From Terriglobia bacterium (GTDB lineage: Bacteria; Acidobacteriota; Terriglobia; Bryobacterales; Bryobacteraceae): DNA of 64,000 nt. The DNA is taken from assembly GCA_020073615.1 (NCBI GenBank), contig JAIQEX010000019.1:1-64000 (forward strand). Direction: 5' to 3'. Positions 1 through 64,000 of the stretch are shown piece after piece. Within the stretch, counting starts at the first letter, position 1. The number at the start of each line of letters is the position of its first letter. Both the position numbers and the translations under genes were made by a program. Under the pieces are notes generated by a model. That model saw only the letters and a program-made list of their open reading frames with translations, made no database searches and was not told the DNA's origin.

Positions 1-2
1 AT

Positions 3-125
3 CTTCTCCTGCGCGGCCCCGCCGGGGAGCCCCCGGCTCCTCGTGCGGCGCCCAGGATCGGCCGCAATGATTATTGCCCTTGCGGGAGTGGCAAGAACTT
101 CAAGAACTGCTGTGCAACCTCTTGA
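3..125 (+). CDS. C-terminus of a SEC-C motif protein, probably SecA (partial)
   Basis: The first 123 bases read in frame 3 as the tail of a protein whose start lies before the window. It ends [19 protein letters not shown] plus three residues and a TGA. This is the SEC-C zinc motif (C-x-C-x8-C-C). In SecA, the preprotein translocase ATPase, this motif follows a Pro/Ala-rich linker and ends the protein, which is what is seen here ([11 protein letters not shown] linker). Other SEC-C proteins end the same way, so SecA is the best guess rather than proven. The usual RNDPCPCGSGKKYK consensus has a Tyr for Pro and Asn for Lys. Confidence 0.7.
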
Positions 126-181
126 GCCCATGGAAGCGAAATCACTGGATCATGCAAATCGCGGAACCCAAGGCTGACTGA

Positions 182-1478
182 CGGCTGGAACTCGGTACTC
201 TCAAGTTCAACCTCTTCGACAATAACGGCACCTACCCGGATTACGTCCGCGGCCGCGACGGCGTCGCCGGTCCCGCCCTCAAACTGTGGAAGGAGATGCG
301 TCTCCCCAAAACCCATCCCCGCTATCGCGAGGTGGGGGGCGATGGCGCCCAGGTTTGCCGGGGAGAACCCATCTGCAACGACATTTTCAACCCGGCGATG
401 GGATCGAGCGGGCAGTTGTTCGCCCGCAACGTCACCTTCGATTCGACATTTCCGGACCGCGGCCGCACGGAACTCACCAGGAACCGCCATGGCGGCAGGC
501 TCGGTCTCCTGAAGCCCGATCCGCAACTGATCAGCCGCAAGCTCTTCACCAGAAAACAATCGAACCCGGCCGCCTGCAACGCGGGCTACGGCCTGCCTGG
601 GTTCTTCAGGGACGCCGGCTGCGACTATAAGAAAGCGCCGTTCTTTAACGTGCTGGCCTCCTTTTGGATCCAGTTCACGGCGACCGCATCGACATGGCGT
701 ATGTTGCCGAAAGCGCCGAGCCCCGCAGGTTCACGGCGAACGGAAAAACGTTTCTCGAACGCGCTCCCGCAACCTTCCGCAACACCGTAACCGCCTGGTG
801 GGATGCCTCCCAGATCTACGGCTATGACGATCGCTCGCGCCGCAGAGTAAAGCGGGATCCGCGGGATCCGGCGCGGCTTCTCCTGCCGCCTGTACCGGGA
901 CGAACCGGCGAAGGCGACAGGCAAGGCTATCTTCCCACGCTCGCCGCCACCGACTCCATGAACTCGGAATGGGCGGGCCAGGAAGCCACCGCGTTCCCCG
1001 ACAATTTCACCATCGGGATGAGCTTCTACCACAACGTATTCGCGCGCGAGCACAACGCGTTCGTCGACGAGTTTCGCCAACAGGCGGCGCGCACCCCGGA
1101 CGACGATTCGGGGCTGCGCAATCCCGCCGCGCCCGAGCGCGCCATCCGCTATCGCGACGTCTCGCCCGATGAGTTGTGCGAGGCTGCGCGTCTGGTGGTG
1201 GCCGCCGAAATCGCCAAGATCCATACCACCGAGTGGACCCCGCAACTGCTTTACGACGAGCCGCTGTACCTGGGCATGAACGCCAACTGGAGCGGCCTGC
1301 TGGGCAACAGTTCGCGCTCAAGCGCGTGCCGTTGCGAACCATGCCGGAGCTGGCGCAGGAGCTCGCCGGCGTAGTCAATGTCTTCGACCCCTGGGCCCGC
1401 GACCGCGGCGAGTATTACGCCCTGGAATGGAAGCCACGCCGCGGCGCCGAATCGGACGAAGCCTTTCGCCAGAAGTGA
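182..1478 (+). pseudogene. decayed animal-type haem peroxidase
   Basis: Pieces of one haem peroxidase are spread over three frames. Frame 2 (about 182-670) carries NLFDNNGTYPDYVRGRDG and later FFNVLASFWIQF. Frame 1 (about 672-1310) carries TAWWDASQIYGYD and the family signature FYHNVFAREHNAFVDEF, with the proximal-helix Asn-x-Phe-x-Arg-Glu-His. Frame 3 (about 1310-1478) carries a tail ending in TGA. Family members are normally about 550-650 residues. Here the N-terminus is cut by an upstream stop at 179-181, and a segment is missing near 672 and again near 1310. At least two frameshifts and internal deletions make function very unlikely. Sequencing error cannot explain the missing stretches. 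Confidence 0.8.
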
Positions 1479-1504
1479 CCCGCTTTGCCGTAAAGTAGAA
1501 ATCT

Positions 1505-3019
1505 ATGAGCGCAAACAGCACCTCGCAGGGGATCCGGCACGTCTTCGTCCTGATGCTCGAAAACCGGGCCTTCGATCACATGCTGGGCTTCTCCGCCATC
1601 ACCGGCACCGATGCGGCCACGGGCCAGCCCACGCAAATCAATGGGCTCACCGGCGCCGAGTCCAACACCTTTAACGGACAGACACACGTGGTTTCCCAGC
1701 CGGCCGGCTTCACCATGCCGGTCGATCCGCTTCACGAATTCCCGGATATCCTGCTGCAACTCTGCGGGCCGGCGGCAAAGTATGCGCCGGGCGGCGCATA
1801 TCCTCCCATCGATGGCAGCGGGTTTGTGGCCTCCTACGTGGCCAGCAACGGCACCGACCCGGCGGAAATCATGAAGTGCTATAGCCCCAGCCAGCTTCCC
1901 GTGCTCACCGCGCTGGCCAAAGAGTTCGCGGTCTGCGACAACTGGTGCGGGTCCCTGCCCGGCCCCACGTGGCCCAACCGCCTGTTCGTGCACGGCGCTT
2001 CGTCGGGCGGGCTCGATCACAGCCCCACCACTGCGGAAATCGTGCTGTGGGAGACCTTGGCGGGTTTCAGCCTCAAGCACGGCACCATCTTCGACGCCAT
2101 GAACAAGAAGAAGTTGTCCTGGCGGATCTGCGCGGGCGACGAGTTCCCCATGACCGCCGCCCTGAAAGGCATCCACCTTTCCGATGTACAGCCCTACCAG
2201 CAGTTCCTGCACGATGTCGCTCAGGCCTCCTATAGCGCCGCTTACACCTTCATCGAGCCGAGTTACAACGTCCTGGCGGATTACAAGTGCAGCACCTCGC
2301 AACATCCGCTCGACGACGTGACCCGCGGTGAGAGCCTCATCAAGTGCACTTACGAAGCCATCCGCAGCTCGCCGCTCTGGAGCCAGAGCATGCTGATCGT
2401 AACCTGGGATGAGCATGGCGGTTTCTACGACCACGCCATTCCCCCCGCCGCCGCCGCTCCCGGCGACACCCTTCCGGGCTCCGCGCACAACAAGTTCGGG
2501 TTCACGTTTCAGCAATACGGGCCGCGCGTCCCGGCCGTGGTGGTGTCGCCGCTGATCCCCCGCAACCTGGTCGACCACCGGCTCTACGACCACGCCTCCA
2601 TCCCCGCCACGCTGGAAGCCCTGTTCGGCCTGAAACCGATGACCGCGCGCGATGCCGCCGCCAACAGCCTGACCGCCCTGGCATCTCTCCCCAATCCCCG
2701 AACCGACGCGCCGGCGACATTGCCCGACCCGGCGCCATCCGGGGTCGGCGGCTGCCCTCCGTTCCTGTGCTCCGCGCAGCCCGTGGCGGCGCTGGCCATG
2801 GCCGCGTCCGAACCGCCCCCGGTGTCGCGTCCCGCCGGAACGGTGAACGACGGAAATGTTCCCGGAGTGCTGCAAGCGGCGCTGCGCAGCGATCTCGCCC
2901 TCTCGCCCGCCGCCGACCGCAAGAAGATCATCGCGCGGGTGGGGGCCATCACCACGCGCCGCGAAGCCAAGGAGTACGTGGAGCACGTGCGGCGCAAGGT
3001 CCGCGCCCGGCGTGCCTGA
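1505..3019 (+). CDS. phospholipase C / phosphoesterase family protein
   Basis: This is a 504-residue member of the phosphoesterase family (PF04185, alkaline phosphatase fold) that hydrolyses phospholipids or other phosphate esters. It opens with HVFVLMLENRAFDHML (residues 12-27), the metal-binding ENR-F-DH signature. A second signature near residue 300 reads VTWDEHGGFYDH, and SPLIPR follows near 345. The length is normal. About 100 extra C-terminal residues end in a basic helix (EYVEHVRRKVRARR). No signal peptide is visible, unlike many secreted relatives. The TGA stop overlaps the GTG start of a glycosylase remnant, so these two were once probably co-transcribed. Confidence 0.9.
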   Translation: MSANSTSQGIRHVFVLMLENRAFDHMLGFSAITGTDAATGQPTQINGLTGAESNTFNGQTHVVSQPAGFTMPVDPLHEFPDILLQLCGPAAKYAPGGAYPPIDGSGFVASYVASNGTDPAEIMKCYSPSQLPVLTALAKEFAVCDNWCGSLPGPTWPNRLFVHGASSGGLDHSPTTAEIVLWETLAGFSLKHGTIFDAMNKKKLSWRICAGDEFPMTAALKGIHLSDVQPYQQFLHDVAQASYSAAYTFIEPSYNVLADYKCSTSQHPLDDVTRGESLIKCTYEAIRSSPLWSQSMLIVTWDEHGGFYDHAIPPAAAAPGDTLPGSAHNKFGFTFQQYGPRVPAVVVSPLIPRNLVDHRLYDHASIPATLEALFGLKPMTARDAAANSLTALASLPNPRTDAPATLPDPAPSGVGGCPPFLCSAQPVAALAMAASEPPPVSRPAGTVNDGNVPGVLQAALRSDLALSPAADRKKIIARVGAITTRREAKEYVEHVRRKVRARRA

Positions 3020-3155
3020 ACTCCTCGACGTCGTAGTCTACGTCGAAGCCTTACGCCAGCGCATCACCGGCCACAAGCTGCGCCAGGTGGCGATCCGCGC
3101 CCCGGGCTTCCTCACGCAGTTGGAAGAATTCAGCCCTACCCTGTTGAAGATATGA
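3012..3155 (+). pseudogene. formamidopyrimidine-DNA glycosylase (Fpg/Nei) N-terminal stub
   Basis: Starting at a GTG that overlaps the stop of the upstream phosphoesterase, this reads PELLDVVVYVEALRQRITG followed by HKLRQV. It matches the N-terminus of Fpg/Nei base-excision glycosylases, which start (M)PELPDV with the catalytic Pro-Glu at positions 2-3. The match fades near 3116 and a stop comes at 3153-3155, leaving about 47 of the roughly 270 residues expected. The whole zinc-finger half and the H2TH domain are absent. The break coincides with the DUF433 gene on the opposite strand, which appears to have replaced the rest. Confidence 0.7.
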
Positions 3156-3350
3156 ATCGACGGTCTCGCGGTTCGCCAGATAGAAAGCGATGGCCCCGTA
3201 AATCTGCTCGAGGTTGACCGCGGGAAACGACCCGGCGATACCGTCGGGCGATTCACCGCGCAAGAAGGCATAAACGACCGAGTCCAGGGACACGCGTGTC
3301 CCCTGGACATAGTAGCTGCCGTTCCGTTGCTCGACGTATTCTCGTGCCAT
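3051..3350 (-). CDS. DUF433 family protein, orphan antitoxin-like
   Basis: This is a short protein with the DUF433 core: EYVEQRNGSYYVQGTRVSL, SVVYAFLRGESPDGI and LEQIYGAIAFYLANRE. DUF433 proteins are small winged-helix-like proteins usually paired with a PIN-like (DUF5615) toxin gene directly downstream. Here there is none. Downstream lies only the phosphoesterase gene on the other strand. The start taken is ATG at 3350 (99 residues); a TTG at 3410 gives 119 residues but lacks a ribosome site. The last 21 residues are encoded antisense to the Fpg stub, so the native C-terminus has probably been replaced by read-in. Confidence 0.7.
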   Translation of the reverse strand: MAREYVEQRNGSYYVQGTRVSLDSVVYAFLRGESPDGIAGSFPAVNLEQIYGAIAFYLANRETVDSYLQQGRAEFFQLREEARGADRHLAQLVAGDALA

Positions 3351-3424
3351 GGAGTTGCCGGTTCGGTATACCCTTGCGGGGACGAGTCGCGGGTTGGTTG
3401 GGAAGCTCAAGATCGAGGAGACAG

Positions 3425-3455
3425 TTGACCCCGATATACGTCAATGCCGTATAGT
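3425..3455 (+). promoter_or_regulatory. promoter with palindromic operator upstream of HigA-like gene
   Basis: TTGACC (3425-3430) and TATAGT (3450-3455) look like -35 and -10 boxes with a slightly long 19-bp spacer. Overlaid on the -10 is a perfect inverted repeat, TATACG (3435-3440) and CGTATA (3448-3453), separated by 7 bp. This is the layout expected for an autoregulated toxin-antitoxin promoter where the HTH antitoxin downstream binds its own operator. The palindrome and boxes are seen directly; the binding role is inference. Confidence 0.5.
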
Positions 3456-3494
3456 GGGCTGTGATCGCCGAAATCGTAAGGGAGGGCGATAGTC

Positions 3495-3822
3495 ATGGGT
3501 GTGCGCAACCTGAACAAAGGAACCAAGAGGCGGACCAAACTCGGCATGACGCTGGAGCAGAGCGCTAAAGAGATCCTGGCCCATGTGATGGGCGACGCGA
3601 AACTGCCTACACGGCGTGTCGTGCTGCCGGATGAGGTGGATGTGAAGCGCATCCGGACCAAGGCGCGAATGTCGCAAGCGGAGTTTGCGCGCGTTCTGCA
3701 TCAATCCGAGAACGCTACAGGAATGGGAGCAAGGGCGGAGGAAACCCGACGCAACGACCCGTGCTTACCTTGCGGTCATCGCCAAGAACCGCGAGGCCGT
3801 GTTGGACGCACTGGCGTCTTGA
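3495..3822 (+). pseudogene. HigA/NadS-like XRE antitoxin, frameshifted
   Basis: The first frame gives a typical HigA/NadS N-terminal arm (AKEILAHVMGDAKLPTRR, then LPDEVDVKRIRTKARMSQAEFARV) leading into the HTH. The reading frame is then lost near 3693-3700. In the +1 frame the expected remainder continues: INPRTLQEWEQGRRKP, then TTRAYLAVIAKNREAVLDAL and a TGA at 3820-3822. A two-base deletion (or one-base insertion) inside the HTH explains this. If the shift is real, the recognition helix is lost. No RelE/HigB-type toxin gene is visible on either side, so this is an orphan remnant or a sequencing/assembly indel. Confidence 0.75.
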
Positions 3823-3876
3823 ACTCATAGAAACCCCGGAGTCGCACGCAGGCAACCTGTGGCGGACGGCACACAA

Positions 3877-4358
3877 ATGGCAGCGAGGCGTTTCGATATT
3901 AGCGACAAGCTGATCCACTTACAGAGGCTCCGATGGAAGCGTTCGTCGATGCTTTTGTCCGGCACTTCCCGTTCAAAAGGTACTCCCAATTTGGATTGAT
4001 GTTCAATAAGCCTTGGGTCTTTGACCATGGCGGTAGACCTGTAATTTATCAACCCAACAGCGATTTCGGCCTTCTGCCAGAAGAACTGCGTTGGCGCCAC
4101 GTAACCTATGAGCTAACTGGGACGCCAGTCATCGACTGGACTTGGGAGCGCGAGTGGCGGATGCGCTGCGATGAATTGCCGTTCTCGCCGGCTGATGTGT
4201 CAATTATTGTTCCGAACAAGGAATGGGCGTCTACCTTGCGCCGAAGCCACGATGCCGAACAGGACATGGTCGTCGAACTGTACGCCACCGCGAGCGAACG
4301 GGAGATTGCGGAACTGCGGCGTGAGCCTTTTCGCTGGCATATGGCACCGCTTCAATGA
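3877..4358 (+). pseudogene. unknown conserved gene with internal deletion
   Basis: A plausible start at 3877 gives MAARRFDISDKLIH. The frame then changes near 3917 to TEAPMEAFVDAFVRHFPF and continues uninterrupted to the stop at 4358, with WRHVTYELTGTPVIDWTWE and REWRMRCDELPFSPADVSI. The second part is a coherent, well-composed soluble protein. The first part reads like the start of the same protein with several dozen residues missing at the join. I do not recognise a function. GC content is lower than in the neighbours. No ribosome site supports the internal ATG at 3933, so the 141-residue downstream frame is probably not independently expressed. Confidence 0.55.
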
Positions 4359-4479
4359 CTTTCTGAGACTGCGCCGCCGGCCTGCTTGGCGGGATGGTGC
4401 GGCCGAACCCGCGGGCGCGTATCCCGCTGTCGTAGTCTAATCGAATGATGCTTTCGCGACCCATTCCACCATCCGCGGC

Positions 4480-5070
4480 GTGCCAGCGACCGGCAGGGGA
4501 CGTCCCGTGCCGCTGAAAAGCCCTGCACCGAGACGGGGGCGCGGGCGGCGCTGGAGGGCGCGGCGAATCTCGCCGCGGCTTTGGGGACTGCTATTCCTCC
4601 TCGCCGCGGGAATCGGCGTGGGCGCGGGCGTGGTGCAGGCTGAATACACGTTCACGCTGCAATCGCCGATACGCCTCCGGTTCCAGTGGCCGCTGGTGAT
4701 CGCGCCGCGCCATTGGCCCGAGGAAGCGGGCGAGGCGCGGGCCGATCAATCGGGCCGGCGGTTGACGGCGTACCAACAGTACGCCTGCAACAAATTCGGG
4801 GCGGCGTGCCGCATCGCGCTCGCCGTGCAGCGCGCCGAAAATCCGCGCGGCGCCTGCGAGATCTTTCACTACAACTCCGACGGCACGCTCGATTGGGGCT
4901 ACTTCCAGATCAACACCGTACATTTGAAACGCGCCGGGGTGAATCTCCGCGACCTGCTGGACTGCAAGGCGAACATCGACTTCGCCTACCAGCTATACAC
5001 GGAGCGCGGCTTCGAGCCGTGGAGCACCTTCACCAGCGGCGCGTATCGCCAGTTCCTGAGAAATTTCTGA
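4480..5070 (+). CDS. membrane-anchored lysozyme-like lytic transglycosylase
   Basis: This is a 196-residue protein with a very basic N-terminal tail, one membrane helix (about residues 34-52) and a C-terminal SLT/lysozyme-like domain (about 93-196). The likely catalytic Glu120 sits in AVQRAENPRGAC. The usual GL-Q-x-N element is represented by DWGYFQINTVH, and AYQLYTERGFEPW closes the fold. It should cleave peptidoglycan at the outer face of the inner membrane. The start is a GTG without a clear ribosome site; another in-frame GTG at 4507 would shorten the basic tail. It converges on the propeller gene at 6 bp. Confidence 0.8.
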   Translation: MPATGRGRPVPLKSPAPRRGRGRRWRARRISPRLWGLLFLLAAGIGVGAGVVQAEYTFTLQSPIRLRFQWPLVIAPRHWPEEAGEARADQSGRRLTAYQQYACNKFGAACRIALAVQRAENPRGACEIFHYNSDGTLDWGYFQINTVHLKRAGVNLRDLLDCKANIDFAYQLYTERGFEPWSTFTSGAYRQFLRNF

Positions 5071-5075
5071 GCGAG

Positions 5076-6077
5076 TTACTTTCCCACCACCAGCACGTGG
5101 AAACTGTCGGGAATTACCGGCGGCCGCCCTTTCTTCTGGCCCTCCTTGGCCTCCGGCATGGGGCCGTACTCGGCGGCCAGCAGGTAGACGCGGTGCGCCT
5201 TCTCGTCGACCGCCATGGTGCGCGCGCCGCGCTCGGTGGTCACGGTATCGACGGCCTGCCACTTGCCATCGACTTTCTTGACGATGGTGAGCGTTCCCTC
5301 GCCGTTGGAGCTGAAGGCCAGGCCCGTGCCCGCGTCGTAGCCCGCGGCATCGGGGCCGGAGCCGATGGTGGCCGTGCCGATCACCTTCAAGGCGGTGGTG
5401 TCGGTAATGGCCATGGTCTTGTTGCCGCAGACGGAGAAGAGCACCTTGTCTTTGGTATCGATGGCCAGTCCGGATGGGCCGTCGCACGGGGCGATGGAGA
5501 CGCGGCGCGTGACCGCGGGCTTGGCGGCATCGATCTCGACCACTTCGCTGGTGTCTTCGACGTTGACGTAGATTTTGCCGGCGCCGTCCACCTGGCAGAA
5601 CTCCGGTTTGCCGCCCATGGCGAACGTGCCCACCACTTCGTTGGTTTTGGCGTCGATGGCGGTGGCGTCGCTGGAGGCGCCGTTGAAGGTGAACACGCGC
5701 TTCGTCTTCGGCTCGTAGCAGATGGCGTCGGGATTCTTGCCGGTGGGCACCTGCCCGGTCTTCTCAAAGGTCTTGAGATCGAAGACGAACGCGGCGTTGG
5801 CGCCCCGGCTGCTGATAAAGCCCTTGTTGAACTCGGTGGCGAGGGCGATGCCATGCACACCGTTCACGTCCGCGATGGTGCCGATCACTTTACCGGCATC
5901 GACATCGACTACCTCGACGGTGGCGCCGTGCGAAACGTACAGGCGGCGGGCGGAGTTATCCATGGTCGCGTAGTCCCATCCACCGCCTCCGCCGATTTTG
6001 ATCTTGCTCAGAACTTTGTAGCCTTCGGCGGCAAATGCCGCCGCGACAATCAGTGCTACCGTGACGAGCTTCTTCAT
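5076..6077 (-). CDS. exported YVTN beta-propeller protein
   Basis: This 333-residue protein has a signal peptide (MKKLVTVALIVAAAFAAEG) followed by repeated YVTN/NHL-type blades such as NSARRLYVSHGATVEVVDVD, TKRVFTFNGASSDATAIDAK and GKIYVNVEDTSEVVEIDA. These form a seven-bladed propeller, usually a binding or scaffold domain with no defined enzyme activity. A good ribosome site (AAGGAGTAACACT before ATG) fixes the start. It lies 19 bp behind the RND pump gene and is probably the last gene of the efflux operon. Its role in efflux is unknown; metal or ligand binding in the periplasm is only a guess. Confidence 0.85.
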   Translation of the reverse strand: MKKLVTVALIVAAAFAAEGYKVLSKIKIGGGGGWDYATMDNSARRLYVSHGATVEVVDVDAGKVIGTIADVNGVHGIALATEFNKGFISSRGANAAFVFDLKTFEKTGQVPTGKNPDAICYEPKTKRVFTFNGASSDATAIDAKTNEVVGTFAMGGKPEFCQVDGAGKIYVNVEDTSEVVEIDAAKPAVTRRVSIAPCDGPSGLAIDTKDKVLFSVCGNKTMAITDTTALKVIGTATIGSGPDAAGYDAGTGLAFSSNGEGTLTIVKKVDGKWQAVDTVTTERGARTMAVDEKAHRVYLLAAEYGPMPEAKEGQKKGRPPVIPDSFHVLVVGK

Positions 6078-6096
6078 AGTGTTACTCCTTCTCCAA

Positions 6097-9000
6097 TCAG
6101 TTATTCCGGCCAGCCATGTAGTAATGAACGGCCGGAGTTACCACCAGTGAGAGAACCATCGAGGCGAGGATTCCGCCGATCACCGCGATGGCCAACGGTT
6201 GCAGCATTTGAGAACCGGCGCCCAGGGCGAGCGCCAGCGGGATCATGCCGGCCACGGTGGCCAGCGCGGTCATGATGATGGGGCGCAGCCGGCGTTCTCC
6301 GGCGCGGATCATGCTTTCTTCGGCGGCAATGCCCTCGGCGCGGAATTTCTGGTCGGCGTCGAGCAGCAGGATACCGTTCTTGGCCACGATGCCAATCACC
6401 ATGATCAGCCCCATGAAGGACGAAAGATTGAAGGTGGTTCCGGTGACCAGCAGCGCCAGGAACACACCCGAAGTGGAGAGCAGCGCGGAGCACAGCACCG
6501 CGACGGGCGCGGCGAAATCGCCGAATTCGAACAACAGCACCATGAACACCAGGACGATGGCGAGCACCAGCACGAACATCAGGTCGCGGAAGGAGCGCTG
6601 CTGCTCCTGGTAGGCGCCGCCGTACTCGACGCGGATGGTGGAAGGCAGGTGGAGCCCGGCCAGGACCTGCTGCACCTTCTCCATGCCGTCGCCCAAATTG
6701 AGGTCCTCGAGGCGGCCCTTCACGGTGATGAACCGCTGCAGGTTCTCGCGGCGGATCTCGGTCTGTCCGGGAAAATCGACCACCGACGCCAGCGAGCCGA
6801 TGGTGCCGGTCTTGCCGGTGGAGCTGACGAGCAGCGTATTGCGGATGGCCTCGACCGACGCCCGCGTCTCGCCCGGGAAGCGCACGCGGATAGTGTAGGC
6901 GCGGTCGTTGATCACCACCGGGGTGGGCGCGGGCTCGCCCTGCATGATGGCGCTGGCATCCTGCTCGATCTCTTCGGGGCTGAAGCCGGATCGCGCGGCC
7001 ACCACGGGATCGACCTGGAAAGTGGTGGCGGGACCGCTGATGGTGTCCTCGATGCCGTCGAGCACATCGACCACCCCTTTGATCTGGCGGATGGCGCCGG
7101 CCACCCGCGGCGCCCACTCGCGCAGCGCGGCGGGGTCCTGGGAAAAGAGCTTGATGGCCACCGGCTCGGGCTCGTTGGAGAGATCGCCGATCATGTCCTG
7201 CAGGAGCTGGACGAGCTCGATCTTCATGGTCGGTTCAGCCTTGCCGATGGTGTCGCGTATGTCGGCCATGACCTGGTCGGAGCCGCGCTTGCGATCGTGT
7301 TTGAGCTTGACGGAGATGTCGCCGCGGTTGGCTTCCGTCACGGCCGCAAGCCCCAGCTCCAGGCCGGTGCGCCGCGAGGTGTTCTCCACTTCGGGCGTGC
7401 GGTGCAAAAGCTGCTCGATGTGGGCCACCATGCGGTTGGTGTCTTCGAGCGAGGAACCGGCGGGCGTCCAATAATCCACGATGAAGCCGCCCTCGTCCAT
7501 CTCCGGCAACAGGTCGGAACCGGTGGCCTGGAAACAGACATAGGAGCCGGCGATCAGCACCAGGCTAAAAAACGCCAGCAAGAAAGGATGTTTCAGGGCC
7601 AGGCGGAGCACGCGCTCGTAGACGCGCATGACGCGCGGGGGGACGTTGTGTCCTTCGCCGCGGCCGGCGTGCTGCCGGCGGATGAAATAGTGGCTGAGGG
7701 TGGGGGTCCAGGTAAGGGCCAGGGCGAGCGAAGTGAGCAGCGCCGAGCCCACGGTGACGGCCAGCGCGCGGAAGAAGACGCCGGTGACGCCGGTGATGGA
7801 GATCAGCGGGAGGAAGACCACGATGGGGGTGATGGTGGACCCTACGAGCGGCACGCGGATTTCGCGGATGGCGCTGCGGATGGCTTCGGCGCGCGTCTGC
7901 CCGCTATCGCGGTGCATGACGATGTTCTCCACCACCACGATGGCGTCGTCGATCACCAGCCCGACGGCCGCGGCCAGACCGCCCAGGGTCATCAGGTCGA
8001 AGCTCTCGTTCAGCAGGCGCAGGGTGATGAACGTGACTGCGATGGTGGCGGGAATCACCAGGCCGGCCACCAGCGAGGTGCCCCAATCGCGCAGGAACAG
8101 CACCATGATGAGCGACGCGAGCAACAGGCCGATGAGGATGGCGTCGCGCACGCTGGCGATGGATTCGGTGACGATCTCCGATTGATCGTAGAAGGGGCGC
8201 AGGTCCACGCCGCGGGGCAGAGTCTTGCGAATGCGCTGAATCTCCGCGTGGACGGCATCGGCCACCACCACGGTGTTGCTGTCCGGCTGGCGCGAAATAT
8301 TGACCAGGACGGCGGGCTTGTTGTTGGCCGTGACGATGGTGTACTTGGGCATCGTCGAGGGCGCCACCGAGGCGATATCGCCGATGTGGACGGGCGTGCC
8401 GGCGGGCGTGGTCTTCACCACGATATTGGAGATTTCGGCGGGCGTGCGCGCCTGCCCGCTGACCAGGCCCAGGACCAGCTGGTGATTGTTGGCGATCAGG
8501 CCCGGGGAGTCGATCATGTTGCTGCGGCCGATGGCGTCCAGGATGTTGGGGACGGTGATGGCGGTCTGCAACAGCTTGGCGGGGTCGGGCTGCACCTGAA
8601 ACTCGGGCACCTCGCCGCCCTGCACCACCACCATGGAGACGCCCGTGGTGCGGTTGAGGCGCGGCTTCATTTCGTAATTGGCGAGCTCCCAGAGCTGGGT
8701 TTGCGGAACCGTGTCCGACGTCAGGCTGTAGCCCATGATGGGGAAGGCGGCGAAGGTCAGGCGGCGCGCCATCACCTTGGCGGTGGGCGGCAACTGGACG
8801 CGGGCCAGGGCCGCGTTGACCAGCTCCAGCGTGCGGTACATATCCACGTTCCAGGCGAAGAACAGGTTGACTTCCGCCGAGCCGCGGCTGGTGATGGAGG
8901 TGACGCGGTCCAGGCCCTGCACCAGGTTGACGGCTTCCTCGATGGGACGCGTGACCGTGACCAGCATCTGGTCGATGGGCATGACGCCGTTGTCCACGGC

Positions 9001-9147
9001 AACTACGACGCGCGGAAAATCGGTGGAGGGAAAGACGGCGACGGGAATGGTGAACGCCAGGTAAATGCCCACCGCCACCAGCGTCAGAATGACAAAGATG
9101 ATGGGCTTGCCGTGGCGCGCCGTCCAGTGGGTCGCGGGGCCGCTCAT
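6097..9147 (-). CDS. RND family efflux pump, inner-membrane subunit
   Basis: This is a full-length (1016 residues) AcrB/HAE-type proton-driven transporter. It has the TM1 start GKPIIFVILTLVAVGIYLAF, two large periplasmic loops and the TM4 proton-relay motif GLAAAVGLVIDDAIVVVENI with paired aspartates. Other landmarks are FLPLISITGVTGVFFRALA and the TM10-12 stretch with GIVAKNGILLLDADQ. Paired aspartates favour the drug-efflux (HAE1) type over the heavy-metal (HME) type, though the substrate cannot be read from sequence. The start ATG overlaps the stop of the adaptor gene by 4 bp (ATGA), so the two are translationally coupled. Confidence 0.93.
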   Translation of the reverse strand: MSGPATHWTARHGKPIIFVILTLVAVGIYLAFTIPVAVFPSTDFPRVVVAVDNGVMPIDQMLVTVTRPIEEAVNLVQGLDRVTSITSRGSAEVNLFFAWNVDMYRTLELVNAALARVQLPPTAKVMARRLTFAAFPIMGYSLTSDTVPQTQLWELANYEMKPRLNRTTGVSMVVVQGGEVPEFQVQPDPAKLLQTAITVPNILDAIGRSNMIDSPGLIANNHQLVLGLVSGQARTPAEISNIVVKTTPAGTPVHIGDIASVAPSTMPKYTIVTANNKPAVLVNISRQPDSNTVVVADAVHAEIQRIRKTLPRGVDLRPFYDQSEIVTESIASVRDAILIGLLLASLIMVLFLRDWGTSLVAGLVIPATIAVTFITLRLLNESFDLMTLGGLAAAVGLVIDDAIVVVENIVMHRDSGQTRAEAIRSAIREIRVPLVGSTITPIVVFLPLISITGVTGVFFRALAVTVGSALLTSLALALTWTPTLSHYFIRRQHAGRGEGHNVPPRVMRVYERVLRLALKHPFLLAFFSLVLIAGSYVCFQATGSDLLPEMDEGGFIVDYWTPAGSSLEDTNRMVAHIEQLLHRTPEVENTSRRTGLELGLAAVTEANRGDISVKLKHDRKRGSDQVMADIRDTIGKAEPTMKIELVQLLQDMIGDLSNEPEPVAIKLFSQDPAALREWAPRVAGAIRQIKGVVDVLDGIEDTISGPATTFQVDPVVAARSGFSPEEIEQDASAIMQGEPAPTPVVINDRAYTIRVRFPGETRASVEAIRNTLLVSSTGKTGTIGSLASVVDFPGQTEIRRENLQRFITVKGRLEDLNLGDGMEKVQQVLAGLHLPSTIRVEYGGAYQEQQRSFRDLMFVLVLAIVLVFMVLLFEFGDFAAPVAVLCSALLSTSGVFLALLVTGTTFNLSSFMGLIMVIGIVAKNGILLLDADQKFRAEGIAAEESMIRAGERRLRPIIMTALATVAGMIPLALALGAGSQMLQPLAIAVIGGILASMVLSLVVTPAVHYYMAGRNN

Positions 9148-10415
9148 TTCTCGCCCTTGCCGGCCTTTTCGTCCTCGTCCTTCTCGCCGGGTTTGACGAT
9201 GCGCACTTTCGCCTTGTCCTGAAGCCCCACGCCGCCCATCACTACCACCTGATCTCCGGCCACGGCGCCGCTCAGGATCTGGACTTTGTCGGGCTCGCGG
9301 ACGCCCACTTCAACCTTCTTTTCATGCGCGGTGGAGTCCGCGCCGACGACCATCACGGCGGTGCCGCCCTCGGAACCGGGCAGGAGCGCGGCGGTGGGCA
9401 CAACCACGGCATCGGGAATGGTCCCGGTGACGATGGCGGCGCGCACGGAGGCGCCGGGCTTGAATTTCTCGGCGGGATTGTCGGCCTGCACCCAGACCTG
9501 GACGGTGGTGCTGTTGGGGTCGGTGGCCGGGCTGACGACGATCACTTTGCCGGGCGTGCTCAGGCCGCTGTCGGCGGCGGTGATGGTGGCCGGGTTGCCG
9601 ATCTTGACGAAGGCCGCCTGGCTCTGCGGAACGTTGACGCGCGCCACCACGCGCGAGATATCCATCACTGTCAGGAGGGGAGTGCCGGGTGCGGGAACTT
9701 CGCCGGCGTACAGCGGACGATCGGCGATCACGCCGCTGATAGGGCTGCGGACCTGCGTGTACTCCACCTGGGCCTGGGCATTCTGCAGGTGGCCGCGGGC
9801 GGCCTCCACCTGCGCGGCGGCCCCGGCGATCTGCTCCTGCTTGCCCACCGACTGCAGCGCGCGCAGGTGTTCCTGCGCGGCCAGGTACTGGCTGTGCGCC
9901 TGCGTGTAGGCCACTTGCGCATCGTCCACCAGCTTGCGGGCGAGCGCGCCCTGCTCGAAGAGTTTCTGCCGGTTGTCGAGGAGACGCTTGGCGGCGTCTT
10001 CGGTCTGTCTGGCGGCGTCCACGTCGGTCTGCGCCTTGACCACCGCTTCGGGAACGGCCACCGCCTGCGTGGAGCGCAGGTTCGACTCGGACTGGTCGAG
10101 CTGTCCCTTGCTCTCCGCGGTGGCCGCCGCCAGGTCGCGGTTTTCGAGCACGGCGAGCAGTTGGCCCTGTTTCACGTGGTCGCCGCGGTTCACCAGGAAG
10201 CGCGCAACCGGCGCGCTGATTTTGGGCACCACGTTGGCCTGGTCCTTCGGCCACAGCACACCATCGGCGGTGACCATGCGGCGGATCGATTCCTGGGTGG
10301 CCGCGGTCACCTGCACGGGCGCGATCGGCTCCGCCTCCTTCTCCTCTTTCTTGGAGCAGCCGGACATGGCGAGCAGGCACAGGGCGGCGAGCGATAGCGT
10401 TCTTTTTCCGTTCAT
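9144..10415 (-). CDS. RND efflux periplasmic adaptor (membrane fusion lipoprotein)
   Basis: This 423-residue adaptor links the RND pump to the outer-membrane channel. The N-terminus is a lipoprotein signal (CLLAMSGC, lipidated Cys20). A barrel-sandwich half follows (ARFLVNRGDHVKQGQLLAVL), then a long alpha-helical hairpin (about residues 100-205) rich in Gln, Ala and Glu, then the second lipoyl half (YTQVRSPISGVIADRPLYAGE). The beta-barrel and a membrane-proximal domain complete it. The tail is Lys/Glu-rich (GEKDEDEKAGKGEK). It is 3 bp from the upstream TolC gene. Confidence 0.93.
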   Translation of the reverse strand: MNGKRTLSLAALCLLAMSGCSKKEEKEAEPIAPVQVTAATQESIRRMVTADGVLWPKDQANVVPKISAPVARFLVNRGDHVKQGQLLAVLENRDLAAATAESKGQLDQSESNLRSTQAVAVPEAVVKAQTDVDAARQTEDAAKRLLDNRQKLFEQGALARKLVDDAQVAYTQAHSQYLAAQEHLRALQSVGKQEQIAGAAAQVEAARGHLQNAQAQVEYTQVRSPISGVIADRPLYAGEVPAPGTPLLTVMDISRVVARVNVPQSQAAFVKIGNPATITAADSGLSTPGKVIVVSPATDPNSTTVQVWVQADNPAEKFKPGASVRAAIVTGTIPDAVVVPTAALLPGSEGGTAVMVVGADSTAHEKKVEVGVREPDKVQILSGAVAGDQVVVMGGVGLQDKAKVRIVKPGEKDEDEKAGKGEK

Positions 10416-10418
10416 GGG

Positions 10419-11720
10419 CTAGAAGGCTCCCGTAAGTGTCTGCAGATTGGCCAGGGCCAGGCGGTAGCGCGCCAGGCCGTCGTCGGAGGCGTTGCGCGCC
10501 TGTACCAGGGTGGTCTGCGCATCCACCACTTCCAGCACCGAGACCTCACCCGCCTGGTAGCGCAGCACGGTCAGGCGCAGGCTCTCGGCCGAGAGGTCGA
10601 GCGAGCGCCGAAGCGAGTCGAGCTGCGCGTGGGCGGCATCGGCCTCCAGGTAGAAGGCGTGCAAGTTGGCCAACAGTTGCCGCTGCGCGAAGGTTAGCTC
10701 CGCGCGCGATTGGTCGAGCCGCAGCTCGGCCTGGCGGACCTTGCTGCGCGCGGCGCCCCAGTTCCAGATGGGGATGTTCAGGCTGGCCACTACCGAAGAC
10801 CCCAGATTGTTCTGCTGGAATTGATTGTGGAGCGCGTACTGGTTGGCGTTGAGGCCGAAGAAATAATCGAGGCTGAGCGCGGGCAGGAGTGCGCTCTTCG
10901 CGGACTTGATGCCGTACTCCTGCTGCGTGACCGCGGCCTGGGCCGCGCGGACATCCGGATTGTTCTTGCTGGCCAGTCCTTCGATTTCGGGGAAAGCCCC
11001 GAGGGGCGGCGCGCTGTCGAGATCGTCCATTACCGCGAAATCCTGGCGGAAATCCGGGAACAACAGAACGGCGAGACCGATGCGCGCCTTGTCGAGTGCG
11101 ATTTGCGCCTCTTGCAGGTCGCGCTGGCGCTGGAGAAGCTGCAGTTGCGCTTTGACCACATCGGAGTGCGCCGCTTCGCCGCCCTGTTCCTGCTTTTCGG
11201 TGATGCCGGCGAAATCCTGGGCCTCGCGCAGGCTGCGCTGGGCATTGTCCAGCTTGCGCGCGGCGGTCACCATGGCGTAATAATCCTGCACGACGGTGGC
11301 CACCAGGCCGCGGCCGGCAATCTCGGCTCTGGCGCGCGCCACCGCCTCGGCCGCCGTGGCCGCGCGGTAATCGGCCAGCTTGCCGGGCGAATAGATATCG
11401 CCATGCGCCGCCGCCATGTTGGTGAACACATTGTGCCCGTTGTTAGCCACGAAGACGCCGGTATCGGTGCCGTTGGGCTGGGTGTAGACGTACTCGTGCT
11501 CCCAGTTGAGCGTGGGCAGCAGGGCGGCCTTGGCTTGCACAGTGTCCTCGTGCGCGATGCGCGCGGCGATATTGGCGGCCAATAACTGCGGGCTGTAGGT
11601 GCGCGCGCGCTGGAGCGCATCGGCGAGCGAGAGGCTCAAGGTAGCGTTGGGCGGAGCCTGGGCGGCCAGGCCGGCTGCAAGAGCCAGACCGATCCCCACC
11701 ATCGGCGTCGGACGAAGCAT
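10419..11720 (-). CDS. TolC-family outer-membrane efflux channel
   Basis: This is a 433-residue outer-membrane factor with two repeated alpha-helical/beta units typical of TolC. LADALQRARTYSPQLLAA marks the first unit and QAAVTQQEYGIKSAKSALLP the second. The start chosen is ATG at 11720 (MLRPTP), because GGGG lies just upstream and a normal signal peptide follows (MVGIGLALAAGLAAQA). An upstream ATG at 11750 has no ribosome site. The frame stays open far into the histidine kinase gene, but that stretch is a shadow. It completes the tripartite pump with the next two genes. Confidence 0.9.
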   Translation of the reverse strand: MLRPTPMVGIGLALAAGLAAQAPPNATLSLSLADALQRARTYSPQLLAANIAARIAHEDTVQAKAALLPTLNWEHEYVYTQPNGTDTGVFVANNGHNVFTNMAAAHGDIYSPGKLADYRAATAAEAVARARAEIAGRGLVATVVQDYYAMVTAARKLDNAQRSLREAQDFAGITEKQEQGGEAAHSDVVKAQLQLLQRQRDLQEAQIALDKARIGLAVLLFPDFRQDFAVMDDLDSAPPLGAFPEIEGLASKNNPDVRAAQAAVTQQEYGIKSAKSALLPALSLDYFFGLNANQYALHNQFQQNNLGSSVVASLNIPIWNWGAARSKVRQAELRLDQSRAELTFAQRQLLANLHAFYLEADAAHAQLDSLRRSLDLSAESLRLTVLRYQAGEVSVLEVVDAQTTLVQARNASDDGLARYRLALANLQTLTGAF

Positions 11721-11760
11721 GGAAACGCCCCAGTATAGGATTTGGGACATGAACAGACGA

Positions 11761-13131
11761 TTAATCCCGTGGCAATGATACCGTAAAGGTGCTGCCGGAG
11801 CCCGGACGGCTGGCCAGCACGACGTCGCCATTGTGCGATTCCGCAATCCACTTGACGATCGAGAGACCCAACCCAAAACCGCCATCCTGCCGCGAGCGCG
11901 CCTTGTCGGCGCGGTAAAAGCGCTCAAAAACATGGGGCGCCGCGTCCGCCGCGATGCCCACGCCGGTATCGGAAACGCGGATGCGCAGGTGCGTCCCTTC
12001 CTGTTCCAGAGCCGCCGAAACCTTGCCACCGGGCGGGGTGTAGCGGATGGCGTTGTCGAGCAGGTTCATCACCAGGCGGCGCAGCAGCTCCTCGTCGCCA
12101 CGAAACGCCACGTCGTCGCCGGGCCGGCATTCCAGATCGATGCGGCGCGCTCCGGCCAGGGTCTGCGCCGCGCGGCAGCATTCCGCCAGCAGGTCGTTGA
12201 GGTAGAACTCCTGGACCTGCAGGCGGACGCGTCCGGCGTCGGCACGCGCCAGGTTGAGCAGGTCGTCCACCAGGCGCGAGAGGCGCCGCGATTCGTCGAG
12301 TATGATGGCCAATGTTTCCTGGTATTCGGCGGCGGAGCGCTGGTGCGACAGGGCCACGTCGGCCTCGCCGCGAATCACCGAAATCGGCGTGCGCAGCTCA
12401 TGCGAAGCATCGGCCACGAAGCGCCGCATGCTCTCGAAGGATCGATCGAGCCGGCTCAGCAGCGCGTTGAAAGACGCGGCGAGCACGGCGAGCTCCTGGG
12501 CGGCGTCGCCGATCTCCAGGCGCGCGTCGAGATTGCTGTCCGTAATTTTGTGCGCCTGTTCCGCCATCCAGCCGAGGGGCGCGAGAGAGCGGCTGGCCAG
12601 CACGTAGCCTCCCAGGCCCGCCAGGGCCACGAGCAGCGGCAGCGCGAAGAACAGCGAGCGGCGCACGACGCCGAGCTCGGCGGCAATGGAATCGCGCGGC
12701 GCGAGCGCCACGATCAGAAAGTCCCGGCCAGATGTTGCGAGGCGATGCACCGCCGCGCGCGCGCCGTATTTGCCGTACGACACCCCGATCATCCCGGCGG
12801 GTGCGGCGGCGATCCCCTCGAGTTGACGCGCCGGCACAGGGCCGCCAGCCGCCAAGAGCCGTGTTTTTTCGAACACGGCTATGGCGCCATCGGGAACGCG
12901 CATGTCAGACACGACGTTCGCGGCGGCGAGCGGAGCATCGCCGTGCATCTCTTCCAGCTCATCCTGAAACAGCCCAGCAGTGGTCACCGCCTGCGCGGCG
13001 AGCGATTCGTCGAGACGCTTCTCGAGGGCGCGCGAAAGCACGCCGTAAAGGAAGACGCTGAATATCAGGAACAGCAGGGAAAAAAATGCCAGGTACCAGG
13101 CCGTGAGCCGCAAGCGGAAGCTCTTAATCAT
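11761..13131 (-). CDS. two-component sensor histidine kinase
   Basis: This is a 456-residue membrane kinase of the CusS/EnvZ class. TM1 spans about residues 11-31, a periplasmic sensor of about 125 residues follows, TM2 is at about 159-179, then HAMP, then the HisKA H-box ADASHELRTPISV (phospho-acceptor His244). The ATPase domain has the N-box NLLDNAIRYT, GVGIA (G1) and GFGLGLSIVKW (G2). The start overlaps the end of the response-regulator gene by 8 bp. Its place at the head of an efflux operon suggests that it senses the pump substrate or an envelope stress. Confidence 0.93.
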   Translation of the reverse strand: MIKSFRLRLTAWYLAFFSLLFLIFSVFLYGVLSRALEKRLDESLAAQAVTTAGLFQDELEEMHGDAPLAAANVVSDMRVPDGAIAVFEKTRLLAAGGPVPARQLEGIAAAPAGMIGVSYGKYGARAAVHRLATSGRDFLIVALAPRDSIAAELGVVRRSLFFALPLLVALAGLGGYVLASRSLAPLGWMAEQAHKITDSNLDARLEIGDAAQELAVLAASFNALLSRLDRSFESMRRFVADASHELRTPISVIRGEADVALSHQRSAAEYQETLAIILDESRRLSRLVDDLLNLARADAGRVRLQVQEFYLNDLLAECCRAAQTLAGARRIDLECRPGDDVAFRGDEELLRRLVMNLLDNAIRYTPPGGKVSAALEQEGTHLRIRVSDTGVGIAADAAPHVFERFYRADKARSRQDGGFGLGLSIVKWIAESHNGDVVLASRPGSGSTFTVSLPRD

Positions 13132-13813
13132 CGCCTACTCCCGGCGCCGCGGTCAGGATGTAGCCTTCGCCGCGGCGCGTGTGAATCAGGCGGCGGGCGA
13201 AGCCGGTGTCCATCTTGGCGCGCAGGCGCTTGATGTAGACGTCGATCACGTTGGAGAAAGGATCGAAGCTCTCGTCCCAGACGTGTTGCGCGATTGGTTC
13301 GCGGCCCACCACGCGGCCTTCGTTGAGGACCAGGTATTCGAGCAAGGCATATTCCTTGGCAGTGAGACTCACCGTTTTGCCGCCGCGCGTGACGGCGTGG
13401 CTGGCGGTGTCGAGGAGCAGGTCGGCCACGCGCGCCACCTGCGGCCGCAAGCCCGCGGAGCGCCGCAGCAGCGCCCGCAGACGGGCCAGCAGCTCCTTGA
13501 AGTCGAAGGGTTTCGCCAGGTAGTCGTCGGCTCCGGAATCCAGGCCGGCCACGCGGTCGTCCACCGCGTCGCGCGCCGTCAGCATCAGGATGGGCGCGGC
13601 GAACCCGCTGGCGCGAAGCTCGCGACAGACGGTGTGGCCGTCTTTGAGCGGCAGCATGACGTCCAGAATCACCAGATCGTACTCATTGACCGCCGCCTGG
13701 TAGAGCGCCTTCTCGCCGTCGCGGGCGATATCCACGGCATACGCCTGTTCGCGCAAGCCCTTGGCGATGAAACCGGCAACCCGGGATTCGTCTTCCACCA
13801 GCAGGATCCTCAC
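13124..13813 (-). CDS. OmpR-family response regulator
   Basis: The receiver domain opens with VRILLVEDESRVAGFIAKGL, the phospho-acceptor Asp sits in LVILDVMLPLKDG, and the conserved Lys is in DDYLAKPFDFKEL. A winged-helix DNA-binding domain follows, with VSLTAKEYALLEYL and FSNVIDVYIKRLRAKMD. The start is taken as GTG at 13813, because the only purine-rich ribosome site (GGGAGGAAGAG) lies between an upstream in-frame ATG (13834) and this GTG. It is the first gene of the minus-strand efflux operon and probably controls its own promoter. Confidence 0.9.
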   Translation of the reverse strand: MRILLVEDESRVAGFIAKGLREQAYAVDIARDGEKALYQAAVNEYDLVILDVMLPLKDGHTVCRELRASGFAAPILMLTARDAVDDRVAGLDSGADDYLAKPFDFKELLARLRALLRRSAGLRPQVARVADLLLDTASHAVTRGGKTVSLTAKEYALLEYLVLNEGRVVGREPIAQHVWDESFDPFSNVIDVYIKRLRAKMDTGFARRLIHTRRGEGYILTAAPGVGDD

Positions 13814-13863
13814 GGTTGGTGCTCTTCCTCCCATTGTGCGCGAGCGGACATGAACGCACAATG

Positions 13864-13898
13864 AACCGGCCGATTCCGGTTTTCACAAATCATTTACA
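13864..13898. promoter_or_regulatory. candidate response-regulator binding region in divergent promoter
   Basis: The 100-bp gap between the divergent response regulator and sugar transferase holds an interrupted palindrome, AACCGG (13864-13869) and CCGGTT (13876-13881). Next to it are two direct half-sites, TTCACA (13882-13887) and TTTACA (13893-13898), starting 11 bp apart. OmpR-family regulators bind direct repeats spaced about one helical turn. Assignment to this regulator is inference. Confidence 0.35.
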
Positions 13899-13932
13899 GT
13901 GCCTTCATGCCGGTCCCGGTAGAATTTAAGTA

Positions 13933-14607
13933 GTGGGAGCTTCGTTGGGTTCAATACCTTTGGTACAGCAGGCCGCGCCCTGCGACGACGTGGCGTGGCA
14001 GGCCATCGCCCTGTGTGAACGCGTGGGCGCGGTTGTTCTGGCGGCGATTCTGAGCCCGCTCCTGGCTGGTAGCGCGCTGGCGGTTGCCGTGCTTTCGCGG
14101 CGCAGCCCGCTGATCGCTCACCGGCGCGTCGGCTGGCGCGGCCAACCCCTATGGATGCTGAAACTGCGGACCATGTGGGACCGCGAAGACGGCGGCGCCG
14201 GGCGCGGCTTCCGCTGGATCGAATACATCGACGACGAGAGCGGTCCGCAGTCGAAGCATGCCTGCGATCCGCGCGTGACCAGCCGTCTCGCCCGGTTCTG
14301 CCGGCGCCATTCGATCGACGAGATCCCGCAGTTGTGGCACGTGATTCGCGGCGAAATGTCGCTGGTAGGCCCCCGGCCCGTGACGGCGGCGGAGCTGCGC
14401 AGCCACTATGGCGCCGATGCCGGCGAGATGCTGCAGGTGCGGCCCGGGATCGCGGGCCTGTGGCAGGTCTCCGGCCGCAACCAGCTCACCTATTCCGAGC
14501 GGCGGGAGCTGGACCTGGAACTGGTGCGGAGCCGCACCCTGCGGATGTATCTGCGGATTCTGCTGGGCACGATTCCCGAAGTGTGGAGCGGCTCGAACTC
14601 CTGGTAG
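13933..14607 (+). CDS. bacterial sugar transferase (short, WcaJ-like)
   Basis: This 224-residue PF02397 phosphoglycosyltransferase transfers a sugar-phosphate to undecaprenyl phosphate to start exopolysaccharide or O-unit synthesis. One membrane segment (about residues 31-52) precedes KLRTMW, RFCRRHSIDEIPQLWHVIRG, EMSLVGPRPV and RPGIAGLWQVSGRN, the family's catalytic and substrate motifs. It lacks the N-terminal membrane/CoA-binding region seen in the longer paralogue at 20952. The start is uncertain: GTG at 13933, or TTG at 13945 with GGGAG five bases before it. Confidence 0.88.
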   Translation: MGASLGSIPLVQQAAPCDDVAWQAIALCERVGAVVLAAILSPLLAGSALAVAVLSRRSPLIAHRRVGWRGQPLWMLKLRTMWDREDGGAGRGFRWIEYIDDESGPQSKHACDPRVTSRLARFCRRHSIDEIPQLWHVIRGEMSLVGPRPVTAAELRSHYGADAGEMLQVRPGIAGLWQVSGRNQLTYSERRELDLELVRSRTLRMYLRILLGTIPEVWSGSNSW

Positions 14608-14715
14608 GACCGGGCGGCATCGCCTGCCTACCAAAGCGAAATCCATCACCTTCGCCCTCCCGTCTTTTCCCTGGCTGTCCGCGTCTCTATGATAGGCTTG
14701 AGATTAGGAGACGAA

Positions 14716-15402
14716 TTGAGCTGCCAGGCTCCCGTAGCCCTCCTCCTGCAGACAGATATTTTAGACATGGTTCAGCACGGCGGTCCCATGGGGATGGCTG
14801 TGTTGGGCCTTCTGGTGTGCTTCTCGATCTATTCCTGGACCGTTATTTTCTCCAAATGGAGCACCTTTCGCGGTGCGCGGCGGATCAACGCACGCTTTCT
14901 GCGCGCGTTCCGCAAGGCGCCCGGCCTGGAAGCGGTCATGGTGGCGAGCGAGCAGTACCGCCCGTCGCCCCTGGTGGCGGTGTTCGATTTCGGTTACGAG
15001 GAGGTCGAGCGCCAGGTGAAGGGAAAAGGCAAGCTCACCAACCGCATGGCGCTGGAGCGTTCGCTGCAACTGGGAGTCAGCGAAGAACTGGCGAAGCTCG
15101 AGCGCAACATGGACAAGCTGGCCACCACCGCCACGGTGACGCCGTTTGTCGGCCTGCTGGGCACCGTGCTGGGGATCATCCGCGCATTTTTGGACCTGAG
15201 CCAACTGGGCAGCACCAGCCTGCGGACGGTGGGACCGGGGATCGCGGTAGCGCTGGTTGCCACCGCGGTGGGGCTGGCCGCCGCCATTCCCGCGGCCATC
15301 TTCTACAACCTGTTCGGCAACCGCATACGGGAGATGGGGGCGCGCATGGACGATTTCACGCTGGAGTTTCTGAACCTGGCCGAACGCAGTTTCGGAGAGT
15401 AG
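14716..15402 (+). CDS. tolQ: TolQ/ExbB-type proton channel
   Basis: This MotA/TolQ/ExbB-family channel uses the proton gradient to drive the Tol-Pal system. TM1 is at about residues 26-46, and the long cytoplasmic loop leads to TATVTPFVGLLGTVLGIIRAF and then GPGIAVALVATAVGLAAAIPA, the classic TM2/TM3 pair. The start TTG at 14716 is chosen because AGGAG sits exactly 5 bases upstream. An ATG at 14767 lacks a ribosome site and would trim the N-terminal helix, and one at 14689 has none either. It is the first gene of a tight tol operon; tolR starts 4 bp after its stop. Confidence 0.9.
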   Translation: MSCQAPVALLLQTDILDMVQHGGPMGMAVLGLLVCFSIYSWTVIFSKWSTFRGARRINARFLRAFRKAPGLEAVMVASEQYRPSPLVAVFDFGYEEVERQVKGKGKLTNRMALERSLQLGVSEELAKLERNMDKLATTATVTPFVGLLGTVLGIIRAFLDLSQLGSTSLRTVGPGIAVALVATAVGLAAAIPAAIFYNLFGNRIREMGARMDDFTLEFLNLAERSFGE

Positions 15403-15406
15403 CGCG

Positions 15407-15856
15407 ATGGCAATGCAGGTCAATGGCGGGGGATACGGATCGCGGAGGCGGCGGGGCGGGTCCACGCTTTCGGAAATCAACGTCACGCCGTTTGTCGACG
15501 TGGTACTGGTGCTGCTGATCATTTTCATGCTCACGGCGCACGTGATGGAGTTCGGCATCGAAGTGGACGTGCCCAAGGTGAAGGCGGTGAAGGATACGGC
15601 GCAGGAAATGCCGGTAGTGACCATCCAGAAGGACGGCACCACCTGGCTGAACGACAAGCCGGCCAACATCCACGACCTGGCGGGAGCCATCCGGCAACGC
15701 TACGGCAAGCCCAAGGGGGTCTACGTGCGCGCCGACAAGGAGACGATCTACGATTCGATAGCGCAAGTGCTGTCCGCGCTCGGGGAAGCCAAAATCAACG
15801 TGAATATGGTCACGCAGCCGGAGGACACCGCGGCCGCGGCCAAAGGGCACAAGTGA
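15407..15856 (+). CDS. tolR: TolR/ExbD biopolymer transport protein
   Basis: This 149-residue protein has a short cytoplasmic tail, then SEINVTPFVDVVLVLLIIFM with the essential membrane Asp, then a periplasmic domain carrying the usual PVVTIQKDGTTWLNDKP and YVRADKETIYDSIAQVL elements. It forms the proton-driven stator with TolQ. Spacing to tolQ is 4 bp, and the next gene begins inside its stop codon (GTGATG). Confidence 0.93.
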   Translation: MAMQVNGGGYGSRRRRGGSTLSEINVTPFVDVVLVLLIIFMLTAHVMEFGIEVDVPKVKAVKDTAQEMPVVTIQKDGTTWLNDKPANIHDLAGAIRQRYGKPKGVYVRADKETIYDSIAQVLSALGEAKINVNMVTQPEDTAAAAKGHK

Positions 15857-16641
15857 TGGCCATGCACGCCGACATCCTGGACCAGCCGGAACGCCTGTCG
15901 GGGCCGTTCTGGGGATCGGTGATTCTGCATATTTCGGCTGTCGGCGCGCTGGTGCTGGCCACCGCGGTGGAGCAGGCGGCGCGCATCCAGATGGGCAGCC
16001 CCACGGGCGGCGGCATGGGATCAGTGATGGTCAATCCGGTGGCGGCGATCCCATTGCCGAACCAATCCGGGCCGAAGAACCCGGTGGCCAACGACACCGA
16101 ATCGGCGGTGCCCGAACCCAAGCCGAAGGCCAAGGCGCAGCCCAAGGCGAAGGCCCCGGAGCCGGATGCCATTCCCATCAAGAGCCGGAACGCCGCGAAA
16201 CGGCCGGCGGAAGCGGCATCGCGGCCCAACAAATGGCGCGAGCAGCAGAAGGACCTGCCCAACCAGACCTACAGTTCGGCCGGGCAGAGAGCCAATACGC
16301 CCCTGTACGGGATGCCCGGCGGGGGCGGAGTAGGAATCGGCGACAACTCGCCCTTCGGCACGCAGTTCGGCGAGTATGCCACGCGCCTGCGCGACATGGT
16401 GGCGCAAAAGTGGAGAACCAGCGATCTATACAATCAGAGCGCGCCGCCGGTGGGGGTGATGTTCACCATACGGCGCGACGGATCGGTAAGCAACGTCAAG
16501 GTGGCCGAGACCAGCGGGAACCGGTCGCTGGATTTCTCCGCGATGCGCGCCATCGAGGATGCGGCGCCGTTTCCCCCGTTGCCGCCGCAGTTTCCGCAGA
16601 GCCAGGCCGATTTGACGCTGCGCTTTCAATTGAGGCATTAA
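15853..16641 (+). CDS. TonB/TolA-like energy transducer
   Basis: This 262-residue protein has one N-terminal membrane helix (about residues 19-39), a Pro/Lys/Ala-rich spacer (EPKPKAKAQPKAKAPEP) and a C-terminal TonB-like domain (about 175-262: VAQKWRTSDLYNQ, VMFTIRRDGSVSNVKVAETS, FPPLPPQFP). It should couple the TolQ-TolR motor to the outer membrane. By position it replaces TolA; by C-terminal sequence it is closer to the TonB_C family. A GTG start overlaps the tolR stop by 4 bp, with an alternative ATG 3 bases later. Confidence 0.87.
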   Translation: MMAMHADILDQPERLSGPFWGSVILHISAVGALVLATAVEQAARIQMGSPTGGGMGSVMVNPVAAIPLPNQSGPKNPVANDTESAVPEPKPKAKAQPKAKAPEPDAIPIKSRNAAKRPAEAASRPNKWREQQKDLPNQTYSSAGQRANTPLYGMPGGGGVGIGDNSPFGTQFGEYATRLRDMVAQKWRTSDLYNQSAPPVGVMFTIRRDGSVSNVKVAETSGNRSLDFSAMRAIEDAAPFPPLPPQFPQSQADLTLRFQLRH

Positions 16642-16642
16642 T

Positions 16643-18031
16643 ATGAGCAGGCATATCTGGATGGCGGCCGCGGCGGCGGGAGCGTTCTGGCTGCTGGCGG
16701 CGCAGGACAAGTTCGATCTGGGTACGATTACCAAGGAAGGTGAGCGGCCGCGGTTGGCCATCCCCGATTTCCGCGGGAGCGGGCAGGCGCAGAGCTTCAT
16801 GGCGCCGTTCAACCAGACGCTGTGGAACGACGTAGATAGCGGCGGGGTCCTCCGCATGGTGCCCAAGACGATGTACCCGACCACGGTTCCGCAGCAGCCC
16901 ACCGATTTCCGCCAGGCGCCGCCGCCCGCCGCGCAAGCGCAGCGCGGGCGCAGGGGGGAGATGGTGCAGGCGCCCACCGGCGGCGGCCTGTGGATGTCGG
17001 ACTGGTCCGGGCCGCCGGCGCAGGCCAATTATCTGGCCATCGGGTACACCGCGGTGCAGAACAACCTGTTCGTGCTGCGCGGATGGCTGCTCGATCTGGG
17101 CCGGGGAACGCAGGTGATCGCCAAGACGTATATCGAATCGCTGGATGAAGCCGGCGCGCGCAAGGCGGCGCACGAGTTCGCGGCCGAAATTCTGGCCCAG
17201 TTCGGGGGCAAGTCGCTGTTCGGGACGCACATTTATTTTGTGCGCCAGCAGGGGCGGACCGGCCCCAAGGAGGTCTGGGTGATGGACCCGGACGGCAAGA
17301 ATCAGCGCCCGCTCACGCACTTCAATTCCATCTCCAACTGGCCCGCGGTTTCTCCCGACGGCACGAAAATAGCATTTACTAGCTGGGCGCACATCTATCC
17401 TGGTATATTTGTATTTTCGGTAGACCCGGTCCGGGATTTGCGATTTTATAATCAGCGGGGCGTCTCGACCAATTCCACGCCGTCGTTCACGCCGGATGGC
17501 AAGCAGATCGTTTTTTCGTCGTCGGCGGGCGGCTGTTGCCGGATCTTCCTGGCGAATTTGGATGGAAGCAACCTGCGGCCCATTTCTTCGTCAAGCTCCA
17601 TCGACGTCGAGCCCAAGGTCAATCCCAAGACCGGAGCGGAAATTGTGTTCGTCTCGGGAAGAAGCGGCCCGCAGCAGATCTACAAGATGAATATGGATGG
17701 AGCGGACGTAGAGCGGCTCTCCGACGGTACCGGCGAAGCATCCAACCCTTCGTGGCATCCCGACGGGCAGATTCTCGCGTTTGCGTGGACACGGGGATAC
17801 GCCACTGGGGCCTTCAACATATTCGTCATGGATGTTGCATCGCGCCAGTACACCCAGTTGAGCCATGAAGGGCGCAACGAAAACCCGAGTTGGGCTCCCG
17901 ACGGCCGGCACCTTGCGTTCATGTCGACGCGCGCGGGAGGGCACCAGATCTGGACCATGCTGGCGAACGGGACGCAACTGCAACAACTCACCACGCAGGG
18001 GAATAATGATAGCCCCGCATGGGGGCGATAA
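16643..18031 (+). CDS. tolB: TolB periplasmic propeller protein
   Basis: This 462-residue protein has a signal peptide, the TolB N-terminal domain (RPRLAIPDFRGSGQAQ, AAHEFAAEILAQFGGKSLFG) and then WD40-like PD40 blades (NWPAVSPDGTKIAFTSW, TPSFTPDGKQIVFSS, NPSWHPDGQILAFAWTRG, NPSWAPDGRHLAFMSTRAGG). It acts in the periplasm and binds Pal. An insert of about 35 residues in the N-terminal domain (APPPAAQAQRGRRGEM) is unusual. It starts 1 bp after the preceding stop. Confidence 0.92.
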   Translation: MSRHIWMAAAAAGAFWLLAAQDKFDLGTITKEGERPRLAIPDFRGSGQAQSFMAPFNQTLWNDVDSGGVLRMVPKTMYPTTVPQQPTDFRQAPPPAAQAQRGRRGEMVQAPTGGGLWMSDWSGPPAQANYLAIGYTAVQNNLFVLRGWLLDLGRGTQVIAKTYIESLDEAGARKAAHEFAAEILAQFGGKSLFGTHIYFVRQQGRTGPKEVWVMDPDGKNQRPLTHFNSISNWPAVSPDGTKIAFTSWAHIYPGIFVFSVDPVRDLRFYNQRGVSTNSTPSFTPDGKQIVFSSSAGGCCRIFLANLDGSNLRPISSSSSIDVEPKVNPKTGAEIVFVSGRSGPQQIYKMNMDGADVERLSDGTGEASNPSWHPDGQILAFAWTRGYATGAFNIFVMDVASRQYTQLSHEGRNENPSWAPDGRHLAFMSTRAGGHQIWTMLANGTQLQQLTTQGNNDSPAWGR

Positions 18032-18055
18032 TTGAGGATTCAGGAGGCGATGTTC

Positions 18056-18847
18056 ATGTTCAACAAACGAGGGATCCCTGTCATCTGTCTTGCCGTCTCG
18101 CTGGCGATGTTCGCGGGGGGATGCAAGAAGAAGGTGCCGCCGCCACCGCCGCCACCACCGCCCGTGGTGGAGAAGCCCGCACCGCCACCGCCGCCGAGCG
18201 CTCCGGTGATTGCCCAGTTCACGGCCGAGCCTTCTTCGATTCAGGCGGGCCAGTCTTCCACCCTGCGCTGGCAGGTGTCGGGCGAGGTGACCAATGTGGG
18301 CATCAGCCCGGCAGTGGGCGCGGTGCAGACCACCGGCAGCCGCCAGGTATCGCCGCAGGCATCGACGACCTACACGCTGACCGCGGCCGGCCCGGGGGGC
18401 AATACTACCGCTTCGGCGACCGTCAGCGTGAGCTCTCCGCCGCCACCGCCACCGCCACCCCCGCCGCCAGCACCGGCGGCCACCCTGGAGCAGCGCCTGG
18501 GATCGGACTTGCAGGATGCGTTCTTCGACTACGACAAGAGCGACATCCGCAGCGATGCGCGCGACGCGTTGACGCGCGATGCCAGCGGCCTGAAGAGCAT
18601 TCTGACCGACTTCCCGAGCGCGACCATCGTGATCGAAGGCCACTGCGACGAGCGCGGTTCGGCTGAGTATAACACCGGCCTCGGCGACCGCCGCGCCACG
18701 GCGGCCAAGGAGTTCCTGGTGCAACTCGGAGTGCCCGCCGAGCGGCTGAGCGTCATCAGCTACGGCAAGGAACGGCCGCAGTGTACCGAGTCCAACGAAT
18801 CCTGCTGGCAGAAGAACCGGCGCGCGCACTTCGCCTCCGGGCAGTAG
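18056..18847 (+). CDS. pal: Pal-like lipoprotein with central Ig-like domain
   Basis: A lipoprotein signal (SLAMFAGGC, lipidated Cys23) is followed by a proline tract, a bacterial Ig-like domain (about residues 60-130: PVIAQFTAEPSSIQAGQSST, TYTLTAAGPGGNTTAS), a second poly-Pro tract and an OmpA C-terminal domain. That last domain reads FFDYDKSDIRSDARDAL, VIEGHCDERGSAEYN and GDRRATAAKEFLV, which binds peptidoglycan. AGGAGG at 18042-18047 sits 8 bases before ATG 18056; a closer ATG at 18050 is possible. Standard Pal lacks the Ig domain and the double proline linkers. Confidence 0.9.
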   Translation: MFNKRGIPVICLAVSLAMFAGGCKKKVPPPPPPPPPVVEKPAPPPPPSAPVIAQFTAEPSSIQAGQSSTLRWQVSGEVTNVGISPAVGAVQTTGSRQVSPQASTTYTLTAAGPGGNTTASATVSVSSPPPPPPPPPPPAPAATLEQRLGSDLQDAFFDYDKSDIRSDARDALTRDASGLKSILTDFPSATIVIEGHCDERGSAEYNTGLGDRRATAAKEFLVQLGVPAERLSVISYGKERPQCTESNESCWQKNRRAHFASGQ

Positions 18848-18939
18848 GATAGTTACAGAGGTAGAATTGCGGCGCGAGATGGCCGCGGGTTCCGGGGGCG
18901 GACCGCGGCCATTCCCGCCATTGCCGAGGAGAAGTGCAC

Positions 18940-19863
18940 ATGTTGCGACGTCTTTGCGTATGGATGCTACTGGCCTCGCCGCTTGCCTTTGCGGCCAGCA
19001 AGGAAATACTGGAATTGCAGCGCGACGTGGCCGCGCTCCAGGAGCAGTTGCGGCAATTCAAGGAATCGCAGGACCGGCAACTGACGGCGCTCACCACGCT
19101 GATGCAGACTACCCTCGATACCGCCGGTAAGTCCAATACCACCGCCGCGGTAATCCAAGATGGTTTGCAGCGGAGCCTGCGGGACATGGAAGCCAAGGTG
19201 GTGGCGCCGGTGGCGGGACTGTCGACGCGCATGGACAGCATGAGCCAGGACATGCGCGCACTGGCGACCGCGGTGGCGGACCTGACCAACCTCCTGACCA
19301 AACTGCAGGGGCAGATCACCGACTTGAGCAACGCCGTAAAGGTGATGGGTACGCCCACGCCGCCGCCGCCGCCCGGCACCTCCGGCGGAACAACCGCACC
19401 GGGTGCCACCGGCACGGCGGAAACGCCGACCATCAGCTCCACCGATCTGTACGCCAATGCGCAGCGCGACCGCGGCAGCGGCAAGCTCGAGCTGGCGCTG
19501 CAGGAATACGCCGACTACCTGAAGTGGTATGGCAACACGGAGCTGGCGCCGAACGCACAATTCTATATCGCGTCGATCCATTATTCCCAGGGCGATTACG
19601 AAACCGCCGTGAAGGAGTTCGACCTGGTTCTGGAGCGGTATCCGGAAAACAATAAGACCCCGGACGCTCTGTTTTCCAAGGGCCTGGCGCTGCAGAAGCT
19701 GAACCGCAGGACGGACGGGGCCAAGGAATTTCGCGAGCTCATCCGCCGCTTCCCGAACAACGATTTGTCCAAGCGGGCTTGCGACCAGTTGAAGTCCATG
19801 GGGTTGAGCTGCGGCCCGCCGCGGGCCGCGGCCCCCAAGGGGTCCACCAAGCGCAAGAAGTAG
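18940..19863 (+). CDS. cpoB: CpoB/YbgF, Tol-Pal coordinator with TPRs
   Basis: This periplasmic protein has a signal peptide (MLLASPLAFA), a coiled-coil region (about residues 20-140: EILELQRDVAALQEQLRQFK), a Pro/Gly/Thr linker and three TPR motifs (DLYANAQRDRGSGKLELALQ, FYIASIHYSQGDYETAVKEF, ALFSKGLALQKLNRRTDGAK). CpoB coordinates Tol-Pal with septal peptidoglycan synthesis. GAGGAGAA at 18926-18933 supports the ATG at 18940 over the GTG at 18934. It is the last gene of the tol operon, as in proteobacteria. Confidence 0.9.
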   Translation: MLRRLCVWMLLASPLAFAASKEILELQRDVAALQEQLRQFKESQDRQLTALTTLMQTTLDTAGKSNTTAAVIQDGLQRSLRDMEAKVVAPVAGLSTRMDSMSQDMRALATAVADLTNLLTKLQGQITDLSNAVKVMGTPTPPPPPGTSGGTTAPGATGTAETPTISSTDLYANAQRDRGSGKLELALQEYADYLKWYGNTELAPNAQFYIASIHYSQGDYETAVKEFDLVLERYPENNKTPDALFSKGLALQKLNRRTDGAKEFRELIRRFPNNDLSKRACDQLKSMGLSCGPPRAAAPKGSTKRKK

Positions 19864-19932
19864 CGTCGTCCCTTTCCCTCTCTGGCCTTCCTTTCTTTCC
19901 GTTTCTCCCTGATAGACTGAGATCTGACCGGC

Positions 19933-20670
19933 ATGACGCCCATGGAGTCCCCTCCCCGCCCTCCCCTGGCCACCTACCAGGATCTCGCGCGCATGATCGA
20001 CCATTCCCTGGTACGGCCGGAACTTACCACGGCGCAGGTGGTCGAGGGACTGAATCTGGCCAGGCGCTACGGGGTGGCGAGCGTGAGCGTGCGGCCGTGC
20101 GATATCGATCTGGCAGTGCGCACGCTCGAAGGCAGCGGGGTCAAGCCGGGCAGTGTGGCGGGGTTTCCGCACGGCTCACAAAACACGGCGACCAAGCTTT
20201 TCGAGGCGCGGGACCTGCTGCGGCGCGGGGCGAGGGAAATCGACATGGTGATCGCCATCTCGAAACTGCTCTCGCGCGAGTTCCAGCATGCGCAAACGGA
20301 GCTGTCCCAGATGTCGGAGCTGTGCCACAAGGAGGGCGCCATCCTCAAGGTCATCCTGGAGAACGCGTACCTCACCGACGAGCTGAAGATCATCGCCTGC
20401 CGCTGCGCGGAGCGTGCGGAGGTGGACTTCGTCAAGACGTCGACGGGCTTCGCGCCTTCCGGCTACACCCTGGCGGACGTGAAGCTGATGCGGAAATACC
20501 TGCCCGAGGAGATCGGCATAAAGGCGGCCGGCGGGCTGCACACCGTGGACCAGGTGCTGGAGGTTTACCAGGCGGGCTGCTCGCGCATCGGCAGCACCCG
20601 GACGGCGGAGTTTCTGGACGAGTGGAAGGCGCGCCTGGCAGCCGAAGTGGCTGCTGGCCAACCGGGCTAG
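19933..20670 (+). CDS. deoC: deoxyribose-phosphate aldolase
   Basis: This 245-residue class I aldolase cleaves 2-deoxyribose-5-phosphate to glyceraldehyde-3-phosphate and acetaldehyde. The Schiff-base Lys168 lies in VDFVKTSTGFAPSG. Other family marks are MIDHSLVRPELT, VAGFPHGSQNTATK, GAREIDMVIAISKL and GIKAAGGL with the proton-relay Lys. Residues ENAYLTDE replace the common ETxxLTDEE. The start could also be the second Met (residue 4). Confidence 0.93.
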   Translation: MTPMESPPRPPLATYQDLARMIDHSLVRPELTTAQVVEGLNLARRYGVASVSVRPCDIDLAVRTLEGSGVKPGSVAGFPHGSQNTATKLFEARDLLRRGAREIDMVIAISKLLSREFQHAQTELSQMSELCHKEGAILKVILENAYLTDELKIIACRCAERAEVDFVKTSTGFAPSGYTLADVKLMRKYLPEEIGIKAAGGLHTVDQVLEVYQAGCSRIGSTRTAEFLDEWKARLAAEVAAGQPG

Positions 20671-20951
20671 CGGGTAAACCGCGTTCGCGACTGGCGGGCC
20701 AAGCCCAGCTCGCGCGCTTAATGCAATTACCGGTCCGCAAGTCCTCTTCGATCGGCAACAGACACGACTCTCCCGATCACGAGGCATGGGCCGGCCCTCG
20801 CCGGCGCGCCTCGCTGCGGTGTTCTTTATACCAGAGGTCGCCGCAGTTGGACGGAGAAGTATAGATAGCTGTCCAGATCAGCAACACGTTGGCGCCGGTA
20901 TCCCGGCCGCAGCGCAGCGCCGCCCCCGCGGCCATGGTATCCTGAATCCGG
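20671..20951. other. intergenic region, no convincing gene
   Basis: This 281-bp gap lies between deoC and the glycosylphosphotransferase gene. Minus-strand frames here have no ribosome site and shadow-like composition. I see no strong promoter boxes and no terminator with a T-tract. A TATCCT at 20937-20942 could be a weak -10 for the downstream gene. Confidence 0.4.
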
Positions 20952-22370
20952 ATGTTCAGCCGCCAGCGTAAGGCTCGTGTTTTGTTCGGACTATCGGACA
21001 TCATCCTGGCCGCGCTGGCATTCGAAGCGGCTTACCAGACGCGCTCGCTATTGCCGTTCGAGCACCTCTTCTTTCTTACCGTGCAACAGAAAGCCCTCGT
21101 GCTGGGCTTCTCCCTGGTCGCCTGGGTGTCCATAGGGGTGTGGCTGGAGGTCTACGAGAAGCTCGATTCCGGCCACCCGCGCATCATCCTGCGCGATGCG
21201 GCGCGGCAGTGCGCCTATGGCGCTCTCTGCCTGGTGGTGTTCGAGTACGTCCTGCGAATGGACCTCAGCCGCTTTTTCCTCATCCTGTTTTCCACTTACG
21301 CCTGGGTGCTGCTGCTGCTGTTCCGGCTGACGGCCGGGCGCGTGGTGGGCGTCATCCGGCGCGAGTTCGCGGCGCCGCATTATGTGATGGTAGTGGGCAC
21401 CGGGGAGCGCGCCCTGCGGATGGGGAAGGCGCTCGAGCAATCGGCGGAGTACGGCGTCCGGCTGTGCGGTTTTCTGAGCGAGAAGCAGCAGGGCGCCGCT
21501 CCGCCGGACACCATCGGCCTGGGTGCGGTGCATACGGTGCGGCCCATTGCCGAGCTGCCGCTGATTCTGCAACAGCACGTGGTGGACGAGATTATTTTCG
21601 CGGTGGGCAGCGAGAGCCTGGCGGAGCTGGAAGAGGTCTTCCTGCTGTGCGACGAAGAAGGCGTGCGCACGCGCGTGGCGGTGGACTTTTTCCCGCACGT
21701 CAACAGCACGGTATCGCTGGACCGATTCGGGGCCACGCCGCTGCTGACGTTTTCGGCGGCGCCCTACGATGAAATCCGGCTCCTGCTGAAGCGGGCTATC
21801 GACGTGGCGCTCGCCGCCGCGGGGCTCGCCGTGCTGGCGCCCTTCATGGGGCTGACCGCGCTGCTGATCCGCCTGACCTCGCCCGGACCGGCCATCTTCC
21901 GCCAGGTGCGCTGCGGCTTGAACGGGCGCCTCTTCGTGTTCTACAAGTTCCGCTCGATGTGCGCGAATGCCGAAGAACTACAGGCCGCGGTGGCGCACCT
22001 GAACACGCGGGAGACCGCTTTCAAGATTCCCGGCGATCCGCGGCTGACCGCCATCGGCCGCTATCTGCGCAAGTTCTCGATCGACGAGTGGCCGCAATTG
22101 TGGAACGTGCTGCGCGGCGATATGTCGCTGGTGGGGCCGCGCCCCGCGGTGCCGAGCGAAGTGGAGCACTACCAGCGCTGGCAGCGCCGCCGCCTGCGCA
22201 TGCGGCCCGGGCTCACCTGCCTGTGGGCGGTTTCCGGCCGCGACCACGTCGATTTTGAGACCTGGATGAAGATGGATATGCAGTACATTGATAATTGGTC
22301 TCTGGCGCTCGACTGGAAGATCCTGCTGCGCACCATTCCCCGCGTGCTCATCGGGCACGGGGCCAATTGA
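20952..22370 (+). CDS. polyprenyl glycosylphosphotransferase for exopolysaccharide
   Basis: This 472-residue WbaP/WcaJ-type enzyme has an N-terminal block of about four or five membrane helices, a central CoA-binding-like domain (VMVVGTGERALRMGKAL, VVDEIIFAVGSESL) and a C-terminal PF02397 catalytic domain. The last reads FYKFRSMCANAEEL, RKFSIDEWPQLWNVLRGDMS, LVGPRPAVPSEV and RPGLTCLWAVSGRD. It should load the first sugar onto undecaprenyl phosphate at the cytoplasmic face. No other exopolysaccharide genes are adjacent. Confidence 0.92.
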   Translation: MFSRQRKARVLFGLSDIILAALAFEAAYQTRSLLPFEHLFFLTVQQKALVLGFSLVAWVSIGVWLEVYEKLDSGHPRIILRDAARQCAYGALCLVVFEYVLRMDLSRFFLILFSTYAWVLLLLFRLTAGRVVGVIRREFAAPHYVMVVGTGERALRMGKALEQSAEYGVRLCGFLSEKQQGAAPPDTIGLGAVHTVRPIAELPLILQQHVVDEIIFAVGSESLAELEEVFLLCDEEGVRTRVAVDFFPHVNSTVSLDRFGATPLLTFSAAPYDEIRLLLKRAIDVALAAAGLAVLAPFMGLTALLIRLTSPGPAIFRQVRCGLNGRLFVFYKFRSMCANAEELQAAVAHLNTRETAFKIPGDPRLTAIGRYLRKFSIDEWPQLWNVLRGDMSLVGPRPAVPSEVEHYQRWQRRRLRMRPGLTCLWAVSGRDHVDFETWMKMDMQYIDNWSLALDWKILLRTIPRVLIGHGAN

Positions 22371-22384
22371 AAGCGTGCCGACTG

Positions 22385-22999
22385 ATGCATCTGATTCCGA
22401 CGCAAGATGAAGTCGTGGCCGTGCTGCGCGAAACCGGCGCGCTCCGCGAGGGCCATTTCCAATACCCCACCGGCTTGCACTCCAACGAGTATTTGCAGGT
22501 CCCGCTGGCCATGCGCTACTACCAGCACCAGCGCATGCTCTCGGTGGGGCTCAGCCGGTTGTTGCGCGCCAATTCCGAAATCCGCGCCATCATGCCGGAG
22601 CTTTCCATTGTCACCCCCATGACCGGCGGCCTGCCGGTGGCCTACGGCGTGTGCGAATCCGCACGTGCCAAACAAGTATATTGGGCGGAGCGCGAACACG
22701 AGGACGAGCGGCTCCGCTTTCGCCAGTTTCTGGAGCCGCAACCGGGAGAGCCGGTGGTGCTGGTGGACGATATTCTGCGCACCGGAACCAAGCTCGCGGA
22801 ACTGAAAACCCTTCTGGAAGCGAGGGGAGCCGTGGTGGTCGGACTCGCGGTCATTATTTACCAGCCGACGCCTAGAACCCTCAATTTCGGGGATCTTCCG
22901 CTCTACTACCTGGCCAAGCTGGACGGCAGCTATTACGTCGATGGCGCCCATTGCGAATGGTGTCAGCGCGGCGTGCCCCTGCAGAAGGTCTGGGTATAG
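22385..22999 (+). CDS. phosphoribosyltransferase, orotate PRTase-like
   Basis: This 204-residue type I PRTase has the PRPP-binding loop VVLVDDILRTGTK (about residues 124-136) and the flexible-loop region GLHSNEYLQVPLAMRYYQ, resembling the PyrE N-terminus. The C-terminal end HCEWCQRGVPLQKVWV has paired cysteines seen in a pyrE-like subgroup. A pyrimidine-salvage or de novo role is plausible, but no pyr genes are nearby. The start is ATG 22385; the frame open upstream overlaps the previous gene and is not used. Confidence 0.8.
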   Translation: MHLIPTQDEVVAVLRETGALREGHFQYPTGLHSNEYLQVPLAMRYYQHQRMLSVGLSRLLRANSEIRAIMPELSIVTPMTGGLPVAYGVCESARAKQVYWAEREHEDERLRFRQFLEPQPGEPVVLVDDILRTGTKLAELKTLLEARGAVVVGLAVIIYQPTPRTLNFGDLPLYYLAKLDGSYYVDGAHCEWCQRGVPLQKVWV

Positions 23000-23235
23000 C
23001 TCCAGAAACCCTTACGTCACCGCGTCTTACATACCCCAACCGGCGTGTGCTGTATAGCGGTGCATGATGTCACAAACGGGTTACGGTACGGGCGATTGGG
23101 CTCGCTCCGGCGCGGATTCTCACAGGCTTTTCCACAGGTGCGTGGAAAAGGTGGGGGTATCGCGCTGGCGCACTGTGGGGTATGGCGCGCCGGAATTGAA
23201 ATAAGGTGGTAAATTTGTGACAGAGATTGAGAGCC
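23000..23235. other. intergenic region with nested inverted repeats and a DnaA-box-like site
   Basis: This 236-bp gap contains a perfect 9-bp stem, CTTTTCCAC (23127-23135) and GTGGAAAAG (23142-23150), with a 6-base loop. There is also a long-range inverted pair, CATACCCCA (23030-23038) and TGGGGTATG (23176-23184). TTTTCCACA fits the DnaA-box consensus TTWTNCACA. There is no T-tract for a classical terminator. Function is unknown. Confidence 0.4.
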
Positions 23236-23769
23236 ATGCAAAAAGTACTTTTACTCTCGCTCCTGGGATGCGCGGCCGTGGCGGCGCAGACGGGCGATGC
23301 GGAAAAGCTGGCGCCCTACTACCCCACTCCCGAGACCATCGTCGAAAAGATGCTCCAGCTTGGCGGTCTGAAGGCCGGCGAGAAGGTCTGGGACCTGGGC
23401 TCCGGCGACGGCCGCATCGTGATCATGGCGGCGCAGAAATTCCATGCCGACGCGGCCGGCGTGGAATTGGATAAGGACCTCTGGAAACTTAGCTCGGATA
23501 AGATTCGGAAGCTCCACCTGGAAAAGAATGCGCACATCGTCAACGGCGATCTTTTAAAACAGGACTACAGTTCGGCGGACCTGATCACCGTTTACCTCCT
23601 GCCGGGATTCATCGATAAGGTCCAGCCGATGCTCGATCAGCAGTTGAAAAAGGGCGCGCGGGTGGTGGCCCACGATTTCGAGTTCAAGAACTGGACCCCG
23701 GAGAAGGTGGAGAATATCGCGGATGATGGCGAGGGCCGCAGCCACACGCTCTATCTCTACCGGAAGTAG
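23236..23769 (+). CDS. exported SAM-dependent methyltransferase-like protein
   Basis: This 177-residue protein has a clear signal peptide (MQKVLLLSLLGCAAVAAQ) followed by a Rossmann methyltransferase core. Motif I reads KVWDLGSGDGRIVIMAAQ, followed by AAGVELDKDLW and ADLITVYLLPGF. The core is related to small class I methyltransferases acting on lipids or proteins. Export of a SAM enzyme is odd, since SAM is cytoplasmic; the hydrophobic segment may be a membrane anchor instead. ATG 23236 is chosen; a TTG at 23227 would add three residues. Confidence 0.8.
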   Translation: MQKVLLLSLLGCAAVAAQTGDAEKLAPYYPTPETIVEKMLQLGGLKAGEKVWDLGSGDGRIVIMAAQKFHADAAGVELDKDLWKLSSDKIRKLHLEKNAHIVNGDLLKQDYSSADLITVYLLPGFIDKVQPMLDQQLKKGARVVAHDFEFKNWTPEKVENIADDGEGRSHTLYLYRK

Positions 23770-23773
23770 GCTC

Positions 23774-24925
23774 GTGCTCTTTCCGCCGCAATTCGCGTGG
23801 CCGCGCGGTGTCTCCCTGGCACGGATCGTCCTGGCGGCCGCCGCCCTGGCCATCACGTGCGTCAACGCGCCGGAGCGGCCGTCCATGGTGTTCTGCGCGG
23901 CGCTGGGGCTGTTCCTGGTGTCGAGCATCCTGATGGGAATTCGCGGCAAGGCACACAGGGGCATGCTGGGACTGTTGGCCCTTTTTGGGGACACGGTCTA
24001 TTTTCTGATTGTGGCCAGCTACGGCAGCGATCGCCTGCTGTGGCCGGCGTCGGTCTTTTTCCTTTTTCTGCTGACCGAAGCGCTGGTGTTTTACGGACCG
24101 GTGGAAGTCGCCGTCATCTCCGGGGTGAGCGCGGTCTTTTGCGCCGCGCTGCCCTATCCGCAGATGCGCATCCTGGAGCGCACGGTGCTGGTGTCGGGAG
24201 TGCTGGCGTGCGGCTTCGCGGTGAACAAACGGCGCCAGGGCGCCAACATCCAGTCTCTCGCCGCGCAGCTGCAAGCGGCGGAAAAGGCGGCGGAGAAGGC
24301 CGGGGAGGAGGAGCGCTTGCGGATCGCCTCCGATTTTCACGACGGCCCGCTGCAGAGCTTCATCAGCCTGCAGATGCGCCTGGAGATTGTGCGCAAGCTG
24401 CTGGAGCGCGACGTGAGCGCCGGCATGGAAGACCTCCGGCAGTTGCAGGCGCTGGCGCAGGCGCAGATACGCGACTTGCGGGCTTTCCTGCACAGCATGC
24501 GCCCGGTGGACGTGGACGGCGCCAACCTGGTGGCCACCGCCCGGCGCACGGCCGAATCGTTCCAGAAGGAAAGCGGCATTCCGGTGACGTTTCTGAGCAC
24601 GAATGCGCCCATCGGGCTGCCGCAGGAGATGACGCAGGAAGTGCTGCAGATGCTCGGCGAAGCTCTGCACAACGTGCAAAAGCATGCCGCGGCGACGCGC
24701 GTGGCGGTGGCCATGGAGAAGACCGACCGGGGCCTGGAGATTTCCGTGGACGACAACGGCCACGGCTTCAATTTCGCAGGCACGTACTCGCTGGAGGAGC
24801 TGGAGCTGCTGCGCCTGGGCCCGGCCAGTCTGAAGCGGCGGGCGCGCTCCCTGAACGCGGACCTGCTGCTGGAATCGCGGCCCGGGCGGGGGGCGGGAAT
24901 CAAGTTCCGGATACCAATGCAATGA
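23774..24925 (+). CDS. NarX/DesK-type sensor histidine kinase, orphan
   Basis: Five or six membrane helices (about residues 10-160) form the sensor. A coiled linker follows, then the HisKA_3 domain with RIASDFHDGPLQSFISLQMR (phospho-His) and a HATPase domain (EALHNVQKHAAATRVAV, EISVDDNGHGF, SRPGRGAGIKFRIP). This class normally pairs with a NarL-type regulator, and none is in the window. The start GTG at 23774, 4 bp after the methyltransferase stop, is preferred; an ATG at 23723 would overlap that gene. The stop overlaps the next ATG. Confidence 0.87.
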   Translation: MLFPPQFAWPRGVSLARIVLAAAALAITCVNAPERPSMVFCAALGLFLVSSILMGIRGKAHRGMLGLLALFGDTVYFLIVASYGSDRLLWPASVFFLFLLTEALVFYGPVEVAVISGVSAVFCAALPYPQMRILERTVLVSGVLACGFAVNKRRQGANIQSLAAQLQAAEKAAEKAGEEERLRIASDFHDGPLQSFISLQMRLEIVRKLLERDVSAGMEDLRQLQALAQAQIRDLRAFLHSMRPVDVDGANLVATARRTAESFQKESGIPVTFLSTNAPIGLPQEMTQEVLQMLGEALHNVQKHAAATRVAVAMEKTDRGLEISVDDNGHGFNFAGTYSLEELELLRLGPASLKRRARSLNADLLLESRPGRGAGIKFRIPMQ

Positions 24926-25971
24926 AGCGGGGGCCGGGGGCTGGGGGCTGGGGGCCGGGGATCGGTACGCGGGCTTTTTTGTTGCTCGGGCTGCTCGCAC
25001 TTGCGGGGTGCGGATATTCCGATTTTACGCTGCCCCGCCTGGCCGGCGGCGATGCCAATATGACGTTCGCCTTCGACGAGCTGCCGGCGCCGGTGCTCAC
25101 GCGCGGCGAGGGGTTCGAGGCGGGCGATGTGCTCAACCCGTCCGTGATATCGAGTCGCACCATGCTCTACTCCGCATATGACGGGCGTACCTGGCGCACA
25201 CTGCAGGCCGAGTCGGAGGATGGCATCCATTGGAGGAAGCTCGGCGTCGTTCTCGCTCCCGATCCGCACACCTGGGAAGGCAGCTACATCGCCGCCAACG
25301 GCTCCGCGCTCCTCGCTTACGGGGACTTGTTCTGGTATTGGTACGTCGCCGGACCAAAAGAGAGGCCGCGCATCGGGCTGGCCCGCTCCACGCATGTGCA
25401 CACCTGGACGAAGGAGCCGAAACCGGTCCTGGAGCCCGGTCCATACGCAAGCTGGGATGAAGAGGGCGTGGCAGACCCGTACCTTATCCACATCGACTCG
25501 TATTTCTACCTCTACTATCTCGGCCAGGACCGAGCCCACCGCCAGCGCCTGGGTATGGCGCGATCCACCGATGGTGTCCACTGGCAGAAGCTCCGCGCCA
25601 ACCCGATCCTCGAGTTGGGCGGCGCCAGCGCCTTCGACGAAAACGGTCTGGGCGAACCCGCGGTATGGACTTCGCACGGCTTCTACTGGATGCTCTACAC
25701 CGGCCGCGACACGGCCGAGAATCGCCGGTTGGGCCTGGCGCGCTCCACCGATGGCGTCCACTGGCAAAAGCTTTCCACGGTATTCGCGGGCACTGCGGCG
25801 TGGGACGCGAAGGTCATCTGCGATCCCACAGTGGAGGTGAGCGGCGCGGAAATCCGCGTCTGGTTCGGCGGGGGCGACGTGGCTTCGCCCGACGAGAACC
25901 TCCACGGGCAGATCGGCTACGGGGTGCTCCGCCCGGTCTCCCGCCCGGTTAATGGTACGCTGGCGAAGTGA
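24922..25971 (+). CDS. lipoprotein with GH43/GH32-like five-bladed propeller repeats
   Basis: This 349-residue protein has a lipoprotein signal (LLLGLLALAGCG) and repeated units RIGLARSTHVHTW, RLGMARSTDGVHWQKL and RLGLARSTDGVHWQKL, each preceded by an aromatic strand (FYLYYLGQDRA, FYWMLYTGRDT). Such repeats occur in glycosidase-like five-bladed propellers (GH43/62/32 clan). A catalytic acid triad cannot be assigned with confidence. The N-terminus is encoded by an extreme G-run tract. It is coupled to the kinase gene upstream (ATGA overlap) and to bshA downstream (GTGA overlap). Confidence 0.8.
   Translation: MKRGPGAGGWGPGIGTRAFLLLGLLALAGCGYSDFTLPRLAGGDANMTFAFDELPAPVLTRGEGFEAGDVLNPSVISSRTMLYSAYDGRTWRTLQAESEDGIHWRKLGVVLAPDPHTWEGSYIAANGSALLAYGDLFWYWYVAGPKERPRIGLARSTHVHTWTKEPKPVLEPGPYASWDEEGVADPYLIHIDSYFYLYYLGQDRAHRQRLGMARSTDGVHWQKLRANPILELGGASAFDENGLGEPAVWTSHGFYWMLYTGRDTAENRRLGLARSTDGVHWQKLSTVFAGTAAWDAKVICDPTVEVSGAEIRVWFGGGDVASPDENLHGQIGYGVLRPVSRPVNGTLAK
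24929..24960 (+). repeat. G-run tract, potential G-quadruplex
   Basis: Five runs of four or five G separated by only CC or CT occupy 24929-24960, immediately after a start codon. The tract fits the G4 consensus with minimal loops on the coding strand, so it would also be present in the mRNA just behind the initiation site. Confidence 0.7.
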
Positions 25972-27104
25972 ACGTCGGCATCACCTGTTACCCCACCTAC
26001 GGCGGCAGCGGCATCGTGGCCACGGAGCTGGGCATGGAACTGGCCAACCGCGGCCACCAGGTCCATTTCATCAGCTACGCCAACCCCATAAGGCTGGATC
26101 CGGACATCCCGGGCGTGCACTACCACGAAGTCGAAGTCTCCAGCTACCCGCTGTTCCAGTACCCGCCGTACTGCCTGGCGCTGGCCTCGCGCATGGCGGA
26201 GGTGGCCGAGGCGTACAACCTCGACCTGCTGCACGTGCATTACGCCATCCCGCACTCCATCTCCGCCATGCTGGCGCAGCAGATGCTCGCCCCCATGCGC
26301 CGCCTGCCGTTCATCACTACGCTGCACGGCACCGATATTACGTTGGTGGGGACGGACGCTTCCTACTTTCCGATCACCAAATTCTCCATCGAGAAATCGG
26401 ACGGCATCAGCTCCATCAGCGAGTACCTGCGGAAACAGACCGTCGAGGTGTTCGGCGTGGCCAACGAGATCCGCGTGATCCAGAACTTCGTCAACTGCGA
26501 CCTCTACCACCCGGATGAGACCAAGACCGGCGCCGCCGCCTATGCACCCCCTGGCGAGAAGCTGCTGATTCACCTTTCCAACTTCCGGCCCGTGAAACGC
26601 GTGCTCGACTGCGTGCGCATTCTGGGCGAAGTGCGGAAAAGCGTTCCGGCGCACCTGTTGATGGTGGGCGACGGCCCCGAGCGCAGCCCGGCGGCGCACC
26701 TGGCGCGCGAAATGAAGCTGGACCGCCACATTTCGTTCCTGGGCAAGCAGAACCACGTGGAGCGGCTGATTCCGCTGGCCCACGTGCTGTTGATGCCCAG
26801 CGAGCTGGAGTCCTTCGGGCTGGTGGCGCTGGAGGCGATGGCCTGCGGGGTAGTGCCGGTGGCGACGCGCGTGGGCGGGGTGCCGGAGTTGATCACCGAT
26901 GGAGAAGACGGCTTCCTGGAGGCGGTGGGCGATATCCCCGCGCAGGCGGCGCGCGTGGTGGCGTTGCTCACCGACGATACCCTGCACTACCGCATGCGCA
27001 AGGCCGGGCGGTGGAACGCCGCGGAGCGCTTCTGCTCGGAGAAGATCATCCCGCTCTACGAAAAGTACTATCGGGACGTGCTGAACGGCGCCGCGCCCCA
27101 GTGA
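25968..27104 (+). CDS. bshA: N-acetylglucosaminyl L-malate synthase (bacillithiol step 1)
   Basis: This 378-residue GT4 enzyme joins UDP-GlcNAc and L-malate, the first step of bacillithiol synthesis. BshA marks include GITCYPTYGGSGIVATELG, HVHYAIPHSISA, TTLHGTDITLVGTD and SFGLVALEAMACGVVPVATR (nucleotide-sugar site). The GTG start overlaps the preceding stop by 4 bp. Genes for the later steps (bshB, bshC) are not in the window, but a YpdA-like bacillithiol disulfide reductase is encoded at 36164-37150. Confidence 0.93.
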   Translation: MNVGITCYPTYGGSGIVATELGMELANRGHQVHFISYANPIRLDPDIPGVHYHEVEVSSYPLFQYPPYCLALASRMAEVAEAYNLDLLHVHYAIPHSISAMLAQQMLAPMRRLPFITTLHGTDITLVGTDASYFPITKFSIEKSDGISSISEYLRKQTVEVFGVANEIRVIQNFVNCDLYHPDETKTGAAAYAPPGEKLLIHLSNFRPVKRVLDCVRILGEVRKSVPAHLLMVGDGPERSPAAHLAREMKLDRHISFLGKQNHVERLIPLAHVLLMPSELESFGLVALEAMACGVVPVATRVGGVPELITDGEDGFLEAVGDIPAQAARVVALLTDDTLHYRMRKAGRWNAAERFCSEKIIPLYEKYYRDVLNGAAPQ

Positions 27105-27177
27105 ATTGCCTGTTCAGCACGTAGCCGAACGGGCGCGAGCCGCGGCACGATAGAATAGGAGCCAGCAGAGTGTCCGC

Positions 27178-27735
27178 ATGGCAAGCCTTCCCAAGATCGG
27201 AACCGTCACGTACCAGGAGTGGCTGAAGATGCCCATCGTGCAGGACGGCCGGGAAGAAGTCGTAGATGGTGAGATTCGGATTATGCCCCCCAACAAAATG
27301 CCTCACCCCAGGATTGTGCGTACTCTGGCCACGGCTTTTCTTCGGCAGTTGGACCCGGCGGCTACGGAATTGCTGTTCAGCGACTTCGGGCTGGTGATTC
27401 GTACGGAGCCGTTGACGTGCCGCGAGCCGGATCTGGCGGTGTTCGACCGCTCGGAGATGGTCGAACGCGACGGCTATATTCACTCCGCGCCGCAGCTTGT
27501 CGTCGAGGTGCTGTCGCCCTCCGAATCGCGCAAGGAGATCGGCGAGAAACTGCGCGATTACGAAAGCATCGGTACGCCGGAGGTGTGGCTGGTGAGCCCC
27601 GAGGCGGGCACCGTCGAAGTCCTGATGCTCGCGGACGGGCGCCTGGCGCGCGCTGCCATCCTGGCCGAGGGCGCGCTGCGGCCCCGCCGCTTCCCGCACG
27701 TCGAAATCCCCATTGCCGCCATCTGGCCCGACTGA
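27178..27735 (+). CDS. Uma2 family (DUF820) endonuclease-like protein
   Basis: This 185-residue Uma2 protein has a PD-(D/E)XK-type fold. Visible marks are TYQEWLKMPIVQDGREEVVDG, CREPDLAVFDRSE and QLVVEVLSPSESRKEIGEKL, then YESIGTPEVWLVSPE. The acidic residues of EPDLAVF and VVEVLSP plus the following Lys form the expected active site. Uma2 genes are usually multi-copy and of unknown cellular role. Its stop overlaps the next start (TGATG). Confidence 0.9.
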   Translation: MASLPKIGTVTYQEWLKMPIVQDGREEVVDGEIRIMPPNKMPHPRIVRTLATAFLRQLDPAATELLFSDFGLVIRTEPLTCREPDLAVFDRSEMVERDGYIHSAPQLVVEVLSPSESRKEIGEKLRDYESIGTPEVWLVSPEAGTVEVLMLADGRLARAAILAEGALRPRRFPHVEIPIAAIWPD

Positions 27736-29195
27736 TGTTTCGCCTCACGGCAGTCCTGCTGCTAGCCGCCGCGGCCTCGCCGGCCGCCGACGACCTCTCC
27801 TCGCAGGTGAAGCGTGTCATGGACGCCTACGCCATTGTCGAGGGCAACGCGGCCGACCCCATCGCCTCCGAGCAGGCCTTCTATCAGGGCGCCATCCCCG
27901 GGCTGCTGCGCAGCCTCGACCCGCACTCCGTGTTCTTCGATCCCGGACAGTTCGACCAGCTCAAGAAGATGGAGGCGTCCACGCAGAAGGGCTTCGGCAG
28001 CGTGGTCTCGATTCTGCCGGGACGCGTGATCGTGCTCCAGACGCTGCCCGGCACGCCGTCGGCCAAGAGCGGGCTCGCGCCGGGGGACGAGATCATGGCC
28101 GTCAACGGCTACGCCATCGCCCGGCTCGACCTCGACCAGATTTCGCAACTGCTCGGGGAATCGCGCCAGCGCCAGGCGCAGATCGAAGTGCGCCGCCCCG
28201 GCTCGGCCCGCATGATGCATTTCGTCCTGACACCCGAGGAGATGCAGTCCCCAAGCGTCGACCGGGTTTTCTTCGTCGGCGCCGGCATCGGCTACATTCG
28301 CGTCTCGAGCTTCGATGAAAAGACCGGAGGCCAGGTTAAAGAGGCCATCGAAAAGCTGGGCGGGGACCGTCTGGCCGGACTGGTGCTCGACCTGCGCAAC
28401 AACCCCGGCGGCCTGGTCACCTCGGCGCTCGAAACCGCGTCGCTGTTTCTGCGTCCCGGCCTGAAGATCGTCACCGTGCGCGGCCGCCACGTGCCGGAAA
28501 AATCCGAGGCCGTGCCGCGCGATGCCAAGCCCTACGGATTCAAGCTGGCGATCCTGGTGAACGAGAAGACCGCCAGCGCCTCGGAGATCGTCTCGGGCGC
28601 CATGCAGGACCACGACCGCGCCACCATCCTGGGCGAGCCCAGCTACGGCAAAGGGCTGGTGCAAAGCGTATTTCCGCTGACCGAACAAGCGGGGCTCGCG
28701 CTCACCACCGCGCTTTATTACACGCCCAGCGGCCGCTCCATTCAGAAGCCGCTCGACACCGCGCGCTTCGAACTCGGCGCCACCACGGCTCACCCCAACA
28801 CGCAATCGGAATTTCATACCGACAAGGGACGTCCGGTCACCGGAGGCGGCGGAATTCAGCCGGATCTGGTGGTCTATCCGCCGTACATGAACCGGCTGCG
28901 CGCGGTGCTGGACGCCAGCGCGTCGTTCACCGATTTCGCCACCGCATATCTGCGCCAGAACAAGGTCACCGAAGATTTCGAGGTTACGCCCCAGATCCTG
29001 GATGAGTTTCAAGCGTTCGCGATCGCGCGCCGCATTCTGCCCGGTGTGACCGAATGGTCGGCCGAACGCGAGTTTGTCCGCAATCGGATTAAGACAGAGA
29101 TCTTCAACCAGGCGTTCGGCGTGGAAAAAGGCGATGAAGTCGAGGCCCGGCGCGACCCGGTGATACAGAAAGCGGTCGAGGTCCTAGGCTCGTAA
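27735..29195 (+). CDS. S41 family C-terminal processing protease
   Basis: This 486-residue exported serine protease starts with a signal peptide (MFRLTAVLLLAAAASPAA). A PDZ domain (about residues 90-165: LPGTPSAKSGLAPGDEIMAV) precedes the catalytic core, with GLVLDLRNNPGGLV, the nucleophile region NEKTASASEIVSGA and the general-base Lys in GEPSYGKGLVQ. It cleaves C-terminal tails of envelope proteins. The start ATG overlaps the Uma2 stop by one base. Confidence 0.92.
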   Translation: MFRLTAVLLLAAAASPAADDLSSQVKRVMDAYAIVEGNAADPIASEQAFYQGAIPGLLRSLDPHSVFFDPGQFDQLKKMEASTQKGFGSVVSILPGRVIVLQTLPGTPSAKSGLAPGDEIMAVNGYAIARLDLDQISQLLGESRQRQAQIEVRRPGSARMMHFVLTPEEMQSPSVDRVFFVGAGIGYIRVSSFDEKTGGQVKEAIEKLGGDRLAGLVLDLRNNPGGLVTSALETASLFLRPGLKIVTVRGRHVPEKSEAVPRDAKPYGFKLAILVNEKTASASEIVSGAMQDHDRATILGEPSYGKGLVQSVFPLTEQAGLALTTALYYTPSGRSIQKPLDTARFELGATTAHPNTQSEFHTDKGRPVTGGGGIQPDLVVYPPYMNRLRAVLDASASFTDFATAYLRQNKVTEDFEVTPQILDEFQAFAIARRILPGVTEWSAEREFVRNRIKTEIFNQAFGVEKGDEVEARRDPVIQKAVEVLGS

Positions 29196-29606
29196 CCGGG
29201 CCGGACTGCGGTAAACCCCGAGCAGCAGAAACGCCGTGCCCGTGAATACTGAGACCGGCCAAATTGTAAACCAGAGTAGCGGCGATTCGAGGAACATCAG
29301 GGCGGCGCCCGACCAGGTGAGCGCGGCCCTGTAACGAATCTCGCCCATGACGGCCAGCGCGATGGCGAGCAGAATTCCCCCCGGACAAACCAGCAGTTTC
29401 ACCACGGCATGAGTCCTCGTTTCTCCGCTCGCGCCGGTATGGCGGCAGGGTCCCCCGGCGGGCAGACTGAGCGTGCCACTGGAAGGGACGCCCCATTGCC
29501 AGCACGGATCGACAAGCTCAGAAACGGTAACGGCAATCGCGTGAACCGCAACCACTCCCAGAATCAGCGAACCGGCCGCCGCCACGGCTAAAACGATAGA
29601 GCGCAT
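29184..29606 (-). CDS. small membrane protein of unknown function
   Basis: This 140-residue protein has three predicted membrane helices: VLAVAAAGSLILGVVAVHAI, then LLVCPGGILLAIALAVMG and a C-terminal pair around LLWFTIWPVSVFTGTAFLLL. Cysteines in PCWQW and GGPCRH could pair outside the membrane. I do not recognise a family. ATG 29606 is supported by GGAGG five bases upstream. Its end overlaps the S41 protease gene by 12 bp in convergent orientation. Confidence 0.65.
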   Translation of the reverse strand: MRSIVLAVAAAGSLILGVVAVHAIAVTVSELVDPCWQWGVPSSGTLSLPAGGPCRHTGASGETRTHAVVKLLVCPGGILLAIALAVMGEIRYRAALTWSGAALMFLESPLLWFTIWPVSVFTGTAFLLLGVYRSPARLRA

Positions 29607-29633
29607 GCCTTCCTCCAAATTCGATGTCAGTGT

Positions 29634-29663
29634 AACATACGATGTACCCGTTTGATTGCCCAA
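29634..29663 (-). promoter_or_regulatory. candidate promoter for the small membrane gene
   Basis: On the minus strand, TTGGGC (29663-29658) and TATGTT (29639-29634) are separated by 18 bp and lie about 30 bp upstream of the ribosome site. A 17-bp-period repeat of CCAAACATGCGGTT (29660-29673 and 29677-29690) lies beside it and may be an operator. Confidence 0.35.
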
Positions 29664-29724
29664 ACATGCGGTTTGACCAAACATGCGGTTGCGCGGTTGC
29701 TAGCCAGCCTGATCTGTAATGGCG

Positions 29725-30528
29725 TCAATTCAAGGTGCGTACCAACAGGGCATCCGGAATTGACAGCAGCGATGTGCACGCTGGCCCCTCAATGGTAATG
29801 CTGTAGTTGCCAAACAGATTTCCGTCACCATCCCCGTATATTTCCATTGGGTCGTAAAAAGCGTACACGCTATCGGTGCAGACAGGAAAACTGTCGTCCT
29901 CCCAAATTACGACGCTGTATCCACCCGTAGTGGTAAGCCAGTGACGTCCGTCCATTTGACATGACTGCTCCGTCCTTAGCGTAGCGAAGTAGATGTACCA
30001 ACCAGAGAAAAAGGCGGGGACGTGTCGGCTCAAACTGTTCGTAGTCGCGCAATTGTGTTGAGTCCAGGTCCAAGACAAGTCTACTTCCTCGGAAGTTGTC
30101 CAAATAAAGACCGGATCCCGAACGTGCGCCTGCAGGTACCCTGCGCTCGTTACTGGGTTAAGGACTAAATTGGGCCCAGTCGGCACCGCCGGGGATGATG
30201 GCGGTGGGCTCATCGGCGCAATCTGATCTTCGGGAGGCTGACCGACTTCCATTTCCAACTCACAGCCGGCTGGCGTACGCCGCACCGCCGACTTGGGGCG
30301 CGCTTCAACCGCTCTCTCTCCCGGCTTTAGAGAGAGGTGAATCGTGCAAGCATCTGGTATTAATGTGCCTGCAATTGGTCCGGATGTTACTCGGTAGCTT
30401 GGTCTAAGCGTGCCTTTAACGGTCACGACTTTGCTGTTGATCAGCGAGTAGTCTGTTCGTCGGTCCTGGGGCTGAGCTGCGATAGTGCCTACTGATATAA
30501 GAAACGTCGCCACTGTCCTGGACTTCAT
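29725..30528 (-). CDS. exported protein of unknown function
   Basis: From ATG 30528 (ribosome site GGAAGGAG, 5 bases) the product is 267 residues with a signal-like start ([20 protein letters not shown]), a Pro-rich linker ([15 protein letters not shown]) and a beta-rich C-terminal half with Trp-rich stretches ([18 protein letters not shown]). I recognise no family. The frame stays open upstream to an ATG at 30798, which would add two copies of a membrane helix (see the repeat). Either two starts are used or the longer 357-residue form is the real protein. GC content is visibly lower than in the flanking genes. Confidence 0.6.
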
Positions 30529-30543
30529 TGGGGCTCCTTCCTT

Positions 30544-30777
30544 TCTTAGCAGGAGTGTCTTGAGCATAGCCCCAAGTAAGAAAGATATCAAGGCCGTAAT
30601 AGTGGCAATTAGAAAAATGAGTACTACGGGGAATCCTGGTAGGGTGACGTCGTGGCCCGATCTTAGCAGGAGTGTCTTGAGCATAGCCCCAAGTAAGAAA
30701 GATATCAAGGCCGTAATAGTGGCAATTAGAAAAATGAGTACTACGGGGAATCCTGGTAGGGTGACGTCGTGGCCCGA
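30544..30777. repeat. 117-bp perfect tandem duplication encoding a membrane helix
   Basis: Bases 30544-30660 are repeated without change at 30661-30777. The period is 39 codons, and the minus strand stays open through both copies. Each copy encodes [20 protein letters not shown], then [19 protein letters not shown]: one strongly hydrophobic helix with a basic end. It sits in frame upstream of the exported protein at 29725-30528, with a possible start at 30798 (MPRQRRK). Identity of the copies points to a recent duplication or an assembly artefact. Confidence 0.9.
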
Positions 30778-30823
30778 TTTTCTTCTTTGGCGTGGCATAA
30801 TGATTACCGGGGGGATTTCCACT

Positions 30824-32107
<1,284 letters not shown>

Positions 32108-32119
32108 CATGAGGCGGGG

Positions 32120-34738
32120 GTGCCGCTGATGTCCGCCGACGCCTCCACGCCGCTCATGCGGCAGTACCACAGCATCAAGCAGCAGGTTCCGGGCGCGCTG
32201 CTCATGTTCCGCCTGGGCGATTTCTACGAGCTGTTTTTCGAGGACGCCGTGGTGGCCGCGCGCGAGCTCGAAATCACGCTCACCGCGCGCAACAAGGAAA
32301 AGGGCGCCGCCATTCCCATGTGCGGCGTGCCGTATCACGCGGCCGAGGGTTACATCGCGCGCCTCATTCAGAAGGGCCACCGCGTGGCCATCTGCGACCA
32401 GATGGAAGATCCGCGCCTCGCCAAGAAACTGGTGAAGCGCGAAGTCACGCGCGTGGTCACTCCGGGGACCGCCATGGACCCCAACCTGGTGCGCTCGCGC
32501 GAGAACAACTACCTGGCCGCGGTGGCGCGCGGAGAGGACCGCTCCGCGGTGGCCCACGTCGATCTCTCCACCGGCGAGTTCCGCGTCACGGAGTTGGAGC
32601 CCGCCGAGGTCGCGGGCGCGCTCGAACAACTGGGCGCGCGCGAGGTGCTGTTCCCCGGCGAACTCCCCCTGCTCACCGGCCAGGAAGGGCCTGCTCCGCG
32701 ATTTGTGCGCACGGAGCTGGAAGAGTGGATTTTCAGCGGCGATTACGCGGACCGCACGCTGCGCGAGCATTTCAAGCTGCTCTCGCTCGATGGCTGCGGC
32801 CTGGCCGGCCATCCCGCGGCGGTGGGCGCGGCGGGCGCCATCCTGCATTACCTTCGCGATACCCAGCGCGGGGGGCTCGACCACCTCGACCGCCCGGCCT
32901 ACTACGACCGCGCCGGCTCCATGGTGCTCGATGCCGTTACTGTGCGTAACCTGGAGCTGGTCGAGCCGCTCTTCGCGGCCGATGCCGCCGCCGATTCACG
33001 CGCCACGGTGCTCGGCGGACTGGACCAGACGCTCACCGGCATGGGCGGCCGCCTGCTCCGCCAGCGCCTGCTGCGGCCTTCCATGGACCGCGCGGAAATC
33101 GACCAGCGCCTCGACGCCGTGGGAGAACTGCTGCGCGAGACCATCCTGCGCGCGGAACTGCGCAAGCATCTGGGCGGCATCCTCGATCTCGAACGTCTGC
33201 TCGCCAAGGTGACGCTCGGCTCCGCCGGCCCGCGCGACCTGCTGGCGCTCGGGCGCTCGCTCGCAGCGATTCCCGCGCTCAAGCGCTGCTTCGATACCCG
33301 GCAGGCGGCGCGTCTGCGCGCGATCGAGGAACGGCTCGACGACGTTCCCGAAGCCGCGGGCCTCATCTCCGACGCCATCGCCGACGAGCCGCCGCTCTCT
33401 ATCGCCGATGGCGGCGCCATCCGCCCCGGCTTCAACCCCGAGCTCGACGAGCTGCGCGATCTCAGCCGCAACGGCCGCCAGTATATCGCCCAGATCGAAG
33501 CGCGCGAGCGGCAGCGCACCGGCATCCAGTCGCTCAAGGTGCGCTTCAACAACGTGTTCGGCTACTACATCGAGATCACGCGCGCCAACCAGCACCTGGC
33601 CCCCGCCGATTACGAGCGCAAGCAGACGCTGGCCAACGCGGAGCGCTTCACCACCCCTGAGCTGAAGGATTACGAGCGCAAGGTGCTGGACGCCGAAGAC
33701 AAGATCCTCACCCTCGAGAAGGAGCTTTTCACCCAGGTGCGTAAACGCGCGGCTGCCGAGGCGCAACGCATTCGCGCCACCGCCTCGGCCGTGGCCGAAC
33801 TGGATGTGACCGCATCGCTGGCCCAGGTGGCCGCCGAACACCGCTACCAGCGGCCGGCTTTTTCCGAGAACGGCGAAATGCGCATCCTGGCCGGCCGCCA
33901 CGCGGTGATCGAGCGGCTCACCGAGCAGGAGGCCGCCCGCTTCATCCCCAACGATCTATACCTCAACGATTCCACCGACCTGATCGCCATCATCACCGGG
34001 CCCAACATGGGCGGCAAGTCCACCTACCTGCGCCAGGCCGCGCTCATCGCCATCCTGGCGCAGATGGGCTCGTTCGTGCCCGCCGAATCCGCCAGCCTGC
34101 CCGTTATCGACCGCATCTTCACGCGCATCGGCGCGTCCGACAACCTTTCCCGCGGGCGCTCCACGTTCATGGTCGAGATGACCGAGACGGCCGTGATCCT
34201 GAACACCGCCACGCCGCGCAGCTTCATCGTGCTCGACGAAATCGGCCGCGGCACCGCCACCTTCGACGGCCTGGCGCTGGCCTGGGCGGTGGTCGAGCAC
34301 ATCCACGCGCGCACCCGCGCCAAGACCCTTTTCGCCACGCACTATCACGAGCTGACCGAACTGGCCGAACTGCTCGATGGCGTGCGCAACCTGCACGTCT
34401 CCGTGAAGGAGGCCGGCGACCACATCATCTTCCTGCGCAAGGTGGAGCCGGGCCGCGCCGACCGCAGCTACGGCATCGAAGTTGCGCGCCTGGCGGGCCT
34501 GCCCCTGGGCGTGATCGAGCGCGCGCGCGAGGTTTTGAAACTGCACGAGCGCACCGAGCACGCGGTCTCGGGCGAGCTGACGAAGACCGAGGAAGCCGGG
34601 CCGGTGCAGATTCAGCTTTTCGAGCCCCTGGGCTACGGCATTGCCGAGCGCGTCCGCGGCCTGGATCTGGACCGGCTGCGCCCCATCGAAGCCCTGCAAC
34701 TGCTCAGCGAATTGCAGAAGGAGCTGAAACGATCGTGA
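32120..34738 (+). CDS. mutS: DNA mismatch repair protein MutS
   Basis: This 872-residue protein has the mismatch-reading motif MFRLGDFYELFFEDA (about residues 30-44), connector, lever and clamp regions, and the ATPase with Walker A GPNMGGKSTYLRQ (about 623-635), Walker B FIVLDEIGRGTATFDG and FATHYHELTEL. It recognises mispairs after replication. The GTG start is preferred because GAGG lies five bases upstream; ATG 32129 is an alternative. Its stop overlaps the GTG of anmK (GTGA). mutL is not in the window. Confidence 0.96.
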   Translation: MPLMSADASTPLMRQYHSIKQQVPGALLMFRLGDFYELFFEDAVVAARELEITLTARNKEKGAAIPMCGVPYHAAEGYIARLIQKGHRVAICDQMEDPRLAKKLVKREVTRVVTPGTAMDPNLVRSRENNYLAAVARGEDRSAVAHVDLSTGEFRVTELEPAEVAGALEQLGAREVLFPGELPLLTGQEGPAPRFVRTELEEWIFSGDYADRTLREHFKLLSLDGCGLAGHPAAVGAAGAILHYLRDTQRGGLDHLDRPAYYDRAGSMVLDAVTVRNLELVEPLFAADAAADSRATVLGGLDQTLTGMGGRLLRQRLLRPSMDRAEIDQRLDAVGELLRETILRAELRKHLGGILDLERLLAKVTLGSAGPRDLLALGRSLAAIPALKRCFDTRQAARLRAIEERLDDVPEAAGLISDAIADEPPLSIADGGAIRPGFNPELDELRDLSRNGRQYIAQIEARERQRTGIQSLKVRFNNVFGYYIEITRANQHLAPADYERKQTLANAERFTTPELKDYERKVLDAEDKILTLEKELFTQVRKRAAAEAQRIRATASAVAELDVTASLAQVAAEHRYQRPAFSENGEMRILAGRHAVIERLTEQEAARFIPNDLYLNDSTDLIAIITGPNMGGKSTYLRQAALIAILAQMGSFVPAESASLPVIDRIFTRIGASDNLSRGRSTFMVEMTETAVILNTATPRSFIVLDEIGRGTATFDGLALAWAVVEHIHARTRAKTLFATHYHELTELAELLDGVRNLHVSVKEAGDHIIFLRKVEPGRADRSYGIEVARLAGLPLGVIERAREVLKLHERTEHAVSGELTKTEEAGPVQIQLFEPLGYGIAERVRGLDLDRLRPIEALQLLSELQKELKRS

Positions 34739-35802
34739 GAGTCGCCGGCGTCATGAGCGGGACCTCGCTCGACGGCATCGATGTGGCCATTGTGGAAGTG
34801 CGCGGACGGCGCGTCGAAACGATCGGGTTTCAGTCCACGCCCTACCCGCGGGCGATGCGCGCGGCGATCCTCGGCGCCGCCACGCCAGCGGATGTGTCGC
34901 GTCTGAATTTTCAGCTTGGCGAGCTGTACGCGCGGGCCGTTCTGCACGCCGTCCAGCGATTTGGCGCCGTGGAGCTGATCGGCTGCCATGGGCAGACCGT
35001 CTACCACCAGGGCGGCGCGCACACCTTACAGATCGGCGAGCCGGCCGTTGTGGCCGAGCGCACCGGGGTTCCCGTGGTTTCGAATTTTCGCGCGCGCGAT
35101 ATCGCCGCCGGCGGCCAGGGCGCGCCCCTGGTACCTTACGTCGATTACCTGCTGTTCCGCCACCCGAAGCGCACGCGCATCGCTCTGAATATCGGCGGTA
35201 TCGCCAACATTACGGTGATCCCGCCTGCAGCCGCGCCCGAAGAGGTGGTGGCATTCGATACCGGACCCGGCAACATGGTCATCGACGCTCTGGCGAGCGA
35301 GTACACCAGGGGGAAGTTATGTTTCGACCGCGGCGGCCGTATCGCCGGCGCAGGCAAGGTCAACCGCGCGCTCCTCGAGGAACTGCTCGCCGACCGCTAC
35401 TACCGGCATCCGCCGCCCAAAAGCGCGGGCCGCGAGCAATATGGCGTGGAATTCGTCACGCGGATGAAACGATCGCGCCTGCCCCTGCGCGATCTGGTCG
35501 CGACCGCCACCGTATTGACGGCCGCAACCATCGCCATGGGCGTGACGCCGCGAGCGCCCCGCAATTCCGACCTGATTGTCTCCGGCGGCGGCGTACACAA
35601 TCCCGTCATCATGGGACATCTCGCCGCTCTTCTGCCGGGAGTCCGCATCTCCACGTCTACCGATCACGGCATCGACGCCGATGCCAAAGAAGCCATCGCG
35701 TTCGCGGTGCTGGCATACCGGACATGGCGCCGCGAGCCCTCCAACCTGCCCTCCGCCACGGGTGCGCGCCGCGCGGTCGTGCTCGGCAGCCTTACGCCGT
35801 AG
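34735..35802 (+). CDS. anmK: anhydro-N-acetylmuramic acid kinase
   Basis: This 355-residue enzyme phosphorylates and opens 1,6-anhydro-MurNAc released by lytic transglycosylases, feeding peptidoglycan recycling. Marks: VAGVMSGTSLDGIDVAIVE (ATP site), GCHGQTVYHQ, NFRARDIAAGGQGAPLVPYV, NIGGIANITVI, FDTGPGNMVIDA and the C-terminal SGGGVHNP. It overlaps mutS by 4 bp and the small zinc-binding gene by 11 bp (convergent). Confidence 0.95.
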   Translation: MRVAGVMSGTSLDGIDVAIVEVRGRRVETIGFQSTPYPRAMRAAILGAATPADVSRLNFQLGELYARAVLHAVQRFGAVELIGCHGQTVYHQGGAHTLQIGEPAVVAERTGVPVVSNFRARDIAAGGQGAPLVPYVDYLLFRHPKRTRIALNIGGIANITVIPPAAAPEEVVAFDTGPGNMVIDALASEYTRGKLCFDRGGRIAGAGKVNRALLEELLADRYYRHPPPKSAGREQYGVEFVTRMKRSRLPLRDLVATATVLTAATIAMGVTPRAPRNSDLIVSGGGVHNPVIMGHLAALLPGVRISTSTDHGIDADAKEAIAFAVLAYRTWRREPSNLPSATGARRAVVLGSLTP

Positions 35803-36040
35803 AGCGGCGGAAACTGGGCTGTGTTTCGTGCGCGGGTTCCTGTGGGGGAACCGGCTGGCCTATGCGCATCCCGTCCCAGTCGTACGCCAGTTCCTTGCCG
35901 CAGTCCAGACAGGCGACATAAGTGGCGCTTCGCGCGGCACCGGAAGCGGTAAACCCAGCGGCTTTCCGCGTCGGAGTCAGCGGAAACGTGGTGTGTTGAT
36001 GAGAACATCCAAACAGCGTGTCGATAATCGATTGAAGCAT
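35792..36040 (-). CDS. small putative zinc-binding protein, conserved in acidobacteria
   Basis: This 82-residue protein contains FGCSHQHTTFPLTP and TYVACLDCGKELAYDW. The Cys-x-His near the start and the later CxxC could bind one zinc. I recall similar short proteins in acidobacterial genomes, but no function is known to me. ATG 36040 is preferred over the longer frame upstream, which lacks a similar start context. Confidence 0.65.
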   Translation of the reverse strand: MLQSIIDTLFGCSHQHTTFPLTPTRKAAGFTASGAARSATYVACLDCGKELAYDWDGMRIGQPVPPQEPAHETQPSFRRSTA

Positions 36041-36163
36041 CGTCGGGTCCCTCACACTGTTGGATTCGATACAGCGCGGGTAAGTTTCGCGTCCCCCGCA
36101 ATCGCGTACGGTACTATACACTCGAGGTTGGTACTACCGGCCCCGACAGAAGCTCAAGTCGCG

Positions 36164-37150
36164 CTACGCTAACAACCTGGAAGCAATCGCCTGCGCAATC
36201 AGACGTCCATGCAGGCGACCGTTTTCGATGAAGATCTCGTTAGTGTGCATTCCGGCTACAATTACTCCGGCAAGATACACGCCGGCGCGCTCGCTCTCGA
36301 GGGTGTCGGGATTGGTCCGCGGCCGGCGTGTTTCGGCTTCGAGCGTGATGCCGGTGGCATTCAGGAAATCCAGGTCCGGACGGTAGCCAATCAGGGCCAA
36401 AACAAAATCGTTCTTTAGTGTAATTTCGCCTTCCGGGGTCGCGACGCGCAACGAGTCCTTTAGAATCTCGACCACCCGGGACTGGAAGTACGCGGGAATC
36501 TCGCCATTCTTGATCCGGTTCTCGATGTTCGGCTTGATCCAGTACTTCACCTTGCCCGACATCCCCGCCCCGCGATGAATCAGGGTCACACGGGCGCCGG
36601 TCCAGAAGAGCTCCAGCGCCGCAATCGCCGCGGAATTCTTGCCGCCGATCACGGCCACGTCGTGGTTGTAATAGGGATGCGCCTCCTGGTAATAGTGCTG
36701 CACCTTATCCAGTTCCTCGCCGGGCACGCCCAGCATGTTGGGCACATCGTAGTATCCGGTGGCCAGCACCACTTTGCGCGCCTGGTAAATGTGGCTACAG
36801 CCCAGGCGATCCGTGGTCAACAGCTGGAACGCGTTGTCTTCGCCCGCGATCCGCTCCACGCGCTCGTACTGGCGTATGTCGAGCCGGTAATGTTCCGCCA
36901 CGCGCCGGTAATACTTCAACGCCTCGGTCCGATTGGGCTTCTCGTTGAGGCTGGTCATCGGAATGTTGCCGATTTCGAGCAGTTCCGGCGTGGTGAAAAA
37001 ACTCATGTTGGCGGGATAGTGGTAAATCGAATTCACCACGCACCCCTTCTCTACGAGCACGGTCTTCACGCCGCGCTGCTGCAGCTCGATGCCGCAGGCC
37101 AGGCCGGTGGGTCCGGCGCCCACCACCAGCGCGTCGCAGGATTCCGTCAC
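36164..37150 (-). CDS. ypdA: YpdA-like bacillithiol disulfide reductase
   Basis: This 328-residue FAD/NAD(P)H oxidoreductase has an N-terminal FAD motif (ALVVGAGPTGLACGIEL), YPANMSFFTTPELLEIG, a second nucleotide motif (DVAVIGGKNSAAIAALEL) and the YpdA-type C-terminus AGVIVAGMHTNEIFIENGRL. YpdA keeps bacillithiol reduced, matching bshA elsewhere in this window. The GTG start at 37150 overlaps the alaS stop (GTGA), so it follows alaS in the same transcript. No CxxC redox pair is visible, as is normal for YpdA. Confidence 0.88.
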   Translation of the reverse strand: MTESCDALVVGAGPTGLACGIELQQRGVKTVLVEKGCVVNSIYHYPANMSFFTTPELLEIGNIPMTSLNEKPNRTEALKYYRRVAEHYRLDIRQYERVERIAGEDNAFQLLTTDRLGCSHIYQARKVVLATGYYDVPNMLGVPGEELDKVQHYYQEAHPYYNHDVAVIGGKNSAAIAALELFWTGARVTLIHRGAGMSGKVKYWIKPNIENRIKNGEIPAYFQSRVVEILKDSLRVATPEGEITLKNDFVLALIGYRPDLDFLNATGITLEAETRRPRTNPDTLESERAGVYLAGVIVAGMHTNEIFIENGRLHGRLIAQAIASRLLA

Positions 37151-39783
37151 AGCTTGCTCTCGACTTCGCGATACACGCCCGCCAGTGCGCCATCGAGCGC
37201 GGAAGCGTCCTTGCCGCCGCCTTCGGCCATGTCCGGCCGCCCGCCGCCCTTGCCGCCCACGGCCTGCGCCAGCGCGGCCGCGAGCTTGCCGGCGTGAATC
37301 TTGCCGGTCAGGTCTTTGGTGACCGCCGACACGATCGAAACGTTGCCGTCTTCGGCCGCAGCCAGCACCACCACCGCCGACTTCCACTTGTTGCGCAGCG
37401 AATCGGCCAGCGACCGCATCTGCTGCCGGTCCATGCCGTCCACCCGCGCGGCCAAGACTTTCGAGCCGTTCACGGTGTGCGCTTCCGCTTCGAGCGACCC
37501 GGCGCGCGCCTGCGCCAACTGCTCCTTCAACTGCTCCACCTGCCGCGCGAGCGCGCGCTCGGTGGCCAGCGCCTTCTCCACGTGCTCGATCAGCTCCGGC
37601 TCGGAGGCCCGCATCAATCCCGCGATGCGCCGCAGCGCGCCGGTGGACTCCTGATACTGCCGCAGCGCCGCTTCCCCGGTGATGGCTTCGATGCGCCGCA
37701 CGCCCGCGGAAATGCTCCCTTCGTATACGATTTTGCAAATGCCGATGTCGCCCGTGCGGTGCACGTGCGTGCCACCGCACAGCTCGCGGCTGAAGCCCGG
37801 CACGGAAACGACGCGCACCTCCTCGCCGTATTTCTCGCCGAACAGCGCCATCGCGCCGGTGGCGATGGCCTCTTCGAGCGCCATCACCTTAGTCTCGACC
37901 CCGATGTTGCGCAGGATCTCCTCGTTCATCAGCCGCTCGATCTCCTCCGTCTCGGCGTGATCCACGGCCGCGTAGTGGGTGAAGTCGAAGCGTAGCCGGC
38001 CGGGATCCACCACGCTGCCCGCCTGCTTCACGTGCGTACCCAGCACCTGGCGCAGCGAGGCGTGCAGTAAGTGCGTGGCGGTGTGGTTGCGCCGTGTGGC
38101 GTCGCGCACCGGCGCCGCCACCTCGGCGCGCAGCACATCGCCCACGCGCACCGGCGCCTGCGCCACGATCTGGTGCACCGTCAGCCCGGGCACTCCCGGG
38201 AAAGTCGTGGCCACGTCCGCCACCTTCTCGCCCGCGGCAGAATACAGCCAGCCGCGATCGCCCACCTGCCCGCCCGCTTCCGCATAAAACGGCGTCTGGT
38301 CGAACACCAGTTCGCCCTTGGCCCCGGCCGGCACCTCCTCCACCGACTGCTTGTTCAGCAGCAGGCCGATTACGCGCGAAGTGGCTTCCAGCTCGCGGTA
38401 CCCCAGGAACCGGGTGCGCCCCTGCTCCAGCAGCTTCTGATAGTCCGTAGTAACCGCGGCCTTTTCCGCGCCCTTCCAGCTTGCCCGCGCGCGCACGCGC
38501 TGCTGCTCCATCTCCTGCTCGAAGCCCGCGCGGTCGATGGCGAGCGAATGCTCGCGCGCCATCTCCTCCTGCTCATCGAGCGCCAGCCCATAGGTGTCGT
38601 AGAGCTTGAAGGAAACCGCCCCCGGAATGGTATTGCCCGCGACCGTCCTGATGGCCTCCTGGAACACCTTCTCGGCCACCAGGAACGTGGTGGCGTAGCG
38701 GTGCTCTTCGTCCTTCACCACGCGCGCCACGCGCTGCACGGTCTCGATCAACTCCGGGTAGGCGGATTGCATGTGCTCGGCTACGAAGCCGCTGAGCTTG
38801 TACAGGAACGGCTCCTCCACGCCGATCAGGCGCGCGTTCCGCAGGGCGCGCCGCATGATTTTGCGCAGCACGTAGCCGCGCCCTTCGTTGGCGGGCAGCA
38901 CCCCGTCGTGGATCAGAAACACCGTGGAACGCGCATGGTCCGCCACGATGCGCAGCGCCGTATCGACGCGGGCGTCGGAGCCCGGCGTGACGTTGCACAG
39001 GCCGGCCGCGTGCAACATGATCGGCTGGATCAGGTCGGTGTCGAACACCGAGCACTTCCCCTGCATCACCGCGGCCACGCGGTCCAGTCCCATCCCGGTA
39101 TCGATCGAAGGGCGCGGCAGCGGCGTCAGCACGCCGTTCGCGTCGCGGTTGAACTGCATGAACACCAGGTTCCAGATTTCCACGAACCGGTCGCCGGCGT
39201 CGCTCGGAAACTGCTCGTGCTCGCGCCCCGGCGCCGCCGCCTCCACGCCCATGTCGTAGTGAATCTCCGAGCACGGCCCGCAGGGGCCGGTGTCGCCCAT
39301 CTGCCAGAAGTTGTCCTTTTCGTCGAGCCGGAAGATGCGGTCCTTAGGGACTCCCGCCACCTTCTGCCAAAGCTCCTCGGCCTCGTCGTCCTCGCGGAAC
39401 ACGGTCACGTACAGCTTCTGTTTGGGAAGCCCGTAATCCTTCGTGATCAGGTCCCAGGCGAATTCGATGGCCTCGGCTTTGAAGTAGTCGCCGAACGAGA
39501 AATTGCCCATCATCTCGAAGAACGTGAGATGGCGCCGCGTGTAACCGACATTTTCCAGATCGTTGTGCTTGCCACCGGCGCGTACGCACTTCTGCGCCGT
39601 GGCCGCGCGCGCATAGTCGCGTTTCTCCAGGCCCAGAAACACGTCCTTGAACTGGTTCATGCCCGCGTTGGTGAACAGGAGCGTAGGATCGTTCGCCGGG
39701 ACCAGCGAAGAGCTGCGCACCACACGGTGCCCGCGGGCGGCAAAGAAGTCGAGAAAGCGCTGTCTGATGTCGTGACCTGTCAC
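37147..39783 (-). CDS. alaS: alanyl-tRNA synthetase
   Basis: This full-length 878-residue class II synthetase has motif 1 region FFAARGHRVVRSSSLVPAND, motif 2 region FFEMMGNFSFGDYFK, the editing-domain zinc ligands NHTATHLLHA and CGGTHVHRTGDIG, and a C-terminal DHHA1-like domain ending in GGKGGGRPDMAEGGG. It charges tRNA-Ala and edits Ser/Gly mischarging. It is translationally coupled to the ypdA-like gene. Confidence 0.97.
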   Translation of the reverse strand: MTGHDIRQRFLDFFAARGHRVVRSSSLVPANDPTLLFTNAGMNQFKDVFLGLEKRDYARAATAQKCVRAGGKHNDLENVGYTRRHLTFFEMMGNFSFGDYFKAEAIEFAWDLITKDYGLPKQKLYVTVFREDDEAEELWQKVAGVPKDRIFRLDEKDNFWQMGDTGPCGPCSEIHYDMGVEAAAPGREHEQFPSDAGDRFVEIWNLVFMQFNRDANGVLTPLPRPSIDTGMGLDRVAAVMQGKCSVFDTDLIQPIMLHAAGLCNVTPGSDARVDTALRIVADHARSTVFLIHDGVLPANEGRGYVLRKIMRRALRNARLIGVEEPFLYKLSGFVAEHMQSAYPELIETVQRVARVVKDEEHRYATTFLVAEKVFQEAIRTVAGNTIPGAVSFKLYDTYGLALDEQEEMAREHSLAIDRAGFEQEMEQQRVRARASWKGAEKAAVTTDYQKLLEQGRTRFLGYRELEATSRVIGLLLNKQSVEEVPAGAKGELVFDQTPFYAEAGGQVGDRGWLYSAAGEKVADVATTFPGVPGLTVHQIVAQAPVRVGDVLRAEVAAPVRDATRRNHTATHLLHASLRQVLGTHVKQAGSVVDPGRLRFDFTHYAAVDHAETEEIERLMNEEILRNIGVETKVMALEEAIATGAMALFGEKYGEEVRVVSVPGFSRELCGGTHVHRTGDIGICKIVYEGSISAGVRRIEAITGEAALRQYQESTGALRRIAGLMRASEPELIEHVEKALATERALARQVEQLKEQLAQARAGSLEAEAHTVNGSKVLAARVDGMDRQQMRSLADSLRNKWKSAVVVLAAAEDGNVSIVSAVTKDLTGKIHAGKLAAALAQAVGGKGGGRPDMAEGGGKDASALDGALAGVYREVESKL

Positions 39784-39906
39784 GCAAAATTCCTTGTGGG
39801 TTGGACTATCTTCAATTGTAGCGGAGAGATTCCCAACGAATCCGGCGCGGCTCTCAGCGATCGGGCCGCGCTCGTGAAGCCGACGGCCGATCGCCGATCG
39901 CTTAAG

Positions 39907-41148
39907 CTACGCCAGCGCCTGTTCGAAATCGGCCAGCAGGTCGCGCCAGTCCTCGATGCCCACGGAGATGCGCACCAGCCCGTCTGTGATGCCGGATTCG
40001 GCGAGTTCCTGCGCGCTCGTGCCCGAGTGGATGGTGCTCTTGGGGTGGCACGTCAGGGTCTCGACGCCGCCCAGCGACACGGCGTTCTTGGCGATGCGTA
40101 TGCGCCGCAGAAAATCGAACGCCGCCGCCTTGCCGCCATGGAAATCGATGGAGAAGATCCCGCCCGGATACGCGCACTGCTTCTCGAAGATGCGCTTCTG
40201 CTCGGGATCGTCGAATAGCGTCGGATAGATGACGCGGCTCAGCTTCTTGTGGCCGTCGAGCGCTTCGGCCAGGCGCTGTGCGTTCTTGCTCTGGCGGTTC
40301 ATGCGCAGCGCCACGGTGGGCAGGCGGCCGTCCAGCATCCAGCACTCGTCGGGCTGGAGGATGTTGCCGAACATGTTGCGCCGGCTGCGGATCTTCTGGA
40401 TCATCTCGGAGCTTTTCGTGATCGCCACCCCGGCCAGCATGTCGCTGAACCCGGACAGGTACTTGGTGGCGGAGTACAGCACCAGGTGCGCGCCCAGCAG
40501 GAGCGGGTGCTGGAACGTGGGCCCGAGGAACGTGTTGTCCACCATCACCACCGGCTTGTCGGGGTGCTTCGCGGCGCTCTCGGCGACGCGCTCGATGTCG
40601 GTCATGATCAGCGTCGGGTTGGCGGGCGTCTCCAGAAGCACGATGCAGCAGTTCCTGGCCGACCGTATGGCCTCGTCGATGGCCGCCGCATCGCCCGACC
40701 GCACGGGAATGCCGTGTACCCCGAACGGCTCGAGAAACTTGTGGATCAGCCCCGTGGTGCCGCCGTACAGCGGAGTCGTGTACACGATGGTGCTGTCCGG
40801 CCGCGCGAATGTAAAGCATGCGGTCATCACCGCCGCCATCCCGGAATTGAAGACCGCCGCCTCGCGCGCCCCGGCTTCGAGCGGCACGATCTGGTCCTCC
40901 AGAATTTCGGAGTTCGGGTGGGAAAACCGCGAGTAGATGAGATCGGCGCGTTCCCCGTTGGCCGGTTTGATCTTCCCCATGGTGATGGCAAACGCGTGCT
41001 CGGCCGCCTCCGGGGTGGCAAACACATAGGTCGAGCTGCGAAAGACGGCCGGACGCGCCGACCCGAAAGACAAGCTCGGGTCGAACCCCCGGCTCAACAC
41101 CGCGGTCCGCGGCCGTACATCGTCATGAGCGTTTTCGTGATCCGCCAT
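39907..41148 (-). CDS. cystathionine gamma-synthase / methionine gamma-lyase family PLP enzyme
   Basis: This 413-residue Cys/Met-metabolism PLP enzyme carries the cofactor Lys in VLYSATKYLSGFSDMLAGV. Further marks are YSRFSHPNSEILEDQIVPLE, FNSGMAAVMTACF, TTPLYGGTTGLI and HPKSTIHSG near the C-terminus. Gamma-synthase, gamma-lyase and O-acetylhomoserine sulfhydrylase activities cannot be separated by eye. GGAG six bases upstream supports the start. Confidence 0.9.
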   Translation of the reverse strand: MADHENAHDDVRPRTAVLSRGFDPSLSFGSARPAVFRSSTYVFATPEAAEHAFAITMGKIKPANGERADLIYSRFSHPNSEILEDQIVPLEAGAREAAVFNSGMAAVMTACFTFARPDSTIVYTTPLYGGTTGLIHKFLEPFGVHGIPVRSGDAAAIDEAIRSARNCCIVLLETPANPTLIMTDIERVAESAAKHPDKPVVMVDNTFLGPTFQHPLLLGAHLVLYSATKYLSGFSDMLAGVAITKSSEMIQKIRSRRNMFGNILQPDECWMLDGRLPTVALRMNRQSKNAQRLAEALDGHKKLSRVIYPTLFDDPEQKRIFEKQCAYPGGIFSIDFHGGKAAAFDFLRRIRIAKNAVSLGGVETLTCHPKSTIHSGTSAQELAESGITDGLVRISVGIEDWRDLLADFEQALA

Positions 41149-41183
41149 AAAGTCTCCAAGGAGAGTGTAACGCGTAGCGAAGA

Positions 41184-41209
41184 AGCTGTCAGCTATTAGC
41201 CATCAGCTA
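41184..41209. repeat. AGCT-rich intergenic repeat
   Basis: The stretch 41184-41209 contains AGCT three times with partial dyad symmetry (CAGCTATTAGCCATCAGCTA). Similar AGCTGAT/GGCTAATAGC strings are common as dispersed intergenic sequences in many bacteria. Only one copy is seen in this window. Confidence 0.4.
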
Positions 41210-41302
41210 AGATGCGGATGGCAGGGGTGGATTATCCCGTTCCGTTGTATTCCTCTTCATTGAGTGAGCCAATAATAACTGTGAATTCCCGCAAATTAGA
41301 CC

Positions 41303-41331
41303 TTGACGCGTCCCCGAATCGGCAGTAAATA
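41303..41331 (+). promoter_or_regulatory. sigma70-type promoter
   Basis: TTGACG (41303-41308) and TAAATA (41326-41331) are separated by 17 bp and lie about 40 bp upstream of a gene with a strong ribosome site (GGAGGTGCT before ATG 41370). This is the clearest housekeeping-type promoter in the window. Confidence 0.6.
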
Positions 41332-41369
41332 AGATTTGCAGGTCTGATACCAGTTAATTCGGAGGTGCT

Positions 41370-41774
41370 ATGACGCAGCGTCTCTTAGTGGGGTTGCTGG
41401 CGCTGGGCGCCGTGTTGTGCGCGCAGCGCCGGGTGGATCCGCGGAACACCTACAGCCGCGCGATCTGTGTGGTTCCCATGACCGGCTGCGGCACGCCGGC
41501 CAATCCCAGGAGGCCGCAGCATGCGCCGTGGTCTCCTTCCCGGAAGCCCTCGCCCACGGGCATCATCGCCTTCTCGCACGTGGTGAGCGACGATGGCCGG
41601 TTCGCGCCGGTGGAGTTCGTGGCCCACGACTGGGCTGCCTTTCAGGCACTGTTCACCGATAAGAGCATTAAATTCTTCGAGAAGGGCAAGGACAAGAAGG
41701 ACGACATCGAGAAGGAGCTGAAGAAATACAAGAAGGACTTCGACCTGGAGAAGTTCGGGATGGTGATGCCATGA
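41370..41774 (+). CDS. exported protein of unknown function
   Basis: This 134-residue protein has a signal peptide (LLVGLLALGAVLCAQ), a Cys-containing Pro-rich section (VVPMTGCGTPANPRRPQ) and a highly charged C-terminal helix (FFEKGKDKKDDIEKELKKYK). I do not recognise the family. It has a strong promoter and ribosome site, and its stop overlaps the next start (ATGA). Confidence 0.65.
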   Translation: MTQRLLVGLLALGAVLCAQRRVDPRNTYSRAICVVPMTGCGTPANPRRPQHAPWSPSRKPSPTGIIAFSHVVSDDGRFAPVEFVAHDWAAFQALFTDKSIKFFEKGKDKKDDIEKELKKYKKDFDLEKFGMVMP

Positions 41775-42104
41775 GAAAGCTTCAGGCAGGCGCGGCCCTG
41801 CTGCTGGCCAGCTCCGCCTGGGCGGGGGCGCCGTACTACCTGACCGACAACTTCGCCTCCATCGATGGCTCGCAGTGGACGGCGGCGGGGGCATTGGCGG
41901 CGCGCAGCGGGCTGGCGGCTATGGATGCCAACGGTGGCTCGCTGGTCTCGCGCATTCCGATCCCCGACGGAAGCGGCGAAGCCGAGGTGCACCTTGCTGT
42001 TCGTGGCGGGGCTGACGGGCTCTGCCAACAGCCCGTTCGGGCAGCCTCCGGATACGGTCGGGTGGGGGTACAACGTCATCACGAATCGTCGCCACTATCA
42101 CTAA
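41771..42104 (+). pseudogene. truncated exported protein remnant
   Basis: The first frame gives a signal peptide (LQAGAALLLASSAWAGA) and a folded-looking start (YYLTDNFASIDGSQWTAAGA, GSGEAEVHL). Its composition then collapses after about 41990. The neighbouring frame carries a coherent piece (FVAGLTGSANSPFGQPPD, then GWGYNVITNRRHYH and a stop at 42104). It looks like an exported gene missing its middle and shifted in frame; the formal open frame runs to 42175. Function unknown. Confidence 0.4.
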
Positions 42105-42171
42105 TGTCCCGCGAGCCGCCCGCCGATAAACATCGTAGAGCTCGGAATTGGAAGCGGCAACAAGGAGAACT

Positions 42172-42630
42172 ATGACGTTTACGACGGCCCACTTTGGCCC
42201 CATCGCGGTAGACGAGACATCGATCATCGAATTCCCGGAGGGGCTGCCTGGGTTTGAAGACCGCCGGCGCTTTGTGGCGCTCCAGCAGCCCGCCCACCAG
42301 GGCTTGGTGTTTCTCCAAAGCCTGGAGATCGCCGCCCTCTGTTTCCTGGCGCTGCCGGTGCTATCCGTGCGCCCGGACTATCGGCTCGCCATGACGCCGG
42401 AAGACCTGAAGCTGTTGGGCTTTCCCGAGGACCACAGCCCCGAAATCGGCAGCGAGGTGGTGGCGCTGGCGATCCTCTCCCTGACGGAAGGCGAAGAGCC
42501 CACCGTCAACCTGCTGTCACCCGTGGTGATTCACACGCAAACGCGGCGCGCCGTCCAGGCCATCCGCCCCGACGACCGTTACGGCTGCCGCGAAGCGCCG
42601 CTCCGGGAAGAAGTGGCTGTATGCTCGTGA
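42172..42630 (+). CDS. fliW: flagellar assembly factor FliW
   Basis: This 152-residue protein has FGPIAVDETSIIEFPEGLPG and FEDRRRFVAL at the N-terminus, and VALAILSLTEGEEPTVNLL and SPVVIHTQTRRAVQ later, all typical of FliW. FliW binds flagellin and CsrA and relieves CsrA repression of flagellin translation. AAGGAGAACT before ATG 42172 fixes the start. It overlaps csrA by 10 bp, the usual gene pair, although no flagellar genes lie in this window. Confidence 0.93.
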   Translation: MTFTTAHFGPIAVDETSIIEFPEGLPGFEDRRRFVALQQPAHQGLVFLQSLEIAALCFLALPVLSVRPDYRLAMTPEDLKLLGFPEDHSPEIGSEVVALAILSLTEGEEPTVNLLSPVVIHTQTRRAVQAIRPDDRYGCREAPLREEVAVCS

Positions 42631-42854
42631 TCCGGCGTCACACGGGCCAGTCCATACGGGTGGGCGAGGCGGAGATCCAGGTCATCGAGTGCGGCCACAA
42701 CCGCGTCAAACTGGGCATCAGCGCCGCCCGGGACATTCCCGTGGTGCGTACCGAAGTCGAGCTCACCCGCGAGCAGAACCTCACCGCCGCGCGTCCGGTC
42801 TCGCCCGCCGCGCTTTCCGGCGTGCTGCGGGACATTCGCGGATTTTCCCCTTAA
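42621..42854 (+). CDS. csrA: carbon storage regulator CsrA
   Basis: This 77-residue RNA-binding regulator has MLVIRRHTGQSIRVGEAEIQ, the core VKLGISAARDIPVVR and the following ELTREQN helix. It represses translation by binding GGA motifs in leaders. Its C-terminal tail is slightly longer than usual. It directly overlaps fliW, its protein antagonist. Confidence 0.95.
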   Translation: MLVIRRHTGQSIRVGEAEIQVIECGHNRVKLGISAARDIPVVRTEVELTREQNLTAARPVSPAALSGVLRDIRGFSP

Positions 42855-42918
42855 AGCTTCCGCCCGCCGCGGGTGCACCACGGTCCCGCTGCTCCCTGCG
42901 CTATGATCGTTATTCGCT

Positions 42919-43503
42919 ATGCATTCCCGCCGGCTCGCCTGTTTCCTGCTGGGGCTGTGGCTGGGCGGCAGCCTGCTGATGGTCTGGATCGCGACCGGCA
43001 ACTTCCGCTCGGCCGACCGCGCGCTCGAGCAGCCCAACCCAGCCGTCGCGCTTCAGATCAAGACCTTCGGCTTCACCCAGACGCGCCTGCTGCTGCGCTA
43101 CCAGATTTCCGAGCAGAACCGCCTGTCCCTGGAGACCTGGGAGTACGCGCAGCTTTTCTTTGGCATCTTCCTTTTCTTCTTCTTCCTGTTCGGCACCGGG
43201 GAAGGCAAATTCTCCCTGGCGGCCGTCCTCTGCATGCTGGCGATCGTCGTTTTCCAACGCTTCCTGCTGACCCCACAGCTTATCGGGCTGGGGCGCAGCA
43301 TCGATTTCCTCCCCGACGCGGCGTCGCACGAACACAAGCAGTTCCAGGTAATCTCCCAGGCGTACTCCATAATCGAGCCGGTCAAGTGGGTGCTGGGCCT
43401 GGCACTGGCGGCGGTCATGATCTGGCGCCGCGGGCGGTCAGGATATGCCGGGCAGGAGATCGATCTGATCGATAAGGCCTACCACGGCCATGTCGATCGG
43501 TGA
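42919..43503 (+). CDS. four-helix membrane protein of unknown function
   Basis: This 194-residue protein has four membrane helices, at about residues 7-26 (CFLLGLWLGGSLLMVWIA), 78-94, 99-116 and 154-169. A soluble loop between helices 1 and 2 contains RYQISEQNRLSLETWEY, and SHEHKQFQVISQAYSIIEPV precedes the last helix. It resembles DUF4149-type small membrane proteins in layout, but I cannot confirm the family. Confidence 0.7.
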   Translation: MHSRRLACFLLGLWLGGSLLMVWIATGNFRSADRALEQPNPAVALQIKTFGFTQTRLLLRYQISEQNRLSLETWEYAQLFFGIFLFFFFLFGTGEGKFSLAAVLCMLAIVVFQRFLLTPQLIGLGRSIDFLPDAASHEHKQFQVISQAYSIIEPVKWVLGLALAAVMIWRRGRSGYAGQEIDLIDKAYHGHVDR

Positions 43504-43774
43504 TTGCGAGGGCCCGCCGATCGCCACTTCCCGGATTTCGCGTGCGCCATTGGCGGAACAGAGGGTTTTCGGCCTCGGAGCGCACCTGCGACGCTTGTCA
43601 TCCACGACGCCTGCCTCACTTAGCGAATTTTAATGCGGCCCGGGACCGGCGGATTGAAACCTGCCGCCGGAGGGTTCGTCTAAAATTGCGTTCCCGCGTC
43701 CCGCGTCTGTGACCAAGGCGAGCGTCTCAGCCGCACCGCAGCCGTAGCTCGCCGCGGAGGGTTGGTATACCGGT

Positions 43775-44584
43775 ATGGCGCGCAGCGGGACGAAACAGCC
43801 ACTGACCAGAATCAGCGGGCAGACCATCATCGACGAGTTGATCCGCAACATGGAGGTGGGACGGCTCGAGCTGGGATACAGCATCCTGCTGCCGTGCATC
43901 TTCAGCGTCTATTTGCATCCCGACGATTATGGGCGGCTGGCGGCGGTGCAGGACATCATGAAGGAAGACGCCAAACGGGCATTGACGGCACGGGTGGCGG
44001 AATGGAATGCCGCCAAAGGCCCGCGCTTCGGGCGGGGCGCCGCGCCCAAAACGTATCGAACCGCACAAAACGACTGGTCGATCCAACTGTTCGCCGACAC
44101 GGAGAATGCCGTGCCCGCGGGCGACGTGGAGATTCACTCCGAATTGAACGACGTGGCGCGGCCGGGGTATCGCGGCGCCAAAACAACGCTGATCGAGCGT
44201 GAGCCGGCGGTGACCGCGGCCCGGGTGGCGCGCGACCGCGAGAGCACGCGGCGGCAGCCCGACCGGATTTTCGCCGAGATCCGCTACCAGGACGACTCCG
44301 GACCGCAGACCTACTTCGTGACCCAGAACGAAATCAGCATCGGCCGCGGGGGCGAGGACCTGTGGGTGGATTTGCCGCTGTACACCAACGACGAGGTGTC
44401 GCGCGAGCATGTGGGGCTGCGGCGCGACGCGGCGAGCGGGGCCTTCGCCATCGTCGACAAGAGCCGCAACGGCACGTGGCTGAACGGGCGGCGCCTGGCG
44501 CGCGGGGTGGAGGAGCCGATGCCCGACCGCGCGGAAATCGGCGTGGCGGAAGTGCTGAAGCTGTCCTTCGAGGCCCGGAAGTGA
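43775..44584 (+). CDS. FhaA-like FHA-domain protein 1
   Basis: This 269-residue protein has an N-terminal domain (about residues 15-125) resembling the DUF3662/FhaA N-domain (ILLPCIFSVYLHPDDYGRLA, VPAGDVEIHSELN) and a C-terminal FHA phosphothreonine-binding domain. FHA marks are ISIGRGGEDLWV, EVSREHVGLRR and DKSRNGTWLNGRRL, with the binding Arg, Ser and Asn present. It should recruit proteins phosphorylated by the kinase encoded three genes downstream. It overlaps the next small gene by 4 bp. Confidence 0.88.
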   Translation: MARSGTKQPLTRISGQTIIDELIRNMEVGRLELGYSILLPCIFSVYLHPDDYGRLAAVQDIMKEDAKRALTARVAEWNAAKGPRFGRGAAPKTYRTAQNDWSIQLFADTENAVPAGDVEIHSELNDVARPGYRGAKTTLIEREPAVTAARVARDRESTRRQPDRIFAEIRYQDDSGPQTYFVTQNEISIGRGGEDLWVDLPLYTNDEVSREHVGLRRDAASGAFAIVDKSRNGTWLNGRRLARGVEEPMPDRAEIGVAEVLKLSFEARK

Positions 44585-44676
44585 AAGAACTCTACCAGCT
44601 CCACACGCCGTTTGCGATCGCGTTTCTGGCGTTCGTGGCGCTCTTTGTGGCCATGCATTGGAAGGAGCGCCGGTGA
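44581..44676 (+). CDS. 31-residue single-helix membrane peptide
   Basis: A GTG at 44581 overlaps the FHA gene stop, and the TGA at 44674-44676 overlaps the GTG of the phosphatase gene, both in the GTGA arrangement. The product (KELYQLHTPFAIAFLAFVA, then LFVAMHWKERR) has one membrane helix of about 18 residues and a basic tail. Coupling on both sides and a plausible helix argue for a real gene. Function is unknown; a scaffold or regulator for the membrane-bound kinase/phosphatase is a guess. Confidence 0.7.
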   Translation: MKELYQLHTPFAIAFLAFVALFVAMHWKERR

Positions 44677-45563
44677 AGTCGGGAGCCGTCACCGACGCGG
44701 GCCTGGTGCGCGCGCACAACGAAGACCGGTATTGGGTGGACGACCAGCGGGGCGTTTACCTGGTGGTGGATGGCGTGGGGGGGCGTGCCGGCGGCGACCT
44801 GGCGGCCGAGACCGCCGTGGAGACTATCCGCGAATCGGTCTGCGCCGGCGAGGGGCCCGTGGAGGAGCGCGTGCGCCGCGCCATCATGCTGGCCAACAAC
44901 CGCATTTTCGAGCTGGCGCAGGCGGACCAGGAGCGCCGGGGCATGGCCTGCGTGCTGACCCTGGCGGTAGTGGAGGACGGCTACGCCACCATCGGGCACG
45001 TGGGCGATTCGCGCCTGTACCTGATCTGGAACGGCGCCATGCGCAAGGTGACCTCCGATCACTCGCCGGTGGGCGAGCAGGAGGACGCTGGCGAGCTGAG
45101 CGAGGAAGAGGCCATGGCCCATCCGCGCCGCCACGAGGTATTTCGCGACGTGGGATCGCGGCTGCGCGAGGCGGCAGACGAGGAGTTCATCGAGATCCGC
45201 CGGTGCCGCTTCCGGCCCGATGCGGCCCTGCTGCTGTGCAGCGACGGGCTCACCGACCAGATCACCTCGGCCGAGGTGCGCGACGCGGTGGCGCGCTACG
45301 ACGGCGACGCGGCGGCCGTGGCTGGAGAATTGGTGGAGCGTGCCATCGAGGCCGGCGGACGGGATAACATCACGGCAGTGCTGGTGGCCGGGCCGCAGTT
45401 CCGAGGGCATGGCGAGCGAACGCGGCGGCGGCCGGCTGCAACGCGGGTGCGCCTGCCGCGGCCGCGGATGCTGACCGGGCGCATAGCCTTTCTGGGGTAT
45501 GGGCTGCTGCTGGGCATGCTGCTGTGGGCCGTCCTGCGGGCGGCGAGAGGATCGATGCCATGA
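44673..45563 (+). CDS. PP2C-family Ser/Thr protein phosphatase, membrane-anchored
   Basis: This 296-residue PPM phosphatase has the metal-binding motifs LVRAHNEDRYWVDD, VVDGVGGRAGGD, GHVGDSRLYL, LLLCSDGLTDQ and GGRDNITAVL in the standard order. A C-terminal membrane helix (IAFLGYGLLLGMLLWAVL) anchors it, like mycobacterial PstP but without the large extracellular part. GGAAGGAG five bases before GTG 44673 fixes the start. It should reverse phosphorylation by the adjacent kinase, whose ATG overlaps its stop. Confidence 0.92.
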   Translation: MKSGAVTDAGLVRAHNEDRYWVDDQRGVYLVVDGVGGRAGGDLAAETAVETIRESVCAGEGPVEERVRRAIMLANNRIFELAQADQERRGMACVLTLAVVEDGYATIGHVGDSRLYLIWNGAMRKVTSDHSPVGEQEDAGELSEEEAMAHPRRHEVFRDVGSRLREAADEEFIEIRRCRFRPDAALLLCSDGLTDQITSAEVRDAVARYDGDAAAVAGELVERAIEAGGRDNITAVLVAGPQFRGHGERTRRRPAATRVRLPRPRMLTGRIAFLGYGLLLGMLLWAVLRAARGSMP

Positions 45564-47272
45564 CCGCGCCGGCGCGCATCGGCCGTTACGAAATCGTCCG
45601 CCGCATCGGCCGCAGCATGACCGACGTCTATCTGGCCATAGACACGGTGGAGAACCGCCAGGCGGCGCTCAAGCTGATTCCGCGGAGTGACGACCCGGTT
45701 ACGAAGCTGGTGCTCGAAGCGGAACGGCGCGGCGCACGCATCCAGCAGAAGCTGCGGCTGCTGGATCCGCGCATGGTGGAGATTTACGAATTCGGGGATC
45801 TGGACGGCTACTTTTTCGTGGCCATGCAGTATGTGGAAGGGCGCAACCTGGCCGAGGTACTGGCCGCCGAGCGCGCCATCGACGCCACACGCGCGGCCGC
45901 GATTGCGCTCGAGATCTGCGAACAACTGGCGAAGTTTCACGCGCAGGAATCGGCGGTGGTGCACGGCGATATCAAGCCTTCCAACATCCATCTGGGGCGC
46001 AACGATACGGTGCGCCTGTTGGACTTCGGCATCGCCAAGACGCTGCGCGCGGATTCGAACGCCACCATCCACAATTTCGGGAGCCCGAGCTACTGCTCGC
46101 CGGAGCGGCTGGCGCGCTCGGAGGTGGATGAGCAGTCGGACCTGTGGGCCGTGGGCGCCACGCTGTACGAGATGCTGGCGGGGGCGCCGCCGTACCAGGC
46201 GGACAGCACGCGCAAGCTGGAGAGCCTGATTCGTTCGAAGCGGCCGCCGCGCGCGTTGCACGGAAGCTGCCCGCGCGCCTTGCGGGCGGTGACCATGAAG
46301 GCGCTGGCGCCCAATCCCGGAGGGCGATACCGGTCGGCGGGCGAATTTCAGGCCGATTTGCAGGCGTTTTTGGAGCGCAAGCCGACGCTGGCCGAAATGG
46401 AGCGGCGCGCGGGGTGGAGCGCCAACGCCACCATCGAAGCGGCGCGCGACTGCCTGGTGCGAGCCACGCGCACGCTGGCGCGGGCCAAGCGGCGGCTGCA
46501 GATCGCGGGCGGGCTGGCGTGGTTTGCCATGGGCATGACGCTGTGGATCGGCGGGACCTTCGGGTGGCAGGCGCTCCAGGCGCGCCGTGTGCCGCCGCCC
46601 CCGGCGCTGCCTGCGCCTCCCGTTGCTTCGCTGCCGCGCGTCCCTACCTTGAATGAAGAACTGCCGCTGATGTACGTCGCGGCGGCTGAGCGCATCTTTG
46701 AATCCTACCGCGCCAGCGCGGACGCCTCGCTGCACGATTTCGACTGGCAGAAGGCCGAGATTTGCCTGGAGCGCGCGGTGGAGCTGGGCCGCGGCGACGA
46801 CCGGACGCTGGGATCGCTCGCCCTCGCCCGCGGTTACGCCACGCTGGAGCGCCTCGCCGGCGCCCATTATTCCGAAGCGGCGGCGGTGCAGTTGCGGTAC
46901 TACGCGCGAGACCAGTTTGCCATGGCCGCGGCGAAGATGCCGCAAAACGCCGAGCCGCACCTGGCGCTGGCGCGCGTGTATGTTTACTCGCTGGCGGATG
47001 TGGACCAGGCGATGGAGGAGTTCGCGGCGGCCGAGCGGCTGGGGACCGCGCCGGGACGCCGCGAAATCGAACAACAGGCGGATGCCTACCGCATGCGCGC
47101 CGAGAAGGAAGCGCCGGCGGCCCCGCGGCGCGCGTGGCAGGATGCGCAAACGGCGCGCGGTCTGTATCAGAGGATCGCCGGCTTCGGCCAGGTGGATCAA
47201 CACCTGCGCGAGTTGGAGACGGCGGCGCGGCGCTGGATGGGGCACGGCGCACGAGGCCGCACATGGCGGTAA
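45560..47272 (+). CDS. Ser/Thr protein kinase with membrane helix and TPR-like tail
   Basis: This 570-residue protein has a Hanks-type kinase domain (about residues 8-270): ATP Lys in AALKLIPRS, catalytic loop VVHGDIKPSNIHLG, DFG in RLLDFGIAKTL and SPSYCSPERLARSEVDEQSD. The catalytic loop has HGD instead of HRD, so it is not an RD kinase. A membrane helix (LAWFAMGMTLWIGGTFGW, about 318-335) is followed by a Pro linker and a helical TPR-like region (about 370-570), presumably extracytoplasmic. It overlaps PP2C by 4 bp and the fused polymerase gene by 10 bp. Confidence 0.92.
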   Translation: MTAPARIGRYEIVRRIGRSMTDVYLAIDTVENRQAALKLIPRSDDPVTKLVLEAERRGARIQQKLRLLDPRMVEIYEFGDLDGYFFVAMQYVEGRNLAEVLAAERAIDATRAAAIALEICEQLAKFHAQESAVVHGDIKPSNIHLGRNDTVRLLDFGIAKTLRADSNATIHNFGSPSYCSPERLARSEVDEQSDLWAVGATLYEMLAGAPPYQADSTRKLESLIRSKRPPRALHGSCPRALRAVTMKALAPNPGGRYRSAGEFQADLQAFLERKPTLAEMERRAGWSANATIEAARDCLVRATRTLARAKRRLQIAGGLAWFAMGMTLWIGGTFGWQALQARRVPPPPALPAPPVASLPRVPTLNEELPLMYVAAAERIFESYRASADASLHDFDWQKAEICLERAVELGRGDDRTLGSLALARGYATLERLAGAHYSEAAAVQLRYYARDQFAMAAAKMPQNAEPHLALARVYVYSLADVDQAMEEFAAAERLGTAPGRREIEQQADAYRMRAEKEAPAAPRRAWQDAQTARGLYQRIAGFGQVDQHLRELETAARRWMGHGARGRTWR

Positions 47273-50200
47273 CCAGAAGCTGGACCGCGCCCGGCGCCAC
47301 GCCGGTGGCGGTGGCCATCGCGCGGCCGGCCGTGCCGCGCAGAGAGTGGGTGTGGCTTTTAGGGGCCTCGCTTTTCGTGGCGGCCGGGTTGGCCATGGTC
47401 TATGCGGCCAAGAGCCCGGGCTTCGCCGCGGTGGAGCAGCGGCTGGCGCGCGGCGAGCTGGTCAACCTCAATACCGTGGCGGGGCCGGAGGAGCTGCTGC
47501 CGCTGCTGGAATCGTTTCCCAGCCGCGCGGAGCGCGAACTGGTGGCGCAGTCCGCTTTCGATTTCCTCGCCCGCTCCCGGCCGCTCGCCAACGACGGCGC
47601 GTTGTCGAGGCTGCGGGTTTCAGCGGACGAAATCGCCAGCGACACGCGGTGGGATGTGCTCCGCCGGCGGCTGCGCGAGCAGCCGGCGAGCCCGCGCCGC
47701 CGCCTGCAACTGCTCCCCCTGGCGCGGCTGAAGCCGCTGATGGTGGTGCGCGCGCCGCGCGCATTCCGCCGCGAGTTTCTGCTCTGGACGGGACTCTACT
47801 TCGCGGGCTTTTGGCTGGTGGCGCTGGTTTGGACGCGGGCGCGCTTTCGCGGCGACGGCGCCTTTCTGCCCGCGCTGCACCTGCTCACCGGCATCGGCCT
47901 GGTGCTGATGGTGAGTCTGCGCGACCCGCTGCGCGACACCCTCGAGTTCCACAAGTTTGCCCTCGGCGTTTTCCTGGGGTGTCTGCTCCTCGCGTTGCCC
48001 GCGCTGAAGGCGTTCGATTACCGGAAGCTTTCCGACTGGTGCTACACGCCGCTGTTCGCCGCGCTGGGCCTGTTCGCGGCGCTCCTGGCGTTCGGCAAGG
48101 GACCGGCCGGCAACGACGCGAAAGTGAACCTCGGGCCCTTCCAGCCGGTGGAGCTCATCAAGATCCTGTTGGTGCTGTTTCTGGCCGGGTACTTCACGCG
48201 CAACTGGGAGCGGCTGCGCGATCTGCGCGAAAAACGCGTTCTGCCGCGATTGTTCCGGCGCATCGGCCTCGCGCGGCTGGAGCACGTCGTCCCGGTTCTG
48301 TGCGCGGTGGGGGTGGCGGTGGTCCTGTTCTTCGTCCTGAAGGATCTGGGCCCGGCCCTGGTAACTTTCTTCGTGTTTCTGGCGATGTTCGGCGTGGCCC
48401 GGGGGCGCCCCGGTCTGGCGCTGGCGGGCCTGGCCCTGATGGTGGGGTCGGTGGCCGTGGGCTATCGCCTGGGCCAGCCGCATACCGTGGTGGAGCGCAT
48501 CGACATGTGGCTGGCGCCGTGGGACAACGACGTGCACGGCGGCGACCAACTGGCGCACGGGCTGTGGGCCTTCTCCACCGGCGGCCCGTGGGGCTCGGGC
48601 CCGGGCTGGGGCGACCCGGAAATGATTCCGGCGGGCAGCACGGACCTGGTCCTGCCGGCTATCGGCGAAGAGTGGGGCTTCGTGGGTGTGGCGGCGGTGT
48701 TTCTGCTGTTCGGCTTTCTGGTCTCGCGCGCGCTGCGGGCGGCGGCGCGCGCGGCGACCCATTTCGGGTTCTTCCTGGCGCTGGGGCTGGCCAGCCTGGT
48801 GGCGTTCGAGGCGATGCTGATCACGGCGGGCGTGCTCGGCGCACTGCCGCTTTCGGGCGTAGTGTCGCCGTTCCTCAGCTCGGGCAATACGGCCATGCTG
48901 GCCAACTTCCTGGTGTTCGCGCTGGTGCTCTCGATTTCGGCGGACGGAGCGACGAAAAGCACCGCCCTGCTCCGCAACCCCACGCGCTACCTGAAAGCCG
49001 CCCTGGCGTGCGGCGGAATCGTGCTCCTGGCCATGGCCGCGCGCTACCAGGTGGTGAAAGACGCCGACTACCTGGCGCGCGACGCGCACGCGTTCGAAGA
49101 AGACGGCGTGAAGCGGCCGCAGCACAATCCGCGCATGAACTCCATCGCGCGCGAAATTCCGCGCGGCAGCATCTACGACCGCAACGGGATTCCTCTGGCC
49201 ACCGGTAGTTGGGAGGAGATGGAGCGCCACCGGGCCGACTACTCCGCGCTGGGCGTTGCGCTCGACCAGGCGTGTTCGCGTTTCGACAGCCGGCACTATC
49301 CGTTCGGGGCGGCCACCGCGCACATGGTGGGCGACCTGCGCACGGGCGAGAATTTCCACGCCAGCAATGCGTCGCTGGTGGAGCACGATTCCAACCCGAA
49401 GCTGCAGGGATACCAGTATGCGGAGCTGGCGCCGCTGGTGCGCTACCGGCATCAACCGGGCAACCAGGGGATCGCGCGGGTGCTGGCGCGCGACCGCAAT
49501 GTGCGGTTGACCCTGGACATCCGGCTGCAACTGCGCGCCAAGGAAATCCTGGAGCGGCACTTGCGGCAAACCGGCAGCCAGAAGGGCGCGGTGGTGGTGC
49601 TGGACGCGGCTACGGGCGATGTGCTGGCGATGGTGAGCGCGCCCGCGCCCGACCCGCCCGGCATCCGTGCAGCCGCACCCGCGCCGGACGACTTGCTGGA
49701 CCGCGCGCGTTACGGGCAGTATCCGCCGGGCTCGACCTTCAAGCTGGTGACGGCCATGGCCGCGCTCGACGCCAACCCCGCGCTCAAGCATCGCACCTAC
49801 CTGTGCCGCACGCTGCCCGGCGGCCGCGCGGGCAACACCATCGCCGGCTGGAACCGCGCCATCAAGGACGATATCGGCGACCGCGCGCACGGCACGCTCG
49901 ATATGGGTCGCGCCATCGCGGTCTCGTGCAACGCCTACTTTGCCCAGTTGGGCGTGCACGACGTGGGGGCGAAAGCCCTTGCCGGGATGGCCGCGCGGCT
50001 GGGGATTTCGACCGGCGAGCTGACGGAACTGCGCCGCGCCATGCCGTTTGCGGCGTATGGCCAGGGGCCGGTGCTGATCTCGCCGTTCCAGATGGCGCGC
50101 GTGGCGGCGACCATTGCCGCGGGCGGACGCATGCCGCAGGGCCGCTGGCTGGCCGATGACAGCAACCCGCGCACCGCGGGTGCGGTGGAGGCGCTACCCG

Positions 50201-50493
50201 CCGAGCAGGCCGCATTTCTGGCCGCGGCCATGCGGCGCGTGGTCACCGAAGGAACGGCGCGGCGCGTGATGGCGGGATCGGAAATCAGCTTTGCCGGGAA
50301 GACGGGCACGGCGCAGCTCGACCAGGGCTTGCCGCACTCCTGGTTTACGGGCTTCGCTCCCTACGGCGGAGACGCGCCGCGGCGCCTGGCCTTCGCGGCG
50401 CTGGTGGAGCACGGCGGATATGGCGCGCGGGCGGCGGCGCCCATCGCGCGGGAAGTGATGGAGGCGGCGCGCGAACTGGGGCTGCTGCCGTGA
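47263..50493 (+). CDS. fused FtsW/RodA glycosyltransferase - penicillin-binding transpeptidase
   Basis: A single 1076-residue frame joins two normally separate enzymes. About residues 25-585 are a SEDS polymerase: FQPVELIKILLVLFLAGYF, KDLGPALVTFFVFLAMFG and MIPAGSTDLVLPAIGEEWGF. About residues 600-1076 are a class B PBP: the N-terminal RGSIYDRNGIPLATG, then PPGSTFKLV (S824-x-x-K827), VSCNAYF (S888-C-N890) and AGKTGTAQL (K1013-T-G). All three transpeptidase motifs are intact. An extra soluble segment (about 50-150) follows the first helix. The PBP pedestal is short. It should polymerise and cross-link peptidoglycan in one molecule under control of the upstream kinase. Confidence 0.92.
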   Translation: MAVTRSWTAPGATPVAVAIARPAVPRREWVWLLGASLFVAAGLAMVYAAKSPGFAAVEQRLARGELVNLNTVAGPEELLPLLESFPSRAERELVAQSAFDFLARSRPLANDGALSRLRVSADEIASDTRWDVLRRRLREQPASPRRRLQLLPLARLKPLMVVRAPRAFRREFLLWTGLYFAGFWLVALVWTRARFRGDGAFLPALHLLTGIGLVLMVSLRDPLRDTLEFHKFALGVFLGCLLLALPALKAFDYRKLSDWCYTPLFAALGLFAALLAFGKGPAGNDAKVNLGPFQPVELIKILLVLFLAGYFTRNWERLRDLREKRVLPRLFRRIGLARLEHVVPVLCAVGVAVVLFFVLKDLGPALVTFFVFLAMFGVARGRPGLALAGLALMVGSVAVGYRLGQPHTVVERIDMWLAPWDNDVHGGDQLAHGLWAFSTGGPWGSGPGWGDPEMIPAGSTDLVLPAIGEEWGFVGVAAVFLLFGFLVSRALRAAARAATHFGFFLALGLASLVAFEAMLITAGVLGALPLSGVVSPFLSSGNTAMLANFLVFALVLSISADGATKSTALLRNPTRYLKAALACGGIVLLAMAARYQVVKDADYLARDAHAFEEDGVKRPQHNPRMNSIAREIPRGSIYDRNGIPLATGSWEEMERHRADYSALGVALDQACSRFDSRHYPFGAATAHMVGDLRTGENFHASNASLVEHDSNPKLQGYQYAELAPLVRYRHQPGNQGIARVLARDRNVRLTLDIRLQLRAKEILERHLRQTGSQKGAVVVLDAATGDVLAMVSAPAPDPPGIRAAAPAPDDLLDRARYGQYPPGSTFKLVTAMAALDANPALKHRTYLCRTLPGGRAGNTIAGWNRAIKDDIGDRAHGTLDMGRAIAVSCNAYFAQLGVHDVGAKALAGMAARLGISTGELTELRRAMPFAAYGQGPVLISPFQMARVAATIAAGGRMPQGRWLADDSNPRTAGAVEALPAEQAAFLAAAMRRVVTEGTARRVMAGSEISFAGKTGTAQLDQGLPHSWFTGFAPYGGDAPRRLAFAALVEHGGYGARAAAPIAREVMEAARELGLLP

Positions 50494-50503
50494 GGAGGTG
50501 ACG

Positions 50504-51304
50504 ATGAACCTTACCGAGTATCTGGAAAAGTGGGGCAGGACGCTGTTCGAGGCGCCGCTGGCCACCGCGCCCAAGCCCGAGGAGCCGCCCGAGCTCGCCG
50601 AAATCCGGCTGGCGGTGCTGGACCAGGTGCGCGAAAAAAGCTACCGCTCGGGCGGCAAGAAGGTTTTCCCCTACGACCTGGTGCGCGTGGAGTTGCGCGG
50701 CGTGGAGGAGAGCCGCCACAGCGTCTTCGCGGGCCGGTTTTTTCGCAAGTATCTCGAACAGGAGGTCGCGGGCGCGCTGCGCGACGCGGGCTGCCGGTTT
50801 CCCGAGGACCTGCGCGTGGAGGTTCGGGCGGCCATCGGGTTGCCGCAGCGCGGCGTCGAGTGGCTGGTGGTGGAGGTGGCTTCGCGGGAGAGCGTGGAGG
50901 GGGCCGCCCGGCCGGTGGCGAAGCTGGTGGTGCGCGAGGGCACGGCCAATGTGCCGGCCATCCCGCTGGAGAAGCCGCGGACCAACATCGGCCGCGTGGT
51001 GGATGTCTATCGCGACAAAGGACTGTTCCGCCGCAACGACCTGGCCTTTGCGGAGGACACCGCCATCAATCGCTCGGTATCGCGCGAGCACGCGCACATC
51101 ATGTTCGACAAGGCGGCGGGCGAATATCGCCTGTTCAACGACCGCTGGTATCCCCTGGAGAGGCCGGGCGTGGAGGAGTGCGGCACGTGGATCGTGCGCG
51201 ACGGCATGAGCCAGGAGGTGCACCGCAACGCCCGCGGCGCGAAGCTCGAGCCGGGCGACGAAATCCACTTCGGGCAGGCGGTGGTGGTGTTCGAGATGGA
51301 GTAG
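50504..51304 (+). CDS. FhaA-like FHA-domain protein 2
   Basis: This 266-residue protein repeats the layout of the first FHA protein. The N-terminal domain (about 40-130) resembles DUF3662 (KKVFPYDLVRVELRGVEESR, FFRKYLEQEVAGALRDAG), and the C-terminal FHA domain has TNIGRVVDVY and AINRSVSREHAHIMFD. The NG-T-NG loop of canonical FHA domains is altered, and inserts lengthen the first strands. AGGAGGTG three bases before ATG 50504 decides the start. It closes the operon 10 bp behind the fused polymerase. Confidence 0.85.
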   Translation: MNLTEYLEKWGRTLFEAPLATAPKPEEPPELAEIRLAVLDQVREKSYRSGGKKVFPYDLVRVELRGVEESRHSVFAGRFFRKYLEQEVAGALRDAGCRFPEDLRVEVRAAIGLPQRGVEWLVVEVASRESVEGAARPVAKLVVREGTANVPAIPLEKPRTNIGRVVDVYRDKGLFRRNDLAFAEDTAINRSVSREHAHIMFDKAAGEYRLFNDRWYPLERPGVEECGTWIVRDGMSQEVHRNARGAKLEPGDEIHFGQAVVVFEME

Positions 51305-51333
51305 GTGGGCAGGGACCGGTAACATGGAAGGCG

Positions 51334-52350
51334 ATGTTCGATTGGAAGCAGGAGCCGCACCGGCGCTACAACCCGCTCACGCGCAAATGGGTGCTGGTGT
51401 CTCCGCAGCGCACGGCGCGGCCCTGGCAGGGACAGATTGAACCAGACGACGCGGCCCGAGCGGCGGAGTACGATCCGGAGTGTTACCTCTGCCCGGGCAA
51501 CGCACGCGCGGGCGGCGTCAGCAATCCAAATTACACCGCGACCTTCGTTTTCGACAACGACTTTGCAACGCTTCAGGCGGGGACCGCGCTCGATCGCTTC
51601 GAACAGGATGGATTGCTGATCGCGGAGACCGAGCCCGGCATCTGCCGCGTGGTCTGTTTCTCGCCGCGGCACGACCTGACCATCGCCGGCATGGAACTCG
51701 CAGACCTGCGGCGGGTGGTCGACACGTGGGTGGAGCAGTGGGGCGAACTGGGGCGGCATCCTGTCATCAATTACGTGCAGATCTTCGAAAACCGCGGCGC
51801 CATGATGGGGGCCAGCAACCCGCATCCGCACTGCCAGATCTGGGCGGGCCACTCGCTGCCCAATGAAGTCGCCCTCGAGCAGGCGTCGCAGAAGGCCTGG
51901 CGCGAAGAGCGCGGCCGGTGCCTGCTGTGCGAGTACGCGAAGCTGGAGCGGGCGGCGGGAAGCCGTGTGGTGGAACAGAACGAGAGCTTTCTGACGGTGG
52001 TTCCGTTCTGGGCCGTCTGGCCATTTGAGACGCTGGTGATTGCGCGGCGGCACATGGCGGCGATCGACGGATTGACCTCCGCGGAGCGCGACGGGCTGGC
52101 GGACATTTTGAAGCGCACGGCCGCGCGCTACGACCGGCTGTTCCAGGTTTCCTTCCCGTACTCGTTCGGTTTTCACCAGCGGCCGAGCGATGGCGAAGGG
52201 CACGACGAGTGGCACCTGCACGCGCATTTCTACCCGCCCCTGTTGCGCTCGGCCAAGGTCCGCAAATTTCTGGTGGGCTACGAGATGCTGGCGACTCCGC
52301 AGCGCGACCTCACACCCGAAGCGGCAGCCGAGCGGCTGCGGGGGGTGTGA
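51334..52350 (+). CDS. galT: galactose-1-phosphate uridylyltransferase
   Basis: This 338-residue Leloir-pathway enzyme exchanges UMP between UDP-glucose and galactose-1-phosphate. It has zinc-ligand CYLCPGN, the FENRGAMMGASNPHPHCQIW active-site block with the HPH-x-Q nucleophilic histidine, and GEGHDEWHLHAHFYPPLLR near the C-terminus. The length is typical. No other gal genes are adjacent, and it is separate from the upstream operon by its own 30-bp gap. Confidence 0.95.
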   Translation: MFDWKQEPHRRYNPLTRKWVLVSPQRTARPWQGQIEPDDAARAAEYDPECYLCPGNARAGGVSNPNYTATFVFDNDFATLQAGTALDRFEQDGLLIAETEPGICRVVCFSPRHDLTIAGMELADLRRVVDTWVEQWGELGRHPVINYVQIFENRGAMMGASNPHPHCQIWAGHSLPNEVALEQASQKAWREERGRCLLCEYAKLERAAGSRVVEQNESFLTVVPFWAVWPFETLVIARRHMAAIDGLTSAERDGLADILKRTAARYDRLFQVSFPYSFGFHQRPSDGEGHDEWHLHAHFYPPLLRSAKVRKFLVGYEMLATPQRDLTPEAAAERLRGV

Positions 52351-52353
52351 AAG

Positions 52354-52599
52354 TCAATTCAGCGAGGTTAGCGAGGTCCACTCTCGCGACCAGTCCATTC
52401 CGATGATTTCTTCCGGATCGCCGCGGAAGACTTTCCTGCGTTTCAACCGGGAGAGTTTGGAGACACGTTTCTCGGGCACGATTCTGAGGACCGTGCCCTT
52501 GCGAACGATTTCGACCGGCACCCCGGTCTCGATCGCCTCGTCCAGAATGCGATTGAGGGGGTGGCCCTTCGGGCCATGGGGACAGGCCGGGGGGCCTAC
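52354..52599 (-). pseudogene. Phd/YefM-like antitoxin remnant, 5' end lost
   Basis: The minus strand reads HPLNRILDEAIETGVPVEIV, then RKGTVLRIVPEKRVSKLSRL and GDPEEIIGMDWSREW before a TGA. This matches the C-terminal two-thirds of Phd/YefM-type antitoxins, which end in a similar GDP-E-MDW-REW tail and normally precede a PIN toxin. The frame is open back to a stop at 52600-52602 but has no ATG, GTG or TTG start and no ribosome site; the N-terminal DNA-binding part is replaced by unrelated sequence. No toxin gene follows. Confidence 0.6.
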
Positions 52600-52634
52600 C
52601 TACTACCCCGCTTTTGCTATATGATGGCATCGCG

Positions 52635-53384
52635 ATGCTTACCGGCAAGATCGCCATCGTAACCGGCGCCAGCCGCGGAATCGGGCGCGCCATTGCGGAG
52701 ACGTTTGCGCGCGCAGGCGCGAGCGTGGTGATCTGCGGGCGCAAGCAGGAAACGCTGGACCGGGTGGCGGCGGAGATGGGCGGCGCGCCGGGAGCGATCC
52801 TGCCCCTCGCGTGTCACGTGGGCCGCGCCGACGATGTCCGGCGCATGGTCGAAGAGACGCATCGCGCATTCGGCAAGGTCGACATCCTGGTGAACAACGC
52901 GGGGACCAACGTGGCCTGGGGGCCGGCGCTCGAAATCGACGAAGAGCGGTTCGACAAGATGATCGAGATCAACCTGAAGAGCGCCTTCCGTCTGATTCAG
53001 GCCGTGGCGCCGGGCATGTGCCGGCGCAGCAGCGGCTCGATCGTCAACATCGCCTCGATTGCGGGCCTGCGGCCCCTGGCCAACAGCATGGTCTACAACG
53101 TGACCAAAGCGGCACTCATCATGATGACTCAGTCTTACGCCCTGGAACTCGGTCCCAAAGGAGTGAGGGTGAACGCCATTGCGCCGGGCTTTGTCGAGAC
53201 CGCGCTGAGCGAGCACTACTGGAAAGGCGAGGACCGGCGGGTCAAGCTGGTGGAGCAGCAACCCATCCGGCATTTGGGACAGCCTGGCGAAGTCGCCGAG
53301 ATGGCGCTGTTGCTGGCGAGCGACCGCGGATCGTATATCACCGGGCAGACCATGGTGGTCGATGGCGGCCGGCTGATATCGTGA
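52635..53384 (+). CDS. short-chain dehydrogenase/reductase (FabG-like)
   Basis: This 249-residue classical SDR has the cofactor motif AIVTGASRGIGRAIAETFARAG, NNAGTNVAWG, the catalytic Ser in SIVNIASIAG, YNVTK (Tyr and Lys) and a C-terminal SYITGQTMVVDGG. It is NADP(H)-type by the Arg after the glycine motif. Substrate is unknown. ATG 52635 aligns with the usual SDR start. It converges on the next gene with 16 bp between. Confidence 0.92.
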   Translation: MLTGKIAIVTGASRGIGRAIAETFARAGASVVICGRKQETLDRVAAEMGGAPGAILPLACHVGRADDVRRMVEETHRAFGKVDILVNNAGTNVAWGPALEIDEERFDKMIEINLKSAFRLIQAVAPGMCRRSSGSIVNIASIAGLRPLANSMVYNVTKAALIMMTQSYALELGPKGVRVNAIAPGFVETALSEHYWKGEDRRVKLVEQQPIRHLGQPGEVAEMALLLASDRGSYITGQTMVVDGGRLIS

Positions 53385-53400
53385 GCGCTTCGCGAGAACG

Positions 53401-54399
53401 CTATCCGGCAACGCGCACCAGCACCTTGCCCAACGGTCCTTGGGCCAGGCGCGCGAATGCCGGCTTGACCTCCTCGAAGGGAAAAATGCGGTCCACCACG
53501 GGCTTCGCACCCATGGCCTCCAGGCGTCCGGAGATCTGCTTCCAGGCCGCTTGCGCGCTCTCCGGGGTGTAGTCGCCGACCGCCACGCCGCCAATCCGGT
53601 TCCTGCGAAAAAACAGCGCCGCGGTATTGAATTGCGGCACCTCGCCCGCGCTGCGGCCGACCACGCTGACGCGGCCGCAGTAGCCCAGCGTGGCCAGCAC
53701 CTGGTGGAACAGGGGCCCGCCGACGTTGTCCACCGCCAGATCCACCTTGCGGGGAGCGATGGCCGTGAGGATGGCTTTGGCGGCGTTCGGGCCGGCGGGG
53801 TCGAACACAAAGCCGGCGCCCAGTTCCTTCAGCCGCGCGCCCTTCTCCGCGCTACGCGACAGGGCCGCCACCACCAGACCCATGGACTTCCCGAGCAGCA
53901 CCGCGGCGATTCCTACGCCGCCCGAGGCGCCGGTCACCAGGAGCACGGAACGCTCCACGGGCGGCGCCGGCGGATCGCTCCACTGCGTGAGCGCTTGCCA
54001 CGCGGTGAGAAAAACCAGGGGAGCGCCGGCCATCTCTTCGACGGACCAACCGCGGGGCACGGGAGTGACGCTGGCCGCCGGGACCACGGCTTTCTCGGCG
54101 AGAGTTCCCCAGACGGAGACGCCCGCGTCGCAGCGCAGAATGCCGGCGGTATCGCCCGGCGCCACGTTCTCCACGCCGGGACCCGCGGCCAGCACCTCGC
54201 CCACGCCGTCGCGTCCCAGGATGTGCGGAAAGGGCGGCTTAGCCGGGTACATTCCCTGCGCGAGAAATGCGTCGGCGGGATTCAGCGCCGCAAATCTCAT
54301 GCGCAGCAGGACCTGGCCGGGCCCCGGAAGAGGATCTTCCACTTGGCCCAGGCGGAGCTTCTCGACGCCGTCGTAGGAATCCATGAGCCATGCGCGCAT
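53401..54399 (-). CDS. MDR-family quinone oxidoreductase / alcohol dehydrogenase
   Basis: This 332-residue medium-chain reductase has the GroES-like start LGQVEDPLPGPGQVLLRMRF and ALNPADAFLAQG, and the Rossmann motif LLVTGASGGVGIAAVLLGKS. Catalytic and structural zinc cysteines are absent, which points to a zinc-independent quinone oxidoreductase type. It lies 3 bp downstream of the PLP decarboxylase gene and is probably co-transcribed with it. Confidence 0.9.
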   Translation of the reverse strand: MRAWLMDSYDGVEKLRLGQVEDPLPGPGQVLLRMRFAALNPADAFLAQGMYPAKPPFPHILGRDGVGEVLAAGPGVENVAPGDTAGILRCDAGVSVWGTLAEKAVVPAASVTPVPRGWSVEEMAGAPLVFLTAWQALTQWSDPPAPPVERSVLLVTGASGGVGIAAVLLGKSMGLVVAALSRSAEKGARLKELGAGFVFDPAGPNAAKAILTAIAPRKVDLAVDNVGGPLFHQVLATLGYCGRVSVVGRSAGEVPQFNTAALFFRRNRIGGVAVGDYTPESAQAAWKQISGRLEAMGAKPVVDRIFPFEEVKPAFARLAQGPLGKVLVRVAG

Positions 54400-54402
54400 G
54401 CC

Positions 54403-55785
54403 TCATTGTCGCGCATTGGGGGAGGGCGCTCTTTTCGCGCCGGCCGCACGCGCAACCCGCAGGATCGCCTCCAGGCTGCGGTCGATGTCCGCTTCGGTAG
54501 TCGCCCACGACGACACGCTGATGCGCATCGCATGCCGGCCTTGCCATACGGTACCTCCGCACCAGCACGTTCCGTCTTCCTGAATGCCTGCAATTACGCG
54601 CTCGGTGACCTCCGGGGCGCCGAACGAGACCAGCACCTGGTTTAACAGTACGTCGTTGAGTACCTCGAACCCCATCGCGGAGAGACCATCGGCGAACCGC
54701 CGGGCGCAGCGGCAACATCGGTCCACCAGTTCCGCCAGGCCGCTGCGGCCCAGGCTCTTCATGGCCGCCCAAATCTCGACGCCGCGGGCGCGCCGCGAAA
54801 GCTCGGGTACATACTGCGAGGGTTCGCGGTGTTCGCCTTGCGGCAGGTAGGCGGCCGACAAGCTCATGGCGCTGTGCAGGTGGTCCGGGGAGCGCACGAA
54901 CGCGAGGCCGCTGTCGTAGGGAACGTTCAGCCACTTGTGCGCGTCGGTGGCCCAGGAGTCGGCCCCGGCAAATCCCTCGACCAGATAGCGGTACCGCGGG
55001 CTGGCTGCCGCCCATAGCCCGAACGCGCCGTCCACGTGCACCCAGGCGGACATTGCGCGCGCCCGCGGGATGATTTCGCGGGCGGGATCGAACGCCCCGG
55101 TATTGACGTTTCCCGCCTGCAGGCACACGATGCCCGGCGAGCGCAACTCGGGCAGAAGCTCGGCGCGCATACGGCCCTGCGAGTCTGTTGGAACACGGAT
55201 TACCCGATCACGCCCCATGCCGAGCATGCCCAGGGATTTTACGAGAGAAGGGTGGGCCTCTTCTCCGGCCACCACCTGGATTTCCGGGGCGCCGAAAAGG
55301 CCGCGGCTTTCCACGTCCCATCCCACGCGCTCCAGTACGGCATGACGCGCCGCCGCCAGCGCCGTGAAGTTGGCCACGGTGGCTCCGGTCACAAAGGCCG
55401 CACCGCAGCCGGCGGGGAGGCCGAGCGCATCCAGCAGCCAGCGCTGCGACACCTCTTCCAGCGTGGCGGCAATGGGCGACGCAATGAACAGCCCGGCGTT
55501 CTGGTCCCAGGCGGCGGCCAGCCAATGTGCGGCCAACGCGGCCGGAAGTGTGCCGCCGATGACCCAGCCGAAGAACCGCGGCCCGGCCATTCCCATGGTC
55601 GCCGGCGAGCCGGCGTCATCGAGCATGGCGATGACCTCCTCCGGCGCAGACGGCCCTTCCGGAAAGGACTCTTCGAATGCCGCCAGTGCCCGCACCGCCT
55701 CCTCCGAGGGACCAACGCGGCGTGCCGGCAGCTTCTCCAGATAACGCACCGCGCGCTCGGCCGCGGACTGTAGGACTTGAGGCAT
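54403..55785 (-). CDS. PLP-dependent aromatic/L-amino-acid decarboxylase family protein
   Basis: This 460-residue group II decarboxylase-like protein has the cofactor Lys in DSWATDAHKWLNVPYD. Other marks are GPRFFGWVIGGTLPAALAAH, the PLP-clamping FVTGATVANFTALAAARHAV and HVDGAFGLWAAASP. Substrate specificity is not evident. The ATG at 55785 has a purine stretch (GGTGGAG) directly against it; GTG 55791 is possible. It is divergent from the CoA-binding protein gene. Confidence 0.9.
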   Translation of the reverse strand: MPQVLQSAAERAVRYLEKLPARRVGPSEEAVRALAAFEESFPEGPSAPEEVIAMLDDAGSPATMGMAGPRFFGWVIGGTLPAALAAHWLAAAWDQNAGLFIASPIAATLEEVSQRWLLDALGLPAGCGAAFVTGATVANFTALAAARHAVLERVGWDVESRGLFGAPEIQVVAGEEAHPSLVKSLGMLGMGRDRVIRVPTDSQGRMRAELLPELRSPGIVCLQAGNVNTGAFDPAREIIPRARAMSAWVHVDGAFGLWAAASPRYRYLVEGFAGADSWATDAHKWLNVPYDSGLAFVRSPDHLHSAMSLSAAYLPQGEHREPSQYVPELSRRARGVEIWAAMKSLGRSGLAELVDRCCRCARRFADGLSAMGFEVLNDVLLNQVLVSFGAPEVTERVIAGIQEDGTCWCGGTVWQGRHAMRISVSSWATTEADIDRSLEAILRVARAAGAKRAPSPNARQ

Positions 55786-55881
55786 CTCCACCAGATTAGC
55801 GGAAGCCGGACCGGCCGTCTTTTGCGCCGGCGCCTCGTTTGTGGTATTCAGATAGCAGCATCCGAAATATCGGAGGTGCCC

Positions 55882-56346
55882 ATGAACGCATATCAGGATA
55901 TCGAAGAGTTCCTCGGCAGAAAACGCCTGGCGGTGGTCGGCGTCTCCCGCGACCCGAAGGGTTTCACGCGCGCCATGTTTCGCGAGCTGCTGCGCTGCGG
56001 ATACGATGCCGTTCCCGTGACCCCCAACGTCTCCGAGGTGGAAGGGATTCCCACCTTTGCCCACGTCCAGGATGTGGCGCCCGCCGCCGAGGCCGCGCTC
56101 TTGATGACCAAACCCGCGGTCACCGACGCAGTGGTTCGCGACTGCGCCCAGGCGGGCATCCGCTCGATCTGGATGTACCGGGGGACAGGCGCCGGTGCGG
56201 TCAGTCCCGCTGCCGTCGACTTCTGCCGGGAAAGTGGCGCCCGGGTGATTGCCGGGAAGTGCCCCTTCATGTTCCTGAATGACACGCATTGGCTGCACCG
56301 GGCGCACGGGTTCTGCCGCAAACTGCTGGGCAGGTATCCGCGCTGA
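55882..56346 (+). CDS. CoA-binding domain protein (YccU-like)
   Basis: This 154-residue Rossmann protein of the CoA_binding_2 type has RLAVVGVSRDPKGFTRAMFR, VPVTPNVSEVEGIPTFAHV, SIWMYRGTGAGAVSPAAVDF and GARVIAGKCPFMFLND. Such proteins bind CoA or nucleotide; no reaction is established. CGGAGGTGCCC before ATG 55882 fixes the start. Confidence 0.88.
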   Translation: MNAYQDIEEFLGRKRLAVVGVSRDPKGFTRAMFRELLRCGYDAVPVTPNVSEVEGIPTFAHVQDVAPAAEAALLMTKPAVTDAVVRDCAQAGIRSIWMYRGTGAGAVSPAAVDFCRESGARVIAGKCPFMFLNDTHWLHRAHGFCRKLLGRYPR

Positions 56347-56359
56347 CCGGCGCCGTCAT

Positions 56360-56839
56360 TTATCGGAAAGCCAGCCCGAAGCGCACGCCCCAGTAGTGGA
56401 CCGCCCTCCCGGAATGGTACACATGGTCGCGGAATTCCACGCGGGCACCCAGGTGGTTGAGGAACCAGTAATTCAACCCGGTACCAAAGTTGAACAGGTT
56501 GGCATGTCCCGAGCGGAACATCAAGGTGTATCCGGCGGTTACGAAGGGATCGGCCTTGAGCTCCTTGCGATGCACGAAATGATAGTAGCCGTTGGGCGAG
56601 AACATGCCCACCGAGTCGGCGAGCTCGTCCCGGGGGCCGACCGCGCCCAGCTCGGCGCCGATGCCGATACCTTTTCCAATGACGCCTTCTCCACCCACAC
56701 CGGCATGCAGCGTCATCGAGGTCGTCCCGCAGCACGTAACACCGCCGGGAGCAAAGAACAAATAGCCGTTCGAAGATTGGGCCTGTAGGGCCAAGGCGAA
56801 CACTCCGGCCAGAACCAGCAGGTGCAGCACACGACACAT
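56360..56839 (-). CDS. small outer-membrane beta-barrel protein
   Basis: This 159-residue protein has a signal peptide (LHLLVLAGVFALALQAQ) followed by alternating amphipathic strands with Gly and aromatic residues (GIGIGAELGAVGPRDEL, FVTAGYTLMFRSGHANLFNF, YWGVRFGLAFR). The last residue is Arg after Phe-Arg, with a Phe near the end as in barrel C-termini. It resembles OmpA/OmpW-like eight-stranded barrels common in acidobacteria. Function is unknown. Confidence 0.75.
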   Translation of the reverse strand: MCRVLHLLVLAGVFALALQAQSSNGYLFFAPGGVTCCGTTSMTLHAGVGGEGVIGKGIGIGAELGAVGPRDELADSVGMFSPNGYYHFVHRKELKADPFVTAGYTLMFRSGHANLFNFGTGLNYWFLNHLGARVEFRDHVYHSGRAVHYWGVRFGLAFR

Positions 56840-56878
56840 ATTCAGACCTCCTCATCCGATAGTGTAAACCCAGGCGCG

Positions 56879-56904
56879 GGTACTAGCCGCCGGTGGCTAG
56901 TACC
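56879..56904. repeat. perfect 10-bp palindromic stem-loop
   Basis: GGTACTAGCC (56879-56888) and GGCTAGTACC (56895-56904) are exact complements around GCCGGT. It lies upstream of the barrel gene and downstream of the spermidine synthase-like gene. There is no T-tract, so it may be a REP-like element, a regulator site or an RNA-stabilising stem rather than a classical terminator. Confidence 0.6.
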
Positions 56905-57069
56905 GTATCTTTAGGACACTACCCGTCAGTGGGGTTAGGCTCCCGGCCTGTCCAGCGCGCGAACCGCGCCTTCGCTGCGGAGGCCTGAGCGGAGGCCAGC
57001 CCGCATGTCGACGGGGAAGTTCCCGTTGCGACTGCGCTACCGGCTTTAGCGAATGGAGGGCGACAACGC

Positions 57070-59118
57070 TCACTTCAGTATGCTGAGCAGATTGGAGAAG
57101 TCGTCGGTCCAGATGCGGAAGTTCCCTGCGGGATGGAGCTGCTTGGCATCGGTCTGAAGCTCCGGGTGGGCGGCCAGAAAGGCGCGGTCCAGAATCAGGG
57201 TCCAGGAGCACGAGAAGCAGAGCAGGTCGTCGTCGTCGGGCACAAAGTGATAGGCCAGGGCCACTTTGCCGAACGCGTTGGCGGCGCGCTCCATGACCGG
57301 CTCCAGAGCAAGATAGGAGTTGGTGATGTTGACGGCGAGAATGCCGGTCGGCTTCAAGTGCCGGAAGTAGGTTTGGAAGGCTTCGCGAGTGATGAGGTGC
57401 ACCGGCACGGAATCGCCCGAGAAGGCATCCATGACCAGCAGGTCGAACTGCTGGCCGGGCTCCGCTTCCAGAGCCAGCCGGCCGTCTCCCATGGTCACTT
57501 CTACGCGCGCGGGAGTGTCGCGGAGGTAAGTGAAATCCCGTTGCGCGATCTCGAGCACGAGCGGGTTGATGTCGTAGATTCGCAGGGTGTCTCCCGGCCG
57601 GCCGTAGGCGGCAAGCGTGCCGCAGCCCAGGCCCAGAATGCCGATCCGCCGCGGCGCGCCCTCCAGCACGCGCATGGCCCGGCCAATGCCGGACTGCGGG
57701 CAGAAGTAGGTAACCGGCCGGCGCCGGTACTCCTCGCGCCACATCTGCTCCCCGTGATTGATGACACCGTGGACGAGCTTTCGGCAGGCGTCTTCGTCGA
57801 TCGCGGGGTTGCCTTCATCCTGAACGCGAAGCTGCCCGTAGAAGTTGCGGGCCACGAAGCGATAGCCGTGCACCATTTCCCGCATGATCGCGCCCAGACA
57901 CAGGAGGTAGCCGCAGAGAACGGCCGCCAGCGCGCCGGTAGCCAGACGCTTTCCGGCAGTGGAGAAGCGCCGCGGTTCCCGCGCCATCACCAGAAAGGCG
58001 AGCGCTGCGCACAGCGCCAGTCCGATGGGGAATTCGTAATAGGCGTGGAACACGTTTGGCGCGAACAAGCCTACGAACAGGCCGCCGGCCGCGCCGCCCA
58101 TGGAAACGGTCACATAGAAGCCGGTGAGGTAGCGCGGGTGCGGTTTGAGGCGGACCAGCTCGCCGTGGCAGACCATGCAACAGACGAACAGCGCCAGCGC
58201 GAAAGCGCCGATGATGGCGCGCATTTCCATGCGCCCGTGATACGGCCAGAGCCGCCAGGCCATAAAGGCCAGAGCCGCCGCCAGAAGCGGGATGAAGATG
58301 GCGCGCCGGTAAGCGCGGGGGGCCTCAAAGCAGACGATGAAGCTCAACAGGTAGACGCTGAGCGGCAGGATCCAGAGGAACGGGATGGCGGCCACATCCT
58401 GGGTGAGGTGCGTGGTGACGGCCAGAAGCAGCACGGAAGCGCTGGCGGCCAACCCGAGCCACAGCAGGCGCACCGTCCAGGAGGGGGCGGTTTGGGCGCC
58501 TGATTCGGCGTCCGGTGCAACTGCCCCGGCGTTGTCGGAAAGCCGGGCAGCGCGCCAGGCGGTGACGCCGCACAGTACCGTGAAACAGGCGTACGCGGCA
58601 GACCACGCCAGCGCCTGTATGCGCGCCGGCAGGCGGGGCTCGACCAGCAGCGGGTAGCTGAGCAGCGCCGTCAGGGAAGCAAAATTCGAAAGCGCGAAGA
58701 GGCGGTACGGCAGTCTGCCGCGCCGCTCGCGCGCGTACCATGCCTGCAGCAGCGGGCTGGTGGAGGAGAGCAGAAAATACGGCAGCCCGACGGTGAGCGA
58801 AAGCAGCGCCAGAATCCGCAAAGAGGGATGCCCCACCTGGGCGGTCTTCCACGCGGGATTGGGCAGGGCCGGCAGCGTAGCCAGGCTCACCGCCAGAAGC
58901 GCGATATGCACCAGTGCCTGTCTGCGGGCCGCGAGTTTCTCATGAAGCCAGTGCGCATAGAGATAGCCCGCCAGCAGCACCACCTGGAAGAAAAGCATGC
59001 AGGTGCTCCACACCGCCGAGGAGCCGCCGAACCAGGGCAGAATCATCTTGGCGATGATGGGCTGCACCTCGAACAGCAGAAAGGCGGAGAGAGCAATGGC
59101 GAGCGCGTAGAGGAGCAT
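57070..59118 (-). CDS. fused membrane domain - spermidine synthase-like protein
   Basis: This 682-residue protein has about twelve membrane helices (residues 1-410, starting ALAIALSAFLLFEVQPIIAK and GYLYAHWL), then a Rossmann domain like spermidine synthase (RIGILGLGCGTLAAYGRPG, then VEVTMGDGRLALE, DLLVMDAFSGDSVPVHLITR). This fusion is frequent in acidobacteria and proteobacteria and is often labelled fused MFS/spermidine synthase. No speD or speA is nearby, and polyamine synthesis is unproven. Confidence 0.88.
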   Translation of the reverse strand: MLLYALAIALSAFLLFEVQPIIAKMILPWFGGSSAVWSTCMLFFQVVLLAGYLYAHWLHEKLAARRQALVHIALLAVSLATLPALPNPAWKTAQVGHPSLRILALLSLTVGLPYFLLSSTSPLLQAWYARERRGRLPYRLFALSNFASLTALLSYPLLVEPRLPARIQALAWSAAYACFTVLCGVTAWRAARLSDNAGAVAPDAESGAQTAPSWTVRLLWLGLAASASVLLLAVTTHLTQDVAAIPFLWILPLSVYLLSFIVCFEAPRAYRRAIFIPLLAAALAFMAWRLWPYHGRMEMRAIIGAFALALFVCCMVCHGELVRLKPHPRYLTGFYVTVSMGGAAGGLFVGLFAPNVFHAYYEFPIGLALCAALAFLVMAREPRRFSTAGKRLATGALAAVLCGYLLCLGAIMREMVHGYRFVARNFYGQLRVQDEGNPAIDEDACRKLVHGVINHGEQMWREEYRRRPVTYFCPQSGIGRAMRVLEGAPRRIGILGLGCGTLAAYGRPGDTLRIYDINPLVLEIAQRDFTYLRDTPARVEVTMGDGRLALEAEPGQQFDLLVMDAFSGDSVPVHLITREAFQTYFRHLKPTGILAVNITNSYLALEPVMERAANAFGKVALAYHFVPDDDDLLCFSCSWTLILDRAFLAAHPELQTDAKQLHPAGNFRIWTDDFSNLLSILK

Positions 59119-59188
59119 CGATGCCGCTAATCCTCTACGCTACCGAATTGGAGGACCGGTTGGGGACGCCGCCGCAATCGCCCCGCCA

Positions 59189-59563
59189 TCAGTCTTCCAG
59201 AATGACCACCGCCCCAATCAGACGGCCATGGCGCGCGATGGACAGCTTCGCCTGCCGCACTCCCAGTTGCCCTGCTCTCGCCTTCGGCCGGCCATGGAGT
59301 GTCAGGCGGTATCCGCACGCCACGGGTTCCACTTCGACCTCGCCGAAGAATCCCAGATCGTCCGCTCGCAGGTCCAGGGCTTTTAACGTTGCTTCCTTGG
59401 CGGCAAAGCAGGCGGCGTAGGAACGTGCCGGCCGCGCCGTCGAGTTGCAGTGGGCGATTTCTCCCTGCGTGAAGATGCCGTCTTCTCTCGGCCAGTCTCC
59501 CCGCGCGAGTTCCCGTTCCACGCGGCTCGAATCGAAGAGGTCGATCCCTAAGCCAACAATCAC
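59189..59563 (-). CDS. acpS: holo-acyl-carrier-protein synthase
   Basis: This 124-residue AcpS attaches 4'-phosphopantetheine from CoA to acyl carrier proteins. It has the N-terminal VGLGIDLFDSSRVER with the metal-binding Asp and the second motif CFAAKEATLKAL with Glu and Lys, both typical. It lies 13 bp after the alpha-oxoamine synthase gene and in one run with the ACP gene it probably serves. Confidence 0.93.
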   Translation of the reverse strand: MIVGLGIDLFDSSRVERELARGDWPREDGIFTQGEIAHCNSTARPARSYAACFAAKEATLKALDLRADDLGFFGEVEVEPVACGYRLTLHGRPKARAGQLGVRQAKLSIARHGRLIGAVVILED

Positions 59564-59576
59564 GGCACAACGCCCG

Positions 59577-60824
59577 CTACATCCCGAACTTTTCGATCAG
59601 CTCTTTCCTGCCGAGTCCCAGAATGCCATACTTCGTCCCGACTTTCCGGAACGCCGCCATGGCCGTATCCAGGTGGTGCTTCTCGTGAGCCGCGGAAAGC
59701 TGGGTGCGAATGCGCGCCTGCCCCTTGGGCACCACCGGGAAGAAAAACCCTACTGCATAGATGCCCTCGGTGAACAGGTCGCGCGCGAAATCCTGCGCCA
59801 GTTTGGCGTTGTAGAGCATCACGGGCACAATCGGACTTTCGCCCGCCTTGATATCGAAGCCGGCCTCGGTCAAAAGACCGCGCCAATAGGCCGCGTTCCA
59901 TTCCAGCTTGTCCCGGCGCTCCGTGCTGGCCGAGATCAGATCCAACACCTGGAGCGCGCCCGCAACGATCACTGGCGCCACGGTGTTGGAAAACAGAAAC
60001 GGGCGGGCCCGCTGACGGCACATCTCGACCAGTTCTCGGCGCCCGCTCACGCACCCCCCGGACGCGCCTCCCAGTGCCTTGCCCAGGGTCGTGGTGATCG
60101 CGTCAATCCTGCCGTACACGCCACAGCGTTCGTGAGTGCCGCGCCCGGTCTTGCCGATGAAGCCCGTGGCGTGCGAGTCGTCCAGAAACACCATGGCATC
60201 GTACTTCTCGGCCAACGAAACAATCTCGTCCAGCCTGGCCAGGTCGCCGTCCATCGAGAAGACGCCGTCGGTGACGATCATCCGAAAACGCTTGTCCTGG
60301 TGCTCTTGCAGCTTCTCCTCCAGGTGCCCCATGTCGGAGTGTTTATAGCTGTCCTGGATGGCCTTCGACAGGCGCATGCCGTCCACGATCGAGGCGTGTA
60401 CCAACCGGTCCGCAATGGCCACGTCCCGCTCGGTGAGGCACGCCTCGAAGAATCCCGCGTTGGCGTCCATGCACGATGGAAACAGCACCGTGTCTTCCGT
60501 CCCGAGAAACTCCGATAGCCGCTTCTCGAGCTGCCGGTGAATGTCCTGCGTCCCGCAGATAAAGCGGACCGACGACATTCCATAACCGCGCGCGTCCAGC
60601 CCGGCATGCGCCGCCCGGATCACCGCCGGGTGGCTCGACAGGCCGAGATAGTTGTTGGCGCAGATATTGATGCATTTCCTGACCGCCGCGCCGGCGGGAA
60701 ACTCCACTTCGATTTCCGCCGACTGCGGCGAACAGATGAGCCGTTCGTCTTTGAACAGGCCGGCGGCGCGGATGGCCTGAATCTCCGCCTGATACCAACT
60801 GCGGCCTGCCTCGTTGAAGGCCAT
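59577..60824 (-). CDS. alpha-oxoamine synthase, glycine C-acetyltransferase-like
   Basis: This 415-residue PLP enzyme is closest to Kbl (2-amino-3-ketobutyrate CoA ligase). Marks: NICANNYLGLSSHPAVI, GMSSVRFICGTQDIHRQLE, FLDDSHATGFIGKTGRG, the PLP Lys in TTTLGKALGGASGG, FFFPVVPKGQARIRTQLSA. The family condenses an acyl thioester with an amino acid and releases CO2. No threonine dehydrogenase (tdh) gene, its usual partner, is nearby. Instead it sits with an ACP, an AMP-forming ligase and AcpS, so its acyl donor may be ACP-bound. Confidence 0.9.
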   Translation of the reverse strand: MAFNEAGRSWYQAEIQAIRAAGLFKDERLICSPQSAEIEVEFPAGAAVRKCINICANNYLGLSSHPAVIRAAHAGLDARGYGMSSVRFICGTQDIHRQLEKRLSEFLGTEDTVLFPSCMDANAGFFEACLTERDVAIADRLVHASIVDGMRLSKAIQDSYKHSDMGHLEEKLQEHQDKRFRMIVTDGVFSMDGDLARLDEIVSLAEKYDAMVFLDDSHATGFIGKTGRGTHERCGVYGRIDAITTTLGKALGGASGGCVSGRRELVEMCRQRARPFLFSNTVAPVIVAGALQVLDLISASTERRDKLEWNAAYWRGLLTEAGFDIKAGESPIVPVMLYNAKLAQDFARDLFTEGIYAVGFFFPVVPKGQARIRTQLSAAHEKHHLDTAMAAFRKVGTKYGILGLGRKELIEKFGM

Positions 60825-60913
60825 GTCTTTCCTCCGGATGGCGTTTGCCGAACCCCCAGGGCGCGGGAACGCGGCCGGCCGCGCATTCTCCGGGCCGGTC
60901 CGCGACGGTGGCG

Positions 60914-61159
60914 CTATTCGTTCTGGACCCGCCGCACCAAGGCGACGATGTTCTGCACGGTGTCAAAAGCCTCGGCCGTGGCACAGGCGTCGGCGATCTT
61001 GATATTGCATTTCTTCTCGAGAAATCGTTTTAGAGGCACCATCGAAAATGAATCCACGATCCCGCTGGAAATCAGCGTCATGGTTTCGGTGACCTCGCTT
61101 CCCTCTACCAGGTATTCCTTGGCTATATAGTTGGAAACTAACTTGGTAAGATCGTCCAT
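60914..61159 (-). CDS. dedicated acyl carrier protein
   Basis: This 81-residue ACP has the phosphopantetheine Ser37 in GIVDSFSMVPLKRFLEKK (DSFS instead of DSLD). The C-terminal helix ends IVALVRRVQNE. It differs from housekeeping AcpP in the Ser environment and its basic patch. Its place between the AMP-forming ligase and the oxoamine synthase suggests that it carries the acyl group between them. Confidence 0.9.
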   Translation of the reverse strand: MDDLTKLVSNYIAKEYLVEGSEVTETMTLISSGIVDSFSMVPLKRFLEKKCNIKIADACATAEAFDTVQNIVALVRRVQNE

Positions 61160-61188
61160 CGTCGGCTCTCCTAACTTCGGGCGGCGGC

Positions 61189-62895
61189 TTAGTCGTCCAT
61201 AATGGTGGAAAGGTCTCCAACAGGTTCGTTAAACTCCCTGCAACGTAGAACCCGGCGCACAATCTTCCCGCTGCGCGTCTTAGGAATCGCATTCGTAACT
61301 TCGATCTCTTGCGGCATCGCAATGGGCGACAGACGTTTGCGGATATAGTTCATGATCTCCAGTTCCAGGTCGTCCGATGCTTCATAACCCGGCTTCAAAC
61401 TCACAAACGCCTTGACCACCTCCATGTTGACCGGATCGGGTTTGGCCACCGCCGCGGATTCCGCGACGGCGGGATGCTCCAGCAGGGCCGATTCGATCTC
61501 AAATGGGCCCACCAGGTGGCCGCCCGTGTTGATCACGTCGTCGTCGCGCCCTACAAACCAGTAGTAACCGTCGGCATCTATCGATGCCCGGTCTCCGCAG
61601 AGATACCAGCCGTTCTTGAACTTTGCCTGGTACCCCGCTTCGTCGTTCCAGTAAGAACGGATTAGTGAGGGCCAGCCAGGCCGGAGAGCAATCAGGCCGG
61701 TGGCTCCCGCCTGATTCAACGGTTCGTAGGTAGACGGATCGAGGACGGTGGCGGTGATGCCGGGAAACGGTTTGCCCATGGATCCGGGCTTGACTGCCAT
61801 TCCCGGGAAGTTCGTAATCACGATGCATCCGGTCTCCGTCTGCCAGAATGTGTCGTGGAACTCCTTGCCGAAGACCTTGCGCGACCACAGGACAGCCTCT
61901 GCGTTGAGCGGTTCGCCCACGCTGCAAAGATGCCGCAGGCTCGATAAGTCGTGCTGCCGGACCAACTCGTCTCCTTCCCGCATCAACATGCGAATGGCTG
62001 TCGGGGCGGAATACCACACCGTGACGCGGTGCTTCTCCATGAACTTGTACCAACGCTCGGCGCTAAAGCCGGAGTCCAACACCACTTGCGTGATGCCGTT
62101 CGCCCAGGGACCGATGATGCCGTACGAGGTCCCGGTTACCCAGCCCGGATCGGCATTGCACCAGTAGACGTCCTCCGGACGAAGATCGAGCACGCACTTG
62201 GCCGTCAGATACTGCGAGACGATCGAATAATGAACGTGCTGCGCGCCCTTGGGCTGGCCGGTCGTGCCCGACGTGTAGTGCAGTACCGATGGCGACTCCG
62301 CCACCGTTGGATAAACGTCAAAATGCTCGATTGGCGCCGCCTCTTCCATCTCGAGGGAGATTTCGCGGTTCTCCAGCGGAGCGTCCCCGGCATCCACCAC
62401 GACGATATGCCGCAGGCCCGGCAACCGCTCGCGGATCTTGCGCACTTTGTGGACATGCTTCCTTTGCGTGACGATCGCGGCGGTGTCGGCGTTGCAGAGC
62501 CGAACGAAGAGCGACTCGTCGCCGAACGCGGAATACAGCGGCTGCGCCACCGCTCCCGCTTTCAGGATGCCGAGAAAGCCGATGTATAACTCCGGCACGC
62601 GGTCCATGAACAAACAGACCCGTTCGCCTGGATGAATCCCCAGACTTACCAGGAAATGGGCTACGGTGTTGGAAAGAACGCGGACATCATTGTAAGTGAA
62701 GCGCTTTTCCCGGCCTTGATGATCTTCCCAGATCAGCGCCGGCTTGCCCGCCTGACCGAGGCGGCAGATGCGGTCGCTGCACATCCAGCCGATGTTCAGG
62801 CGGTCGCCCTTCTTATAACCCAACTCCCGCTCGGAAACTGACCAGTCGAAGTTTTCGAGAAGGTCTTGATACGAAAAGGAAACAGTTTCAGTCAT
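61189..62895 (-). CDS. acetyl/acyl-CoA synthetase-like AMP-forming ligase
   Basis: This 568-residue ANL-superfamily enzyme has the P-loop VLHYTSGTTGQPKGAQH, the A5-type motif DTFWQTETGCIVI, YLCGDRASIDADGYYWFVGR and the C-terminal catalytic Lys in IPKTRSGKIVRRVL. It most resembles AcsA (acetyl-CoA synthetase). ATG 62895 with GAGGAG upstream is preferred over a GTG 24 bases before it. Next to a private ACP gene it may load acyl groups onto ACP instead of, or as well as, CoA. Confidence 0.9.
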   Translation of the reverse strand: MTETVSFSYQDLLENFDWSVSERELGYKKGDRLNIGWMCSDRICRLGQAGKPALIWEDHQGREKRFTYNDVRVLSNTVAHFLVSLGIHPGERVCLFMDRVPELYIGFLGILKAGAVAQPLYSAFGDESLFVRLCNADTAAIVTQRKHVHKVRKIRERLPGLRHIVVVDAGDAPLENREISLEMEEAAPIEHFDVYPTVAESPSVLHYTSGTTGQPKGAQHVHYSIVSQYLTAKCVLDLRPEDVYWCNADPGWVTGTSYGIIGPWANGITQVVLDSGFSAERWYKFMEKHRVTVWYSAPTAIRMLMREGDELVRQHDLSSLRHLCSVGEPLNAEAVLWSRKVFGKEFHDTFWQTETGCIVITNFPGMAVKPGSMGKPFPGITATVLDPSTYEPLNQAGATGLIALRPGWPSLIRSYWNDEAGYQAKFKNGWYLCGDRASIDADGYYWFVGRDDDVINTGGHLVGPFEIESALLEHPAVAESAAVAKPDPVNMEVVKAFVSLKPGYEASDDLELEIMNYIRKRLSPIAMPQEIEVTNAIPKTRSGKIVRRVLRCREFNEPVGDLSTIMDD

Positions 62896-63053
62896 GTCCG
62901 ATGTTGCTCCTCGCTCCACGGGGACTGAAGCACGCTCCGAAATCTTCGGGCGCCCGTTTCGGGAATCACCACGCTACTTTGCGGAAGAAGTATACCACCC
63001 TTCGACGCGCGTTACAAGATAGTTTCAGACCTTAATATCTGTAGATGGAGGCG

Positions 63054-63338
63054 CTACCCGCGGGCCCCAACCGCGTGAATCTGGCGCAGGCAATCCTGGC
63101 CACATCCACGATCCTCCGGCCAGAAGGAGCAGGACTGTGCCCGTAGCGAGCACTCTGCGAAGATGCGCGTGCCGATGGCATGGCGCACATCCAAAGCGAT
63201 AATTGCGGTCCGGCTATTGGCTGGACACGTAACCGTCAGTGGCCTGCGTGTCCTCAGGTAAACTCGCCCCAGAGCCAACGCAACCGGGATGACCAGAGCC
63301 AAAACCAGATAGCCGATGAAGAAATACATTACCCACAT
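63054..63338 (-). CDS. small conserved membrane protein with Cys-rich tail
   Basis: This 94-residue protein has one N-terminal membrane helix (YFFIGYLVLALVIPVALAL) and a soluble tail with PLTVTCPANSRTAIIAL, RAQSCSFWPEDRGCGQDCLR. The spacing of five cysteines (C, then C-x8-C-x3-C with one more upstream) suggests metal or disulfide chemistry. I recall similar proteins in acidobacterial genomes with no assigned function. A very strong ribosome site (AGGAGG) lies before ATG 63338. Confidence 0.75.
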   Translation of the reverse strand: MWVMYFFIGYLVLALVIPVALALGRVYLRTRRPLTVTCPANSRTAIIALDVRHAIGTRIFAECSLRAQSCSFWPEDRGCGQDCLRQIHAVGARG

Positions 63339-63651
63339 CGCGACCTCCTGTGCCCAGCCGCCGTCCCGAACGAGATCTTCGCGTCCTCACGCCCAAACCG
63401 CGTGACATTTCCCCGAACAACGCCTCCCGCGGCGGCCTTGGGCGGCCGGGACTAATCCCGATCACAGGCGGCCGAAACGATTATATCAGGAGAAACGGGT
63501 CCTGTCATACCTATATGCGCTGTTCCGAAACCACGAATGGGAATGGCCTATCATCGAGAGATGAACCCAAGGGTGCTTGCCGCCGCTCTCCTGCCGGCGG
63601 CTGTGCGCGGGACCGATCTTCTGAAACTGTATACTAAGTGAGGTGACAAAG
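63339..63651. other. 313-bp intergenic region
   Basis: I see no convincing gene here. It holds the upstream region of the divergent membrane gene, a 7-bp stem (GCCGCCG at 63579-63585, CGGCGGC at 63595-63601) and a TATACT at about 63630 that may serve as a -10 for the gene starting at 63652. No clear -35 box matches it. Confidence 0.4.
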
Positions 63652-64000
63652 ATGGCGACACGCAAACCGAAAGCGAAAACGCGAACGAAAGTCGAGGCCG
63701 GGATGTTGGCCTTGACCGATGTGAACGCCCTTCCTGCAAGAGCGGTACTCGAGAAGGCGCCTCTCAGCATATACAAGTTTCGCTACACGACCGGCCCTTT
63801 TCTCCTGCCGCAGAATTCGGGTTCCCTGGACTGGACGCTCCTCAACAACGATACGACCCAACAGGTGGCGCGGGTGACGGTGTTCAAGTGCCCGGTTGGC
63901 ATGGTTAAGTCCGCGGCGGCGCCGGGGCCGCTGGTGGTGACCCTCGATCCGAATGAAAGCACTCACAACGCCAATAAGTACGTGGAAGGTTTTGCCTACG
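63652..64000 (+). CDS. unknown gene running off the window (partial)
   Basis: At least 116 residues are present. The start is basic (MATRKPKAKTRTKVEAG), followed by a beta-rich stretch (LSIYKFRYTTGPFLLPQNSG, SLDWTLLNNDTTQQVARVTV). GAGGTGACAAAG before ATG supports the start. There is no signal peptide. I do not recognise a family; the latter part looks like an all-beta domain. Confidence 0.65.
   Translation, partial: MATRKPKAKTRTKVEAGMLALTDVNALPARAVLEKAPLSIYKFRYTTGPFLLPQNSGSLDWTLLNNDTTQQVARVTVFKCPVGMVKSAAAPGPLVVTLDPNESTHNANKYVEGFAY

Follow-up and report, generated by a model that had tools for sequence, protein, structure and literature searches.

A conserved operon of kinase, phosphatase and FHA genes around a fused SEDS-PBP protein in Acidobacteriota

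Actinobacteria control wall synthesis through the products of the fhaA-fhaB-pstP-rodA-pbpA-pknA-pknB operon, one of which, FhaA, binds wall proteins once they are phosphorylated (PMC6554272, PMC11898655). Natural fusions of a SEDS protein with a penicillin-binding protein (PBP) are mentioned in a passage of PMC10449877, which cites the Rhodococcus RHA1 genome for them, and an engineered E. coli RodA-PBP2 fusion showed both polymerase activity and penicillin binding, so such a fusion can work (PMC10449877). A literature search of open-licence papers returned no description of the cassette reported here. Natural SEDS-PBP fusions are known already; details added here are the conservation of the micropeptide as a gene, the TPR-like domain of the kinase and the conserved Thr motifs.

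The window, the whole stretch of 64,000 nucleotides that was analysed, comes from a soil Acidobacteriota bacterium. An earlier note on this DNA had described six codirectional, overlapping or near-touching genes, and all six were found on the + strand (43775-51304) in the order FHA1, 31-aa membrane peptide, PP2C, Ser/Thr kinase, 1076-aa SEDS-PBP fusion and FHA2. Junctions range from -10 to +10 bp: FHA1/peptide, peptide/PP2C and PP2C/kinase at -4 bp each, kinase/fusion at -10 and fusion/FHA2 at +10. No match to a sigma-70 promoter was found in the operon region. The Gram-negative-type envelope proposed earlier agrees with an RND pump and outer-membrane OEP channel encoded within the window, and it is general knowledge that Acidobacteriota are diderm. 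Canonical RodA/PBP2 and FtsW/FtsI are encoded separately in the same genome, and the fusion is therefore an extra (accessory) synthase rather than the main one; a second, paralogous fusion operon is also present. The earlier note mentioned neither this paralogue nor the additional N-terminal periplasmic domain of the fusion nor the TPR-like domain of the kinase.

The fusion gene (47263..50493) encodes a predicted SEDS-class B PBP peptidoglycan synthase of 1076 aa, and the proposal that polymerase and cross-linker reside in one polypeptide holds: PF01098 (FTSW_RODA_SPOVE; 164 bits against a cut-off of 26.4, aa 211-560) and PF00905 (Transpeptidase; 142 bits, aa 775-1067) lie in the same frame. 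The AF2 model of the full protein has a pLDDT of 89.1 and a pTM of 0.80. Sequence alignment of the cytoplasmic N-terminal tail (47263..47340) revealed the motif MAVT[RK]S with a conserved Thr4. This residue reaches at least 90% in A3, a set chosen by motif regex; the resulting selection bias was checked by motif-blind start calling, which gave Thr4 in 72 of the 87 distinct sequences. Gene overlap was considered as the cause of MAVTRS and rejected: of codon 4, no more than the first base is constrained by the kinase stop, and residues 5-6 fall outside the overlap. Between the tail and the SEDS core, AF2 secondary structure and pLDDT delineate an extra TM helix (aa 27-50), a helical extracytoplasmic domain (51-164) and a second extra TM helix (165-192; together 47341..47838). 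The periplasmic domain had no Pfam match; a ComEA-like helix-hairpin-helix, suggested by 'LVNLNT...EELLPLL', likewise found no match there, and we leave the domain unnamed.

The SEDS glycosyltransferase core (47854..48942) was aligned to E. coli RodA and FtsW. Its Asp461 (48643-48645) is the equivalent of the catalytic D262 of RodA and D297 of FtsW and is invariant in 35/35 fusions and in all other groups; Pro456, Arg412, Glu469 and Gln294 are also conserved. An apparent loss of the catalytic Asp, suggested by an invariant Asn422 opposite an Asp of a RodA loop, was dismissed because that Asp is D220 and the catalytic D262 aligns with Asp461. Several cavity residues are replaced in the fusion clade, both relative to FtsW (W138->K287, P196->K360, R243->V409, G381->N/R/K542) and relative to RodA (R101->A286, W102->K287, G343->N/R/K542). 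The canonical lipid II loop R101-W102 is thus not kept (A286-K287), while actinobacterial RodA lacks the Arg and retains the Trp; this loop does not define the Pfam family and serves as a warning about activity. Substitutions at W138, P196, R243 and G381 of E. coli FtsW are non-functional, and W138A and G381D abolish septal synthesis (PMC8765783), so the activity of the fusion SEDS may be altered.

The transpeptidase half (48964..50490) comprises, in the AF2 model, a single TM helix (aa 568-598) and a pedestal (~600-745) followed by the transpeptidase domain, with motifs S824-T-F-K827, S888-C-N890 and K1013-T-G1015. The SxxK, SxN and KTG motifs are invariant in 54 sequences, and together with profile and Foldseek matches they identify a class B PBP; no GT51 domain was matched by Pfam in the fusion. 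M. tuberculosis PbpA was the best match both in PDB profiles (3un7, 5.7e-41, with Thermus PBP2 close behind at 3.8e-39) and in Foldseek (3upn, 2.7e-19), while VIA-align gave a Z of 45.8 to P. aeruginosa PBP3 (rmsd 2.4, 365 aligned) and 42.4 to M. tuberculosis PbpA (rmsd 2.5, 342 aligned). The domain is therefore closest to the PbpA type, by a small margin over Thermus PBP2.

Both FHA proteins appear to be FhaA-like. FHA1 (43775..44584, 269 aa) combines an FhaA_N-like N-terminus with a C-terminal FHA domain (PF00498, 37 bits). Its own score for FhaA_N (PF12401) is sub-threshold (17.5 bits, cut-off 25), the same domain exceeds the cut-off in FHA genes of the fusion operons of genomes G099 (33.7 bits) and G165 (29.6 bits), and hhalign matched FHA1 to actinobacterial FhaA over its full length (probability 98.4). 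The residues G-R, S, H and G are invariant in 68/68 relatives. FHA2 (50504..51304, 266 aa), recognised by hhalign, kept FHA residues and linkage, scores below the Pfam cut-off for FHA (17.0 against 20.7 bits); nevertheless, because its relatives keep G-R (75/75), S (68/73) and H (71/73), we regard it as a genuine, divergent FHA protein, and its N-terminus matches actinobacterial FhaA (hhalign probability 97.7).

The phosphatase (44673..45563, 296 aa) is of the PP2C Ser/Thr type (PF13672, 57.9 bits; PF00481, 48.4 bits) with a C-terminal hydrophobic segment, and scores 192.7 bits against NCBIfam Stp1/IreP, under the cut-off of 230. It is absent from loci L026, L027 and L057 and is therefore not obligatory in the operon. 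The kinase (45560..47272, 570 aa; PF00069, 127 bits) has a PknB-like kinase domain (HGD, non-RD), a juxtamembrane region, one TM helix (~aa 313-331) and an extracytoplasmic domain. Its match to PknB_PASTA_kin (NF033483, the Stk1/PknB equivalog) covers only aa 8-281 and, at 197.6 bits, does not reach the cut-off of 450; Pfam matched no PASTA domain in the window kinase. In place of PASTA, the model of aa 331-570 (pLDDT 90.7, with TPR matches) predicts a TPR-like outer domain. Repeats of the form T.RT number 83 in the kinase juxtamembranes against a shuffled mean of 6; the lineage of the window kinase is without TRRT repeats. Between FHA1 and PP2C lies a 31-aa single-TM micropeptide (MKELYQLHTPFAIAFLAFVALFVAMHWKERR, 44581..44676), whose GTG start overlaps the FHA1 stop. 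A TM ORF of 27-35 aa occupies the same position in 37 of 41 distinct homologous gaps, compared to a shuffled mean of 0.13 (maximum 2), which argues for a conserved gene rather than a chance ORF. It is retained in L026 and L027, both of which have lost PP2C. Apparently unannotated, it is a new candidate regulator.

The linkage of the fusion to kinase, phosphatase and FHA genes is conserved. At testable loci, STK lies upstream in 54/55, FHA1 in 53/55 and PP2C in 51/55, and FHA2 lies downstream in 64/65, which rules out that relatives carry the fusion in unlinked neighbourhoods. The fusion is present in 50 of 150 genomes of the window's family (Bryobacteraceae) and, patchily, in 11 of 396 genomes of a sample across Acidobacteriota, with a single occurrence on a Spirosoma plasmid. 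Occallatibacter savannae AB23 (L085) is the named isolate in which the complete cassette was found. Two arrangements depart from the common one: the acidobacterial genome G065 has an unfused FHA-PBP-SEDS-PP2C-STK-FHA operon, and G057 has an FHA joined directly to SEDS-TP in a single 1389-aa frame.

We consider it probable that the operon encodes an accessory peptidoglycan synthase, a rearranged relative of the FhaA/PstP/RodA/PbpA/PknB system in which one chain contains both RodA and PbpA. The SEDS half would polymerise lipid II through Asp461 and pass the glycan to its transpeptidase partner (Ser824), the covalent link keeping the two in a 1:1 complex. The kinase, anchored in the membrane, may sense something periplasmic through its TPR-like domain, autophosphorylate juxtamembrane Thr motifs and phosphorylate the cytoplasmic tail of the synthase, with Thr4 as the candidate site; the two FhaA-like proteins would bind these marks and keep the synthase in place or gate it, PP2C would reset the marks, and the one-helix micropeptide could be a membrane subunit that helps to assemble or tune the kinase-synthase complex. 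We infer phosphorylation control of the fusion and FHA binding of phospho-Thr from sequence, and enzymatic activity, micropeptide role and condition of use are to be read in the same conditional sense. Counting against the scheme are the sub-threshold FhaA_N score of FHA1 in the window, the single kinase without PASTA, the replaced SEDS cavity residues, the loci that have lost PP2C and the lack of TRRT repeats in the lineage of the window kinase. The most specific form of this scheme, a single-chain synthase gated directly by phospho-Thr in which the kinase marks Thr4, the FhaA-like proteins read it and the 31-residue peptide belongs to the complex, is held tentatively; if true, it would provide a direct phospho-switch on a SEDS-class B PBP enzyme and a new micropeptide regulator. 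Mycobacteria encode kinase, FHA proteins and synthase together, but to our knowledge direct action on RodA or PbpA has not been established there. A conserved diderm cassette in which one protein is both polymerase and cross-linker, and in one genome also includes an FHA, suggests that the synthase itself is a target and offers a compact system for testing Ser/Thr kinase control of wall synthesis.

Other explanations must be weighed against this one. The assembly is fragmented (252 contigs), and one may postulate that an assembly or frame artefact joined two genes; SEDS and transpeptidase nevertheless share one open frame, linker included, in 96 of 97 loci from independent contigs, which rules out a stop or frameshift at residues 585-635, and a sister genome encodes a fusion 93% identical, so that this idea is refuted and has practically no probability. 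The replaced lipid II-binding and active-site neighbours, together with the FtsW W138A and G381D phenotypes, could instead indicate that the SEDS half is no longer a normal polymerase but acts as a scaffold in the membrane or polymerises a different substrate, in an operon that mainly controls a regulated transpeptidase. We judge this unlikely: Asp461 and its conserved companions remain in place, actinobacterial RodA also departs at the P196 and R243 equivalents, and the Ala-Lys pair may just move the positive charge by one residue. A further alternative, possible though in our view doubtful, is that the fusion serves a special occasion such as resting cells, envelope damage or encapsulation, with the kinase circuit acting as a stress sensor rather than a controller of elongation or division. 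The patchy presence, the ordinary SEDS genes alongside and the two copies in one genome are consistent with it, and nothing speaks directly against it; it is compatible with the proposed mechanism. This alternative concerns time of use and overlaps the accessory-synthase explanation on working.

The earlier note had left the origin as 'independent or rearranged', and of these the comparisons favour the rearranged, homologous version. An independent assembly, in which a SEDS-class B PBP pair acquired FHA, kinase and phosphatase genes of unrelated origin and the likeness is convergence, could draw on a gene order unlike the actinobacterial one, on a TPR-like rather than PASTA kinase domain, and on a SEDS tree that has several long-branched rows and no firm deep order between actinobacterial and acidobacterial sequences. 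We find it improbable because both FHA proteins are FhaA-like, with FhaA_N in FHA genes of the cassette, the transpeptidase is nearest PbpA and the SEDS deletion is common with actinobacterial RodA. All FHA-linked SEDS share this two-residue deletion at RodA 252-253, canonical RodA/FtsW/SpoVE form their own branch (98) apart from them, and the unfused arrangement exists within Acidobacteriota. The sequences thus lean towards a rearranged homologue of the actinobacterial wall-control operon.

Set beside known systems, the cassette most resembles that operon (e.g., Tsukamurella L118 and Actinomyces L119; PMC6554272) in clustering an FhaA-type FHA protein, PP2C, SEDS, a PbpA-type class B PBP and a membrane Ser/Thr kinase, and its SEDS shares with actinobacterial RodA the deletion and several residues (equivalents of W416 and P452). 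The actinobacterial reference sequences were taken from plasmid-collection records, one of which (Nonomuraea, 11.85 Mb) is clearly a chromosome that was deposited among plasmids. The differences are that SEDS and PBP form one chain here and separate rodA and pbpA genes there; that the operon has an FhaA-like protein at either end and no recognisable FhaB; that there is one kinase with a TPR-like domain instead of PknA and the PASTA kinase PknB; and that the order is FHA-peptide-PP2C-STK-SEDS/PBP-FHA, with a micropeptide, in a diderm host. Like the natural fusions in PMC10449877, SEDS and PBP come from one ORF, whereas the passage that mentions them describes no operon, phospho-signalling or conservation. 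The engineered RodA-PBP2 fusion also has both on a single chain, but it is artificial, has canonical RodA cavity residues and lacks the two additional N-terminal TM helices with the periplasmic domain between them. In clostridial Monoglobus (L120), FHA, SEDS and class B PBP genes adjoin and the SEDS has the same deletion, yet they are unfused and no kinase or phosphatase is annotated in the stretch read. The Spirosoma oryzicola plasmid NZ_CP089545 (L116) has the arrangement FHA-PP2C-STK-STK-SEDS/PBP fusion-FHA; it differs in its two kinases, its very diverged sequence and a fusion of 1323 aa whose N-terminal domain resembles CarboxypepD_reg (sub-threshold).

The SEDS-PBP fusion is real and old. 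The earlier note had read SEDS and class B PBP motifs in one polypeptide of the window, and this reading extends well beyond it: SEDS and transpeptidase shared a single frame in 96 of the 97 loci examined. The proposed tie to kinase, phosphatase and FHA genes was likewise borne out among loci with enough flank, where we found the kinase in 54/55, FHA1 in 53/55, PP2C in 51/55 and FHA2 in 64/65.

The window, which is contig C168 in an assembly of 6.96 Mb, carries six genes on the + strand whose junctions all overlap or lie ≤10 bp apart: FHA1 (43775-44584), a 31-aa ORF (44581-44676), PP2C (44673-45563), the kinase (Pkinase, 45560-47272), the fusion (FTSW_RODA_SPOVE and Transpeptidase, 47263-50493) and FHA2 (50504-51304), with FHA, PP2C and the other domains assigned by Pfam/NCBIfam. 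Upstream lie fliW and csrA (42148-42854), neither of which was matched beside the fusion in the related loci compared, and, ~8 kb from the operon and directly after MutS, AnmK (anhydro-MurNAc kinase, wall recycling; 34735-35802). The window also encodes an RND efflux set of AcrB-type, HlyD-type and OEP components (6097-12029, - strand), which supports a diderm envelope.

A second full FHA-PP2C-STK-fusion-FHA operon in the same genome (L015; contig C47, G000:C47:11307-14516) belongs to the other deep lineage, with a TRRT kinase and without the small ORF; seven more loci of six related genomes share this gene order as far as their contigs extend. Scanning the genome collection yielded 80 loci, all under Acidobacteriota titles (Bryobacterales, Solibacter, Occallatibacter, Thermoanaerobaculia, Holophagales and gp18) except L032, titled Opitutaceae. 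The fusion occurred in 50/150 genomes of the window's family and 11/396 of the phylum sample. Nearly all of 60 genomes from the phylum have two ordinary SEDS genes, and the fusion is therefore an addition. In Bacteroidota, a Spirosoma oryzicola plasmid (NZ_CP089545.1) carries FHA-PP2C-STK-STK-fusion-FHA, with a 27-aa hydrophobic ORF in its unannotated FHA-PP2C gap.

The 31-aa membrane ORF listed in the earlier note proved conserved: 37 of 41 distinct 80-180 bp gaps carry it in the same position, against an average of 0.13 in dinucleotide shuffles. It usually overlaps the FHA1 stop by 4 bp, and its codon differences are most frequent at the third position (1110 vs 777 and 637). One sublineage, including L015, lacks it. 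PP2C is absent from three fusion operons, L026, L027 and L057, the last of which has also lost the micropeptide; that the micropeptide persists in L026 and L027 favours a function linked to the kinase or the synthase.

An AlphaFold model of the fusion built with 54 sequences (pLDDT 89.1, pTM 0.80), together with known SEDS and bPBP topologies, predicts a disordered cytoplasmic tail, TM 27-50, a helical extracytoplasmic domain (51-164), TM 165-192, the SEDS core, TM 568-598, a pedestal and the transpeptidase. In the alignment, D461 is invariant and equivalent to the SEDS catalytic Asp (RodA D262, PMC10449877; FtsW D297, PMC8765783), and residues near it depart from canonical SEDS (R101-W102 to A-K, G343 to N/R/K). 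Transpeptidase SxxK, SxN and KTG are all invariant.

The kinase has one TM followed by a helical outside domain (modelled at pLDDT 90.7) that matches TPR proteins in structure, at best with Z 13.0 and an rmsd of 3.8 over 170 aligned residues. Its juxtamembrane region carries [DE]xTRRT repeats in one lineage, T.RT occurring 83 times across 39/81 regions (shuffled mean 6, max 14), and by eye N-x-T-[IVL]-E instead in the window lineage. An MAVT[RK]S motif opens the synthase tail, with Thr4 in 72/87 distinct sequences under motif-blind start calling. These Thr motifs are candidate phospho-sites, and both FHA families retain their phospho-binding residues.

Several lines connect the cassette to the actinobacterial operon. 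Profile comparison tied FHA1 (98.4) and FHA2 (97.7) to actinobacterial FhaA, and FhaA_N exceeded the Pfam cut-off in one fusion-operon FHA gene of each of two relatives. M. tuberculosis PbpA was the top PDB match of the 54-fusion profile, with Thermus PBP2 close behind, and also ranked first in Foldseek. In the SEDS tree, a branch (98) separates canonical RodA/FtsW/SpoVE from the FHA-linked SEDS found in Actinomycetota, Clostridia, Acidobacteriota and Spirosoma. Every one of these FHA-linked SEDS is aligned with a gap at RodA residues 252-253. Acidobacteriota fusions form a single group (95); a branch with support 85 that places all fusions, Spirosoma included, on one side is suggestive only. 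PBP and SEDS stand unfused inside an FHA/PP2C/kinase cluster in two Acidobacteriota genomes. Loci L164, L165 and L166 are unfused acidobacterial FHA-PBP-SEDS clusters, which in genomes G065 and G078 also include PP2C and kinase; in G065 the kinase has a terminal SH3_3 domain at its end, possibly a wall sensor. A 1389-aa single open frame of FHA, SEDS and transpeptidase in genome G057 (contig C187, L169:652-4818), reaching the contig end, joins phospho-reader directly to synthase. Genome G087 (contig C6, L174) has an unusual adjacent pair of frames, a 1028-aa transpeptidase and an 800-aa divergent SEDS.

The papers searched gave us no description of the fused kinase-linked cassette, nor of its micropeptide and TPR-like kinase. 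SEDS-PBP fusions and the actinobacterial operon are already known: natural fusions have been mentioned and one engineered in E. coli works (PMC10449877), and the operon (PMC6554272) and FhaA (PMC11898655) have been described. Part of the fusion's departures from canonical SEDS residues is found in actinobacterial RodA too.

Follow-up and report, generated by a model that had tools for sequence, protein, structure and literature searches.

A conserved single-helix membrane microprotein gene in an FHA/PP2C/kinase/SEDS-PBP operon of Acidobacteriota

The window, i.e., the whole 64,000-nucleotide stretch of DNA analysed here, belongs to a genome of 6.96 Mb in 252 contigs and carries five contiguous genes on one strand, encoding an FHA-domain protein, a tiny membrane protein, a PP2C-type phosphatase, a Ser/Thr protein kinase and a SEDS glycosyltransferase joined to a class B PBP (SEDS-bPBP), in this order (Table 1). 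Among the named genomes of the collection its closest relative is a MAG of the Bryobacteraceae (L027), whose FHA protein is 94% identical, which makes an acidobacterium of that family the most likely source. The gene order is the same in relatives as far as their contigs reach, except that the PP2C gene is missing in two loci (L030 and L042). The second gene of the series is real and old; it encodes a microprotein of no known family and is set in an operon of a known kind.

Table 1. The five-gene operon and its flanking genes in the window.
Feature	Coordinates	Strand	Basis
Cys/Met-metabolism PLP enzyme, on the strand opposite to the operon	39907-41148	-	
FliW-family frame	42148-42630	+	
FHA-domain protein, FhaA-like (N-terminal FhaA_N-like region and C-terminal FHA), 269 aa	43775-44584	+	Pfam, structure model
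Tiny gene: single-pass membrane microprotein, 31 codons, GTG start	44581-44676	+	Homologues, selection, adjacency, helix model
PP2C-type Ser/Thr phosphatase with C-terminal membrane helix, 296 aa	44673-45563	+	Pfam PP2C_2 E 1.3e-15; hydrophobic stretch in translation
Ser/Thr protein kinase, one hydrophobic (membrane) stretch	45560-47272	+	Pfam Pkinase E 1e-36; translation
SEDS glycosyltransferase and class B PBP transpeptidase, single 1076-aa frame	47263-50493	+	Pfam
Galactose-1-phosphate uridylyltransferase domains, downstream of the operon	50530-52350	+	

The FHA protein matches Pfam FHA (E 4.8e-9) and, below the 25-bit cut-off, FhaA_N (E 0.0059, 17.5 bits), a family matched at E<=0.01 by 13 of 15 of its homologues (best 9.8e-7). 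Residues 161-269 of its structure model, the part on which the Foldseek/VIA comparison bears, resemble solved FHA domains, including that of FhaA (3oun; Z 14.1, rmsd 1.8, 90 aligned), and a PDB sequence search with the protein gave one weak match. The last gene of the operon combines FTSW_RODA_SPOVE (6.4e-48, residues 211-560) with Transpeptidase (2.8e-41, residues 775-1067). SEDS and class B PBP form one open frame in all 61 loci with both matches, and no mention of a natural SEDS-PBP fusion was found in the portions of the literature covered by the search, including those of PMC8262863.

The start codon of the tiny gene, GTG at 44581-44583, overlaps the end of the FHA gene (AAG TGA) by 4 nt as GTGA, and its stop codon, TGA at 44674-44676, overlaps the GTG start of the PP2C gene (44673-44675) in the same way; the positions that a sequence-only reading had assigned to these two overlaps are exact. 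The PP2C stop and the kinase ATG in turn overlap by 4 nt as ATGA (45560-45563), and the kinase and SEDS-bPBP frames by 10 nt (47263-47272), so that all four joints of the operon overlap (4, 4, 4, and 10 nt) and the overlap at both ends of the tiny gene is a habit of the whole operon, not a peculiarity of this gene. Among 54 tiny-bearing loci, the 4-nt start overlap occurs in 37, the end overlap in 28 (32 when CTG starts are allowed) and both together in only 18. The earlier proposal that the double overlap indicates a fixed stoichiometry with the signalling proteins is therefore weak, given also that eight loci have lost the gene and retain PP2C; at most, translational coupling is suggested, and stoichiometry is not readable from DNA.

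The translation of the tiny gene, VKELYQLHTPFAIAFLAFVALFVAMHWKERR, consists of one long hydrophobic stretch followed by a K/E/R/R tail. An AlphaFold2 model built with 35 homologues is a single helix from residue 2 to residue 30 (mean pLDDT 87.1), a shape expected of any such sequence; the description as one membrane helix with a charged tail, already made from the letters, agrees with both. Conservation in the family is highest for L-Y/F close to the start, for H or R followed by P/A and F at the N-terminal edge of the helix, and for the basic end, with no invariant column in the alignment. Of 54 rows, 51 have more lysine and arginine on the C-terminal than on the N-terminal side of the hydrophobic stretch, 2 have equal numbers and 1 has fewer, a charge pattern which suggests that the tiny protein is oriented with its N-terminus outside and its C-terminus inside.

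The frame of the tiny gene stays open for 157 codons in DNA of 65% GC. Since the DNA is GC-rich, an open frame alone is weak evidence, and therefore the case for a gene rests on conservation. The presence count was made on 90 FhaA-type rows, namely 80 loci from named species genomes, 8 strong matches from a phylum-wide set of 396 genomes, the window and L016; of 21 loci from 61 genomes, the 16 with long FHA matches were oriented. A frame with a strong hydrophobic stretch lies within about 420 nt past the FHA stop in 55 of the 90 rows, from several Acidobacteriota lineages, and measures 27-36 aa in 52 of them, the longer ones being those of L136 (45), L079 (51), and L139 (52). The carriers include Occallatibacter savannae AB23 (L068), two loci titled Thermoanaerobaculum / Thermoanaerobaculia (L094 and L097) and one titled Acidobacteria gp7 (L095). 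Among the eight strong matches from other families, six have the tiny gene (L135-L138, L140, and L141), L139 has a displaced core only and L134 has none. Of the 35 tiny-less rows, two end too soon (L038 and L089), one shows no PP2C (L087) and one is a fragment (L105), and in the remaining ones FHA and PP2C adjoin or stand apart with other sequence between them. In L029 (6800-7150; G030:C489) and in L139, inserted sequence separates the tiny frame from the FHA gene. Inserted DNA moves the frame to 82 nt past the FHA stop in L031 and to 251 nt past it in L029, and leaves it intact; in L139, whose listed frame begins in inserted sequence, the insertion seems to have split the N-terminus of the gene.

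Selection acts at the level of codons. Nine pairs with no shared row, counted without the shared codons at either end, show 41 differences at the first, 25 at the second and 101 at the third codon position in 765 sites (test against equal numbers, p 3e-13). Furthermore, pooled pS is 0.48 and pN 0.16, and pN is lower than pS in 20 of 20 pairs of 70-92% nucleotide identity, which share rows and of which two involve L101, a repeat of L141. Judged from these substitution patterns, the tiny gene is under purifying selection. A chance open frame would be a natural suspicion here, where spurious frames are common and this one runs so far; it is refuted by the conservation of frame, length and helix, by the excess of third-position differences, by the low pN in every pair and by the survival of the frame next to inserted DNA, and its probability is close to nil. 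That the tiny gene is a real coding gene is thus as good as certain. The 31-residue membrane-peptide gene first noticed between the FHA and PP2C genes is in this way borne out, and the relatives in which its conservation was to be sought keep both frame and helix in 55 of the 90 rows, with selection on codons.

The gene is also specific to its place. A profile made from 35 of the 55 tiny rows was run over 237 whole genomes from the family and matched, at E<=0.01, 57 places, which belong to 56 genomes. Each of the 36 places at E<=1e-5 follows an FhaA-type match on the same strand at a distance of no more than 263 nt, an adjacency partly built in because rows of the profile were drawn from some of the searched genomes; that no strong match occurs away from an FHA gene in the 237 genomes is not built in by the profile. 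Weaker places adjoin an FHA gene in 5 of 6 cases between 1e-5 and 1e-3 and in 7 of 15 between 1e-3 and 1e-2. The nine of these 21 places that do not adjoin one are probably due to chance, and diverged true copies can escape the profile, so that the number of carriers is blurred by the weak matches. An FHA match at E<=0.001 is present in 127 of the 237 genomes, in many of them to the FHA domain only. At confident scores, the tiny gene is found only in operons of the type FhaA-like FHA / tiny / PP2C / kinase / SEDS-bPBP.

Of the 35 members scanned (of 55; E<=0.05), at most two match any one Pfam or NCBIfam family. The two-member matches are Pfam YqzM (best E 0.0026) and NCBIfam pufB (0.001), and the lowest E-values belong to single-member matches (CydS, 0.0015; GPS-CTERM, 0.00037). 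DUF4405 of Pfam, considered as a possible family, matched one of the 35 members below its cut-off (E 0.019) and was taken as chance. No published small gene in the slot between FHA and PP2C was found in the literature that the search covered, made up of titles, abstract openings and portions of PMC11898655, PMC6554272, PMC3989709, and PMC8262863.

A search for FhaA-type loci beyond these genomes returned none in viral contigs and one short FHA match in plasmids. Among 21 phylum loci known from their FHA match only (L142-L162), tblastn with the operon proteins found PP2C in 2 and the kinase in 2, and no full operon within the flanks.

The history of the gene can be followed on a quick tree of 85 FHA rows, 54 of them tiny-bearing and 29 tiny-less, which was midpoint-rooted and has low support at its deepest forks. 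At least 7 changes between presence and absence are required, or 5 when only the starred branches are counted, a number which alone cannot separate gain from loss because of the midpoint root and the weak deep forks. Tiny-bearing rows stand on both sides of deep forks, and L078, beside a clade of tiny-less paralogues, has the gene; the distribution favours an old gene lost several times as the simplest reading. Both kinds of operon coexist in the genome of the window, with the tiny gene on contig C168 and without it on C47, where a second FHA-PP2C operon is located (G000:C47:17362-18844; L001 and L023). In the FHA clade of this second operon the tiny gene is absent from 20 of 22 rows and present in L078, and one row is unscored. 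Within the clade of the window itself, it has disappeared from eight loci (L039-L041, L046, L048, L051, L053, and L063) in which FHA, PP2C, kinase and SEDS-PBP stay. A six-frame hmmsearch for a relocated copy in the 35 tiny-less loci gave a single match under E 1, on the minus strand of L077 (E 0.092, 11.4 bits), whereas positives, most of them rows of the model itself, score 32-58 bits.

These losses also bear on the partners of the protein. The expression "locked", which had been used for the position of the gene between FHA and PP2C, is too strong: eight loci keep both neighbours and have lost the tiny gene, and the PP2C gene has gone from L030 (6804-7000) and L042 (6067-6290), where the tiny stop overlaps the kinase ATG as ATGA. 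The phosphatase activity of L030 may come from a paralogous operon, since L102, which its accession assigns to the same assembly, has a PP2C gene in such an operon. As the tiny gene is kept in L030 and L042 without PP2C, the FHA protein, the kinase or SEDS-bPBP are likelier partners. An accessory or anchor of the phosphatase alone could be imagined, in that PP2C immediately follows the tiny gene in most loci with the latter, and the tiny gene is present in all four loci of the clade whose PP2C has no clear C-terminal helix (L032, L043, L044, and L047). The corresponding figure for helix-bearing PP2C rows of the clade is 23 of 31, however, which does not differ significantly from four of four (Fisher p 0.55), and a fifth helix-less PP2C, L106 of the paralogue clade, is without the tiny gene; together with the loci that have kept only one of the two genes, this makes such a role unlikely. 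The pattern of loss and retention fits an accessory function that is of use without being essential and is not restricted to PP2C.

Many relatives have a PP2C protein that runs beyond its membrane helix into a match to Pfam Beta_helix, while that of the window stops at the helix. The match was obtained with Pfam in the two proteins scanned (L068:6966-8510 and L094:6947-8686), the long form accounts, by length alone, for 41 of 66 uncut frames, and the Beta_helix region is presumably outside the cell. A tie between loss of the tiny gene and loss of the beta-helix was considered and set aside, with no evident link among the 66 frames (22 with helix and tiny gene, 19 with helix only, 16 short with tiny gene, and 9 short without). 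Likewise, kinship of the tiny family with the last SEDS helix (about fusion residues 533-566) was not retained: its score with all rows (z 4.05, 0 of 500 shuffles) and with near rows (z 3.44, p 0.004) is not matched with deep rows (1.67, p 0.06), and as one of 42 uncorrected tests (14 segments in three row sets) this inconsistent result may be due to chance.

From a functional point of view, the tiny product would be a bitopic membrane microprotein with its N-terminus outside and its basic C-terminus in the cytoplasm, acting as a membrane-embedded accessory subunit that may hold a soluble phosphothreonine reader, the FHA protein, beside the membrane kinase and the SEDS-bPBP cell-wall synthase. 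Such an adaptor role, in which partner and action are inferred, is given a probability of roughly 0.4 to 0.45. In its favour are, among other points, the recurrence of the gene in the same slot, the selection on it and the fact that no FhaB protein with helix and FHA domain was found in the genome of the window, where none of five FhaB-profile matches at E<=0.01 falls on positions 1-32. Since the gene is absent from eight loci of the clade of the window and from almost every row of the paralogous operon, any role must be dispensable or replaceable. A different explanation is that of a translated spacer, namely a short ORF which links the translation of PP2C to that of FHA, or whose nascent helix draws the polysome to the membrane, the finished peptide having no job. 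The overlapping starts and stops along the operon would suit it, and its membrane-delivery form would require only a hydrophobic helix; yet a pure coupler needs no conserved sequence, while L-Y/F, H/R-x-P/A-F and the basic end are shared and selected, and many rows join FHA and PP2C directly, so that this explanation appears quite improbable.

The adaptor role finds its closest parallel in FhaB (FipA, Rv0019c type), which occupies the same slot between fhaA and PP2C. Five actinobacterial FhaB loci were collected, from replicons filed as plasmids; a search of viral contigs with FhaB as bait found none. In Actinomyces oris (L166), fhaB occupies 4001-4477 and shares 4 nt both with the end of fhaA (4004) and with the start of PP2C (4474), whereas the fhaA and fhaB genes of Tsukamurella show no overlap (3719 and 3815). 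Like the tiny protein, as predicted from its sequence, charge count and model, FhaB has a short N-terminus, a membrane helix and then basic residues; a cytoplasmic FHA domain would require the same N-out/C-in pattern of FhaB. The five FhaB rows measure some 154-162 aa, with an FHA domain after the helix, whereas the tiny protein has 31 aa and no FHA match. Homology was tried by three sequence comparisons, limited by a short helix and five FhaB rows, and none was significant: profile scores against column-shuffled nulls gave p 0.19 (all rows), 0.47 (deep), and 0.14 (near), hhalign a probability of 1.4% (E 0.037), and the five FhaB N-termini rank from the top 0.9% to the top 47% among 445 decoy helices. 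The positional likeness was kept; as far as sequences tell, the tiny protein resembles FhaB in its location, in the length of the helix part and in its distribution of charges. The best profile register, at offset 1 and found also by hhalign, aligns a conserved Arg of FhaB with the R/H of the tiny family.

It can be asked whether the gene is a worn-down FhaB, in which an ancestral protein with helix and FHA domain lost the domain and the leftover anchor still docks the machinery. The identical slot with the same 4-nt overlaps, the common layout of the N-terminal part and the paired Arg would be explained in this way; sequence similarity is not significant, the frames examined in the slot contain no intermediate with helix and FHA domain, and the direction could be the reverse, FhaB having arisen by fusion. 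This origin is possible, though less likely than not. With the adaptor role, the FHA protein and the tiny product would do in two pieces what the one-chain FhaB, helix plus FHA, does in Actinobacteria. More tentatively still, Acidobacteriota may have an ancient split FhaB adaptor, composed of a soluble FhaA-like reader and a separate anchor of about 27-36 residues docking on the kinase and SEDS-bPBP. If the split-adaptor reading is true, the anchor would be, to our knowledge, the smallest subunit described for a cell-wall synthase controlled by a Ser/Thr kinase.

Small bitopic regulators such as CydX, KdpF, and AcrZ, of about 30-50 aa with one helix and operon-borne in some cases, are similar in size and build to the tiny protein, whose gene stands in a different operon and has no consistent sequence match. 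If the proposed role is true, an operon found across several Acidobacteriota lineages has a subunit unnamed in Pfam and NCBIfam, the function of the FhaB helix could be tested directly, apart from the FHA domain, and a handle would be gained on how phosphorylation reaches SEDS-bPBP synthases outside model bacteria. The known system nearest to the operon is the pstP/pknB-type cell-wall and division operon of Actinobacteria, consisting of fhaA, fhaB, pstP, rodA, pbpA, pknA, and pknB (for mycobacteria, PMC11898655 and PMC6554272), which likewise groups genes for FHA, PP2C, Ser/Thr kinase, SEDS and class B PBP. In contrast to the pstP/pknB-type operon, Pfam reports no PASTA domain in the kinase of the window, SEDS is preceded by a single kinase and forms one polypeptide with PBP, and the tiny gene lies in the slot of fhaB, a position of the classical actinobacterial operon that would thereby gain a one-helix counterpart.
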